Positions 1 to 64,000 of a stretch of DNA of 64,000 nucleotides are shown one piece after another. Source of the DNA: Isoetes taiwanensis. Lineage: Eukaryota; Streptophyta; Lycopodiopsida; Isoetales; Isoetaceae. Positions within the stretch are counted from its first letter, which is position 1; each line of letters starts with the position of its first letter. The notes beneath the pieces are model-generated. The model did no database searches, was not told the DNA's origin, and was given only the letters and a program-made list of their open reading frames with translations. The stretch is from the NCBI GenBank assembly GCA_021234155.1, contig JAJEKV010000058.1, forward strand, positions 6,880,992-6,944,991. The letters run 5' to 3'. The translations under genes and the position numbers were made by a program.

Positions 1-30
1 GCCTGGAGGTTCGAATCCTCCAGCCCAAAG
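1..30 (+). tRNA. Possible 3' end of a tRNA gene (truncated by window edge)
   Basis: The first bases form a T-arm-like hairpin: stem GGAGG/CCTCC around the loop TTCGAAT, followed by an acceptor-like AGCCCA. The rest of the gene would lie before the window, so neither cloverleaf nor anticodon can be checked. It could equally be a tRNA-derived SINE or a chance hairpin. Confidence 0.3.
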
Positions 31-227
31 AGAACATCCTTCAACTCTTATTGCCGGAACATGGTTATGTATGCTTAGCTAAACCATCCTGAACCAGTTT
101 CTATGGAATCAGAGGAAATTTATCTTGAACCATTTTCTATGGAATCAAATGAAAATTTGGGATTGAACCATGGTAATTTTTCCTTCTTGTGGCCTGGCCA
201 GTAGACAGATAGGTCCGGAGCGATTTG

Positions 228-790
228 AAATTCCATGGTGATTCCACCGGAAGGAATAGTATGGTATGTGATTCTACGGGTTAGAATATTATGGTACGCG
301 GTGATTCCACGGGTTAGAATATCACGGTATGTGATTCCATCTGGCGGAATTACAAGTTGTTGGTGATTCCACTCGGCAGTATTTCACGAGGTGATTCCAC
401 CGGGCGGAATTTTACGGACGTGATTCCGCCGGGGGGTATTTCACCATGGTGATGCCACCTGGCGGGATATCAAGGTGATTCCGTCTGGTGGAATAGCAAG
501 GTTGTGATTCCGTCTGGCAGAATAACACGATTGTGATTCCGTCTCGCGGAATAAATAATACGATTGTGATTCCGTCTGGTGGAATACATAAGCGGTGATT
601 CCATCTCGAAGAATCGTAAATTGGTGATTCCATCTGGCAGAATAGCAAAGTTGTGATTCCGCCGGAAGGTATAAATGACCTGAAAGCGACGCTGTCAGTC
701 ACGGATAACGGGGGCTCTGGTACGAATAACGGGGTCTCCGGCCTGGTGATTCCGCGGGATGGAATTTTTTGCGATGGAATCACAATAACC
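228..790. repeat. Degenerate ~30-bp minisatellite (GTGATTCC...GGAAT units)
   Basis: About 16 diverged units follow the pattern GGTGATTCCGTCTGGCGGAATA with variable spacers, period roughly 30 bp and a gap near 680-740. Each unit is itself a weak inverted repeat (GATTCC...GGAAT). Open frames across it are repeat artefacts, not genes. Confidence 0.8.
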
Positions 791-891
791 GGGGTAAAAA
801 TATTTTGTTCCCAAGAAGGTAATAGGAATTTTTTTCTTAATCTAATCGTGGAGCCCTAGATCCTTCCATCCATTCTATCACCGATGAATGA

Positions 892-3509
892 ATGAGGGAG
901 GAGTTGCAGCGCCCAAGCCGCGACATGCAGCCCAATGCGTCCCTCGTTCAATCCGGCAAGTTAATCTTATCATGCCCATCCAACCCTTTGCCCACCAAGC
1001 ATCCGCCATTTTTCTCCACTCCGGTAGTCAGAATTAGTCCCTCTCTAGCTTTTTGCCCCCATTCTTATTCAGTTTCAGCTATTAGATTGTACAGATCTGG
1101 ATTAAGTTGCAGATGTCATGGAATTTCCGACGTTGCAGACATGTTTGAGCTCGAATGGAGGCCCGCATTGGATCATTTCCTTTTGGTATCGAGTATTGCT
1201 TTGGCATATGTGGCTCGTGCTGGAGCCACCCCTGCTGTTAAGGGAACCAAGGAATCAGATTTTGCTAAAATGCAGGAACCAACTACGGCCTCCTCTGTAA
1301 TTGACAAGTGAGACTATGTAATAACTTTATGAAATTACCTGCATTGTTATCTCTATCCCATGTCACTACATTCCACCATATAGTATGCAAATTGGTTTCC
1401 TGACTTCTTGCCAATCAATTTTGTTTAATTGCTATGTCAAATTGTCTGTGAATCGAAGGAGAGAAGCTAGGTTGTCTGCTTTATTTAATCCTAGAAGATA
1501 TTGAACTGTTCAGAGAACGGGTTGTTTCTTTCTAAGCTTTATTGGGCAACAACTATAAGTATAAGCCATGTGCTTGAATTATGTTCATCCCAAATAAGTT
1601 GAAATTTCTTATAGCATTTGATAGATTGATGGAATCTTTTTGACAGGATCAAGCATTGGGGCCATACTGATCCATATACCATTGAAAAGCCATGGAAAAA
1701 CATTGATAAAAAAGTGAAAGACGCAGTTTTACGACTTGAAGAAGGAGCTGCAGGAATGGAAATTCCCGCTTCTGGACTTTATCTTCAAGCAATAGCTGCC
1801 GGTCCAAGGCTCCGTCTCATTTTGACCACACTTGAACTTCTTCGTAAAGAGGCAGGCATTGGTTCTAAGCTTATCCTTGCATATGTCTCAACATCTAAAT
1901 TTCATAGAAAATCATTGTAGACTACTTTACTTGTTTGTGGATCTTGGATGTTTTCATGTCCCATCACATAGCTTCCAGATCCCAACCTCTGCTACCATTC
2001 TACAGCATTTGACCCATTAGGAAGTTTGGGGATGTACTTGTTCTTGCAAAGGTTAATAAGGGAGCTGTTAGCTTATCAGTCTAGAGATCTGTAAGGGACG
2101 TGTGATACCTATTCTTGCTAGAACTATGATCAATATGATCTGGCTTCGTTATTTCATATATTAAATTCTCCCCCTTTTTTCTTCTGGTGCGACAAGTTTG
2201 ACCACTGGGCTATGTTGTTTTAAGCAAGCGTCCTTTTTTTATTGCTGACCCTTATATAGTAAAAGCAACTAATTGGGTTTTCCCCCCATGTAGCTTGAAG
2301 GACTGCATAAAAATGGAGTTTGTTCAAATGAATTGCAAAGTTGGTCAGAACAGTCATCAGACATATTGTGCAAAGTGGCTTTATCAATCTGTAAATCTTG
2401 GTTCTTACATGAACTGTCTTTAATTAAGAAAGACACTTCCTTTGGCCCATTTAAGAAGTCCCAGTTTGTGGAAAAAAGCCCAGAAAAAGATTATTTTACT
2501 GCAGCAATTCAAGGCGACGAGTGGAGAAGTTATACGTTGTCATTTCTTACGAGAAATGGAAAAGCAGAATTATATGCCGACTGCTGTTTCTTCCTTTCTT
2601 TCAATTCATTGAGGTACGATGTTCCTTTAAGACATTCTGACTTGTGATAGTGAGTTCTTTTAGTATTTCTTTCCTATAAGTCTTAATCCGTTAGGTGTTT
2701 TATGATGCAGGAAAAGAAGCTATTGCAACTATGAAGTATTTTTGGCACATGTAACAGATATTATTGAGGACATGGTGATATCTTTAGCGGATGTTGCTGC
2801 ATCAATCTATTTGTGTGTCCTTTCTGATGGGAATTTACAAGGTTCTGAGAATGAATATCCTAGCCTGTTGCTATCTTCTGTTGCTTCTACGCGCATGCTT
2901 GACAGGTTCCGCAATGAGGTATATTTCATTGACATGAATTATGTTTGTCACTTTTCCGTGGATGCTTTTCTGTTTTAGGTTAAATGGAAGGTGCTCATTT
3001 TTCCATCTTAATTTTGCCAATAGTTTATTTGGTAGGTTGCTTTAAAAAATTGGATTTCCGAGAATTTCAAGTCCGTTGTGGCCATCTATGAAGACCGGTT
3101 GGAACTTTGGACTTTACGCGAGGACATAGTTCAGAAAGACAAGAGGCAATACAGAAGGAATAGCAGCAAGATTTTGCAAAAGAAAAGCCTAAGTCTGGTA
3201 CAAATAAATTTGCCATTGAAACGGCTTAGGGAGTTGAAAACCTTGAGAGGCTGGTACGGTTCAAACATTTTTTCCCATGTGCATTATGTTATTTTGAGTT
3301 CCCTAAGCTGGTCTAATTCACAACTTATGGTTCACTTCAGGAAGTTGTGTTACAGTCTATACCTGGAATTTGCTGATGTTATTGGACCATTACTTCAAAT
3401 ATTTCTAGCCAAAGCAGGAGAAGCTATATCTTTTCTTCTCGTGACCCTTATTGGGAGGTCTTTAGGACTTATATATAGGGGAATCCGCCAGAGCCTCAGA
3501 TGGTCCTGA
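892..3509 (+). CDS. Conserved plant plastid/membrane protein of unknown function (six exons)
   Basis: I recognise the plant protein type but not a named gene. Exons, from splice signals and frame continuity: 892-1307 (start 892 or in-frame ATG 925), 1647 to an unresolved donor before 1918, 2294-2613, 2711-2918, 3036-3253, 3341-3509. The junctions restore one reading frame (DK/IKHWGHTDPYTIEKPW; SLR/KRSYCNYEVF; NEV/ALKNWISENF; RGW/KLCYSLYLEF). The N-terminus is Ser/Pro-rich and basic, like a transit peptide. A hydrophobic stretch follows at DHFLLVSSIALAYV, and the C-terminus has a hydrophobic segment (AISFLLVTLIGRSLGLIY) ending GIRQSLRW. No lesion is visible apart from the unclear exon 2 donor. 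This is the only host gene in the window and it lies outside the transposon cluster. Confidence 0.75.
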
Positions 3510-4110
3510 GGGTAATGCTTGAAAATTGCACACTATTTGCGAGCTGATAATCAAGTTGAATGCATGTAAGTTTTGGATGAACTCTGGCATTGATGCAAGT
3601 TTCAATAATCAGGTATCAGCTATTACATTCAAAGCTCGTGTATGAAAGGAAGTCATCATTTTTTTATTCGGTTTACAGAGCCAGGAAAGAGGTGCAATAT
3701 CTGCAATGCTGGTTTGTGTTCACCTGTGACCAATGCATGAGGACGTGCTGAGGCAGTTAACTCATGGAAATTGTACATTATATAGTATGGCTGTATTTCC
3801 CTTTATAGGAGGAGAACGTTAAAATTCGTTTATGGGAATTGTACATTATATAGTTAATCTGTCAGAACAGGATCAACACACATTCTATGCCACTGCAATG
3901 AAGTTAACCACATTTTGAATTGGGTAGTTTGAAGTTGTAATAAAGTTATGCTACAACACTAGACTGGAAAATAAGTATGATTTGCCAAATTGCCCATTGA
4001 AAAGGGAGTAAATTTGACATTCCTCACTCCCTGCTTAATGCTTCTATCTTTGTTGCTGCTACCATTTTTCCATCTAACAAATCTAATTGTTAGATGGTAT
4101 GAAATATATG
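3510..4110. other. Non-coding 3' flank of the plastid gene
   Basis: AT-rich sequence with presumably the 3' UTR. A ~24-bp stretch (GGAAATTGTACATTATATAG) occurs twice, near 3765 and 3836. No gene seen. Confidence 0.6.
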
Positions 4111-4111
4111 G

Positions 4112-4665
4112 TCTATAGAGTTTCACGTCATTCTACCAGTGACACGTTGAGTGCATGGATGCACAATAGATTAGTCTTGTACTTTTGCTGTTGTTTTGCA
4201 CTAATAAATTGGTCCCAATGCACAATACATTAGTCTTGTATTTCTGTTGTTTTGTGGTTTGTACTTCCCAGGTTTTTTCAAAAGAGTTCCTTTGAATCAA
4301 TTCAAGGAGGATCAACCGGGAAGGAGAAATTTGGAGAACTCAAATTTGGAGAATACCCCCCCCCCCCAAGTTCCAGGGGCTCTCGGATTTGATGGTTTTT
4401 CCGTCGGTTCCAGGGGCTCTCGGCTTTTCGTAGCCAGCCTTAGGGTTGTCCATGTTGTGGGTGTCCTCGTACGAGACGCGACCGGAACCCGGTTGATGCC
4501 CTCCCTCCCAAAAAAAAAAAAAAGGGCGCCTTCACACATGAGGCCAAGCAACTTTGTTGAAGAAACTTGAAAAGTACAAAAGTATAAAACAACATAAATA
4601 CACAGGACTAATCTATTGTACAACCATTGACTAGAGATGACGTGTAACTGTAGACCAGTATAATA
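4112..4665. mobile_element. MITE-like inverted-repeat element
   Basis: The left arm (~4120-4260) and right arm (~4565-4660) are imperfect inverted copies of one another; both carry the block CAATAGATTAGTC next to a GTAC..TTGTTTT tract. The interior holds a C homopolymer (~4357), a doubled GGTTCCAGGGGCTCTCGG-like block and an A tract (~4510). There is no transposase and the open frames are spurious. Ends and target duplication are not resolved. Confidence 0.45.
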
Positions 4666-6678
4666 TCCCCTTTGAAAGATACAAGGGGTAAAAAACAAGA
4701 ACATAAAGAGAACAAGTGATATGTTTGGTCTCTTGAAGAAGAAGAAGACGAAGAAAGCCGGAGTCTTCATTAGGCATTCTCTCCCTTCAGCTGGGGTTGC
4801 ATCATTCCCAAGGTTGATGAATTTCAATCAGGTTGATACTCGTCCACGGAAACCAATTGGCTTATTGAATCAGAGAGAGGAGCTCATATATATCAGAAAA
4901 GGTCAGTGCCTTTGCCACTCTTGGGCATTTCTAAATCTGCCATCATGCTTGCTTTTCTGAATTTTGTTCATTTTTAGAAAGGGAAGCAGGGTATATATTT
5001 ATGATTGTTTAAAAAATATGTGATAGAAACTTAATTCATGTCTTGTTTATTTTATAAATCTATTGTGTTGGAATTGGAGATGTAAAAGTATGTTAAAAGT
5101 CTTGAATGTAATGTTTTATAAAAAACTAGGTATTAGCAGGGTGGTTTAATATGTTCTCATCTAAAATCAGTTTCCATGAATCATGTTTAAATTTTAAGTA
5201 TTCCATGGCAATGATCCTTATACAAAGGAAGCGTCAAAACTATTTTAAAACTTCAAAAGATTTGAATGTTGCCCATTCCCATTCCGATTCCTGTTCCATA
5301 TTTTACATCTGTATTCCCATTCTGGGTAACTACCTCCCAAGCCCTGTGAGAATAGGATCAACTTTAGAGGCCGAAGGCCAGACCTTGAGCTTAGATATCA
5401 CAACGCTGCAGCAGAGCCCATAATACTATCTCAAATAGTCTAGGCGCATGCTGACATTTGCCTTGAGTCCCAACTGAATATAGATCTAGGTGCTTGCTAG
5501 AGAAAAGATCGATGCCAATAGTAACCCACTCTTGACACGATTTTCAAGGGTCGGAGAGTAAGACACTTTATAATTCTCCTCCTTTAACCCCCTTGCCTTC
5601 ATGGCATTCTTCCAACTAGCAAGAGTTGGTCCCATCAGTGCTAGTTGAACTAGATCTCGCTTGTGCATGCTACTCAGCTTGTGGCAATCCCCTTGTTGGC
5701 CATGAAGATCACAATGGGCTAGAATTAGGAGTAGAATAGGTTCATGGCCTCTAGAACTAGGATCATACTAATAAATGCATCACTATTCCTTTAGGCCAAG
5801 GATTAACTACAAGAGAGAGTTCCTTTTCATGATATGCAATAAAGGGAAGCTTAACAACAAGTTCATACATGAAAATCATCATCAAGAATATGATCAATAC
5901 ATCAAGACTCAAGAACATCAGTCCCCATACCATAATAGGACTCCAAAGCTAGTGAAGCACCAAATGGGGAGGTCCATTAACCTTGTAGCTAGGAGCTTGA
6001 TGTAGAATACTGGCAGGTGGCTGAAGCTCGGAGGCACTAGATTTTTATTGTCCAGGGAGACCAATCGGCCTATGGGACCTAATGAAAGAGCACAACAGAC
6101 TTGTTACTGTCTAGATTAAAAAACCCTCGCCTTGAAGGGTTTTCGAGGGAAAGTCGTAGCAGTAATAAGGGTGCTGTCAAACTGTACAAATATACATATC
6201 ACAAAATATGTCTACAAGTCAGGTGAGTGTCCGAGGACATAGCCGATCCCGCATATCCATGACCTCCTGAAGGTACGTTCCGAGCATCCCTACTAAAGTC
6301 GTGCTCAATATCACATGTTATGGCTGGCCAGATCTGACGAACTTAGCATAGCGTGTTTGAAAATATGATTTCTATCTATCCATCTTCTAGCAGTAAATGG
6401 CCACGATTGTTTTTTACTTTTTTCTCCATATAAAGCCGAAGGTTCACACTATGATTTTTTTTTTTTTTAGGTATGATGTAGTTTGCTGATGCTTGCTCGA
6501 TTTTGCATGTGTATATGTAGCTCACAAAGTAGGAGGAGGTTTAGCCATGGCCTCCATGTGTTTAGTCATGGAGCTTTCTTGCTTTGGATTTGGTCGGTGG
6601 TTTCTTTCTTGTAGCATCTATTCTATTGTCAATCATATAGGATGAAGCAGGTACATGGATTTCTTGTTCTCTATTTTA
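4666..6678. other. Intergenic; no convincing gene
   Basis: A KKKKTKK-coding frame at 4721 and a small minus-strand frame at 5486-5668 were considered, but neither shows a recognisable domain. Near 6125-6150 there is a short hairpin (CCTCGCCTTGAAGG). 6440-6480 and 6735-6785 contain T and AAG/AGG low-complexity runs. Confidence 0.5.
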
Positions 6679-7022
6679 AAAGTTAGTTAACCTTCAAAGC
6701 TATGTGGGATTCGAGATTTGTTCTGGGTGTGATTTTTTTCCCTTCGTAAGAAGAAAAAGAAGAAGAAAAAAGAGGAGGAGGAATAATTTTTACGTCATGC
6801 CACATTGGTAACATCCAATTGGACATATGACGCACACACTACATCAACATTGCTTTGTTGGGTCCTGCCCCCAACCATCTTACTTTCTTGTGTAACACTC
6901 TCTGTATTGTACGTACAACCCAAAACTATTACATCACCTTCTCCCAGGTTGCATGTCCATACGGACACCCTCCATGACACATCTACCCATGTTGGAGGGA
7001 TACTAGGGTATGATAGGACATT

Positions 7023-8957
7023 ATGGTGGAATGTGGCTGCCCCAGGACCTCAAATTATTTGCTGAAGCTTGGCTTCACTACCTGTGACACCTTCCAAGTA
7101 TCTTTCTTAAAATGGAATGCCACCCTGCCTCTGAATGAATTCAAAAAGTACCACATTGCTTCTGTCACTATGAGTGAGTTAAGTCCCATTTACTGGAATG
7201 AAGATTGTTTCTCTTCCATTTTCAACTCCATTGGCACCTACCTTACCACAGAATATTCCTCATTCAAACCACCCAAATGCTTCATTCAGCTGGACATTAC
7301 CAAAGTCATCCCTACTGCCATATCATTCTTGGATTTCTTTGGGAAGACATCTATCTTACAACTTAGATGGGTAGGTTTACCAAATCATTGCCAGAGCTGT
7401 AACTCTAGACATAAGATTGGCAGTGAATGTTTCCTTCCTCACAAGGAAACAACTCACAAGGATTTTCAGGAAAAAGGAATTGCTATCCCTGAGCAATCCA
7501 AACAAATCAACCACCATGCAGCAACAGGCACTAACATACCAATTCAAAATGTTCCTCTTCCTCAAAAGGAATGGAGCAAGGTAAATGGCAGTGCTAGAAG
7601 AATTCAGAAACATAGGGAAGTCAAGAACTTGGTGCAACAGAAAAATCATGAACTCTCTGATAATTCCCAGCTTTCCTTCAGAACATCAACTGCTGACAAG
7701 CAAATGGGAATTAAGGTTTTAAACAAGGGAATATTCATCAAGGAAAATCGACCAGTTGCTGATATGGAAAAGCCTACTTTGACAACTAAGCTTCAAGTTG
7801 AGTCAGCAAAAGTATCATCTCAAGGTGTTTCTCAAATTAACAAAGCAAACATTGAGCATAACAGAAACATGCTAAATGTTAAAGGCAAGGCACCACTTCT
7901 GCCTCCAAGAATTGATCTTCATAGGACCTTATCAAAAATCCTGAAGGATTCCAAGAGTAACACCAGCCATCAACTTTCATCAAGCAAAATTTCTCGAGTT
8001 ATTCCAAATGGGAACAAAATGGTCTCAGTCTCAACTACACCAGAGAATATAACTGAGACAGAAGGTTTGAATGGAGTTTCATTAATTAATGAAAAAGGTA
8101 TTGATTATACTGAAGGAGACATGCAACATGGATGCACAAGTGCACCAGTCCCTTCACATAACATGGATATCCAGAACAATGAACCTGCTGCAGATATTGA
8201 CAGTGACCTCAGTGACATAGAAGTGTCAAACTCTTTTGCCATACTTGCAGATATATCAGAAGATCCAGATGTTGATAATTTTGCAGATGTTATATGCAAA
8301 GGTCTCGACTTGCCAACTCCCCATCACACTCAGCCCCCTAACACATCAACCACTCACTCTATCCCTCACACCACTACACTTTCACCTGAAATAGAATTTG
8401 CAGCCCCCCTCCTGCTTCTTGACTCTGATGACACCTCACACTCAAATTCTCATTCGCCAAAAACTTCAGCCATTTCCCCTGAGATAGCTCAGCAGTTGCA
8501 GGAATTAGAGGCAGTTATAGTGGCAGACATAGCATTGGACAAGGTGACAGACAAGGTGCCAGAATCCCCTGAAAATATGTCAGTTGACTTGAAAGATAGA
8601 TATGAAAAGGCTAAGGACATATCAAATGTTTGGGAACAAAGTTTATGGTGTGCAGACTCCCAAGAACAAACAGAGATATTAGGAGTACAATGTCAGCATG
8701 ACAAGGAGGAACAAGCAGACTCTTCCCAAAAAGCATACCCAGATTCAACACACCTTCAGCAAATTAATCCCAGGCAAGATCTTTCCATTTCAAATGTTGA
8801 AGTTAATTTGAAGGTCATTAATCCTAATAGGGATAACATTGTACCTGACTCCATTAGCAATACTTCTATGGAGACTACACAACCTGAGTGCTGCAAATCC
8901 AAATTCTGGCAATGCTCTCACTCAGATAAATTGTCTGCACCATTAGAGGACATTTGA
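7023..8957 (+). CDS. LINE ORF1 (nucleic-acid-binding gag-like protein)
   Basis: 644-aa open frame. Residues ~85-140 (ITKVIPTAISFLDFFGKT then VGLPNHCQSC) resemble the end of the DUF4283-type RNA-binding region of plant L1 ORF1, followed by a CX2CX3HX5C knuckle (CQSCNSRHKIGSEC). The long middle is low-complexity, rich in Ser/Asn/Asp/Glu with no fold I can name. The family role is RNP assembly on LINE RNA. The frame ends just before a MITE insertion, and what looks like the usual basic C-terminus lies beyond it at 9498-9737. The true start may be upstream of 7023. Confidence 0.75.
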   Translation: MVECGCPRTSNYLLKLGFTTCDTFQVSFLKWNATLPLNEFKKYHIASVTMSELSPIYWNEDCFSSIFNSIGTYLTTEYSSFKPPKCFIQLDITKVIPTAISFLDFFGKTSILQLRWVGLPNHCQSCNSRHKIGSECFLPHKETTHKDFQEKGIAIPEQSKQINHHAATGTNIPIQNVPLPQKEWSKVNGSARRIQKHREVKNLVQQKNHELSDNSQLSFRTSTADKQMGIKVLNKGIFIKENRPVADMEKPTLTTKLQVESAKVSSQGVSQINKANIEHNRNMLNVKGKAPLLPPRIDLHRTLSKILKDSKSNTSHQLSSSKISRVIPNGNKMVSVSTTPENITETEGLNGVSLINEKGIDYTEGDMQHGCTSAPVPSHNMDIQNNEPAADIDSDLSDIEVSNSFAILADISEDPDVDNFADVICKGLDLPTPHHTQPPNTSTTHSIPHTTTLSPEIEFAAPLLLLDSDDTSHSNSHSPKTSAISPEIAQQLQELEAVIVADIALDKVTDKVPESPENMSVDLKDRYEKAKDISNVWEQSLWCADSQEQTEILGVQCQHDKEEQADSSQKAYPDSTHLQQINPRQDLSISNVEVNLKVINPNRDNIVPDSISNTSMETTQPECCKSKFWQCSHSDKLSAPLEDI

Positions 8958-9484
8958 GATCTCATTTCATCCCCATAAGAATCCTCCAATGGAATGGCTA
9001 CCCACTATTAACTGCAATTAATGCAGCACCAACAACTTCATTGCTGTTGTTTTTCCCCCATAACTTTTGATCCACTTGTCAAAATGTTGCGGCGTTTGTT
9101 GCATTAGATGCGGAATGAAAAGATCTTTCCAATGATATATGGTTATAATGTGTTTCAATATGGTCATATGCGTTAACCTTAAAAAAATATGATTTTTTGC
9201 TTATTTCTTATATATTTATATCGTAAAAGATGTAAGAATGGGTTATCAATAGATAGATCTTGTGAAGACGAACCCATTGCTACAAAAAGTTTTTGAATCG
9301 GAGTTCTGGATCAAAAGTTATAATGAAAAAATGATACTACAGAAGTTAGTTGCAACTGCATTAATTACAGGCTGCCACATAATACTGGAATGAGATATAC
9401 TGGAGCTCTTCTCTTATTGGACAATTTAAAAAGCTGACATGGCATTTTAAGCATCCCTTAATGGGACAAAATGTGATCTCATTT
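8958..9484. mobile_element. MITE-like insertion inside the LINE
   Basis: The 10-bp sequence GATCTCATTT occurs at 8958-8967 and 9475-9484, flanking ~507 bp of AT-rich non-coding DNA. Inside are long imperfect inverted arms: the left contains GCAATTAATGCAG and ATAACTTTTGATCCA (~9012-9075), the right contains their complements (~9305-9375). A 9-10-bp duplication would fit a Mutator-like non-autonomous element. The insertion postdates the LINE. Confidence 0.65.
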
Positions 9485-9497
9485 TTCCTCTAATGAC

Positions 9498-9737
9498 ATG
9501 AACTCTGAAGATTTAGATTTTGACAAAGAGAATGCCCTTTCTCATCATTTTTCAAATACTGATAGCCACTGGGATAATGATATTTACCTCACTACTCATC
9601 AAGATAAGACCTCTGCTGATCACCCTATTGCTAAAAAGGTCAAAAAGAAAAAAGGTAAATATAATTCTGGTCTGCTTCATAACACCCCTGCAGCTAATAC
9701 TCGGCTTAAATCCAAAAAAGCTGCCAGACTTCATTGA
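9498..9737 (+). CDS. Probable displaced C-terminus of LINE ORF1
   Basis: 79 codons ending in a basic Lys/Arg-rich tail (AKKVKKKKGK, LKSKKAARLH) directly before ORF2, like the C-terminus of plant L1 ORF1. After removing the MITE, it does not rejoin the ORF1 frame exactly, so ORF1 also carries a stop or frameshift. It could instead be a short independent ORF. Confidence 0.5.
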   Translation: MNSEDLDFDKENALSHHFSNTDSHWDNDIYLTTHQDKTSADHPIAKKVKKKKGKYNSGLLHNTPAANTRLKSKKAARLH

Positions 9738-9771
9738 TTCCTCCCAAGGTTGTTTCTCCTAAATTATTGCC

Positions 9772-12700
9772 ATGAAGATTCTTAGTTGGAATCTAAGAGG
9801 CATAAAAGGCCCCCTGAAAAGGAGAAGAGCCATCTCCCAAATTAGGAGGTATGATGCAGATATCATTCTTCTTCAGGAGCTTAGGCTCCCCAGCTTTGAG
9901 TGCTCCAATCTTTCAGATTGGATTGGCCCAGGTTTTTCCTCCACATGGATTGAAGCAACTGGGACCTCAGGAGGGCTTTGCATTATATGGAGACATCTTA
10001 CACATATTTCTGTCTACACTAGCCCTTGCAGATCCTGGAAATCAGTAATTTTTAAGCATAATGACTCTAAATTTGGTGTGATAAATGTCTATGCCTCCAC
10101 TGAGTCTAGACTTAGAGCTAACACTTGGCTCAAGGTCAACAATCACATTGCAATCCAAGATTGTGATACCTGGATTTTGGCAGGGGACTTTAATAACACT
10201 CCTACCTGGGATTTGAAAATTGGCAAAAATCTCAACATGTCCTCTGTTGAAAGAACTCAATGGGATCAAATGCTCGACAGTCATTTTCTTCAGCATATCC
10301 CATCCTCCACCTCAGTCTACACATGGTCTAATAAGCAAGAAGGGAACAACAGAGTATATTGTGCACTTGACAGGTTTTACATAAACAACACTCATAATGA
10401 GATCTGGAATAATTGCTTGGTATACAGTGACGAGTGTACTTCAATATCTGATCACCAGCCTCAATTCTTTACTACTAATCTTATGCTCTCTATCAAAAGG
10501 CATGGTAACACTCCCTTTAAATTAAACTGCTCACTCCTAGATTCTGAATCCTTCTGTAAAGATTTCCTTGCCTTTTACACCTCTCTACCCAAGGTCAGAT
10601 CTACAAACTCCATGAGAACTTTCTATGACAATATTAAAAAATCAAAGGCCTGGATTAAGCAATGGTCAAAGAATCTTCATGAGATCAAGCAGGCAGAAAA
10701 GAAATCTTATTTGCAGAGAATGAAGGAGGTTAGAATTAATCTGCAAGAAGACCCCTTCAACATTGATCTTCATAGACAAGAAGGAAATCTGGAAATGGTA
10801 ATTAAAACCATTGAAGAGCTGGAAGCTAAAGGTGCATCTATCAGATGTAAACTGAAATACCTATCTCACATGGATCATGGGAATTCAAGATTTTTTTTAT
10901 AGAGTTGCTAAGTCTAGGCTTCTGAAAAACCAACTTATCTCAGTCAAGGATGGAAATGATAACACCATTACTGATCAAAAAGAAATTTCCAACTTTTTCT
11001 GCTCAAATTATGCTAATATTTTCTCCCAGCCCAGAGACAATCATGTCCAAATTGCAGAAGCTAAATCTTTCACTGATCTGGTTGAAAATAATGATCTTCA
11101 CAGTAACATTACCATGACCCCTGCAATGGAGGCTATTCCAAATGCTGAAGAGATTTTCTCCACTTTAAAAAGTCTTGCAAAAGGTAAAAGCCCAGGTCCT
11201 GATGGGTTACCCCCAGAATTTTTTATTACATTTTGGGAAACTCTTAAAGATGACTTCGTGCATATGATCAAAGGTTTCTGGAACTCAAACCACCTTCATC
11301 CTTCTCTCTCATCTGGCCTCATTACTCTAATTCCTAAGGTTGACAATCCTCAATCCTTCTCTGACTGGAGGCCTATTTCTCTGACAAACTCCACTTATAA
11401 GGTCTGTGCCAAAATCATAGCCAACAGGGTCAAATCTCATCTCCAAGGGGTTATCAGCTCGAATCAATCTGCCTTCCTCCCCAACAGATTCATCCTGGAT
11501 AACTACATTGCAGCCATGGAGGGAATGCATTGGAATAATCTTACTAAACAAAACTGCATTTTGCTCAAGCTAGATTTCTCAAAAGCTTTTGACACTGTTA
11601 GATGGAACTTTTTAGAATTCTCTCTTCAAAAGCTTGGCTTCAGTGATAAGATTATTAAGCTTATTTTGGGCTTAAATTCTAGATCTCAATCAAGTGTTCT
11701 TGTCAATGGTTCCCCTGGATATTTTTTCCCTCTTGCTCGAGGTGTGAGACAGGGATGTCCCCTAGCACCATATCTCTTTCTGGCTGTAGCTGAGATGTTA
11801 ACTAGAGTGATCAACTTCCATCAATCCTTGGGGAATATTATTGGACTTAATCTTCCTGACAATACAACCAATCTGTCTATTCTCCAATATGCAGATGACT
11901 CTTTCAGCTTTCTCAAGAATGATCCTAGCATCATTGCCAATTTCCTCCACATCATTCACATCTTTGGAGCTGCTTCTGGCATACAGCTGAACCTTAAAAA
12001 ATGTACCATCATTGGTGGCATGGACACTGATAACATTGCAGGTATCAAATGCATTAGATCAACTGAAACAACAAGCCTTCTAGATATGCCTCTGTCACTC
12101 AATCCTAGTTTAAAAGAGCTATGGTCTCCTATAGTTGCGAGAATCAGAAAGAAATTAGGCAATTATGGCAATTGTCTCTCTCTGGCAGGGAGAACAGTAA
12201 TTGCTAACTCAGTCATTGCTGCCTCTCACATATATTACTCCTCAGCTCTTTTGGCTCCCAAATGCATTTACCAGCAAATTGAGAGAATTGTAAGGAACTT
12301 TATCTGGAAGAATCATCACATGGTTAACTGGAACACTATCACCAGAAGCAAGATACATGGTGGCCTTGGATGCAAAAATTTGATCCTTCAGGGCTATGCC
12401 TTAGCTGGGAAGTACATCTGGAAATCATTATTCAGTCACAACAATCCAGCCATGGTCTTCATTAAATATTGGCTGTCCTGCAGTCATCCCAAGGGGCATC
12501 CTTCCATCAGCCATAGCTTGCCTTCCTCAGCTTTCACAACTTTGAAACCTGCCCCTAATACTTCCCCTCTCATGAAAAGTTTCATTCAGGCTTGGAACAA
12601 GGTTCACAAAACCTTTGATATTTCTGCTATTGAGTACAGTCACTCCAACACAAGTTTATTCTGGAATCCCAATTTCTCCAAAGATAATACTACACCTCTG

Positions 12701-13591
12701 GCCATAAACCACCCAAAGCTTTATAAAAAATGGATGTCTTATGGTATTTTGCATCTTGGTGATCTCTGGGAAAACACAAGGTGGATCTCCTGGACCAATC
12801 TTAAAAATCGAATCAGAGGCAGTTCTTCAGATAAAATTGTATACAGATTCATCATGCAAAGAATTGGCAATGTCAACTTTGACCACAATCCTATCACTGC
12901 TGAATGGACCCTCTGTGGTAAACCCAGTTACAATGTATCCAAGGTTTATACTTGTTTAAATAAGCCTCATGTACCTTCCAAATCTAAGATCTATTGGGAC
13001 CTTTCAGATGACACTGCATTCAGACTGTTCAAGAATATCTGGCTCTCCTACTTGCCCCCCAAAATTTCTTATTTTGCATGGTTAATTGCAAATAAAAGTG
13101 TGCCATGTCTGGAAATTATCTCAAGGCACTCCAACTCTGCAACAAATTCAGTTAATCCTTACTGCCCTCTTGGTTGCAGTTATGTTGAATCCATGGAGCA
13201 CATATTTGGCTGTGTAAAGCTTACTAGTTTTTGGGAATGGTTTGAAAATACTTTTCATATAAATTGTCCTGCTACTTTACTTGAATTTATGATGAATGAT
13301 GATGCTTATAAGAATACTTTATGTTGCATTGCATTATGGAATGTCTGGAAGCATAGAAACAGGTGCCAATATGGAGGAAAACAAATATCTATGTTCTGGA
13401 TTAAATCTCAAGTTATATATGACATTGAGATGGTTGCCACCAGTCAAAAACACTTGCATAAAGATGATTTGGATACACAATGGTTAAATATAGGTCAATT
13501 CATAGGAGCTCATAGATTGTTCAAACTAAATTGTCATGATTTACTTACTGACACTCAATGCATTTCTCCTAGATTACATGAGCAGCCTTAG
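9772..13591 (+). pseudogene. LINE ORF2: endonuclease-reverse transcriptase, one frameshift
   Basis: The first segment, 9772-10902, is an AP-like endonuclease: SWNLRGI, LLQEL, LAGDFNN and SDHQPQ are the expected catalytic blocks. The second, 10877-13591 in another frame, is the reverse transcriptase, with GKSPGPDGLP, LIPKV..P..FSDWRPISL, LDFSKAFDTV, GVRQGCPLAPYLF and the active site QYADD. A C-terminal zf-RVT Cys/His region follows (CPLGCSYVESMEHIFGC). The frame changes at an 8-T run near 10891-10898, where GNSRFF should continue into YRVAKSR, so a single-base slip (or read error) explains the break. Otherwise the polyprotein is uninterrupted over ~1270 codons. Its role is nicking and target-primed reverse transcription. 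Confidence 0.9.
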
Positions 13592-14060
13592 CAGAGACTT
13601 TGGTACTTCAGTGGAGCCTGCAGAGTACAGACTTTTTCCAGGGCAGAGGCTTGTACATGACATACAATACACACATGATATGTGGACAGGCACAGTTAGA
13701 GGGATCACGGATATAGATATAATTGACATACCTGATGTAGAATTAGATTGGGCTATGGAGTTCTGCAGAAGCACATACCTAATGCACGAGATATGGTGGT
13801 TCATGGAGAGTAACAGTAGAAGAATGACAAATCAGCAATTTGAGTATTACACGGAATGCTACTACCATCACAGGGGGCTGGCAGATGCATATGGCACCTT
13901 AATAATTCTGATGTCCACTACCAATGCAGACAGGTTGATCACTGAGCTAAATTGGGGAAATGGCAGAACTCTCATACTTCAGCCAAACTTTCGAGCTCAC
14001 TATGAATTCCTAAATTCCTATCACTTTTACATAAATCATCCCACCATCCCAAATCAGTGA
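13579..14060 (+). CDS. LINE ORF3, unknown protein downstream of ORF2
   Basis: Open frame of ~160 codons from ATG 13579 (open upstream to 13536), overlapping the end of ORF2 by a few codons in another frame and ending ~230 nt before the poly(A). The product is rich in Trp, Tyr and His (HEIWWFMESN, YYTECYYHHRG) and ends in YHFYINHPTIPNQ. There is no recognisable domain, signal or membrane segment. Plant L1 elements usually end with ORF2, so this is either an extra gene or an ORF2 C-terminal domain split off by frameshift. Length and amino-acid variety argue against a chance frame. Confidence 0.5.
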
Positions 14061-14321
14061 CCAGCACTTATCCCTTTTGGCTTGAAACAGACTAGCATAT
14101 AATGTCTACAGCTTATTAACATCTACTCTTTCTCTGCAGGAACTGCTATGATAAGTGTGTTCACTTATGCTGCCAACACACTCAGTAGCAGCACTATTTT
14201 TTACAGTTCACCACTGCTTTTGTCTATAAAGGTTCACTCACTATGTTGTACCTTTTTCTATAATTAATGAAAAAAACCCCATTCACTAAAAAAAAAAAAA
14301 AAAAAAAAAATAAAGTTAGTT

Positions 14322-16398
14322 TAATATTATACCCCCCTTATACATTAAAGTCACATTTTATATCTTCATACTCTTATACGTACTTTGCCCTAAACTTTAT
14401 CTCTGTATATAAACTTCTCATTGTTGACACTTCTCCCATCTAATTCTATTATAGTCTTTTACATGTTATCTCATGTTTTTCTATAAGCATGGCCATGCTA
14501 TTTTCGTGTGTGTTATCTGAATTCTATGTGTACCTTATCATCAAGGAAACATTCGTGGGATGGAAACAGTGTTGACGTGCTTCCATCCCAGGAATGCTCT
14601 TTGGATGATCTTTCCTGTAATGTGGAATGAACTTAGTTGTATTTATGCAGCCAAAGATGCAGGTAATGCCAAGAATCGAGTAAATGCCAAGAATGTTGGA
14701 CCAACTTCCACTACAGTGGTAAACTCTTTCACAATAACATACTAATGAATGACAGAAAGCCATATCAACAATGGTAGCAAACTCTGGTATTCCACTAATG
14801 GAGATAATTTAGATTAGATATTAGGTATGTTGCATAATTGCCAAATTTCGAAATTGATTGACCGCAGGTAAAGGCCAAGAGTTGGGAAATTAGTTCTTTT
14901 TATTTGTTAAGGATTCGTGATAATGGAATTGTTATGAACCAAAATTTTTAGTCCTAAACACTTCGATTCATATTCACATAAACCATCAGAGTACACAGAA
15001 CAAGTACACAGAACAAGTACTATCTCCCACGAGGCTATATACATGAAGGACACGTGTACAGAGATACAAGATGACAATACAAGATAACAATATATACACG
15101 TAGTCCTGCCAGCTATCAAACAGCTTGCACATGGTTCCACGAGTTAGTAGCATGCATAAGAGTTATCTAGTAAAGTCAACATAAAGCAATGACCGACTGA
15201 CAACAACAACATACATATGGAATCCACCACATGCAACATAGCATCTGGCATGCAGATGCTCCCCACCATATCTAGATAGTACATCGTCTAGAACACCCAC
15301 GCTGGTGGATCCAATGTAAAAGGATAAAACTGCAAGCAAAGGGATAAAACTGCAAGCATCACGAGAACTTAGATTGCTAGACTATTGGTTCCACCTACCA
15401 CCGTCCCATATGTGACGTTCCAGCACAATACACGATAGGGATACATATATTATACTGCCACATCACTCGTACATGTCGCTCTTGACGACATGGACTTGGC
15501 GACCGTAAAGGGTTGCACCCTAGGGGGCAACTTGTTATGTTGCACATGCCCTTTAACATGTGCATATAACCCCATTTTGTCACATGGCAAAGCCCCACAT
15601 GACCTTTTAGACCCTAACCCTAAAAGAGTCATGTAAAAGAGACTAGAACTCGAAACTTGCCTTTCTCGGATTCCAGTCTCCAAGAGCTGACCAAGCGCTT
15701 GCACCATTCCTGCCTACTAGATGCCGTGAAGTCTGCTTTACGTAACAGATCTCCCGAATTCGTTCATCTTCTTCCTGATCGATAGCACGCCGTCCATGGA
15801 GCTAGAGCGAGCCAAGGATCCGGTAGGTGGTCATTCTGTTGTGCAATGCTGACTTCCAATCCGGCATTAAGCCGAGTTGGTATGTTAGTTTAGCCTTAGA
15901 GGCCTATAGATTCCGAGATCTCAGCCTCTAATGAAAGAACCTAACCATGTATGTTAGATAAATAGATTAGATGATATTCTATTTTTCTGTTCTATGGATG
16001 ATTATGGTTGATCTCTGTGAGCTCCTATGTACTGGGAAGGGGGGTAGAGACCCTAAAGGCTTTAGTAGATTATGCACCTAGTTAGCCATCATAATTCCCA
16101 ATTACTGTGGCCTGTGCATAAGAGCCCGCCTGGCTGTGGGTGGCAGGGCTAGACCGGCATATAAGGAGGACATGTCCAGTTATAGACTGATCCCTCTGGT
16201 GTGTAAAGCCTACCAGGGATCTTAACGGGATAGGCCTGATGGCTTGCCCATCTTGGAGATAACAATCCAAGCAGAAGCATTGAAAAATGGGAATTTTTTT
16301 TTCCTCATCTTAGAATAATAAGTAAGCTAGTAATAGTTAGCAAAAGTAAAATTGAAAATTTTAATAAAACCTGAAAATTTTGGCCACTAGAAAGTGCC
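14322..16398. other. Intergenic; no convincing gene
   Basis: AT-rich sequence with small direct duplications (ACAGAACAAGTAC near 14996, AGGATAAAACTGCAAGCA near 15320-15355). Short frames in both strands have no domain, and no terminal repeats are recognised. Confidence 0.5.
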
Positions 16399-16467
16399 TA
16401 CTCACAGAGTGCACCTTGGGCCTTACCTAAACTTTAGCTCTAGCCTCTCGCGCACTGTGTGAATAGT
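16399..16467. repeat. Hairpin repeat H, copy 1 (upstream of H3-like unit)
   Basis: ~67-bp repeat whose ends are inverted (TACTCACAGAGTGC ... GCGCACTGTGTGA) and whose centre is also inverted (CCTAAA..TTTAG), so a single strand can fold into a long imperfect hairpin. Four copies occur, two before each of two promoters. It may be a cis regulatory element or a packaging/processing signal. Confidence 0.75.
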
Positions 16468-16609
16468 CGACATTGTTCACCAAGAAATATAGACAATTAA
16501 GGTAATCTGATAGCATAAGAGGCTGAAAATCAAATTCTAAGCTAGGAAAACCTGTCATACCCCTAAGAATATGTCTAAAAAACATAAATTTAAGTTAAGA
16601 AAGAGTGAT

Positions 16610-16677
16610 TACTCACAGAGTGTGGCTAGGACCTTATCTAAATATTAGCTTCAGCCTCCAGCGCACTGTGTGAGTAG
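16610..16677. repeat. Hairpin repeat H, copy 2
   Basis: Second copy, ~210 bp after copy 1, with a diverged centre (CTTATCTAAATATTAGC) but conserved ends ACTCACAGAGTG and GCGCACTGTGTGAGTA. Conservation of the paired arms over the loop suggests the stem matters. Confidence 0.75.
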
Positions 16678-16789
16678 TAGGAGTAAATTTTGACTTAGGG
16701 AACCAAATATTTCAAGCCAACAAATAATGATGTTCTAAATAGTTAGATGACACGAAAATTATAAGTGAAAACCCTAGGATCCCAAGCCC

Positions 16790-16797
16790 TATAAATA
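16790..16797 (+). promoter_or_regulatory. TATA box of the H3-like unit
   Basis: TATAAATA lies ~110 bp upstream of the MARTKQ start codon and ~115 bp after hairpin copy 2. Spacing and context match the second promoter at 18624. Confidence 0.5.
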
Positions 16798-16900
16798 GAC
16801 CCTTAGGGTACGTCATTTGTACTCTTCCCCTCCAACTGTCGAGCTCCGGCCTGTAAGCCGATTTTAGGGCACCTGTGAGGCGATCAAGGCAATAGAAGGT

Positions 16901-18038
16901 ATGGCTCGCACCAAACAAATGATCAGAGTAGTTATGGAAGACGGATCCAGCAGAGTCCAAATTCTTGCTGCTAAACAGAGGCGAGGGAGGCCCGGAAATG
17001 CGGAAGAATTGAAGATTTCTAAAATCCCGATCAAGAGCAACAAAACACAGAGCATGAAGAATAGGGACGAGAATAGGAAGACCAAGGCCAACAAAACTAG
17101 CAACAGACCCCGAAATCCAACATGATGAGAACACGCCGATGAGGACCAAGACCAACAAACTGCAGAGAGGGAGGCTCGTCGCCTACGGAGGATTAACAAG
17201 AGGAAAAGAGAAGAGAAGAAACAAAGATTTGCAGAGAGGGAAGAACTTACCTGACAGAGGGCCGAGAAGGGCAAGGACCCAGTTCCGGGAAAGGCGCCTG
17301 CAAGGAAGACAAAGAAAACCCCCAACAAGGGGGTGAAGGTTATAGAGAGAGAACCCGACCAACTACCCCTGTCATCAGACACTGAGTCAGATGATGATGC
17401 TTGGAGGATAACCCTGCCATACACAAGCAACAAGACCCTCAAATCCAGGTAATGAGGAAGCAAACAATGAAGAACTAGAGGCACCACCTCCGTACCCAGC
17501 CTGGCCTAAAGCAGATGCAGACCCCAAGAAGCCAAATAAGCCGAGAGGGGAGTCGTATGTACTCAAGCATGAGCGAGAGTACAAGAAGGAGATGGCGGAG
17601 TACAAGAAGTACATGAAGATGTACGAGGCTTATGACAAGTAGTACCAGCAAAACAAGGTTCGGTATGTGGAAGGAGGATGGCTCACGAAGGATAACACCC
17701 TAAAGCCACCCCCGGAAAGACCAGCACCACTGAAGAAGACCATGAAGAGCAGCAGAGACTCGTACTTCGTGAAAGCTACCCAGGAGATTCGACACTTTCA
17801 AAGGAGCTATGGACTTCTGATACTACGCGCCGCCTTTGCAAGTTTGATACGTGAGATCTTGCATGAGTTCGACAAGACCAAGCGAGTAATAGACGATATG
17901 TTGCTCGCATTACATAAAGCAGTGGAGCAGAAGCTGGTTCAGCATTTTGAAGATTCTCTAGCATGTGCTCTTCATGCTAAGAGAGTAACTTGCATGCCTA
18001 CGAAGTTAGCTAGATTCATCAAGAAGGAGGACTGCTAG
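16901..18038 (+). pseudogene. Histone H3-fold protein with long charged extension, broken
   Basis: The start codon opens MARTKQ, identical to the first six residues of histone H3. It is followed by a long Lys/Arg/Glu-rich region, then a C-terminal domain (17776-18036) clearly of the H3 fold: EIRHFQRS, LLI, LIREILHEF, LLALHKAVEQKLV, HFED, CALHAKRVTCMP, LARFIKK. The spacing from REI to LAL equals canonical H3, without the loop-1 insertion typical of CENH3; two residues are missing near the C-terminus. Lesions are in-frame TGA at 17123, 17126 and 17252, a frame change near 17448 and TAG at 17640. The middle (17450-17640) is Pro-rich then Lys/Tyr/Glu-rich helical (HEREYKKEMAEYKKYMKMYE). The family role would be nucleosome or DNA packaging; what this extended form does is unknown. 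It is intronless, flanked by hairpin repeats and followed by retroelement genes, suggesting capture by a mobile element. Confidence 0.75.
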
Positions 18039-18170
18039 ATTGTGTAGAAAAATTTTTGTAATACAAAAGTTAGTTAATATAAATTATGTATTGCTATAAT
18101 GCCTTTAATTTGGTCATAATAGTAGCATGCATTTTTTGTTTTAGTTAAATCGAACAAAATGGAGCCCCAC

Positions 18171-18237
18171 TACTCACAGGTGCGCCCAGGGCCTTACCTA
18201 AAATTTAGGTCGAGCCTCTCGCACACTGTGTGAGTAT
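18171..18237. repeat. Hairpin repeat H, copy 3 (upstream of second unit)
   Basis: TACTCACAGGTGCGCC ... CGCACACTGTGTGAGTA with a perfect inner CCTAAA/TTTAGG. It lies ~130 bp after the H3-like stop codon. Confidence 0.75.
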
Positions 18238-18373
18238 TCATCCCTAGAAGTGCCCCATAACACATTCAAAACAAGAAAATGAAGGCATATCCTAGGTTAA
18301 CTCCTCGAGATGAGCAAGATTCTGCCTTCATACCAAACTTTTAGAGTCATTTAGGACCCAAACAAGCATCCAC

Positions 18374-18440
18374 TACTTACAAAATGTGCTTAGGGCCTTA
18401 GCTAAAAATTAGGTCGGGCCTCTCGCGCATTGTGTGAGTG
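18374..18440. repeat. Hairpin repeat H, copy 4
   Basis: TACTTACAAAATGTGC ... GCGCATTGTGTGAGTG, ~200 bp after copy 3, reproducing the pair spacing of copies 1 and 2. Confidence 0.7.
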
Positions 18441-18623
18441 GTCAGAGTTTAAATTGCCATAACTTACTCAAAACACCTCCAAATTAGATGAAACATATTG
18501 CAATAGGACCATTAGAAAGTCTTCTGCATGATCACAACCTCAAACTACTCGAGAAACACCGAATCAGACCTTAAAATGATAGATTTTCCCAAACCCTAAA
18601 AATCTCAAAATTAAGGTTTTGCC

Positions 18624-18631
18624 TATATATA
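18624..18631 (+). promoter_or_regulatory. TATA box of the second unit
   Basis: TATATATA lies ~120 bp before ATG 18744 and ~185 bp after hairpin copy 4. The order (two hairpins, TATA, ~110-120 bp leader, ATG) copies that of the H3-like unit. Confidence 0.5.
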
Positions 18632-18743
18632 CACACATAACCCTCATTTGCAACCTACAATTTCACTTCTCACTCCAAGGCAATTTTTTCTGATCACTGA
18701 GGCACTCCTACATCTGTTTTGTAACCCCATTCACCTTAGTATC

Positions 18744-20193
18744 ATGGCCACTTCATCTTTCTGATACAGCGCCACTGCTCATGTAGCTGAAGTTGACATC
18801 AAATCAGTCTTCTCAGTTTTTCAGAAAACAATTTGATGTAGATTCTGCGATAGATGCTATCCCATTTTACCAAGAGGTCATACGAGAGTTCCAGACAAAA
18901 GTAGGTCCTTTCTTGCTAGAGCTTCCCCCATGCATAGGGTATTTTGCACCAAAGGCATCTCTTCAAGCCGCCTTGAGCGATGTTCCCAACATTGCTAAGT
19001 ACCTAGACAATAAGGTTGCTCGCATGTCAGACTATATGACTATGACAGTAAATAGGAAAAGATACTTCTCCTATACCACTGCTGTAGCTATATTCTTGTT
19101 TCATAGAGCCCAAACCCAAATAGGAGAACCCTCTATCCAGCCATCGAACATAGAGCCCCTTGCCTCCATAGCAAAAGGTCAGTTACTTCTAGAATATGAA
19201 GGCTCAGAACCGGAGGAAAAAGAAGAAGGAGGGCACGACTATGACGTTGAAGACCTCGTCGAAGTTGGCACCATCCAAAACGACAACAAACTGAGCAGGA
19301 ACTTCAGAGTTTCGACGAAGACCTGCAGACGACAAGGATAGATCCCCCACTCAGGTTAGGCATCACAAGCTTAACCCCGATCATGATCGAAGGATAGGAG
19401 TATCTTCTACTGCACGACATCAAGAACCTTCAGAGTGCAGAGATCGAGGATATAGGGTAGACGAGCTCTTGCATCTTCTATGCCAACAATCCGATCTTGA
19501 TGACTTCATCGACCGGGAGACTCAAGACATCCCCGTTAATATACAAAAAGCCAACACCCATATGGGCCAATCAACTTCAGACATGGAAGCCTACAACAAC
19601 ATCCGTCAACTTATGACCCAACAAGAGCTGCCTTCAGAAGAAGAATTCATCGCCATTCAAGAACGGATGGGCATCCGGGGCAAAACAACGAGTGCCCTCC
19701 TACCTAGTTCCTGATCACCGACTCCAACCAGCATCAGCTTCAGGTCCATGCTAGCAGATTATAAGGACTTGACGGCACCCCCAGTAGATAATTACGCGGG
19801 GAGACGACAAGGCATTTAGATACTATCTCCCATTCCGACGGAAGGATAACAGTGATCCACCAGCAATTCAGCCCATGGAGAGAAGGAGTGTTCATGCTGA
19901 TTGCTCTTTCAGGAATTGGTAGACATGCGCGATTGCCTCAGAATATTGACCTATCATACTAGTGAAGAAAACAATAGCCTTGAGCATCTTCAACTTTGCG
20001 GTTCCCTACCGACGACAAAGTAGGCTTGTCGTTACTGCGGACTACACCTCCGACCCGGGTGGAAGAGTTAGTAACAGCCATGCAAGGTGGGGCACCCACG
20101 ATTTTTCTCAGGAACTTGGGACGTACAGTTGGTATAGCCCAAGTAAAGAAGTTCTTGGAGGATCATCCAGCATATCAGAGATTCCAAGAATAG
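18744..20193 (+). pseudogene. Unknown gene with H3-unit-like promoter, broken
   Basis: ATG 18744 opens MATSSF then a stop. The longest piece, 18793-19341, encodes a soluble, mixed protein (FDVDSAIDAIPFYQEVIREF, then YFSYTTAVAIFLFHRAQTQI) with an acidic C-terminal stretch (EGSEPEEKEEGGHDYDVED). Further pieces in other frames at 19469-19714 (QSTSDMEAYNNIRQLMTQQE) and 19996-20193 (FLEDHPAYQRF at the end) probably belong to the same gene. AT-rich DNA with a possible polyadenylation region follows at ~20200-20280. I recognise no family. Its position between the H3-like unit and gypsy gag-pol suggests an accessory or structural gene of the same element. Confidence 0.4.
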
Positions 20194-20671
20194 TTTAAGC
20201 TTCCTTCTCAATTATTGTAATAACGTACTTATCTTATGAATATAGTTTGTTGGCATTATAAATGTTCTTTTATATAATTTTATCCGCACAAATCATCAAA
20301 CACAATCAATGCAATAACAAACAAAAGCTAATCATAAGAGTTGCAATGTAATGTGTATGCAGCTAGAGCGCCAAGGACTGTAGAGCAGCATTGACGTCAT
20401 TGGGACGAAAATACTCTGGCCTGACAATTCCAGCCAAGGAACCTTTACCAAGAGTTCGAAGTGCAGATCCCTGAAGAATAGATATCCTGGATGAGATCAG
20501 AGATCCAGGAGATAAAAGCCTTATTGGCAGAAAGAGCAGCCATTGCACCGGATTAGAACATCCAATTACCCCAGGCACCTGCTCAGAGAACAGATGAGGG
20601 AAAGAAGAGGAATCGGAGAACGAGATCCCCCAGCACAGAATCCCCCGACTCGGAATTAGAGGAACAGGACA

Positions 20672-21478
20672 ATGATCAGCAAGACTGTCGGGACGGTCGG
20701 AACCGAGATAATAACAAAAAAGGGGCCGACTATTAAAAGAAAGTCGACTCCGCACTCAGGAATGGAAGCCAAAGCCTGGTTGGATGAGATGAGAGAGTGT
20801 GGGAATGCCTATGGCATGAAGGACAAAGACAAGAGCAGAGTGGATATAATTATGCTCAAAGAAGCAACCAGAATTTGGTGGAAGGGCTTTGCCAAAGCCC
20901 ATGGGCTGAGCAGGGACAGCTGCAAGTTTAAGAAATTTTTCAAGGCATTTAAGCGTCATTACGTACCGAGGGAACACAAATGCCACATGATACAACAGTT
21001 TTACAGATTGGAACATGGCAATAAGACGGCGCAAAAATACACCGAAGAATTCATGAGACTGAGGTTGTGTGTGCCAAAGTTACAGTGGGCTTGAATGATG
21101 ACATCAGGAAGCTTGTGAGAGCTATCAACCCTAGAATAGTGTCAGAAGCAGAGTCCAAGGCCTTGAGCCTATAAGGAACATGTCCCCAGAGCAGCGGACA
21201 ATAGTAACAATACTATCAGGATAAGGGGAAAGCTACTGAAAGGTATAGTCCGAGAGCAACAAGTCTAACACCTGCTAGACCACAATACAATGCAAACAAT
21301 GGAAAGCAGGACAAGAAGCAAGTCACTTTCAAGGATAAAGGGTAAGTGGGAAGTTCAAACTACTCCAAAACAGTGAAGCAGTTCGTGCAGTCCATCCCGA
21401 AAGAGGAAAGGCAAGAATGTATAGAAAAGCAGTTGTGCTTTAGGTGCTTCCAACCGGGGTATCGGACGCACAACTGTC
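20672..21478 (+). pseudogene. Ty3/gypsy gag with degenerate zinc knuckle
   Basis: 20672-21094 matches the retrotransposon gag helical region: AKAWLDEMRECGNAYGM, MLKEATRIWWKGF, FKKFFKAFKRHYVP, HGNKTAQKYTEEFMRL. After a stop and frame changes, a knuckle-like CFRCFQPGYRTHNC occurs near 21437-21478, with the usual GH changed to GY. Gag forms the particle and binds RNA. Confidence 0.65.
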
Positions 21479-21479
21479 C

Positions 21480-22291
21480 TTTTGTGATGAACGTGACACT
21501 AGAGAGCTAGGAGGATGGGAGATACCCCCGGAACACGATGACAAAGAAGTTTGCGACTACATCCAGGGTGAATATCACATCCTTACGGCCATTGACTCCG
21601 AGAATGCCGGGAGTCAATATCAGGTCATTTCAATATTAGAGAAAGTCAAAGCCAAACCTTTCATAGTGTTGATAGACACGGGAAGTACCCAATTTTGCTT
21701 CCCCAAGAATGGTAGAAATGTTGAAGCTGAAACCCTTGAAGTCCAAGCCTAGGCCAGTAGTTTGGCAAGTGGAGCAATCCGACACACAGCGGGAAAAAGG
21801 ATCAACTTCGACATTGACTTGCTCGGCATCTCGGCATTAATATTAGAATGAGAGCAGAGATCATGAAAATTGGCAAGTATGACCTGATGATAGATTTGGA
21901 ATATCTTTGCCCAGTCAGTGCTATAATTAATTGCGAAAAGTAGAAAGTGACCTTAACGGCGCCAAATGGAAAAATAATTGAGATAACAGGTAAAGAAGTC
22001 ACTCCAATCATGCAATGCATGTCTAGCAAGAAATTACTTAAATGCATAAAGAGAGAGCAAGTGGCCTACATCTTCAAGCTCAAAGTTGAAGAGCCAGAGA
22101 CAGAGGAAGATAAGGAGGGCAAAGCATTGAGCAAGTTGCCGAAGCAAATAGCCAAGTTAGTAAAGGAATTCCACGATCTATTTCCAGATGAGATCAAGCA
22201 ACTTCCTTCGTACAGGGGAGTCGAGTGTGAAATAGCACTTGAACTAGGGACCAAACCTATAAATAAGGCACCATACAGAATGGCAGCTTAG
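21480..22291 (+). pseudogene. Ty3/gypsy protease region and linker
   Basis: An aspartic-protease motif VLIDTGSTQF occurs near 21670 in one frame. A second frame, 21947-22291, carries the linker typically found just before gypsy RT (LPKQIAKLVKEFHDLFPDEI, then INKAPYRMA). Stop codons separate the pieces. Confidence 0.65.
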
Positions 22292-23205
22292 GAGTTGGCA
22301 GAATTGAAGCAGTTGCAAGAGCTGTTAGACCTAGGGTTTATAAGACCTAGTGTCTTCTTGTTCGAGGCACCTATCCTATTCGTCAAGAAAGGAGATGGAG
22401 GCCTGAGGATGTGCATTGACTATCGTCAATTAAACAAGTACACCATCAACAAATATGCCTTACCCAGTTTAGACGATTTGATGGATCAACTCGAAGGTGC
22501 AAAAGTCTTTTCCAAGATAGATTTGAGGTCGGGCTACCACCAGATCAGGATTAAGGAAGAAGACATCCATAAGATCACTTTTAAAATGAGATATGGTCAC
22601 TATGAGTTCACAGTGATGCAATTTGGACTATTCAATGCCCCAGCAATCTTTATGAGGCTCATGAATGACATTTTTCGTGAGTTTCTAGATACGTTCATCA
22701 TAGTTTTCTTTGATGACATTTTGGTGTATAGCAAGTCCCTTGAGGACCATGTACAACACTTGAGGAGGGTACTTGAAAAGCTGAGGAGGCATCAACTCTA
22801 TGCGAAGTTGTCCAAGTGTCACTTCGCCACCGAAAGAGTAGAGTACTTGGGACATGTGATTTTAATAGAGGGGATTTCCACCGACTCTGTAGAGATTGAA
22901 GCGGTAATTGATTGGCCAGCACCAAAGAACATCCATGAAGTGAGGAGCTTCCTTGGCTTAGCGGGTTATTACAGTTCGTCAAGGACTTTACCAAGATAGC
23001 AGACCCGCTAACGGACCTCACCAAAGCAGAGAAGATAAAGAACTGGGCGAGTCATTGGCAAAAGAAGGCCCAAACAGGATTCGAAATATTGAAGGAGGTT
23101 TTAACGACCGCTCCAGTCTTGACATTGCCAGATCCAGAGAAGAACAAGTCGGTAGCAACCGTCGCTAACAAGATTGCAATAGAAGCAGTCTTAATGTAAG
23201 AATCG
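22292..23205 (+). pseudogene. Ty3/gypsy reverse transcriptase and partial RNase H
   Basis: 22295-22999 has the gypsy RT blocks: [47 protein letters not shown], the active site [11 protein letters not shown] and LGHVI. A frameshift near 22970 leads into the thumb/connection ([25 protein letters not shown]), and homology ends near 23205. RT copies element RNA to DNA. Confidence 0.85.
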
Positions 23206-23459
23206 AGGGTTGTAGCGTATGATTCAAGGAAAATGAACGACGCCGAAACGCGTTAACCTATTGCTTGGCTATTTTTCCCGAGTATAAAAATACGAGCAAT
23301 TTAAATAGTGTAGTGTAGTGTAGACATATTCCATGACAATTGCCAAACAATCAAGTAATATACCAAACAATCAAGTAATATATGTAGTAAAGAAAAACTT
23401 TCAAATAAGCTTATAAAATAGCTTATAATGACAGTAACATGTGCATCAGAATTCTTTAA
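23206..23459. other. Non-coding junction between gypsy and hAT remains
   Basis: AT-rich sequence with a GTGTAGTGTAGT run (~23308) and a direct repeat (CAATCAAGTAATATA at ~23348 and ~23368). No gene seen; probably a breakpoint region. Confidence 0.5.
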
Positions 23460-23817
23460 CTAAAAAGGACCTTGAATCGACCAACTAATATTCTCATGCT
23501 CATTTCCACAATGCTCATCCAAGCTATTATTGTCCACTATAGGTTCCTGTTTCCTCGTGTAACTTAGAAGATCCCCTGCGCTTGCATTCATTGTTCCATA
23601 ACTCAAATGCCTTCTCATATGGAAAAATCTCAATACTTTGAGTAGTGTTATATAGTCTCAAACTTGCATCAAGGTTATCTTCAAGTCAGTTAAGCAACTT
23701 ATTTTTTATGAAGCTCAGTGTGCTAAAACAATGTTCATCTTCAACACTTCCAAGTATCATACACAAACACAGCCAATTTAAAGTACTCTGAAATGGCCAC
23801 CCTCAGCACATTATTAG
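23460..23817 (-). pseudogene. hAT transposase C-terminal (dimerisation) fragment
   Basis: Read on the minus strand, 23812 to ~23580 gives SVEDEHCFSTLSFIKNKLLN followed by LEDNLDASLRLYN and EKAFELWNNEC, the C-terminal dimerisation region of hAT transposases. It is the missing end of the hAT gene on the other side of the copia element, which split the gene. ATTAG at 23813-23817 is the copia target duplication. Confidence 0.7.
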
Positions 23818-24134
23818 TGTTGGTATAAGTCTTTATTCTAAAAAGCCCAAAACCGTGTAAACCCAAAAGCCGTGTATACGTGGTCAATTATTAGAGAGCG
23901 ATGGATGTATCAGGTGAAAATATAATCAGGGAAAAGAACAGACAGAGGCGGCTTTTTGGGTTCTGAGGCAGCAATCAGGTACCAGCAAGGAAGTCAACAG
24001 AGAAATTGAAAGAGTCGGATTGGGAAGCAAGAATAAGGTCTGACAGAAAATAGAATATCAGAGTCGCTGTTATAGACAACATGCTTGGGCTGTCGGAGTA
24101 GACATCTTTGATTTGAAGGCTTCCCAGATCAACA
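23818..24134 (+). repeat. Copia 5' LTR
   Basis: TG...CA-bounded 317-bp repeat followed directly by the tRNA-Met-type primer-binding site TGGTATCA. Confidence 0.95.
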
Positions 24135-24170
24135 GTGGTATCACCGCGCCAGCAAGATATGGCCAGCTGA

Positions 24171-24936
24171 TTGGCATTGACATATCTTAATAGTGCTGAA
24201 GTATTTAATGGAGATATTGGCTTTCAACTTTGGAAGGCCAAGATCACGCAGGCCCTTAAAGTTGACAAACTGTGGGATTTCATTGATCCAGCCAATCGTT
24301 GCTCAAATCTAAGGTGGAAGTGGAAGCATCAGCATCTGAGGAGACTAAGGGAGATCAAATTTTGGATGACGAAAGGGAAGAGATTGCCAAAGCTCTAATC
24401 ATGGCTAAACTAGGAGGTGATATTGTGCTTGAAATTCAACACAAGCCGGCCAGAGAAATATGGAAGTATCTTTTGAAAAGATATGAGGAGAAGACGTCGA
24501 CGCAGATTGACATCCTGGAAATGAAATTGCACAACCTGTATTTCAAAAAAGGTGATGATTTGAGAATTTTGATACGAAATCTTAGATTGTTGTTGCATGA
24601 TTTGGAAGGAGCTGGAGCGCATTACAGTGAGCAACAAAAGGTATTGGCCCTAACCAGAGGTTTCAAATTTCGTTTAAAGATCTTGCTATGTTAGTCAGAA
24701 GGACAACATCCACTCTGGATGAAGCAATAGAAGCAATTAGGGCAGAGCTTGGGCAAGTGGTTTTGGTAAAACCAATATCAGTGGAGGCAGAGGAACATTC
24801 TGCGACCTTGTATGCAGGAGAACCAAGTAGAGAGAGAGGTCGAGGCGGCGGCAGAGGCAGAGGAATGTGGAAGGCGGAGATACAGTGCTACAGATGTGAA
24901 GAATTTGGGCACATCAAAGCAGAATGTCCGAATTGA
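24171..24936 (+). pseudogene. Copia gag, frameshifted
   Basis: Pieces in three frames: 24171-24300 (FNGDIGFQLWKAKITQAL), 24299-24694 (IWKYLLKRYEEKTSTQIDIL, a UBN2-type gag core) and 24688-24936 ending in the zinc knuckle CYRCEEFGHIKAEC. Frameshifts lie near 24300 and 24690. The usual copia gag length is otherwise retained. Confidence 0.8.
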
Positions 24937-24993
24937 GGGAAGTGGAACCGAGGACGTGGTCGTAGCTCATTTGGTTGTGGAAGGGGACGGACT

Positions 24994-27900
24994 GTGGTGG
25001 CGGCAGTTGGAGAGACGTCTGAGATGAAAGCACCAACCGTGGGAGTTCTTACAGAAGAGGAAGTAAGTACTTGCAAATCCTTTTCTAAAACTAAGCATTA
25101 CAAAACTAATACCTTGACTGTAGATTCTGGAGCTGAAGTCTCCATAGTGAGCTCGCCTGATATATTGAAATGTATTGAGCCAACTGTGGATTGCAAAGCT
25201 GTTCAGATGGGCAATGGAGCAATGCAGAGGGTGCTTGGAAAAGGAAATTTGCATATTCTAGTTAAAGGCAAGAATGTTTTGAGTTTACCAGATACATTGT
25301 TTGTGCCAGGGATGCTTTTTAATTTAATTTATGTTGCCAAGTTAGTAGATAATGGGTACGATTTATTTTTTCATAAGTATAGGTGTAAATTTATTAGAGG
25401 AGGCATTAAATTATTTGAGGCTCAAAGAAGAGGAAATCTGTTTGAATTGGACGTCAATGATACCGTCAATAAGGTATCTCCCCTCGATAGTACAAGGCTT
25501 TGGCATTTGAGGTTAGCACATGTCAACTATAACAACATTAAAATAGCAAAAAGGCACAATCTTTTGGATGAGCTTGACTATGAGGATAGTGAGATTGATG
25601 ATGCGTGTGAAGCTTGTATGTTAGGAAAGCAAAACAGAGTGGCATTTAGAAATAAAGGAAGAAGGGTGCATAAGTTGCTTGAACTGGTGCATTCGGATGT
25701 TTGTGGACCCATGCAAGTTGAGAGTAGAGGAGCAAAATCTTACTTTGCTACTTTTATTGATGATTATAGTAGACGTACTAAATGTTACTTTTTGAGAACC
25801 AAGGGTCAAGTATTTGATGCATTTAGGTTATACACTGCGGAAGTTGAAAGGGAGACATCACTAAAAATTAAATGTCTAAGGTCTGACCTTGGTGGAGAAT
25901 ATAGATCATCTGAGTTTTGTAAGTACTGTCAATAACAAGGGATACGGAGGCAGTATACATGCAGATATACATCGCAACAAAATGGAGTAGCAGAACGCAA
26001 AAATCGCACCATCATGGATGCAGCTAGATCTATGCTCAAGCATGCAGGTTTGCTGAACAATTTATGGGAAGAGGCGGTCGCGGCAGCCTGTTATATTCAG
26101 AATAGGTTGCCAACAGTTGCTGTGAAAGGTGGAGTACCAGAAGAGTATTGGACGGGGAGAAAACAATATGTGAGACGATTTAGAGTCTATGGATGCCTTG
26201 CCTATATGATGGTACCGGAAGAATTAAGGAGAAAACTGGATGACCGGAGCATGTGCACTTTTCTAGTGGGTTATGATGAGCAGACAAATGGTTACAGATT
26301 ATATGAACCAGTTACACATACGGTATATGTTACTAGGGATGTTGTGTTTAATGAAAATGTGTTATATAAGGACAGGAAAGGTCTGAGTCAGCATGAAGCA
26401 AATGAATGGATACCAACAGAATCTTTGGAGAATGATCAAGCAGACAATGAGGAAGAGACAAAGACCACAATTCTAAAAGGGGATGAAGTTTATGTAGAAT
26501 CGAAAAGTGAAGAGGATGTAGAGACCAATACTGCAGCTGAGGAAGCAGACACGAAACCCGATGAGGTGTATGAGGTCATAGAGGCCGATAGTGCATCTCA
26601 TGAACCGGAAACAGAGCCAGAGGAGGGGCGTCATGAACCAGAAACCGAGCCAGAGGAGGTGCATGAGGTTGTTGATACCAATAGTGCACCAGAAGCTGGA
26701 CCTCAAAAGGCAGGAGGTAGTAGGAGAACTCGACGCAGCGATGCAGAACGTCTAAAGGCTGAGGTTCCATTTGATATAAGATTATATGGTAGGGAAGAAA
26801 GTGGCAAGACAACTAGACCAAGGAAACCTAAAATTTTGTCTTGTATAGTGGAGCCAGAAACGGTGGAACAAGCCTTGGAAGGGAAAAATGCAGAACGTTG
26901 GAAAGAGGCCATGTAGAATGAACTGGATTCATTTAGAAGAACCGACACTTATGAACTCGTATCGCGACCAAAGGACAAGAACATTGTGGGAAGCAAGTGG
27001 ATTTTTAAAATTAAAAGAAAAGCAGATGGATCGATAGAGGTGGCTCACAACATGCTACCTAGGCTCCAACATGCCAAGGTGGCTCAAATGTGCCACCTAG
27101 GCTCCAACATGCCACCTAAGCTCAAACATGCCAAGGTGGTCCAAACATGCCAAGGTGGCTCAAACATGCCACCTAGGCTCCAACATGCTGGTTGCAAAGG
27201 GGTATACTCAAGAAGAAGGTGTGGACTATAAGGATACCTTCTCACCTATAGTCAAAGTGACTAGCCTGAGGACACTCGTTACAGTTGCAGTGCAAAATGA
27301 CATGGAGATGAACCATATGGATGTCAAGACTGCATTCCTGAATGGAGATTTAGACGAAGAAATTTACATGGAGCAGCCGCAGGGATATGAACAAGGTCAG
27401 AACATGGTGTGCAAATTAAAAAAGGAAGTTTACGGACTTAGGCAAGCGGCCAGGCAATGGTATTTGTGCATGAACAGATTCCTGATTTTTGCAGGATTTA
27501 CAAAATTAAAACTGAGGGGAATTTATACATGAAAAGAAATGGGGACAGATGTCTAATTATGGCTCTCGATGTGGATGATTGCGTCATTGTGAGCAATGAC
27601 AAAAGCTTAGTAGGATTGCAAAGCATTGCTGAATGGTCGATTTCAGATGACAGATTTGGAAAATTTGGAGAAATTATTAGGAAGTATCCATGGCAGCTTC
27701 GGAAATAATCTGATTGCGTAGAATGCTTGAGGAATTAGGGAATTTGTCAAGCTACCGTGTTGTACTGCAATAATAAGAGCGGGGTATCAATGACAAAAAA
27801 TCCAATCCATCATTCCCGAACCAAGCGCATTGATATGCATCATCACTTCATACGAGATGAAGTGGAAAAGGGGGAGATAAACGTAATGCATATTCCCACC

Positions 27901-27996
27901 AAACTGCAGCAGGCAGATATGCTAACGAAGGCCCTTTCTGAGCCTAAACTGGTGGCAGCAAGAAATTTAGTTGGAATCATTGACTATAAAGGCTAA
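24994..27996 (+). pseudogene. Copia pol (protease, integrase, RT, RNase H), broken
   Basis: One frame runs 24994-27040 with only two stops, TAA 25933 and TAG 26914. Protease: TVDSGAEVSIVSS (~25120). Integrase: zinc region LWHLRLAHVN..CEAC, core FIDDYSRR and CLRSDLGGEY, then QNGVAERKNRTI. A Glu-rich tail with doubled HEPETEPEE follows (26590-26670). RT starts VGSKWIFKIKRKADGS, is interrupted by a ~145-bp repeat insertion, and resumes VAKGYTQEEGVDYKDTFSPI, MDVKTAFLNGDL, VYGLRQAARQWY. The active-site region reads LDVDDCVIVSND (Tyr of YVDD replaced). Sequence between RT and RNase H is deleted near 27700; the RNase H end (RTKRIDMHHHFIRDEV, ADMLTKAL) remains at 27757-27996. Confidence 0.9.
27043..27190. 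repeat. Minisatellite insertion inside copia RT
   Basis: Several alternating copies of AACATGCCACCTAGGCTCC and CAAACATGCCAAGGTGGCT-like units replace the conserved codons just before VAKGYTQ. Many units are mutually inverted (CCACCTAGG / CAAGGTGG), so the block could fold. Confidence 0.85.
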
Positions 27997-28006
27997 AGGG
28001 GGAGTT

Positions 28007-28323
28007 TGTTGGTATTAGCCTTTATTCTAAAAAGCCCAAAACCGTGTAAACCCAAAAGCCGTGTACACGTGGGAAATTATTAGAGAGCGGTGGATGTATC
28101 AGGTGAAAATATAATCAGGGAAAAGAACAGACGGAGGCGGCTTTTTGGGTTCTGAGGCAGCAATCAGGTACCAGCAAGGAAGGCAACAGAGAAATTGAAA
28201 AAGTCAGATTGGGAAGCAAGAATAAGGTCTGACAGAAAGCAGAATATCAGAGACGCTGTTATAGACAACGTGCTTGGGATGTCGGAGTAGACATCTTTGA
28301 TTCGAAGGCTTCCCATATCAACA
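28007..28323 (+). repeat. Copia 3' LTR
   Basis: Matches the 5' LTR over its full 317 bp with ~17 differences. It is preceded by the polypurine tract and followed by the ATTAG duplication. Confidence 0.95.
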
Positions 28324-28328
28324 ATTAG

Positions 28329-29874
28329 AATCCAACAATCTCCAAAGATGTATTGCTGCACCAAACTCCAAGGGATCCTCTAAATCTTGAGTTTGGCGAT
28401 ACATACTCTCCCCAAACAATCTAGACTACAACATCAATTGCTCCCAATCGAGAAGACCTTGTATAGTTTCAGTACCAACCTTTCTTGGAATGCAAAAGTA
28501 ATCCTTGATGGTAGTCATCTTACTTTGAAAGGTTTTATACACATCTGCCATTGAGCCCTTCCAAACTTGCAGAAAAACAACACCCATAGCATCAAACACA
28601 TCATCTCGTGGAAACCTGGAACGAAGCTCATTGACGAGATTGCGTGATACCTACAAAGTGAGAAGCATCAAGTATATTATGTATACTTTTTTCCCTCACT
28701 AAATGCATAACTTTCACATGCAAATAAGAAATCAAATTCATGCAAAATTGACATAGGGTTCAAAGAAGATTTACTTGTTTCATATGAAGTTTAACTGTCT
28801 CAACCAAGTCTTGAAATTCAGAACTCTTCAGTTCACACTTCCTGAGGTGGCTTCCTCTTCCCCTCCTTGTCCTAAAATTCATGCAGAGAAATTGATCTTT
28901 GACACATATGCATAATCCTAGCTCTCATGTGATCCAACTTGAACCAGTTTGTTCCAAGCAGCAAATTCCTCTTTATGTAGTTCAAAACATGACTTTCCAG
29001 CCAAAGTATCTCATATCAATTTTCTATCTCAACTTGCAAGGATTTTCTAGCTATGGTATACTCAGATAAAGATTTGTCTATCTTGTGAAATCTGTATCAT
29101 ATAGTTTAGCTTCCCCATCAAAGGTTGGATAACAAAGAGTGTAAGCATAGTCTCACAATTTGTCATAAGTCCCATTAGCTCAAATGCCCTTTGTGCCATA
29201 TTTTCATCATCATCATTCAAATAGAATTCACTTGCCATACCAACCAATGATACATACTTCTCACAAAGGCATTGCATAGGTAGATGCAAAGAAATCCACC
29301 TAGTGTTGACATCTTTTAATAACTTATTCCCTTTAGTGATACCACTTGCAAAGTCCCAAAATATTGCCAACCTTTGAGGACTTTTAGAGAAAAAGTTGTA
29401 AGCAGCATGAACTAAGAATTCAACCTTACCAACATTTTGCGAATCAGAAATTGTCTTGTATGCCAAGTTGGTCCTATGATACATGCAATGAAGCACACTG
29501 ATGTATGGTGCTAAGTTTGTTTGTATTCAGACGCCCAATCCTGTCCTCTTTCCTTGCATCACAGAAGCTCCATCAGCTCCAAAACATATTAGTTTCTGAG
29601 CACACTCAATAGGATCCAAAAGAACAACATTAGATAAATGCTTGACAATCACATTGAAGAGTGTCTCCGCAGTAGCATCTCCTGAGAGCTTCTTAATACC
29701 TAAAAAGTAGGAGACATGTTCAAAGTTTACAACATTGTAAAGATGCATTGCAACCCATGAGGTATTATCAATTGTCGTGACTTCATCCATGGATAATGAA
29801 AGAAAAGATGAATTTTGAACAATTAAGCAAAGCTTTAATCTCAATGCATCACTCATGTGCTCATCAAGCATTGG
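28329..29874 (-). pseudogene. hAT transposase (DUF4371/ZNF862-like), split by copia
   Basis: Minus-strand pieces: 29871-29527 (SLSMDEVTTIDNTSWVAMHL, CFGADGASVMQGKRTG, the first catalytic block), 29496-29062 (MYHRTNLAYKTI, DVNTRWISLHLPMQCL), then an intron-like gap and 28640-28335 (FPRDDVFDAMGVVFLQVW, EDPLEFGAAIHLWRLL). The C-terminal dimerisation part lies beyond the copia element at 23580-23812. Role: cut-and-paste transposition. No terminal repeats were recognised. Its N-terminal side fuses directly to the 3' end of the DUF7869 gene near 29870. Confidence 0.75.
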
Positions 29875-29875
29875 C

Positions 29876-32604
29876 AGCAGTCGTTCTCATCCAGTGCACT
29901 TTTAATTGAGTGGGAATTCCATCCTCTCTTGTTACCTCCAGTACTTTAGCTAGCCAGAATGGCCTCCCAGATTCATCATTATCAGCTGGGACAGCTATGA
30001 GCATTCCTTTCTGAATCTCTGAGACTGAACCAGATACTCGAGCAACTTGTTGTGCTGTGCGTCTAGGGCCAGTGTACATGACTCTGTCATCTTCATCTGA
30101 GCTAGCCAATATCTCTACATGTTCCTCTTGATTCTCAACTTGCACAGGGAGGGTTTGCCTAGATGGCCAGTTGAATGTAACTGGTCTTCGACCTTGTAAT
30201 GAAGCTTGCAACATGTCACGTTGCCGAGAAAAAAATTGAGGCCACCATAAAGCATCTGCCTCCCCAAAGTGGTTAGAGCAGGACTGAATACTTGTCTCAA
30301 TACAATCCAATGATTTATTTGAGTCAAATGCTCTTCCCTCCTTTTTACTCTTTGTGATTTCTTTCAAGCTTTTTAGAGGCATTTGCTCTGCAGAGAGCAT
30401 GGAACTAGTATTGGGGATGTTGCGAATGAATTGAATACCTGCTGCTGGCTGCCACTGCAAGGATGTGGCATATTTCTTTCCTTGTAAGATGGCCTTGCCA
30501 TCTACAAGTGAAATTTTGATCTGATGCTGAAATGTAATGTTTCTCAAGGGCTCAATAGCACAGTGACCTAGTTGATCTCTCCGAAAAATCCATTCCTTGA
30601 AATCATAAGTTTCTTCCAATAACTCGATGTCTGGACGAGGATTGTAGGAATCTTGGATGACCTCAATCATGGTGGCGGGGCTTAGAGCTTTTTTCGAGCA
30701 AGGCGTTTAGAGAACCTCTTGAACATCGATCAATTTGGTCGTGTGTATGACCAACAAGCGTGAAACCAATCTTCACCTTCTTGAAGATTTGTTTCTCTAC
30801 TAGCATAGCACGATAAGCAAACAACGCCGATTCTTATTTTCCCTTGTCGTGTTATCTAGTCGAAGATCTGAGCCGGTATATGTTCTAGATTGGAAAGAAG
30901 CTTATTCAATATTGTGATAGTGAGATTTGGATCAGCATGAATGTTTGGATAATTCAAAAATGCCTTGCAAGATAGTTTTCCATTAAATACCATAGCACCA
31001 ACAACATGCAGATGTATGAAATCTTCTTCAGCAGCATCCTTAGGCACATTGACAAAATGTGGTAGGGTGGTCTTCTTCTGGTCCATTCCATCAATAACAA
31101 CTGATATGTAGTTGAGTGGTTGTTCAAAGTGCTTTCTTCCTATGTTTTGTCAATTTTCTCCTTTCCAAAGATTGTTGTTCTCTGTGCTTGTTCAGTTTCT
31201 CCTTCAATGCATCTGAAAGGAAAATATGTTTAGGAAAGAACCTACTTTTAAGTAGAACTAGGCAAGAACACGTCCTGGAAGCTTACTTTTAGTGTGAAGT
31301 GTCCTTGCATTTTGTCTCTGAGCTTTTAATTCAGAGCATGTAGCACAAACAGACATCCTATGCTTTCTAGGAATGGCCACGCGAGAAAACTCTTTTTTCC
31401 AGAGCACAGTAAAGTAAGAGTAGCAGACAAAGCGTTCTCCAGCCTCAACACACATCTCCTTATAATTATCGTAGACTTCTTGTTTCGTGAAATTGTCACT
31501 CAAGTGGTACATAGGGCTATTAGGGAGTTTCTCACAAGACTCCTTAAAGAAACCTTCCATCCAGGAAACACATTGAAGGGCATGAATTCTGGTTATGCCT
31601 CCTGAATGGCGAGTCATTGATGCCCGGATTCTTGTCAAGCCTTTTCTTCAGCGGTCAAGTCGTCTCACGCCTAAAGCATGAATCAATTTGAAGGCCGTTT
31701 TGGGGACGGTGTGGCCACCAGCTGTATAAGTAAACTTCTCACCATCATCTGGCCTAATATTGAAGGCTAAGTAGCCCCTTTGGTCTAGCAGAGTCATTGA
31801 ACTGTAACTATCACGAATCAACCTCAATTCCTTTAGTCCAATCTTAAGCAAACAACGTTGAGAACAACAGTGCTTTGTATGTGTTGCCCGCAAGTGAGCC
31901 TCGTCCATGAGTTTCTTTCTTCTAACAGTTGTACATGCTTTCTTGTGTAAGTTACGTTTAAGATTCTTACTTGCAGGGGCTTTGAATTCGAACAAGGAGT
32001 CTTGTGGCTTTGGTAGGTCCTCGTCTGAGAGATCAACATGAGGTGTTTCTTCGTCTGAGAGATCAACTTGAGGTGTACTTGTAGATGCTGATAGGTTTGG
32101 TGTGTGCAAGTCCTGGGGGGAGGTGCTTTCCCTCTCTCTGGGAAAAAGTAATCGAGGTTGGTGACGTAGTTGACCAGCTCCTGAAGTGTCGTAGAACACA
32201 GGAGTTGCGTGTCGCTGACTGCTTCCACTTGTTGTAGTATCATTTAGCGAAATTGATGGAGTTGGCGTGATTTGCCTCCGGGGATTTAGCCTACGGTGGA
32301 CTAAGGGCGACGTACTAAACTGAAGTGGAGGAGGTAGTCTGACCTCTCTAGCCTGAGGTGGGGTAAAACGCATTGGTGGGGGCAGACGACGTTCAGGAGC
32401 AGGGTGTGGTGGAGTAAGTTGAACTGGTGGTGGAAGCCGAGGTGGTCGTGCTGGAGTAAACTCAACAGAGCTGGGGGTTTGAATATCAGAGGCAGAATTT
32501 CCGAGGCTACTTTCAGGTGTCAGTTGAGGGGGTGTGAATGTCATTGCAGGAGGAAGCCTGCGAACAGGACTTGGAGGCTCTGCAGTTCTTTTTTCTCGAG
32601 CCAT
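29876..32604 (-). pseudogene. DUF7869-like transposase of the palindrome transposon, broken
   Basis: Minus strand, start ATG 32604 (MAREKRT). Residues ~1-200 are Pro-rich with repeated RLPPPxxFTPP blocks and acidic patches. Then come KNLKRNLHKKACTTVRRKK, a Cys/His region (KHCCSQRC), LKIGLKELRLIRDSY and MEGFFKESCEKLPNSPMYHL (31550-31490). RKHRMSVCATCSELKAQRQN precedes an intron (~31282-31215; GTAAGC..CAG). The catalytic-like part has VVIDGMDQKKTTLPHF (~31090), LHVVGAM, LDNTTRENKNR (~30850) and IGFTLVGHTHDQID (~30740). The C-terminus ends WLAKVLEVTREDG and LKVHW (29900). DGMDQ, LDN.TRENKNR and VGHTHxxID are hallmarks I know from DUF7869-type proteins, probably RNase H-like transposases. Lesions: TGA at ~31648 and frameshifts near 31127, 30868 and 30735. 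It is transcribed divergently from the ParB-methylase gene. Confidence 0.75.
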
Positions 32605-32627
32605 ACTCAGAAAGGTAGCGTCACACT

Positions 32628-32786
32628 GTATAAATTTATACGACAGAAGAGCAGATGGTAAAAGTTTACACAGGGATGGTATAAATTTATACAGAGAAGG
32701 CAAACTTGTAGCTGCAGACTGTATAAATTTATACAGAGATGGTATAAATTTATACGGAGGAGGAAGACACGGCACAAATTTATACG
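32628..32786 (-). repeat. Palindrome P array in the transposase leader
   Basis: Four intact GTATAAATTTATAC copies (32628, 32679, 32721, 32742) and two degenerate ones (~32657, ~32772) lie just upstream of MAREKRT. The minus-strand frame is open through them to 32844, where each copy reads YKFIP or YKFIQ, so an N-terminally extended product is possible. Confidence 0.85.
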
Positions 32787-32928
32787 AAAACTCACAGACA
32801 CTTGTATTGGAATCTTTATGGAGAAACGCTATACGAAACGGCACTTAGCAGGGGTACTTAAGCCCGGCGCCGGCCACCCTATTTTTCATATACGCAGCTC
32901 GGAGTCGAAGGCGCTCGCGGTCCGCCTT

Positions 32929-32934
32929 ATATAC
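32929..32934 (+). promoter_or_regulatory. TATA box of the ParB-methylase gene in a divergent promoter
   Basis: TATATA lies 54 bp before ATG 32983, within GAGTCGAAGGCGCTCG..CTTATATACCCCCTCTTATTTGCTC. The same block recurs at 43881-43935 before the related element's palindrome array. The ~380 bp between the two start codons must serve both genes. Confidence 0.55.
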
Positions 32935-33056
32935 CCCCTCTTATTTGCTCTCCGGAACCTCTATACTCTAGTCCATACGGTCATGGCCACGTAAGTCTAC
33001 TTTCCGTACTGTTTTAGTTTCTCTTTGGTTTTAATCTGTTAGAGTGTAAGCCCCAC

Positions 33057-33358
33057 GGTATAAATTTATACCGAGATGGCTCTGGATCGGTATAAATTTA
33101 TACGCCCCGTGCTCGAGCGGTATAAATTTATACCGCTGAAGACGGGCTTATAAACGAGACTGTTCGGCACGAAGCGGTATAAATTTATACCGCCCTCAAC
33201 ACATTCGATTGTTCGGGCGAAGTATAAATTTATACGCTTCGCTCGCAGCGGTATAAATTTATCGCCCCTGCTCGAGCGGTATAAATTTATACCGCTCAGC
33301 ACTAGCGTGTAAATTTATACCGCAAGTGCTCGAAGCGAGTATAAATTTATACCGCTCG
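33057..33358. repeat. Palindrome P array in intron 1
   Basis: Nine copies, seven intact, at 33057, 33091, 33118, 33175, 33220, 33249 (partial), 33277, 33307 (partial) and 33338. Several extend to the 18-bp perfect palindrome CGGTATAAATTTATACCG, some further (GAGCGG...CCGCTC). Spacers of ~15-40 bp are GC-richer and unrelated to each other except for repeated GCTCGA. Confidence 0.95.
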
Positions 33359-33970
33359 AGAACCATTTTAAATTCTTGACGCCTAGTGCTCAAATCTAAT
33401 GGTCCCGAACCTTAATATTTTGGTAATATTGTTGTGTTTTCAGCTTAAATGACACAAATGAAGTGTTAATTTAGTGTGGATTTTATGCCCTTTCATCCTC
33501 TTTTTCTACTGTTTTTGTGTTTCAAAAATTCGAAAAAGGTACAGTTTCTTTTGTAAAAATGGTTTTTTTTGCGCATTACAGTGGCCCTAAGATCAAGTTT
33601 GTACTCGGAGGGTCATCATCAAAGGGTGCACCACCAGAGCCACAGACTTATGAACTAAAGGATCAGACTTGGTACGTCCACAGGGGCGCAAGAGAGAGCA
33701 AACCCACTGAGGCGTACCTTTACTTGTGCAAACAATCAGGGAAGGGCAAGTTCAAGTCCGATGATTATTACCCTGCTGGCGAAATTATAAGCCTTGTTGC
33801 TACAGAGAACGATGATGAAGTTCTAATGCAGTGCAACCATGACAAGGGTCCCGTCCACTATGTTCTGAATACTAGAATGCTTAGAATTAGCATGTGCAAG
33901 CCTAAAGACGTACACGATTACATTGCGGACAATTACAAGAGCGGCTTCGTAAGTTATTCTTACATGCTTT

Positions 33971-33988
33971 CCGTATAAATTTATACCG
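33971..33988. repeat. Palindrome P in intron 2
   Basis: A single copy, CCGTATAAATTTATACCG, makes up a quarter of the 70-bp intron 33949-34018. Confidence 0.9.
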
Positions 33989-35038
33989 TCATTCTCTTAA
34001 CTTAACCCTGCATTACAGGACGTAGTAGAAATTTTGATGTCAGTAGTGCTGTGCGACGAAAAAGTGTTGGTCAAGGGTCTATGGTACCCCCGTACTATCG
34101 AAGAGGAAGTAGTAGAGGAAGAGGAAGAGGAAGAGGAGGAACCAGTCGTCACAAAGGGAAAGGGTAGGAAGTATTCCCTGGTAGAAGATACACAGCCTCC
34201 TACCAAGAAAAAGTCTAGAATCACAAAGTCCTTGACTATAGAGGAGTCAGCAGAAGCTCTTCAGAAGGCTCCAGGAGCAGATATCGTTGTGAAGCCCGCA
34301 GATAAGTCGAGTGCTATTCTCAAGCGGGTTAATGAAACCAAACTGCTCAAGCAGACCATTTCTTTGACACTAAGCACTATTAAGAGGCCACCAAAAAATG
34401 AAGATGGGGTCAGAGTGCTTCAGGTCCGAAAGTTGTACGCGGCACATGTGGCTATCCTTAAGCAAAGAATGAGAAGGAATCCTCATGCCCATGTGTCGCC
34501 ACTAGTTGTGATGGTGGACAGAAGTCAGTGCAACCAATTAAAAGACTACAAAAAGGCAGATTTTGAAGATTACACCTATTATGTTCTTGGAGGCACACAT
34601 AGTTATAAAGCAAGAAAAGAACTTTCAAAAGAAGAAAGCCGTAATGAAGTCCGGAAAGAGCGTGGAAGCACATATCTATGTGGGGGTGACAGACGAAGAG
34701 GCAAAAGTCATTGCCGTGAGTCACAATCTCGACAATGACTTCAGACTAAAGATGAGCCTAATAGACAAGATTCGCTTCATGCACCGAGAGTACGTGGATT
34801 TCAAACAAGTGCATGGAGACGACTTCAAAAAACAAAAGAACAAGCTTCAAGAGCTTCGAGAAGCCTGTGTGACAGAGTGTTGCCTCAGTTATGATTCGGA
34901 TAAGAAACCCATTATGGCTGTCAAACAATACGATAACTACTTTCAGCTAGCTTTCAGAGATGGTCAAGTAAGTAAAAGCTTCAATTCAATCTTTTGTAGT
35001 ATGTTTGGCGTAGTTAGAAGCTTGTAATAGCCTAGTGA

Positions 35039-35148
35039 CGGTATAAATTTATATAGTAGGCGCGGTATAAATTTATCGCGAGTGCACGGCGCTGATCGAG
35101 CACCGGTATAAATTTATCTGTGACTTGCACCGTATAAATTTATACCGT
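35039..35148. repeat. Palindrome P array in intron 3
   Basis: Four copies, one intact (35130) and three with a damaged right arm. In copy B (54501-54618) the corresponding copies are intact. Confidence 0.9.
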
Positions 35149-36201
35149 GTTGAGTCGCCGTGCCCATCCTCTTACGCCATTCAACACTAAACTTCGTTTG
35201 AACATTTACAGGTGTGGGATCTTCAAGAGAGAATTTTTTGTATGTTCGAAGATGGGGAGCTCAAAGAACAAGCTAGGGACGCAGGATAGAAACCAAAGAA
35301 AGGTGGTGAATCAAAACAAAAAAATATGAGCATTGTACCACGGGACGATTCTGAGGTCTTAAAAGCAAAGAAATATTTGTTCGCCTGTTGGAAAAAGTAG
35401 TTGCCAAAGAATTCACATTAGACGAGATGGCCAAGGAAGCTAAAACGTAAGCCTCACTTGCTATGCCAAGTTTTTTTCTACCTTTTTTTGTCTTACAATA
35501 CTTTTCCCTCTGCAGTCAGAAAGACATTGTCACTTGCCAGGCCGAGTTAATGAAGCAGCTCAACCTAGAAGACTGGGAGGAGTGCAAACTTTTGTACCCA
35601 AGTTGCACCACAGACAGTATCATCAGAGAGCACGCAGTTAACTCCAGTGGCTGGGTAAGTTTTGCAAACAATATGTTATGTGTTTGTGCCTTTGTCTTAC
35701 ATTACTCTTCTGAGAACAAGAAGAAGGGGCTACCAAGCTGGATTTTTTAAACCTGGTTCGTAGGGCCAAAGAAGAGAGGCAAAGGCTTAAGGCAATTGAA
35801 GGGGGTAGAGAGGTCGCCACTTCCGGTTTTATTTGTACATATGAGAGATTTACCACATTTGGTCAGGACGTCCAGTACAGGGTTGTTGAGGGTGATTGTA
35901 CAAGGCTGGGGACTCTTTTAGACAAGCAAAATTTTACATTATACATTGCAGATATTCCTTATGGATTTAAAATAAAGGATAGCGCTTTTGATGAGGAGGC
36001 TTTCACTCACGTGCAAATCCGGTCTTTCCTGGATGGCCTAAAAAGAAGTCACGACATCCGAAAGCGGAGGGTCATCATTTTTCATTCCGACCTTCGGGGC
36101 GATGTCGGTGCTTAAACCTATGGGGAGGTGATGCATGCCGGCTTCGAAAACTGCGTTTGGTAAGCTTCACAATTAACGCTTTTTGTTTTACGGTAACTCC
36201 A

Positions 36202-36365
36202 CTGTATAAATTTATACCACATCTGTCTTAAGGTTTAAATTTTAAAGGCTGGAACAACCGCGGTATAAATTTATCTGACAAGGCAATGTCGTTTCAAATT
36301 TATCTGACTTTGCCGCCGTGGTATAAATTTATCTGACAAGGCAACCGTCATTATAAGTTTATACC
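36202..36365. repeat. Palindrome P array in intron 6
   Basis: Five full or partial copies (36204, 36262, 36296, 36321, 36353) lie between donor 36160 and acceptor 36437. The short introns 4 and 5 have none. Confidence 0.85.
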
Positions 36366-37118
36366 GCCACACTCTTGGGCTAACTTATTTTCCTTGTTTT
36401 CTTTTTACTAATTTCTAATTGCTGTTTTGCTTGGCAGGCTTAAAACAAACGTCAAGGGTCATGGTGGTGGTCCGTGCTTAGTGAGCTGTTTCGAGCATTT
36501 TCATATAGGTTTTTACAGCGCGGACACCAAAAAAACCATGATTCATTTTAACACGCAGAATGAGAAGACTTCTCCCCGCAATGCATTTCGGTTCAGTAAA
36601 TTGTTTCAGAAATTAAAGAGACCCACTGGCGACAAACTGTTTTGTGGTGTCCCATTATCGAAGCCCCAACGACTTATTAATAATTTGGTACGAGTGGTTT
36701 TTCATACAGAGATCGGATCTTAGATGCCTTTTCTGGATCAGGCACCACAGCAGTTTGCACCCTTAAAGCAGGCCGCAATGTCGTCTCAGTCGACATAGAC
36801 CCAGATAAAGTAAGTTTCATCAGGACCAGGATAAGCTCTTGTGAATCTTTTCCTGATGAAAATGAGGAACTGGGAGCAAAGAACGGTGCTAGCGATGCTA
36901 AGGGCACTTACACAGAAATCCAGCCTCCACTTACAGGAAGAAGAGATGAGGAGGTGGAGTTTGTCGACTTAGAGCCTGTGGTGCCCGAGCTAGAGAAACA
37001 GCCTGTACCTGTGCCATTGGAATCAGAAGCAGGCGTCTCTGCTATCATACCCTCACAAGAGTCATATCCTAAAGGGTACGAGAGTCCTGTGGACTGGGAA
37101 GAACCACCTCCTCCACCA

Positions 37119-37137
37119 GTTGTATAAATTTATACAG
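37119..37137. repeat. Palindrome P at the ParB-methylase stop codon
   Basis: TGTATAAATTTATACA, a 16-bp palindrome; its TAA (37123-37125) ends the methylase frame. Confidence 0.9.
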
Positions 37138-37545
37138 TCAAGATTACAAACTAACTTTCATTGTAAACTATGTGCTAAGAAATATAACATATTTTGATGA
37201 TGATTTTTAATCTGAAAGCTTTGTCTCTTCAACAGTGCTTAATTAGAGCAACTCTTTCTTGCTCCATGATTTCACACTCTTTGTCTTCCCTATGTTTAAT
37301 TTTCTTAGTACTTATATTAAGCTTGCAAAAAGACAAACTGTATTTCCTTCTATTTTCAGCAATAAATACTTATTCAGCTTTTAAATTTAATGTCACCCTC
37401 CTCAAAACAAGCTTTTTTTTTTTTTTGCCCTCTTTAAAAAATGAAAAGGCTTCAAAAATGTTGGGGTATTTCGAATGCTAATTACTTAACAATCTATTTT
37501 GCTCCCTATTTTGTCTGTTTTTTTCAAGTTTCCAATTTTTATAAA

Positions 37546-37598
37546 GGAATCTTTCAAACGCACTTCTTAAATAAGTGCGTTTCATTTTAAACCTTGTT
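37546..37598 (-). repeat. Right terminal repeat of the ParB-methylase transposon
   Basis: GGAATCTTTCAAACGCACTT ... TTTTAAACCTTGTT is identical over ~53 bp to the right end of the related element (45552-45604) and inverted relative to that element's left end (43436). It includes a small hairpin GCACTTCTTAAATAAGTGC. The matching left end of this larger element was not found before 29.9 kb, where hAT sequence adjoins. Confidence 0.7.
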
Positions 37599-37784
37599 TA
37601 CATTGGTTCTGAATACATGGTCTCAGGAGTTTACATGAACACATAGCAGGATAAAACATATGCTTCAATCCCATGAGACATAAATGCAGCAAGCCAGCCG
37701 TGCACTAACTAACTTCTGCTACTAACAGCTATCTTCCATTATAAGCAAAATCAAAGTTGTTAGTTCAACGTGCTGCCTTTTTTG

Positions 37785-37976
37785 TTATAATTTCAAATCT
37801 ACTCCTAAAGTACTTCTATGTACAATAAACTTCTCCTTGATCAGAGGTTTAGTCAGCAGGTCAGCAGGCATTTCCTCTGGTGGAAGATGTTCCATAACAA
37901 TAGTTTCATCCACTACTTTCTCCCGTGTGAAAGATTGGATCTCTTTGTATTTGTATGTATCCAATCTCTGATCCAA
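37785..37976 (-). pseudogene. Copia RNase H C-terminal fragment
   Basis: The minus-strand frame reads TREKVVDETIVMEHLPPEEM then PADLLTKPLIKEKF, the end of a Ty1/copia RNase H. No other part of that element adjoins. Repeated in copy B. Confidence 0.6.
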
Positions 37977-38601
37977 TTTCGTAACTAGACTGTCTCTCTT
38001 AGTGACCAGCGTTTTGTGAAGAATTACAAAAACCCCTATCTTGAGATTGTTGCTTTAAAATTTCAACAGGAGCAACTTTGTATTTAGTGGAATCTGTGCC
38101 TTTGGTGTCGAAATTTGAATAATAAAAAGACCTAGCATGAAGCAATCAATTATCAGATTTCTCCATAAAATTAACCCTTAGAGCTTGTGCTTAATGCAAA
38201 ATGAAAGGGTTAAAATCATGCCATAGTTGCATCTTCACAACTTCCGATTTGGGATTAGTGGTTAACTTTCCTTGTGGCTTCAAAACCTTCTAATTTTGTT
38301 AACCTAGAGTTGTAGATGGAAAGGCTTCAGAAAATGCGCCTAGAGTTGTAGGATGGAAAGGCTTGAAAAGAGTATTATTGAAGAAACATACCTATTAATT
38401 TTTAAGGAACCGCTGGGAGAACTTGTGATAGGTTCTTTGGGAAGAACTTTCTTTATGCGGATCAATATCCTCGGACTTCACCGTTCCACTTTTCCCTGGA
38501 GAAGGTACTGATTTTTAAACATCCCAAACCCGATTGGACGGTGATCCAATGTATGCGATTGATCTGAGATGTAGCCATGCATTACGCCTTTCGCCCTAAC
38601 T

Positions 38602-39084
38602 TTGATCTTGCTATATGTTGATGACATGGTCTTCACGGAAGATGCAGCACAGTTAATTGCCCATAGTAAGGAGATGCTAGCACAACAGTTTGAAATCACT
38701 GAACCCTTTATGCAGCATCCCAAGCAATCACAGTGGCAAGCAGCTAAAAGAGTTTCTCATTACCTAAAGGGTACTTTTACAGATGCTCTTTATTACAGTT
38801 CAACTGATAGTTGTACTCTCAATCTTTTCTCTGATTCAGATATGACCACTAGTGATGTTGAATGGAGAAAGTCACGTACAGGATATGTTTCTTTCTTAGC
38901 TGATAATGCTATCACATGGCACTCTAAAAAGCAGTCCACTGTTAGTATCAGTACCTCAGAGGTTGAACTCAAAGCTTTTATGCATAGCTCTAATATCATG
39001 TCCTCCAGCTACTTTGTTAGGCTGAGCAGAATTATCAAAGTTAGCCCTTTCTTTGTTTTCCTTTCTTGGTGTACAGATATGTAA
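38602..39084 (+). pseudogene. Copia RT-RNase H fragment with internal deletion
   Basis: The RT active site LLYVDDMVF and AQQFEIT are joined directly to the RNase H side (MQHPKQSQWQAAKRVSHYLK, SDMTTSDVEWRKSRTGYVSF, TWHSKKQSTVSISTSEVELK), skipping ~150 residues normally between. It is in one open frame and in opposite orientation to the 37785 fragment, so it derives from a different element. Confidence 0.8.
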
Positions 39085-40473
39085 GTAATATTTCTTTGAT
39101 TTTGCTGTTTTCATATGTTGACATGTTCAGATGCTAACTCGATATTAGATTAGGTATGCTTTTGCAAAGGTAAGCTCCTTAGAGATGATGCAGGTAAAGA
39201 ATTTGAGCAGAAGGCATCGGATGCTATGAAGACATATTGTAGGGATGTCATATTTAAGACAAAATCAAAGAAAGGCAAAGAACCATTGAATGTAAGTATC
39301 TTTGTACATTTTTATTATTTCAACCTAGTATTCGTACATTATTCTTATACTTGTACTTTTTTGACATTCAGGATATATGCTACGTTGATGATTCTAATGA
39401 GGTAAGAAAAGAAGCTTTATTATTAATGTTTACTTACAAAAGTTCTAACCATATCCTTTACTTAATAGGATAAGAATGAAAGGACAATGACCATGCAGGC
39501 AATGCAAATGAAGAGGGTCATGGGGATGAACCAACAAATAGAGAGGATTGAGTTGCTTATATTGATTATTTTGTTGACATGAAAATTAGTATTTTGCCTT
39601 GAAACATTTTCTATGGGCATTTGTTATGTTGGAAATTCTACTTAATGAAACTTCGTACTTTAGCTTTTTGATATCTAATTTGGAAAAATAAATTATTTGT
39701 TATCAAAGAAAAAACATTTACCTAGATGTTTATCCTTTTGAAACAAGTCAAAATGCACACATTGTCCCAAATTAGGTATTACCTAGACACATAACTTGTC
39801 ACAAATTGGTTGTCTTAGGGTAGATGGGTAGATGTAATATAGCTATCTTGTTGTCCCTAGCTTGCCATGTTGATGATGCTATGTTGTTAGTATAGGCTTT
39901 ATTTATTTATCATAATGTGGTCACAACACTTATATTCTTTAGACACAAAGCGGTAACAAAATTTCTTACTAGTTGCCTTATTATGGATAGGATTATAGCT
40001 GCTATTTTGTCACTATTTTGCCATGATGATGATGTTATCTTTGTTAGTATAGGCTTTACTTATCTATCACAATGTGATTATAACACTAGCTATTTTTTTA
40101 GACACAAAATTTCTTATCGACTTCTTGTAGATGCATTCTAGCTACTACTTTGTCGCTAGCTTGCTATAAGGTTGATGTAATGTTGTTCATAAGGGCTTTC
40201 ATTTATTTATCACAATGTTGATAAAATCTTGTCACAAGTTTGACATTTTCTACATTGCCATGTAGTTTTAAATTGATTTTGTGTCAATATTATGACATAA
40301 ATTGAGGCCACAAGCTTGACACAACATTCGACGCTATTGTGGCATGTTTGTGACAAATGATCACGACAAGTATAGCGTCAAGGCTGTGACAATAACTGGG
40401 TTTTGACAAGTTCTCCTTGTGTCAAGAAATTTGACGTTACACTAGACACTATAGGTACCCTTCTCTTGTAGTG
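39085..40473. mobile_element. CACTA-type transposon end with subterminal repeats
   Basis: The segment ends TTCTCTTGTAGTG at 40473, i.e. CACTACAAGAGAA on the minus strand, a CACTA/EnSpm terminus. Inside are three diverged ~150-bp repeats (GATGATGCTATGTTGTTAG... at ~39868, ~40021 and ~40168) and many TTGACA/TGTCAA boxes near the end, as in CACTA subterminal regions. Exon-like patches with GT/AG borders at ~39180-39290 (GKEFEQKASDAMKTYC) and 39470-39560 may be remnants of its gene. The other terminus was not found. Confidence 0.6.
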
Positions 40474-42590
40474 CCTCCTGGTTGCTCTAGTCAGTTTGGG
40501 GAGCCAATAGCGGTGGTGGGATGGTGGCACCCTAAATTTTGGTGCTTCGCCATTTTATTTCAATAAAACCATTAAGGTATGCTTTGCCCTAATTGGTTAC
40601 CCAATTATACTAGTTCCCAAGGCAACCTTAACAACTAGATACTTATCGGTCGTACCCCTAGTCCAAATTGCCAAAGTGCACCTCGCAATTCAACTAGGCC
40701 ACGATGCGACCATAAAGGTTCCATGGCAAGCATTACCATCGAAATATTAAATTATCGCTCATTAGCATGCATGCAAATTCTAATAATGGTGCTGCAATTT
40801 ATTCTAGGCTAAAGCAGGAAATGCTTGGTTAGGAAATTTTGAGGAATTGTAACTGCGTGTAGATCTGAAAATTCACACTCTGAGTTTAGAAATAGCAAAA
40901 ACTTTACCTACTAAAAATAATGATTTTACTAGTTACTTTTGGTAGGAATGGAGTGCGGTATATATTTGGTAGGCTGGGCTAGATCCAACAGGAAATGCAC
41001 CGATTGTACTAAAAAAATTTCCCAAACCAAGGTGGAATGTGGTCTGCATATCTAGCATAATAACGGGGGGTTGCTTTTGATATTTTTATACTGTTCTTCA
41101 TATGGTTTTCCTATGATTTGGTTACTGTATTTATTTGGATGTACTAATTAGTATTTCTAGAGCGCACTCTTTCTGCGCCATTGATATTGAAAGAGGAAAA
41201 ATCTCTTTTAGGCATTGGGTTTTTTGCTTTTTGGGTTTTATAGATATCTATTTATTGGGTTGTTTTTCATAAGCTTTGAAATTTAAGATCAACACCGCAT
41301 GCAGGGCTCGAGCAGCTCTTCTATAGGGTTCCAAACCCACAGTAGGGTTTCATTCGAATGAAACTATGGTTCTATTTGGAGGCATAGAGCAAGAGGAGCA
41401 AAGCCAGTCCCTATTATTGCACTACCCTGCTGAGAATGAATCTGTTGAGAACATGAGGTAAGAATAAAGAACGCATGATTTGTTTTGCGATGTTGGCGAG
41501 TTATTAACGAAGCATCAAACCCCCATTAGAGGCGGTTGGGGTCTCAAAAGCGACCTCCTATCAGCCATTCCCGTCATATTTCCGCTCCTTTTTCCCATGC
41601 CACCTAGAATACCAAACTCTCATAATTATAGATTTGCTTGGAATATTCTTAGGAATAAGGGGATTGCACATTCATGGGCCATATGTATTTAATTACATTT
41701 GGTTGTCGGACGGTGATGCAACACGTGGCGCTTCTAAAATGCCACTTGCATTATAGCATACCAGGCAACTCATGGCGGTGTCTCTTGGTTTGTCGGATAC
41801 CAAAAGCGTGCATCGCGCCTTCTACATTTCAAAATTGGAATGTGTAGGTTGAAGCTTTGTATCGGATCAGACTTTCATTTCGGTGGCTGCAAGCTGCGCT
41901 TAACCGATCTTCACTTCATCCTATCTACAGGCTTCCGCCCCTACATTCGAAATTTGAATTTGCTTAATGTATAAAAGCATGGATTGTAGGAGAATGGACT
42001 TTTCGATTTCCATATGCGTTGCAAATTTCAAAAAAGCGAGGTTAATGCGGACATTAGGCTCACCGCGAAGCCCGAATTGTGTTGGGGCATAAAAATTGTA
42101 CACCTTCATTTGGCCCGATCGCGATCCCCTTGATATGGAAGTTGCTGTTGTCAAATTAAACTTAAACACAAGTGAGGTCGGCACTTACATTGGTTTTCTC
42201 GAGGAGGGTTTGGAGTGTGTTTTTAAATCCCAATTATCGTCATAGTGTGACGTAGCATCTTGGTATTAAATAGTATGTTAAATTCGAATTATATGGGTGT
42301 TCATTTTTCAGGTTAAACTCAAATCATATAGGTTTAGGAATAAGGTTAAAAAGGAAGATATTGGATATTTAGGAATAAGGTTAAAAAAGGAAGATATTGG
42401 ATATGGCTCAAATTTGAGACATGCACATAATGGCATGTAATGATGGTTGATAGGATTTGGAATTGAATCATTCCCTACGATTTTCCGTCTAATCCAGCCT
42501 ATATCTATTCCAGCCTAGATTAAGCCTATTCTCCCCAATCTCCGCCCAATCTTGGCTAGATCCTTAGCCCAATTTAGCTAGTCCATCGCC
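40474..42590. other. Non-coding, with a repeated exon-like block
   Basis: No complete gene. 41315-41462 (AGTAGGGTTTCAT..., ending in splice-donor-like GAGGTAAG) recurs diverged at 48078-48205. A 35-bp unit is doubled at ~42335-42405 (TTAGGAATAAGGTTAAAAA). The rest is AT-rich. Confidence 0.5.
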
Positions 42591-42962
42591 ATGAAGAGAT
42601 CAGCTACGGAAGAGCTAGGAGGTGTCCTCCAAGAGGAGCCTATTATGGCTGGAAGAGGTGTTCCCTTCGCAGTTCCCTCCGCAGCCCACGGTTCTTGCTT
42701 TGAATGCCTCTGATTCCTCGATTCCTCGATAACTTTGGCGAGGAATGGAGAATGAGGAATCGAGGAGGAAATTCGGGCGAGGAGTTCATCACGAGGTGTT
42801 CTTGAAGAATTTTGGATAGGAGATTCTTGAGAGAATGAGTGGTCTCTGCAGAAGGAGAAGAAGAAGAAGATGATGAAGAAGATGAAGAAGTTGAAGGCGA
42901 ATCCGGTGACTCTGAGGAGCTCATGGTACATGCTAAATGGTACATGCATGTTATTTCTTATT
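42591..42962 (+). pseudogene. Small acidic protein gene, copy A (disrupted)
   Basis: Counterpart of the open frame 62081-62491 but with several frame changes. All lie where copy B has CAG, CTG or CCG, so the disruption may be a sequencing artefact. See the copy B entry for the protein. Confidence 0.5.
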
Positions 42963-43982
42963 TTTTGTTTTTTGGATGGTGAAGCGGATGAATGAAATTT
43001 GTTAGAGGCAGAGCACCTCTTTTTTTTTTTTTTTTTTTTGTTCTTAGCCTCGGCTTAGCCTCCGGCTTGCCTCCGGCTTAGCCTCCGGCTTCTTACCATA
43101 TGATTTGCAAGCCTCCGGGCTTTTTGTTGTGAATAGTTGAAGCCTCAGGGCATTTAAATTTACAAAATGATGTTACGATGTAAAGCCATCTGACCATAAA
43201 AAATTTTGAATGTAAAAAGTTTTTACTTCTAATTCCATTTGAATACCTAACTTGTTTTTTTCTTGTACATGTGTTCTTGCACATGTGTTTTTTTTTATCT
43301 TGTGTTATGGTGTTTGTGTTTAGATACCTCTAATACAAGAAGTCTTTGACTACTTTTTTCTATGATTCCTTTAAAAAATCTATTCTTTGTTTAAATTATA
43401 GCAAAAAAATGAGTCTTGAAACTCTTTAAGTAGTAAACAAAGTTTAAAATGAAACGCACTAATTTGCTATTAACGCACTTTAAAAGGAATCTTTGAAAGA
43501 TTCCCTAAAATCCCCCCAAAAAGGTCCCTTTTCGTGGTATATTTGTGACAAATGTGACAATTTGAAAATTTTAGGCATCAATTTTGAGGGGGGGTGTGAA
43601 CTTAGCTTTCATTCAAAATTGTTTGATATCCCTTTTTGGCCCCCTAGTTTGGTTTGAGAAATAGTAATATTTTCAAAAACTAAACAAAATAGACATTGAA
43701 AAAAACAGCAAGCACACTAAAGTGCCAAAAAGGTATTTTATTCAAAGTTTTCAAAATCAATATAAAACTATGAACAAAACTGTAAAAAATGCAACACATT
43801 TGACATTGCCTCATCGAAGCAAACATTTTCACATGAAAGTATGCCTCATTGAACAAACTTACACTTTGAAGTGTAAGTTGGAGTCGAAGACGCTCGCTCT
43901 TCATCTTATATACTTGCTCTTATTTGCTCATTCGTCTTGCTATAGACTGATGTATACCGCGATGACAATAAATTTCTAGATG

Positions 43983-44395
43983 GCATAAATTTATACTACA
44001 ATAGATAGTGTTGTGTGGATATAACATGCCAGAGAGTTCGCATGGTATAAATTTATACATAAGTGGACTCGGCGGTATAAATTTATCTGCGAGAGGACTC
44101 GAGCGGTATAAATTTATACCGCGAGAGCTCTCTCGATTCACTGCGAGAGCTCTCACGGTATAAATTTATACCGTGAGAGCTCCCTCGTTATACCGCGAGA
44201 GCTCTCTCGGTATAAATTTATCTGCATGACGACTCTCGGTATAAATTTATACCGCAGACAACCTTCAAACAACCAATTTATATACATATATGTGTATATA
44301 TATATAATATATACACATACTTACATATATATATCCGACAAGAAAAGAGAACTCTTGCGGTATAAATCTATACGGAGAAACGGTATAAATTTATA
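43983..44395. repeat. Palindrome P array of the short element
   Basis: About nine copies, five intact in copy A. Between them lie second palindromes of the type CGAGAGCTCTC, so two different palindromes alternate. Copy B (63466-63860) has six intact and otherwise matches. Confidence 0.9.
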
Positions 44396-44462
44396 CCGAA
44401 TTACATATATATATAAGACTTTTTATATATATATATGTATATATATATATCGATCAGAGGCA
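44278..44462. repeat. TA-rich microsatellite
   Basis: TATATACATATATGTG-type runs flank the last P palindromes. Lengths differ slightly between copies A and B, as expected for simple repeats. Confidence 0.8.
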
Positions 44463-44749
44463 AAATATATATCGTGTAAAATCTTTTGGGGTCTTTCTTG
44501 CTCGCCAAAGGGTTTGCAACCTGAAAACTACTAAAGTAACACACATAAGGGATAATTTTACACACTTTTCTTGGTTTTTAGTCTAAAAAGTTCTAAAAAC
44601 GGTTCTAAAATTTCGAGCTTGTAATGCAATGTTAGAGCATAAAGTAGTCGAATCATGTTGTTATTTCTACTTTTTTTTCTCTATATACATGCGAACTTCA
44701 CTTGGGTAGCTCAAAAAATTGCTACTAAAGGCAAAAAGAACTCCAAAAT

Positions 44750-44980
44750 GTTATGGTGACACGGTGTTTGGCGAAAAGGAAACTACATGGTTTATCGGAG
44801 GGGTGCGAGGAGTAGAAACCCCTCGAAGTTTACCTATTTATTTGCAAAATATATAGGAAAGGGTAAAGGCGGAGACGAATATTTCCTTTGCCCAGAGAAA
44901 TGTGCATGGTGCCCTTACTACTGAGATGGCGTAATTGTGATGAATATGCTCAACATTACTAAAGAGATTGACTATCTTTG
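44750..44980 (+). pseudogene. Decayed exon 2 of the ParB-methylase family
   Basis: One frame from 44772 reads RKGNYMVYRRGARSRNPSKF then TYLFAKYIGKGKGGDEYF, aligning with DQTWYVHRGARESKPTEAYL and CKQSGKGKFKSDDYY of exon 2 (33660-33770). After a TGA, MNMLNITKEIDYL aligns with NTRMLRISMCKPKDVHDYI. This shows the short element comes from a methylase-carrying ancestor. No further exons follow before the right end. Confidence 0.7.
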
Positions 44981-45719
44981 AGCATCACCATGTTGTAGAA
45001 AGATATGTGCATTCAAAATACATCTCGAGAATAAAAAGGAGGGCATGTAATCACGGGGCTTCATTACTTCAACTTTTGTATCCTCGGTACAAATTTATCT
45101 TGCATCATCAACTAAAACTTCAACTTAGCTACAAGATATCGTGGATGTATTGGCATTTATAATACTATGTGATGCAAAAACAATGGTTTGTCATTCAAAG
45201 TTTGTTCAAGCTGCCTCCCAATGTGTTTTAAGGTCCATTAGGATGTTTAGCAAAAATGGTTGTGAAATAACAAATTTCTTGTCTTCTAAAAGCGACTAAT
45301 ATAAAAGTTTTCGAGGGGACAAGGTACAAAAGCATCTAATTTCTTCATGAATTTGCCCCCCATAGTAAATCTTTGAATTTCATTGTAGTTCTTTCCCCCT
45401 CTAAAATGGGATTTTTTTTGTTTTGTGTTTTTCCTTAATACTAAGTCTTCTTAAAATGTCTGTTTTCACGAGCAATTTTATAAATCTTTGGACTAATGGT
45501 AATAAAAGGGCCCTTTTTAGAGGGATTTTAGAATTTTATAAATTTTCAAAAGGAATCTTTCAAACGCACTTCTTAAATAAGTGCGTTTCATTTTAAACCT
45601 TGTTAGTAGAAGAACTCTTTGACTAGTTATCCATTTGATGACCATTTTTTAAGAAAATATGATATGTGACATTCTTATATGCAAACATTCAAAAAATTTA
45701 TGAACATTGAAGGTCAAAG

Positions 45720-46640
45720 CCATCCTTGTTTAAAGAGGATTCGCTTGGTGTGATCCTTGCGTAAAAAAGTAAATAGAAACACAAATATTGAACTTACAAC
45801 TTAGCGTAAAGAAATAGTATTTTAATAAACCAACGCTTTACATGCTAACACTTTACACTTTAAATATGATATTTCTTTCTTTCCTTTTACTTGAAAGCTA
45901 TTTTTTTTTTCAAGATGGATCACACCAAGCGAATAATACATATGCAAAAAAAGGGACACACTAAATTCGCATGGTGTGATCCACTTTCTTATTTGTTGTC
46001 AAATTAAAATTAAACACAAGTACTCATTCCTATTTGTATCTAAAATGCTTTACCACTCTTAAGTACATAAGTCATTATCCCTTTTCAAAGAGCATATTAT
46101 TTTTCAAGAAGGATCACATCAAGCGAATAGTACATATGCAACAAAAATGGAACACACTAAATTCGCATCGGTGATCCACTTTCTTATTTGTTGTCAAATT
46201 AAAATTAAACACAAGTACCCCTTCTCATTTAATGCTTTATCACCCTAAGTGCATAAAGTTATTAGTCCTTTTCAAAGAGCATATCTTTTTTTAAGAAGGA
46301 TCACATCAAGCATCCTATTTGCATCTAAAATACTTTACCAACTCTAGTAGTACATAAAGTTATTAGCCTTTTTCAAAAAGCAAACACTTTATCAATAAAT
46401 GAGCACGTCACATATCCACACTTAACTTCAAATAAGACACATATATATTTCTTTTATTAAAAGATAATCAAAGTAATTTTACTATAGGAAGTCATCTTTT
46501 TCCAAAAAGATCACACCAAGTGAATTTTGTATATAAGCTAAAAGGTTGGAATGTACTAAATTAAGCATGGTGTGATCCACTTTCTTGTTTGTTGTCAATA
46601 GATAATAACACCAAGTCCCTCATCAATAGTCTCCCATTTG
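45720..46640. repeat. ~200-bp tandem repeats with inverted GGATCACACC boxes
   Basis: About four diverged units start near 45900, 46100, 46290 and 46495. In each, GGATCACACCAAGCGAAT is followed ~45-60 bp later by its inverted form ATTCGCATGGTGTGATCC, then a shared tail (ACTTTCTTATTTGTTGTC). A lone box is at ~45735 and a related one at 47270-47345. Confidence 0.75.
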
Positions 46641-49199
46641 CATATAAAATATGTATCATTCCAAGTTATATTATGTTTTATGAACTAAACTTTTCAAAGA
46701 GGGTCCCAAAGCAAAATACAAATACTTAATCAATAAGCCAACACTTTACCAACAACCAAAGCTTTATTAAATAAGATTTTTATGTTATTTTATCAAACCT
46801 AACAATGTTTCCATATGTGACACTTTTGAGTTAACTGATCAAAGGCTCATGAAAGCGACATTTTATACAATATATCTTTGGAGCTTTTGTGTGGTGGCAT
46901 TAGTAAACACCTCTAATGGAGCAAATATTTTGTAACTCATTTTTCAACAACCCGGATGCACGTCTTATCAAACATTTCTTCATTGCAAGGGACACCATTC
47001 TCATAAGGCTTGCACAATTCGCTTAAAAGAGGTCATGGGGACGACTTTCAAGCTGGGCTCCCACAACTTTACAACGTAAAACTAGATGCACATTGCCCTG
47101 AATGTATATCTTGGAAAAGCATGTCTCTTATGTCCATATGTTAGACAACAACGATGCTAGTAATGCTTTTCCCTAGTCTCAAATCCCCGACATCTGATAA
47201 ATATAGCCCAAAGAAAAATATTTGATTCAGTGAGTGAATATAAATCAAGAAGAGGGAAGAAAAAAGAAGCAAGGATCACATGACGCGAAATCTCACTACA
47301 CATTTACAAAGTGCATATGCATTTTCGCATGGTGTGACTGTGATCCATGTATTATTGAGGGTGCAAATTTGCAAATATCCTCCTCTTCAAATCCCTTCCC
47401 CCCTCCCTTCCTTTTTTTTTTGCAATATACTATCCATAGCATTTATTTTGAACCCTATGGTTCTACCTATTCATTGCGTATGAATGTCGCTCCGGCGATG
47501 TAACTCCATAGTCACCCTTCGTTAAGGATAGCATTCTCACCCACGAGCCTATGGATAGATATCCTTCCACCGTCAGATCGATCGGTCGTTGAATTGTGAA
47601 CATGGCATGTAACGTACGTTTGCTTGTCCGCACATCGCCTCGCCGTTGTTGCTTAACTCTATGCTCGCCCCGCAAAAACACAGACACTATTGGAGACTTG
47701 GATTCCAAATGAAGAGCGGAAGGAGGAGGATGCACGTGCGGCGCTAATGTGAACAATGGAAATCTTGGTGCCAAATTTTGATAAGGTGGTTGGTGCATGT
47801 GGGCATGTGCATGATGGGGGGGAAAAGTAGCCATTATTTTGGTCCAGCGATCGATTTTTGAAAAATGCGGGCCATTAATGTGGTTGCAATGAATGCACAA
47901 ACATGTCCTATGAAATTTAAGCCATGTGGATGCCAAGTAAGCCTGCTCCTCTTTCTACTTGCCAACTAATCGACTTTGGAAAAAAATAAAACATCATTGG
48001 TCGCGAGAAACATGGCGATGGAATTCTGGCATCCAAGATATGGGCCATTTTCAGACCCCAAATCTGCCCTAATGGTACATATCCAAACCCGCAGTAGGGT
48101 TTCATCGAATAAAGCTAGGGTTTGATCCATTTGGGGATATGGAGCAACAAGAGCAAAAGCCAGCCAGTCCCAGTTGAGAATGGTCCTGTTGGGAAAAGCA
48201 GGTAAGGACGACTCTGTTTTTGTTTGCTAAAGGAAGAAAAATAGGGGCAAAAGTACTAAGTTCAAAAACAAAGAACCCACATCTGTTTATCGATGTTGAG
48301 AAGGCTTATATGGCCTCAATTTGGACGTGCTCTGTGTTTCATTATGTTAAAAAAATGGAGACGTGCATAACCTAGGCAGGAAGCCAGCTGATCTTGTTTG
48401 AATGGGACTGTAGCGGTGAATCAAGCTGATCTTATTTCAACGGGATCACAACGGTGAGTCTGGGATGCATCCAACAAGGATTCATTAGGTGCTGTCAACA
48501 AGGAAAAATCTAGTCTTTTCCTGCGCTTGTTCTTCGAGATACGATATTCATAAGCTTCCCTAGTACTTGCTATTTTTGCACTACCACATTTTTCTATCCC
48601 TATTTGGTCGATTCTGAACCTGTTCATTACGACTCCGTGCATTGTCCTTTCAAATCTTATATTTGTACATGCATAACCTAATGGATATGCTCAGACATGG
48701 TATGAAACTGCTACTTGGAGAAGCCATCTGGTAGATGGTTCAGTTTATAGAGGGCATCTTGTTTTGCTTGGTAGTGCTGGGCTTTGTGGATTTGCAGCTT
48801 CTTTAGTAAAGAAGAAAGTATGGATATCAATGTGGCAATGATAGAAGTGTATACTGGAAAGAAATGAAGAAGACTTGTCCAAGAAAACTCCATTCCACTA
48901 AAGTTTCTCACACAAACATAAATGTAAGGTCACAACAATTCTACTATGAGAGCCAATGATATGTTGCCATGTGGCAACAATTCTTTTAAAGAATGCTAAA
49001 TGACATTTTATCTTTTGCGACATCAATTTCTTCCCTCTTACCTGGCGATTCTGCTATTCTACCCTCGACTCTTCATATTCTACCCAACATTCTGGCCGAT
49101 TTAACCCCACAAAATTGCTTTTACCTTACATTCACGTTGCAAGAATCACCTCCTGCTGCAAATTCTGAGGTGGAAGCAATGTCGATGGACCAATGACAC
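46641..49199. other. Non-coding; repeated exon-like block at 48078-48205
   Basis: No gene supported; frames at 47463-47936 and 48993-49196 show no domain. 48078-48205 (GTAGGGTTTCATCGAAT..GATATGGAGCAACAAGAG.. ending CAGGTAAG) is a diverged copy of 41315-41462 and looks like a promoter-plus-first-exon block ending in a splice donor. Confidence 0.45.
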
Positions 49200-49206
49200 C
49201 ACCATT

Positions 49207-49305
49207 TCACCCTTAGGCAACATTCCTAGAAATTAAAGATGTCAATTGTCACAATGGGAACATTTCTAGAGATTAAAGATGCCACTTATCACAAAGTGAT
49301 TGCTT
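49207..49305. repeat. Short tandem duplication
   Basis: A ~50-bp unit (ACATTCCTAGAAATTAAAGA...TCACAA) is repeated twice with several mismatches. Confidence 0.7.
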
Positions 49306-49439
49306 TCGTGGGCAGGATTGCAACTAGGTTGCTTTTACGAGTCTGGTAGTGGAAGATCACACACTTATATTCACACTTCTTATTTGATTATTATTACCTT
49401 CACACTGTGCTACATTCACTTATTCACTTATCACAACCA

Positions 49440-49995
49440 ATGTTGTTAAAAAACCCGTTTTTTATTTTTAAAGTACCTCTATAAAAATCCTCACGTTTTT
49501 TAAAGGATTTTTATGATTTGGTATGGCCAAAAATAAAAAAATAAAAAAAATTGCACTGCTTTATTGGACGTATTTGCTATTGTTAACATGCACATTTTTG
49601 CTACAAGTTACAAAACGTAGCACGTGAACAAGTAAATCAGAAGTTTATGCTGCTATTAGAAACTATTAAGTTCAAGTACAAAGATATCATAGCTATTTTG
49701 CCATGCAACTCTTAAGAAGGTTCAGAAAAACGTTATATAGAGGTTAAAAAATGTAACAATTTTATATGCAAGGATAAATAAGTTCAAGAATATCATATAT
49801 TTGGATTAAAAAAATCACAGTCTAAGGATTTTTAAGGATTTTTAAAGATTTTTAAGGATTTTAAAGATTTTTAACGTATTTAGATTTTTAACGTATTTTA
49901 TATGAAATACGTTTTTAAAGATTTTTTCCAAAAAATTTAAAACTCTTCAAAAAATCTTAAAAAACGTTTTTTAAACGTACGGATTTTGACGTCAC
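49440..49995. repeat. AT-rich inverted-repeat/low-complexity block
   Basis: The ends carry related inverted material (AAACCCGTTTTTTA..., ...AAACGTTTTTTAAACGTACGG). The interior has a run of TTTTTAAGGA units at 49820-49880. Possibly a MITE; no coding content. 49996-50855 after it holds further non-coding AT-rich DNA with GGGGGCATGCATGGGCATGC repeats at ~50448. Confidence 0.5.
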
Positions 49996-50859
49996 AACAT
50001 ATATATTGTAGCTTCAATTTTTGTTTGATACCAATTTTTGTTTGAAGCTAATTTTTCTACGCTGAGGATGAATTTCATTTCGACACGTGGAGAAGACTGT
50101 AGTCGAAATTAAAGCTTGGGTGAGACTTCAGGCCCTTTTTCCACAGTAGTCTTATCTCTAAAAGTCACATATTTTATCCAATGATGTTTGGCCACCTATT
50201 GTCTTAAAAGTAAATCACTTTTCCACTATAAAAATAAGACATGTCTTATTTAGGTTCGAAGTAGGTGGATACCTTTTACTTTTGGGGATTTCCCCCGCCG
50301 TAAAATAAGACACCTAGTTTTATCATAATATATATAAAATTACTTGGGATGCCCCCATGAAATAGATATCTATATATTCAAATCGATCTAGGCCATTCAT
50401 TTAAAAATAGGTGAGGTGGTGAACACATAGCCATTGGATCTCCATGGGGGGCATGCATGGGCATGCATGGGGGCATGCACCACATCCCCAAGCCATTGGA
50501 TCAAAATGGGAGAAGAAATCCTAGCCTTTCAATTTTGTGAGGAAGGTGCAAGGAAGGTGCCAAAAAGTGGATTTGGTGCAACAAATTATAACCGTTAGAT
50601 CAAAAAGTGAGGATAAATCCTAACCCTTAACTTTTTATATTAAATTGATATTTTCTTTTTTAAAAGAGGTGAGGTGGCACTCTCATTAATAAAAAGTTAG
50701 AAATCATTTATGAATACACTTTCCAAGAAGCTTCTTTTTCTTAATCGCATTCAAATGCACGTAACTTGCAGTATAGAGGTCGGATGAAGGTGAGGCCTAC
50801 GCCATTGGATCCCCTCTAAATAGAGAGCTTTCCAATGACTAGTGCTTTGGCACTATTCA

Positions 50860-52740
50860 GTTGCAAGTGGAGATTCTAAGAATCTTCTTAGAATCTTAGA
50901 AGCTTACGAAATCTATGATAATTTAAGGGAATCTAGGAGAATCTTCATGGGATCTTTAAGAATCTAGAGGAATCTCAACAGAATCTTAGGGAATCTGAAG
51001 AATCTCAAGAGAATCTTCAGGATTCTTGGGAGAATCTTTGAGAATCTAAGGGAATCCTCATAATATCTCAAGAAAGCTAAGAGAATCTACATAGAATCTT
51101 GGGGAATGTAGAGGAATCTTGATATAGTCTTTGGGAATTTAAGGAATCTCAAGAAAACCTTAGGGACTATGGGAACCTTAAGAGGATCTATGGGAATCTA
51201 ACAGAATCTTCATAGCATCTTAGAAAATCTAAATAGAATCTTGGGGAATTTATATGAATCTTGAGAGAATAGTTCGGAATATAGGGAAATCTCGATGGAA
51301 TCTTTAAGAATCTAGGGGAATCTTGATGAAATGTTGGAGAATCCAAGGAAAGCTTCGTAGGATCTAAGGGAATCTACATAGAATTGTGTCTAGGTGAATC
51401 TTGGGACAATCTTTGAGGATCTATGGGAATCTCGAGAGAATTTATGGAAACCTAGGGAATCTTCATAAAATATTTGAGAATCTAGGTGAACCTTGATAGA
51501 ATCTTAGAGAATCTAGGGGAATCTACATAGAATCTTTAAAAATCTAGGGGAATCTCGATAGAATCTTTTAGATTCTATGGGAATCTTGATGGAATCTCAA
51601 TCTTCATAGTATCTAAGGGAATCTAAAAGAATCTCAATAAAATCTTTAGGAATCTAGGGGAATCTTCATGAAATCTTTGAAAAATTATAGGAATCTTCAT
51701 AGGATCGAAGGGAATCAAGAGACAATACAAAGAGTCATGGAAAATCTAGGTGAATCTTAGGGCAATCTCTAGAAATCTAGGGAAATTTCGAGAGGACGTA
51801 AGGATATCGAAGGGAATCTTCATAGGATATTTGAGAATCTAGGTGAATCTTCTTAGGATCTTAGAGAATCTAAGAGAATCTACATAGAATCTTGGGGAAT
51901 TCATGTGAATCTTGAGAGAATATTTGGGAATCTTGATGGGGTCTTTGAGATTCTAGGGGAATCTTGATGGAATCTTGGAGAGCATAAAGGAATCTACATA
52001 TGATCTAAAGAAATCTTCATAAAATCTTTAATAATCGAGGGGAATCCCTGGGAATCTTGATGAAATCTTGGAGAACCTAAAGGAATCTTCATAGAATCTA
52101 AGAGAATCTAAAAGAATCTTCATAAAATCTTTGAAAATCTAGGAGAATCTTGATGGAATCATGGAGAATCCTGAGGAATCTATATAGAATCTTAAGGAAT
52201 CTAAGGGAATCTTGATGGAATTGTGGAGAATCTAGAGGAATCTTTATAGAATCTATAGGAATTCAAGATAATCTACATAGAACCATGGGGAATGCAGGTG
52301 AATCTTGAGGCATCTTTAGGAATGTAGGGGAATCGAGAGAGAATTTATGGGAACCTAGGGAATCTTTATAGAAATACTTGATAATTTAGGGGAATCTTAA
52401 TAGAATCTTAGAGAATCTAGGAAATATACATAGAATCTTGAGAAAACTATGTGAATCTTGAGAGAATCTAAGAGAATCTTCATGGAATCTTGGAGAACCT
52501 TCTATGATCTAAAGGAATCACAAGGACATCTTGGAGAATCTTTAGGAATCACAAGAGAATCTTTAAGAATTTAGGGAAATCTTGATGGAATCTTGAAGAA
52601 TATAGGAGGATCTACATAGAAACTTGAAGAATCTAGAGAAATCTTGGGATCTCAAGATCTTAAGGAATAATGGAAAAATTTGAGGAGAATCTTAAGGATT
52701 TTATGAAAATATCAAGAGATTCCAGTAAAATCTAAGAGAT
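50860..52740. repeat. ~1.9-kb GAATCT-rich degenerate satellite
   Basis: Almost every 10-17 bp contains GAATCT or a near variant, arranged as units such as AGAATCTAGGGGAATCTTGAT of roughly 30-35 bp with no strict period. It is purine-biased on the plus strand. No open frame or terminal repeats. It lies between two unrelated AT-rich regions. Confidence 0.9.
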
Positions 52741-52865
52741 ATATCATTGTATTTGGCTTCTAGTTGGATTTGTACAGTCCCTAACTCGTACAGGCCCTAC
52801 ATAGTACAAAGACTTGTTTGAATATATAACTACTAGAAAAAGTGCCCAGCGTTCTGGGCTTTTGT

Positions 52866-52918
52866 TGGGATTAAATTTCATGGGTTAAATTTCATGGATT
52901 AAATTTCATGGGTTAAAA
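52866..52918. repeat. 16-17-bp tandem repeat
   Basis: Three units of GGATTAAATTTCATGGG, in tandem. Confidence 0.85.
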
Positions 52919-52929
52919 GCGCCAGCTAG

Positions 52930-53805
52930 GCGATATTGATGTGGAGCTTGTTGGCTAAATTGTTTATTTTTCATCCAAAATACAAATCCAACTTACGTGT
53001 GCATATGTCCAAATGAATGGTGATGTAACTAAGAATTGTTGTAAATCATCCGTATCATTGTGTTTCATATGCAATTTGTTCTTTTGCAGCCCTAGATCGA
53101 TGCAATCCAAAAGTGCATCCTAGAAGATGTTGACTTGGAAATAAGGTAGTTAGTCCTGTGTAGAGCAATTATGGGCTAAAATTTGGTGTTTTATTGTGCA
53201 AAAGCTGTTCTTTACAGTTTTACATGCAGTTTGCTCTTTTACAATTCTTGGCAGTTTGGGCATACTATGCTCTTTTGTTTCTTGTCCCTGTATTAAGTGT
53301 TCATTCAAGTATATAATTTGATGATGCATAATGTATTTTTTAACAATATGGCTGTGGCATTAATTGGCTCCTCTTTGCGCCATTGTAATTTTGCGGGGAC
53401 TACATCCCCTTTCGCAATGGGATATTATGAGGTCTTTTCTCTTCTAATATATGACGGACCAAAGAACTTTCAGGGAAATGACTAAATAGATTACCCAAAA
53501 GGTGGGTGTCATGAATGCCGCTGCAGACATGGCAGATCTATATCCAGATTTATTGTTCATCAAGCAGTATCAGAAAAAGAATCTCAAAATCAGCAGGCAG
53601 GGAATTTTCTATCCACTTCATACTATCTTGCATTAAAGCATTGGAATAAGGAGAAAGAGTATTTCTTAAAATGGTCCAAAATCTAAAATGAACTTGTGAC
53701 TTTAAAAGTTCCCATGACTACTATTGAAAGTGTCCTATAGGAGTCTTCCCTACCTTTTTTAACCTCTAAGCACCGACCTCCCATGCCTGAATGGCAATAA
53801 GACAA
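52930..53805. other. Non-coding left flank of duplication copy B
   Basis: No recognisable gene. The sequence switches to copy B at ~53806 without an evident terminal repeat or target duplication at the joint. Confidence 0.5.
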
Positions 53806-54500
53806 GCTCAAGCAGACCATTTCTTTGACACTAAGCACTATTAAGAGGCCACCAAAAAATGAAGATGGGGTCAGAGTGCTTCAGGTCCGAAAGTTGTACA
53901 CGGCACATGTGGCTATCCTTAAGCAAAGAATGAGAAGGAATCCTCATGCCCATGTGTCGCCACTAGTTGTGATGGTGGACAGAAGTCAGTGCAACCAATT
54001 AAAAGACTACAAAAAGGCAGATTTTGAAGATTACACCTATTATGTTCTTGGAGGCACACATAGTTATAAAGCAAGAAAAGAACTTTCAAAAGAAGAAAGC
54101 CGTAATGAAGTCTGAAAGAGCGTGGAAGCACATATCTATGTGGGGTGATGACGAAGAGGCAAAAGTCATTGCCGTGAGTCACAATCTCGACAATGACTTC
54201 GGACTAAAGATGAGCCTAATAGACAAGATTAAGCTTCATGCACCGAGAGTACGTGGATTTTCAAACAAGTGCATGGAGACGACTTCAAAACAAAAGAACA
54301 AGCTTCAAGAGCTTCGAGAAGCCCTGTGTGATGATCTTTGCCTTTCGAGTTATGATTGGGATAAGAAACCCATTATGGTCGTCAAACAATACGATAACTA
54401 CTTTCGCCTAGCTTTCGTGAGATGGTCAAGTAAGTAAAAGCTTCAATTCAATCTTTTGTAGTATGTTTGGCGTAGTTAGAAGCTTGTAATAGCCTAGTGA

Positions 54501-54618
54501 CGGTATAAATTTATACCGTGGGCACGGTATAAATTTATACCGCGGTGCACGGCCTTGCACGACACGGTATAAATTTATACCTGTAAATTTATGCACCGGC
54601 AACCGTATAAATTTATAC
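54501..54618. repeat. Palindrome P array, copy B intron 3
   Basis: Four intact copies (54501, 54525, 54563, 54603), three of which are damaged in copy A, plus a partial one near 54582. Confidence 0.95.
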
Positions 54619-55684
54619 CGTGTTGAGTCGCCGTGCCCATCCTCTTACGCCATTCAACACTAAACTTCGTTTGAACATTTACAGGTGTGGGATCTTCAAG
54701 AGAGAATTTTTTGTATGTTCGAAGATGGGGAGCTCAAAGAACAAGCTAGGGACGCAGGATAGAAACCAAAGAAAGGTGGTGAATCAAAACAAAAAAATAT
54801 GAGCATTGTACCCGGACGCTAGCTGATTCTGGTCTTAAAAGCAAAGAAATATTTGTTACTTTGTTGGAAAAAGTAGTTGCCAAAGAATTCACATTAGACG
54901 AGATGGCCAAGGAAGCTAAAACGTAAGCCTCACTTGCTATGCCAAGTTTTTTTCTACCTTTTTTTGTCTTACAATACTTTTCCCTCTGCAGTCAGAAAGA
55001 CATTGTCACTTGCCAGGCCGAGTTAATGAAGCAGCTCAACCTAGAAGACTGGGAGGAGTGCAAACTTTTGTACCCAAGTTGCACCACAGACAGTATCATC
55101 AGAGAGCACGCAGTTAACTTCAGTGGCTGGGTAAGTTTTGCAAACAATATGTTATGTGTTTGTGCCTTTGTCTTACATTACTCTTCTGTAACAAGAAGAA
55201 GGGGCTACCAACCGGATTTTTAAACCCGGGTTCGTGAGGGCCAAAGAAGAGAGGCAAAGGCTTAAGGCAATTGAACAGTGGTAGAGAGGTCGCCACTTCA
55301 GCTTTGATCGTACATATATGAGAGATTTACCACATTTGGTCGACGCCCAAAGATGGGGTTGTTGAGGGTGATTGTACAAGGCTGGGGACTCTTTTAGACA
55401 AGCAAAATTTTACATTATGCATTGCAGATATTCCTTATGGATTTAAAATAAAGGATAGCGCTTTTGATGAGGAGGCTTTCACTCACGTGCAAGTCCGGTC
55501 TTTCCTGGATGGCCTAAAAGAAGTCACGACACATCCAAAACCGGAGGGTCATCATTTTCATTCCGACCTTCGCATCGACGATGTCGGTGCTTAAACCTAT
55601 GGGAGCGGGCGTAACGCCGCGCCGGCAAAAGCTAGCGTTTGGTAAGCTTCACAATTAACGCTTTTTGTTTTACGGTAACTCCAC

Positions 55685-55848
55685 TGTATAAATTTATACC
55701 ACATCTGTCTTAAGGTTTAAATTTTAAAGGCTGGAACAACCGCGGTATAAATTTATACAGCAAGGCAATGTCTGTTCAAATTTATACGGCTTGCCGCCGT
55801 GGTATAAATTTATACAAAGAAGGCAACCGTCAGATAAGTTTATACCGC
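55685..55848. repeat. Palindrome P array, copy B intron 6
   Basis: Three intact (55686, 55743, 55800) and two partial copies; another intact one ends the gene at 56602-56619. Confidence 0.9.
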
Positions 55849-57026
55849 CACACTACTTGGGCTAACTTATTTTTCCTTGTTTTCTTTTTACTAATTTCTA
55901 ATTCCGCTTTTGCTTGGCGTGCTTAAAACAAACGTCAAGGGTCATGGTGGTGGTCCGTGCTTAGTGAGTCTGTTTCGAGCATTTTCATATAGGTTTTACA
56001 GTAGCGGACACCAAAAAAACCATGATTCATTTTAACACGCAGAATGAGAAGACTTCTCCCTGCAATGCATTTCAGTTCCCAGCTGTTCCGCAGAAATTAA
56101 GAGACCCACGGCGACAAGTTGGGTGTGGTGTCCCATTATCGAAGCCGCAATGCACTTATTAATAATTTGGTACGGTGGTTTTCGCCTCGAGACCGGATCT
56201 TAGATGCCTTTTCCGGATCGTGCACCACGCCAGCCTTTGCACCCTTAAAGCAGAGCCGCAATGTCGCCTCAAATCGACATAGACCCGTGATAAAGTAAGT
56301 TTCATCAGGACCAGGATAAGCTCTTGTGAATCTTTTCCTGATGAAAATGAGGAACTGGGAGCAAAGAACGGTGCTAGCGATGCTAAGGGCACTTACACAG
56401 AAATCCAGCCTCCACTTACAGGAAGAAGAGATGAGGAGGTGGAGTTTGTCGACTTAGAGCCTGTGGTGCCCGAGCTAGAGAAACAAACTGCACTGCAAGC
56501 CATTGGAATCGAAGCGCGCCTCGCTATCATACCCTCACAAGAGTCATATCCTAAGGGGTACGAGAGTCCTGTGGACTGGGAAGAACCACCTCCTCCACCA
56601 GTTGTATAAATTTATACAGTCAAGATTACAAACTAACTTTCATTGTAAACTATGTGCTAAGAAATATAACATATTTTGATGATGATTTTTAATCTGAAAG
56701 CTTTGTCTCTTCAACAGTGCTTAATTAGAGCAACTCTTTCTTGCTCCATGATTTCACACTCTTTGTCTTCCCTATGTTTAATTTTCTTAGTACTTATATT
56801 AAGCTTGCAAAAAGACAAACTGTATTTCCTTCTATTTTCAGCAATAAATACTTATTCAGCTTTTAAATTTAATGTCACCCTCCTCAAAACAAGCTTTTTT
56901 TTTTTTTGCCCTCTTTAAAAAATGAAAAGGCTTCAAAAATGTTGGGGTATTTCGAATGCTAATTACTTAACAATCTATTTTGCTCCCTATTTTGTCTGTT
57001 TTTTTCAAGTTTCCAATTTTTATAAA

Positions 57027-57079
57027 GGAATCTTTCAAACGCACTTCTTAAATAAGTGCGTTTCATTTTAAACCTTGTT
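57027..57079 (-). repeat. Right terminal repeat, copy B
   Basis: Identical to 37546-37598. Confidence 0.7.
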
Positions 57080-57265
57080 TACATTGGTTCTGAATACATG
57101 GTCTCAGGAGTTTACATGAACACATAGCAGGATAAAACATATGCTTCAATCCCATGAGACATAAATGCAGCAAGCCAGCCGTGCACTAACTAACTTCTGC
57201 TACTAACAGCTATCTTCCATTATAAGCAAAATCAAAGTTGTTAGTTCAACGTGCTGCCTTTTTTG

Positions 57266-57457
57266 TTATAATTTCAAATCTACTCCTAAAGTACTTCTAT
57301 GTACAATAAACTTCTCCTTGATCAGAGGTTTAGTCAGCAGGTCAGCAGGCATTTCCTCTGGTGGAAGATGTTCCATAACAATAGTTTCATCCACTACTTT
57401 CTCCCGTGTGAAAGATTGGATCTCTTTGTATTTGTATGTATCCAATCTCTGATCCAA
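57266..57457 (-). pseudogene. Copia RNase H fragment, copy B
   Basis: Protein identical to the 37785-37976 fragment. Confidence 0.6.
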
Positions 57458-58080
57458 TTTCGTAACTAGACTGTCTCTCTTAGTGACCAGCGTTTTGTGA
57501 AGAATTACAAAAACCCCTATCTTGAGATTGTTGCTTTAAAATTTCAACAGGAGCAACTTTGTATTTAGTGGAATCTGTGCCTTTGGTGTCAGGCTGAATC
57601 GTAAAAGACCTAGCATGAAGCAATCAATTATCAGATTTCTCCATAAAATTAACCCTTAGAGCTTGTGCTTAATGCAAAATGAAAGGGTTAAAATCATGCC
57701 ATAGTTGCATCTTCACAACTTCCGATTTGGGATTAGTGGTTAACTTTCCTTGTGGCTTCAAAACCTTCTAATTTTGTTAACCTAGAGTTGTAGATGGAAA
57801 GGCTTCAAAAAATGCGCCTAGAGTTGTAGGATGGAAAGGCTTCAGAAAGAGTATTATTGAAGAAACATACCTATTAATTTTTAAGGAACTGCCCGGAGAA
57901 CTTGTGATAGGTTGCTGGGGAAGAACTTTACTGTCTGGATCAATATCCTCAGACTTCACCGTTCCACTTTTCCCTGGAGAAGGTACTGATTTTTTAAACA
58001 TCCCAAACCCTGATTCAGACAGCTGATCCAATGTATGCAGATTGATACAGATGTAGCCATGCATTCTGCTCAGCCTAACT

Positions 58081-58563
58081 TTGATCTTGCTATATGTTGA
58101 TGACATGGTCTTCACGGAAGATGCAGCACAGTTAATTGCCCATAGTAAGGAGATGCTAGCACAACAGTTTGAAATCACTGAACCCTTTATGCAGCATCCC
58201 AAGCAATCACAGTGGCAAGCAGCTAAAAGAGTTTCTCATTACCTAAAGGGTACTTTTACAGATGCTCTTTATTACAGTTCAACTGATAGTTGTACTCTCA
58301 ATCTTTTCTCTGATTCAGATATGACCACTAGTGATGTTGAATGGAGAAAGTCACGTACAGGATATGTTTCTTTCTTAGCTGATAATGCTATCACATGGCA
58401 CTCTAAAAAGCAGTCCACTGTTAGTATCAGTACCTCAGAGGTTGAACTCAAAGCTTTTATGCATAGCTCTAATATCATGTCCTCCAGCTACTTTGTTAGG
58501 CTGAGCAGAATTATCAAAGTTAGCCCTTTCTTTGTTTTCCTTTCTTGGTGTACAGATATGTAA
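58081..58563 (+). pseudogene. Copia RT-RNase H fragment, copy B
   Basis: Protein identical to the 38602-39084 fragment, including its internal deletion. The DNA just before it (57990-58080) differs strongly in clusters from copy A. Confidence 0.8.
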
Positions 58564-59951
58564 GTAATATTTCTTTGATTTTGCTGTTTTCATATGTTGA
58601 CATGTTCAGATGCTAACTAGATATTAGATTAGGTATGCTTTTGCAAAGGTAAGCTCCTTAGAGATGATGCAGGTAAAGAATTTGAGCAGAAGGCATCGGA
58701 TGCTATGAAGACATATTGTAGGGATGTCATATTTAAGACAAAATCAAAGAAAGGCAAAGAACCATTGAATGTAAGTATCTTTGTACATTTTTATTATTTC
58801 AACCTAGTATTCGTACATTATTCTTATACTTGTACTTTTTTGACATTCAGGATATATGCTACGTTGATGATTCTAATGAGGTAAGAAAAGAAGCTTTATT
58901 ATTAATGTTTACTTACAAAAGTTCTAACCATATCCTTTACTTAATAGGATAAGAATGAAAGGACAATGACCATGCAGGCAATGCAAATGAAGAGGGTCAT
59001 GGGGATGAACCAACAAATAGAGAGGATTGAGTTGCTTATATTGATTATTTTGTTGACATGAAAATTAGTATTTTGCCTTGAAACATTTTCTATGGGCATT
59101 TGTTATGTTGGAAATTCTACTTAATGAAACTTCGTACTTTAGCTTTTTGATATCTAATTTGGAAAAATAAATTATTTGTTATCAAAGAAAAAACATTTAC
59201 CTAGATGTTTATCCTTTTGAAACAAGTCAAAATGCACACATTGTCCCAAATTAGGTATTACCTAGACACATAACTTGTCACAAATTGGTTGTCTTAGGGT
59301 AGATGGGTAGATGTAATATAGCTATCTTGTTGTCCCTAGCTTGCCATGTTGATGATGCTATGTTGTTAGTATAGGCTTTATTTATTTATCATAATGTGGT
59401 CACAACACTTATATTCTTTAGACACAAAACTGGTAACAAAATTTCTTACTAGTTGCCTTATTATGGATAGGATTATAGCTGCTATTTTGTCACTATTTTG
59501 CCATGATGATGATGTTATGCTGTTAGTATAGGCTTTACTTATCTATCACAATGTGATTATAACACTAGCTATTTTTTAGACACAAAATTTCTTATCGACT
59601 TACTGTAGATGCATTCTAGCTACTACTTTGTCGCTAGCTTGCTATAAGGTTGATGTAATGTTGTTCATAAGGGCTTTCATTTATTTATCACAATGTTGAT
59701 AAAATCTTGTCACAAGTTTGACATTTTCTACATTGCCATGTAGTTTTAAATTGATTTTGTGTCAATATTATGACATAAATTGAGGCCACAAGCTTGACAC
59801 AACATTCGACGCTATTGTGGCATGTTTGTGACAAATGATCACGACAAGTATAGCGTCAAGGCTGTGACAATAACTGGGTTTTGACAAGTTCTCCTTGTGT
59901 CAAGAAATTTGACGTTACACTAGACACTATAGGTACCCTTCTCTTGTAGTG
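58564..59951. mobile_element. CACTA-type end, copy B
   Basis: Same structure and terminus CTTGTAGTG as 39085-40473, with a few clustered differences. Confidence 0.6.
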
Positions 59952-62080
59952 CCTCCTGGTTGCTCTAGTCAGTTTGGGGAGCCAATAGCAGCGCCGGATG
60001 GTGGCACCCTAAATTTTGGTGCTCGCCATTTTATTTCAATAAAACCATTAAGGTATGCTTTGCCCTAATTGGTTACCCAATTATACTAGTTCCCAAGGCA
60101 ACCTTAACAACTAGATACTTATCCAGTCGTACCCCTAGTCCAAATTGCCAAAGTGCACCTCGCAATTCAACTAGGCCACGTGCGACCATAAAGGTTCCAT
60201 GGCAAGCATTACCATCGAAATATTAAATTATGCGCTCATTAGCATGCATGCAAATTCCTAATAATGGTCTGCAATTTATTCTAGGCGAAACAGGAAATGC
60301 TTGGTTCGGGAAATTTTGAGGAATTGTAACCTGCCGTGTAGATTTGAAAATTCACACTACAGTTTAGAAATAGCAAAAACTTTACCTACTAAAAATAATG
60401 ATTTTACTAGTTACTTTTGGTAGGAATGGAGTGCGGTATATATTTGGTAGGCTGGGCTAGATCCAACAGGAAATGCACCGATTGTACTAAAAAAATTTCC
60501 CAAACCAAGGTGGAATGTGGTCTGCATATCTAGCATAATAACGGGGGGTTGCTTTTGATATTTTTATACTGTTCTTCATATGGTTTTCCTATGATTTGGT
60601 TACTGTATTTATTTGGATGTACTAATTAGTATTTCTAGAGCGCACTCTTTCTGCGCCATTGATATTGAAAGAGGAAAAATCTCTTTTAGGCATTGGGTTT
60701 TTTGCTTTTTGGGTTTTATAGATATCTATTTATTGGGTTGTTTTTCATAAGCTTTGAAATTTAAGATCAACACCGCATGCAGGGCTCGAGCAGCTCTTCT
60801 ATAGGGTTCCAAACCCACAGTAGGGTTTCATTCGAATGAAACTATGGTTCTATTTGGAGGCATAGAGCAAGAGGAGCAAAGCCAGTCCCTATTATTGCAC
60901 TACCCTGCTGAGAATGAATCTGTTGAGAACATGAGGTAAGAATAAAGAACGCAGATTTGTTTTGCGATGTTGAGCAGAGTTATTAACGAAGCATCAAACC
61001 CCCATTAGGGCGGATTTGGGGTCTCAAAACAGCCTCCTATCAGCCATTCCACGTCATATTTCCGCTCCTTTTTTCCCATGCCACCTAGAATACCAAACTC
61101 TCATAATTATAGATTTGCTTGGAATATTCTTCCGGAATAAGGGGGATTGCACATTCATGGCGCCATATGTATTTAATTCTGTTGGTTGTCGGACAGACTG
61201 ATGCAACACGTGGCGCTTCTAAAATGCCACTTGCATTATAGCATACCGGCAACTCATGACGGTGTCTCTTGGTTTGTCAGATACCAAGCGTGCACGTCAC
61301 CGCCTTCTACATTTCAAAATTGGAATGTGTAGGTTGAAGCTTTGTATCAGATCAGACTTTCATTTCGAGGCGCTGCGGCTGCGCCTTAACCGATCTTCAC
61401 TTCATCCTAATACAGGCTTCCCGCCCCCTACATTCGAAATTTGAATTTGCTTAATGTATAAAAGCATGGATTGTAGGAGAATGGACTTTTCGATTTCCAT
61501 ATGCACGTTGCAAATTTCAAAAACGAGGTTAGTACGGACATTCGGCTCACACGAAGCGAATTGTGTTGGGGCATAAAAATTGTACACCTTCATTTCGCGC
61601 CGTGCGATCCACGCAGTATGGAAGTTGCCTGTTGTCAAATTAAACTTAAACACAAGTGAGGTCGGCACTTACGTGGTTTTCTCGAGGAGGGTTTGGAGTG
61701 TGTTTTTTTTAAATCCCAATTATCGTCATAGTGTGACGTAGCATCTTGGTATTAAATAGTATGTTAAATTCGAATTATATCGGTGTTCATTTTCAGGTTA
61801 AACTCAAATCATATAGGTTTAGGAATAAGGTTAAAAAAGGAAGATATTGGATATTTAGGAATAAGGTTAAAAAAGGAAGATATTGGATATGGCTCAAATT
61901 TCGAGACATGCACATAATGGCATGTAATGATGGTTGATAGGACTGGAATTCGAATCATTCCTACGATTTTCACGTCTAATCCAGCCTATATCTATTCCAG
62001 CCTAGATTGGCGCCTATTCTCCCCCCAATCTCCGCCCAATCTTCGCTAGATCCTTCGCCCAATTTCGCTAGTCCATCGCC

Positions 62081-62491
62081 ATGAAGAGATCAGCTACGGA
62101 AGAGCCGGAGGTGTCCTCCAAGAGGCGCCTATTATGGCTGGAAGAGGTGTTCCCTTCGCAGTTCCCTCCGCAGCCCACGGTTCTTGCTTTGAATGCCTCT
62201 GATTCCTCTGATTCCTCTGATAACTTTGACGAGGAATCAGAGAATGAGGAATCAGAGGAAATTTCGGAGCAGGAGTTCATCACAGGTGTTCTTGAAGGCT
62301 GGATAGGAGATTCTTCAGAGAATGAGTGGTCTACCGAAGGAGAAGAAGCCGAAGATGATGAAGAAGATGAAGAAGTTGAAGACGAATCCGCTGACTACGA
62401 GGAGCTCATGGTACATGCTAAATGGTACATGCATGTTATTTCTTATTTTTTTGTTTTGCAGATGGTGAAGCAGATGAATGAAATTTGTTAG
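62081..62491 (+). CDS. Small acidic protein of unknown function
   Basis: 136 codons. N-terminus MKRSATEEPEVSSKRRLLW, basic and NLS-like, then FPSQFPPQPTVLALNAS, a Ser/Asp/Glu tract (SDSSDSSDNFDEESENEESE), EFITGVLEGWIGDSSENEW, a Glu/Asp run and a short hydrophobic C-terminus (WYMHVISYFFVLQMV). I recognise no family. It could be the N-terminus of a host nuclear or transposon-encoded protein whose later exons are missing. A possible splice donor (GGTACATG) lies near the end, so the hydrophobic tail may be intronic. It is followed by a T-run and CCTCCAGCTT tandem repeats (62505-62578). Confidence 0.5.
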   Translation: MKRSATEEPEVSSKRRLLWLEEVFPSQFPPQPTVLALNASDSSDSSDNFDEESENEESEEISEQEFITGVLEGWIGDSSENEWSTEGEEAEDDEEDEEVEDESADYEELMVHAKWYMHVISYFFVLQMVKQMNEIC

Positions 62492-62919
62492 GGCAGAGCA
62501 CCTCTTTTTTTTTTTTTTTTTCCTTGTTCTTAGCCTCCAGCTTAGCCTCCAGCTTGCCTCCAGCTTAGCCTCCAGCTTCTTACCATATGACTGCAAGCCT
62601 CTGGGCTTTTTTGTTGTGAATAGTTGAAGCCTCCGGGCATTTAAATTTACAAAATGATGTTCTGATGTAAAGCCATACGGCCATAAAAAATTTTGAATGT
62701 AAAAAGTTTTTACTTCTAATTCCATTTGAATACCTAACTTGTTTTTTTACTGTACATGTGTTACTGCACATGTGTTTTTTTACTGTACTGTGTTATGGTG
62801 TTTGTGTTTAGATACCTCTAATACAAGAAGTCTTTGACTACTTTTCACAACAGATTCCTTTAAAAATCTATTGCTGTTTAAATTATAGCAAAAATGAGTC
62901 TTGAAACTCTTTAAGTAGT

Positions 62920-63913
62920 AAACAAAGTTTAAAATGAAACGCACTAATTTGCTATTAACGCACTTTAAAAGGAATCTTTGAAAGATTCCCTAAAATCCCC
63001 CCAAAAAGGTCCCTTTTCGTGGTATATTTGTGACAAATGTGACAATTTGAAAATTTTAGGCATCAATTTTGAGGGGGGGTGTGAACTTAGCTTTCATTCA
63101 AAATTGTTTGATATCCCTTTTTGGCCCCCTAGTTTGGTTTGAGAAATAGTAATATTTTCAAAAACTAAACAAAATAGACATTGAAAAAAACAGCAAGCAC
63201 ACTAAAGTGCCAAAAAGGTATTTTATTCAAAGTTTTCAAAATCAATATAAAACTATGAACAAAACTGTAAAAAATGCAACACATTTGACATTGCCTCATC
63301 GAAGCAAACATTTTCACATGAAAGTATGCCTCATTGAACAAACTTACACTTTGAAGTGTAAGTTGGAGTCGAAGACGCTCGCTCTTCATCTTATATACTT
63401 GCTCTTATTTGCTCATTCGTCTTGCTATAGACTGATGTATACCGCGATGACAATAAATTTCTAGATGGCATAAATTTATACTACAATAGATAGTGTTGTG
63501 TGGATATAACATGCCAGAGAGTTCGCATGGTATAAATTTATACCGCAAGTGGACTCGAGCGGTATAAATTTATACCGCGAGAGGACTCGAGCGGTATAAA
63601 TTTATACCGCGAGAGCTCTCTCGATTCACTGCGAGAGCTCTCACGGTATAAATTTATACCGTGAGAGCTCCCTCGTTATACCGCGAGAGCTCTCTCGGTA
63701 TAAATTTATACCGCGACAGCTCTCTCGGTATAAATTTATACCGCAGACAACCTTCAAACAACCAATTTATATACATATATGTGTATATATATATAATATA
63801 TACACATACTTACATATATATATCCGACAAGAAAAGAGAACTCTTATGTATAAATCTATATTTTGAGAAACTGTGATAAATTTATACCGAATTACATATA
63901 TATATAAGACTTT

Positions 63914-63946
<33 letters not shown>

Positions 63947-64000
63947 GCAGTCCAGAGGCAAAATATATATCGTGTAAAATCTTTTGGGGTCTTTCTTGCT
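62920..64000 (+). mobile_element. Short palindrome element, copy B (cut by window end)
   Basis: Left terminal repeat AACAAAGTTTAAAATGAAAC at 62920, promoter block ~63365-63420, P array 63466-63860 with six intact copies (63526, 63559, 63591, 63643, 63695, 63727) alternating with CGAGAGCTCTC palindromes. The exon 2 remnant and right end lie beyond the window. Confidence 0.7.

Follow-up and report, generated by a model that had tools for sequence, protein, structure and literature searches.

A DUF7869 transposon of Isoetes taiwanensis with a ParB-like-fold methylase gene and lineage-specific palindrome arrays

Introduction

Why a land-plant transposon should carry a DNA methylase gene of its own, and on what DNA such an enzyme might act, are the questions raised by a 64,000-bp stretch of the Isoetes taiwanensis genome (hereafter the window). 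An initial annotation had placed at 29876-37598 a transposon composed of a transposase gene and a ParB-like/beta-class methylase gene. Here, we describe the structure of this element and its relatives in the same genome, and consider what the methylase may recognize.

Results and discussion

Structure of the element and its copies

The window element contains two divergent genes, a methylase gene on the plus strand and a DUF7869 transposase gene on the minus strand, whose start codons (ATG at 32983 and 32604, respectively) are separated by 378 bp, in good agreement with the approximately 380 bp first estimated. Of the two boundaries originally assigned, the right one is correct, as 37598 is the exact end of a terminal inverted repeat (37543-37598, plus strand), whereas the left one is not a terminus. 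No left terminal repeat was found at 29876 in a search allowing three mismatches, and comparison with a complete copy, L014, indicates that the transposase gene (29876-32604, minus strand; one inferred intron at 31213-31286) is cut off and lacks its 3' end. The reading frames of the window copy are also broken by stops and shifts. ORFs at 29062-29886 appeared hAT-like by eye but gave no Pfam match.

Whether other members of the family ever carry the two genes together between common terminal repeats had been posed beforehand as a point on which the proposal could be refuted. They do, because L014, a sister copy of 8,601 bp, contains both genes head to head inside such repeats, with a 4-bp target duplication. 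Perfect 4-bp duplications (ACCC, ATAG, AAAT, TTGA and AGTA) are present in five of the six two-ended elements, the sixth (L010) being without one. The family is a cut-and-paste DNA transposon of approximately 8.6 kb with inverted repeats and a 4-bp target duplication, encoding a DUF7869 transposase and a ParB-like-fold methylase.

The window contains two further members. A 2.17-kb deletion derivative (43436-45604) retains both terminal repeats, the AGTA duplication and a palindrome array (43984-44395; see below), and the 3' part of the methylase gene recurs in near-identical form, up to its right terminal repeat (53806-57079, plus strand). This second copy is contained in a 10.2-kb duplicate (53806-64000) of the region 34345-44502. 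Between the two near-identical 10-kb copies, we counted 200 clusters of differences, 145 of which touch a CHG trinucleotide (29.7 expected) and 132 a CG (25.5 expected); the corresponding controls were 60 versus 63 for AAG/CTT and 43 versus 23 for GTC/GAC. Because the differences are concentrated at CHG and CG, many of the frame breaks in the window copies are probably base-calling errors.

The transposase gene

The DGMDQ, LDNTTRENKNR and VGHTHDQID blocks reported at the outset are all present on the minus strand, and the assignment of this gene to DUF7869 is supported. The read-through protein matches PF25273 (DUF7869) over positions 2-191 of 192 (E 1.6e-30; 106.6 bits against a cut-off of 26), while its separate pieces each score just below the cut-off, the domain being split by frame breaks (30464-31041, minus strand). 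All 150 of the DUF7869 genome matches scored were above the curated cut-off. Transposases are expected to have an RNase H-like DDE catalytic fold; invariant acidic residues are present in an alignment of eight DUF7869 sequences, and the structure model is poor (pLDDT 38.7).

The methylase gene

The plus-strand gene (32983-37128) encodes an N-terminal domain, a region with a ParB-like fold and an amino-methyltransferase of the beta order. Its seven exons (32983-32990, 33582-33948, 34019-34967, 35212-35446, 35516-35654, ~35714-36159 and ~36439-37128), the number originally proposed, are separated by introns of the GT-AG type, with an unclean acceptor only at intron 5. Motif IV (DIPYG, 35951-35965) lies ahead of motif I (DAFSGSGTT, 36723-36749), which is the order of beta-class amino-methylases, and the protein matches Pfam N6_N4_Mtase (E 6.6e-10) and a PHROG DNA methyltransferase profile (2.2e-14), in line with the initial classification. 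The catalytic consensus of N6/N4 amino-methyltransferases is (D/N/S)PP(Y/F/W). The sequences compared depart from it, with DIPY in the window copy, L014 and L050 and DIPC in L051, so that the second place is I rather than P in all four.

The ParB-like block of the initial annotation can be retained as a fold but not as a sequence family. A structure search with the predicted region in exon 3 (34301-34967, one frame break) gave Noc (7ol9, E 3.2e-4), PadC, ParB and sulfiredoxin as the best solved matches, with a model of modest quality (mean pLDDT 59.6; TM-scores of approximately 0.27-0.36 depending on the query), whereas no ParB family in Pfam matched the plus-gene protein at E values up to 1. 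By this model, the exon-3 region has a ParB/sulfiredoxin-like fold; because a ParB sequence-profile match is lacking, we refer to it as a 'ParB-like fold' and not as ParB. Exon 2 (33582-33948) encodes an unclassified N-terminal domain, which is the most divergent part between lineages. It resembles a BAH domain by eye, but this identity is not claimed because neither a Pfam family nor a PDB sequence supports it.

No relatives of the methylase were found in viral contigs. A tblastn search of phage sequences returned 23 records, all with <60% identity and none reaching 80% query coverage; among the best 20 of the 23, McKinley (deposited twice) covers 26% of the query and the others 8-11%, at the methylase end.

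Palindrome arrays

The main feature of the element, overlooked in the initial annotation, is a set of palindrome arrays. Non-coding DNA is densely populated by the 12-bp palindrome TATAAATTTATA, with 50 sites in the window against 0.74 expected, and 22 of the 23 sites in the window element are non-coding, the remaining one spanning the stop codon. Intron 1 contains nine sites with at most one mismatch (33059-33351), and four sites each are found in the intergenic region (32605-32982), intron 3 (35042-35144) and intron 6 (36205-36363).

Three diverged lineages carry other palindromes, TATGAATTCATA, TATTCCGGAATA and TATGCGCGCATA, at comparable places. All four palindromes have the form TAT-N6-ATA, and their identity tracks the lineage: six elements of lineage A, one of A', five of B and one of C, typed by protein, contain the palindrome of their own lineage (A' and C are represented by one locus each, and three upstream pieces were assigned to a lineage by protein). 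The sole crossing outside a nested locus is one A site within the A' locus, and one upstream piece with DUF7869 (L056) has no palindrome of the TAT-N6-ATA type. Genome-wide, motif A occurs as 7,218 exact 16-mers against approximately 1-2 expected and motif B as 3,720 exact copies against approximately 6-7, assuming a GC content of 37-40%; a reversed-pattern control gave a count of 0. Array-bearing derivatives were mostly retrieved via the palindrome itself, so array-less derivatives are invisible to this sampling. To judge from these sequences, it is as if each of the four lineages, with its own site, marks and recognizes its own kind alone.

Spacings between the palindromes of lineage A cluster at 20-21, 28-32, 42, 50-53 and 59-65 bp, which are near-helical distances, and those of lineage B cluster at 42 bp, the best-fitting period of 8.4 bp being an alias of 42. 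The spacing is not independent evidence, because the arrays grow partly by tandem duplication.

The presence of TATAAA on both strands of TATAAATTTATA and the repetition of some spacers could indicate that the palindromes are satellite-like duplications, or that they serve a promoter or a host factor (as TATA boxes or as sites of a host transcription factor), the methylase being a passenger without a target on the element. We consider this very improbable. Spacer sequences are diverse, and the TATA-box interpretation is rejected because the TAT-N6-ATA frame and comparable positions are maintained in the three other lineages, and the palindromes of two, TATTCCGGAATA and TATGCGCGCATA, have no TATA box or resemblance to TATAAA. 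Nor is there much reason to suspect an assembly artefact or bacterial contamination, the chance of which we regard as minimal although the matching published assembly was obtained from non-axenic plants (PMC8566536). The introns are of the spliceosomal type, palindrome sites and DUF7869 candidates are dispersed in thousands, and deletion derivatives and target duplications are present; on the basis of the introns, together with copies on large contigs, we reject bacterial contamination.

Possible function of the methylase and the palindromes

That the methylase marks the element's own DNA, as initially proposed, is plausible, and the lineage-specific palindromes, absent from that proposal, are its candidate target. 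The ParB protein binds cooperatively to a 16-bp palindrome, parS. By analogy, the ParB-methylase would bind the palindromes of its own lineage cooperatively, would spread from the arrays or be anchored at them, and would deposit 6mA (or 4mC) on the element DNA. The mark would identify self DNA, so that the element stays expressible or mobilizable despite host silencing, as VANC does for VANDAL elements. We favour this reading, in which both binding and methylation are inferred, by a little over even chances. The CHG-centred assembly differences count against self-protection, as they suggest that the copies carry host cytosine methylation and were unprotected in the sequenced tissue. The non-consensus second place of motif IV, the modest model behind the fold matches and the L056 piece also weigh against the favoured reading.

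The sites might instead have another reader, either the transposase or the part of the methylase protein encoded by the unclassified N-terminal exon. If the palindromes were bound by the DUF7869 transposase or its assembly for synapsis or autoregulation, the methylase would modulate transposase access, as methylation does in other transposons. The motif indeed shifts with the transposase lineage as much as with the methylase lineage. However, the arrays of L014 lie at least 0.5 kb, and mostly kilobases, from either end, and the majority of sites are within introns of the methylase gene; we therefore consider this alternative unlikely, though worth keeping in view. The methylase might also act on the sites to time transposition (e.g. 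after replication) or to block a nuclease rather than to evade silencing. The same anatomy would be expected, and protection from restriction enzymes has been discussed for other transposon methyltransferases (PMC3627910). On visual inspection, none of the ORFs of L014 was recognized as a nuclease gene; apart from this point, the sequence does not separate timing or nuclease blocking from anti-silencing, and we assign the former a rather low probability.

Returning to self-marking by the ParB-methylase, a more specific version can be offered tentatively, as a possibility somewhat short of even. The palindromes may constitute an address code, with a constant TAT...ATA frame, a lineage-specific 6-bp palindromic centre and arrays with near-helical phasing, on which the lineage's own ParB-like-fold methylase would load to mark self DNA at adenine (or with 4mC). 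If so, a land plant would contain a self/non-self and anti-silencing system based on amino-methylation, and new lineages would arise through an altered palindrome centre. The family offers a concrete enzyme, a concrete host and thousands of predicted target sites, and it has built-in controls, since the sites of each lineage are expected to be marked only while its own enzyme is active.

Comparison with known systems

The initial statement of novelty is not supported as worded, because ParB-methylases on algal transposons have already been published: the Ectocarpus element Sola1-1_Ec32 carries a ParB-methyltransferase accessory gene, and green and red algal cases are cited (PMC12477816). As in the quillwort, a ParB-like domain and a 4mC/6mA-type methyltransferase are encoded inside a DNA transposon on the strand opposite to the transposase, and the same self-marking idea is proposed, whereas that element, compared here by description only, is a 21.5-kb Sola1 element of a brown alga (PMC12477816). 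In the available part of the description, neither an array of palindromic targets nor a site code particular to each lineage is mentioned (PMC12477816). The Sola superfamily shares the 4-bp target duplication, which is insufficient alone to place the quillwort element there. In the literature, we did not find the DUF7869 setting, the lycophyte host or the palindrome site code in print. Fungal DNA transposons carrying TET/JBP also combine a transposon with a DNA-modifying enzyme, but this is a dioxygenase instead of a methylase and the transposases are different (PMC12730594).

The predicted fold matches bacterial Noc, PadC and ParB, and a phage DNA methylase is among its viral fold matches. 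The quillwort gene differs from bacterial ParB and Noc and from phage ParB-methylase fusions in that it is interrupted by introns and has an additional exon at the N-terminal end; its candidate targets form arrays, and its product has no ParB profile match.

A functional parallel may be drawn with VANDAL elements, which belong to the MULE superfamily and whose VANC protein has, to our knowledge, no methylase domain. In Arabidopsis, VANC is likewise a second protein encoded by the element, and it was shown experimentally that its short motifs have accumulated in introns and upstream regions and differ among related elements (PMC5735166). There, anti-silencing proceeds via loss of cytosine methylation, and the motifs lie outside the TAT-N6-ATA palindromic frame (PMC5735166). 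The quillwort family may represent a second, unrelated case of the VANC principle, with predicted palindromic DNA-recognition pairs that have diverged inside one genome.

Coding capacity of the element

The element at 29876..37598 combines a minus-strand transposase gene with a plus-strand gene of seven exons. As proposed in the initial annotation, the minus-strand gene encodes a DUF7869 protein, the profile covering the entire domain (1.6e-30) when the broken frames were joined for reading. The methylase assigned to the plus-strand gene was likewise borne out: a beta-order amino-methyltransferase makes up the C-terminal half of the product, with weaker sequence matches to the MboIIA and RsrI methylases. 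The proposed ParB-like block stands as a predicted fold, but not as a profile match, ParB being absent among the Pfam matches of exon 3. For exon 3, a model built with five lineage-A, -A' and -B sequences reached a mean pLDDT of 59.6, with 58-85 across much of the N-terminal 140 residues; its best solved-structure matches were Noc, PadC, ParB and sulfiredoxin, and the viral-model matches include ParB-type proteins and one phage methylase; because the TM-scores were low, these matches indicate a fold class and not detail. No relatives of the exon 2 domain were found in Pfam or among PDB sequences.

Element ends and intact copies

The right end proposed initially is the final base of an inverted repeat, and the window element has no left end. 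Nine 9-kb stretches around genome copies of the palindrome described below, taken from the first places listed, were searched by tblastn (E <= 1e-5). Both genes were detected head to head in three (L005, L006 and L008, the methylase gene of L008 being seen through its N-terminal exon only), the transposase alone in one (L012) and neither gene in five, four of which have both terminal repeats and one a single end. The L006 element was recovered in full as L014, which spans 8,601 bp and carries both genes, both repeats and the duplication ACCC. A perfect 4-bp duplication is present in five of the six two-ended elements (L007, L009, L010, L013, L014 and the deletion derivative at 43436-45604 in the window). 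Ends and gene pair are thus shared across copies, and the two genes do occur together between common repeats.

The genome searched comprises 1,658,258,908 bases in 1,110 contigs, with the window in its contig 1065. The accessible part of the Isoetes taiwanensis assembly report (PMC8566536) gives 1658.30 Mb in 204 scaffolds and 909 contigs, assembled from nanopore data supplemented by short reads and optical maps, the plants being non-axenic. Within the window, 34345-44502 and 53806-64000 form a 10.2-kb near-duplicate (95.5% alike). Of 200 clusters of differences between the two copies, 145 touch a CHG trinucleotide where 29.7 would be expected, a pattern that resembles miscalling of methylated CHG in nanopore data more than divergence.

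A palindrome crowded into the element

The lineage-A palindrome TATAAATTTATA (at most one mismatch) occurs at 50 sites in the window against 0.74 expected, and all but one of these (49) fall inside the element, the deletion derivative or the region's 10.2-kb duplicate. Of the 23 sites in the window element, 22 are intergenic or intronic and the remaining one spans the methylase stop codon; L014 has 26 sites, which occupy corresponding places as judged from the coordinates of its tblastn matches and from its splice sites. The 16-mer GGTATAAATTTATACC was found 7,218 times in the genome, where ~1-2 are expected (assumed 37-40% GC), and its reversed control 0 times. Lineage-A centre spacings cluster at 20-21, 28-32, 40-42, 50-53 and 59-65 bp. 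The 83 unique spacers gave a resultant of 0.55 at a best period of ~10.4 bp, and the 43 left after removal of those of 27-35 bp gave 0.52. Homology and partial duplication among the arrays make this periodicity descriptive rather than a clean test. A long array of diverged repeats of the AATCTTAGGGAATCTAGGGG type, with 31-bp spacing, occupies 50900-52650.

The palindrome follows the protein lineage

A DUF7869 profile search of the genome yielded 9,901 candidates; all 150 that were scored exceeded the cut-off, and 128 of them have no internal stop. The best 30, a non-random sample, were sorted into lineages A (25, the window being additional), A' (2), B (2) and C (1); members of the last three show 58-73% identity to A across the compared regions. 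In the upstream DNA inspected at first, exact 12-mer counts were 15 of TATAAATTTATA at an A locus, 5 of TATGAATTCATA at an A' locus, 2 and 3 of TATTCCGGAATA, plus variants, at two B loci, and 6 of TATGCGCGCATA at the single C locus. Five further upstream pieces of 900 bp each, selected for differing profile coordinates, contained B palindromes in L055 and L058, C in L059 and A in L057; none of the lineage palindromes was found in L056. The N-terminal exon independently typed L055 and L058 as B (80 and 64% to the lineage-B piece L052) and L057 as A, and gave no type for L056 and L059. A second, diverged two-gene element nested in the first at L016 3421-6565 has its own palindrome, with four B-type sites, and its transposase is 81% identical to that of L042 (lineage B) versus 32-45% to A, A' and C.

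Wherever the two were typed separately, protein type and motif type agree: in six A elements (window, L005, L014, L017, L054 and L057), one A', five B (L016, L051, L052, L055 and L058) and one C. Across the loci examined, overlapping ones excluded, the only crossings were a single A site at the A' locus and L016, a locus that contains an A element plus the nested B. The motif GTATTCCGGAATAC occurs 3,720 times in the genome (6-7 expected; reversed control 0), and for the 50 listed places, 11 of the 23 spacings shorter than 130 bp equal 42 bp.

Three side observations concern these loci. Many B sites in L051, L052 and L055 read TCCAGA or TCTGGA instead of TCCGGA, as expected from methylated-CpG decay or base-calling error. 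L056 (1-900, upstream of a DUF7869 locus) has no TAT-N6-ATA but contains 12 GCATGC palindromes, most of them within two repeated blocks; it may represent another lineage or a separate repeat. In L005, at ~8420-8660, the lineage-A transposase frame continues into the coding sequence of the nested B element.

The partner gene was detected by tblastn in 7 of 10 upstream pieces, with exon 3 or more in L050, L051, L054 and L057 and through the N-terminal exon only in L052, L055 and L058. In L053, a related N-terminal exon was seen via alignment only (23% to lineage A), and tblastn found no partner gene in L056 and L059, 900-bp pieces short enough to miss one. Identity between lineages is 59-73% in the transposase region, 48-64% in the ParB region and 19-23% in exon 2 (50-61% inside lineage A). 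Exon 2 of the methylase gene, the fastest-changing part among the regions compared, is therefore, by sequence correlation only, a candidate site reader.

Possible function and comparison with known systems

ParB loads on a 16-bp palindrome and then spreads. A methylase fused to a ParB-like fold, in an element crowded with a palindrome that changes with lineage, suggests self-targeted marking. Our data themselves show anatomy and co-variation, from which we infer binding, marking and a benefit to the element. Derivatives without genes retain the palindrome array, which fits self-marking, although the palindrome itself was the bait by which four of these five derivatives were retrieved.

The initial annotation knew of no such element described in plants. 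A ParB-methylase on a transposon is not categorically new, because the available portion of PMC12477816 already describes a protein with ParB-like and 4mC/6mA methyltransferase parts whose gene runs opposite to that of a Sola1 transposase, and refers to comparable proteins of green and red algae (its references 50 and 51, Iyer 2011 and Petroll 2025). The listings of our literature search, which did not reach most subscription papers, showed neither an example from plants nor a target of palindromic form. The palindromes resemble the motifs of VANC proteins: according to the accessible text of PMC5735166, these proteins show that plant transposons can escape silencing through accumulated motifs that diverge between elements, as the palindromes do here.
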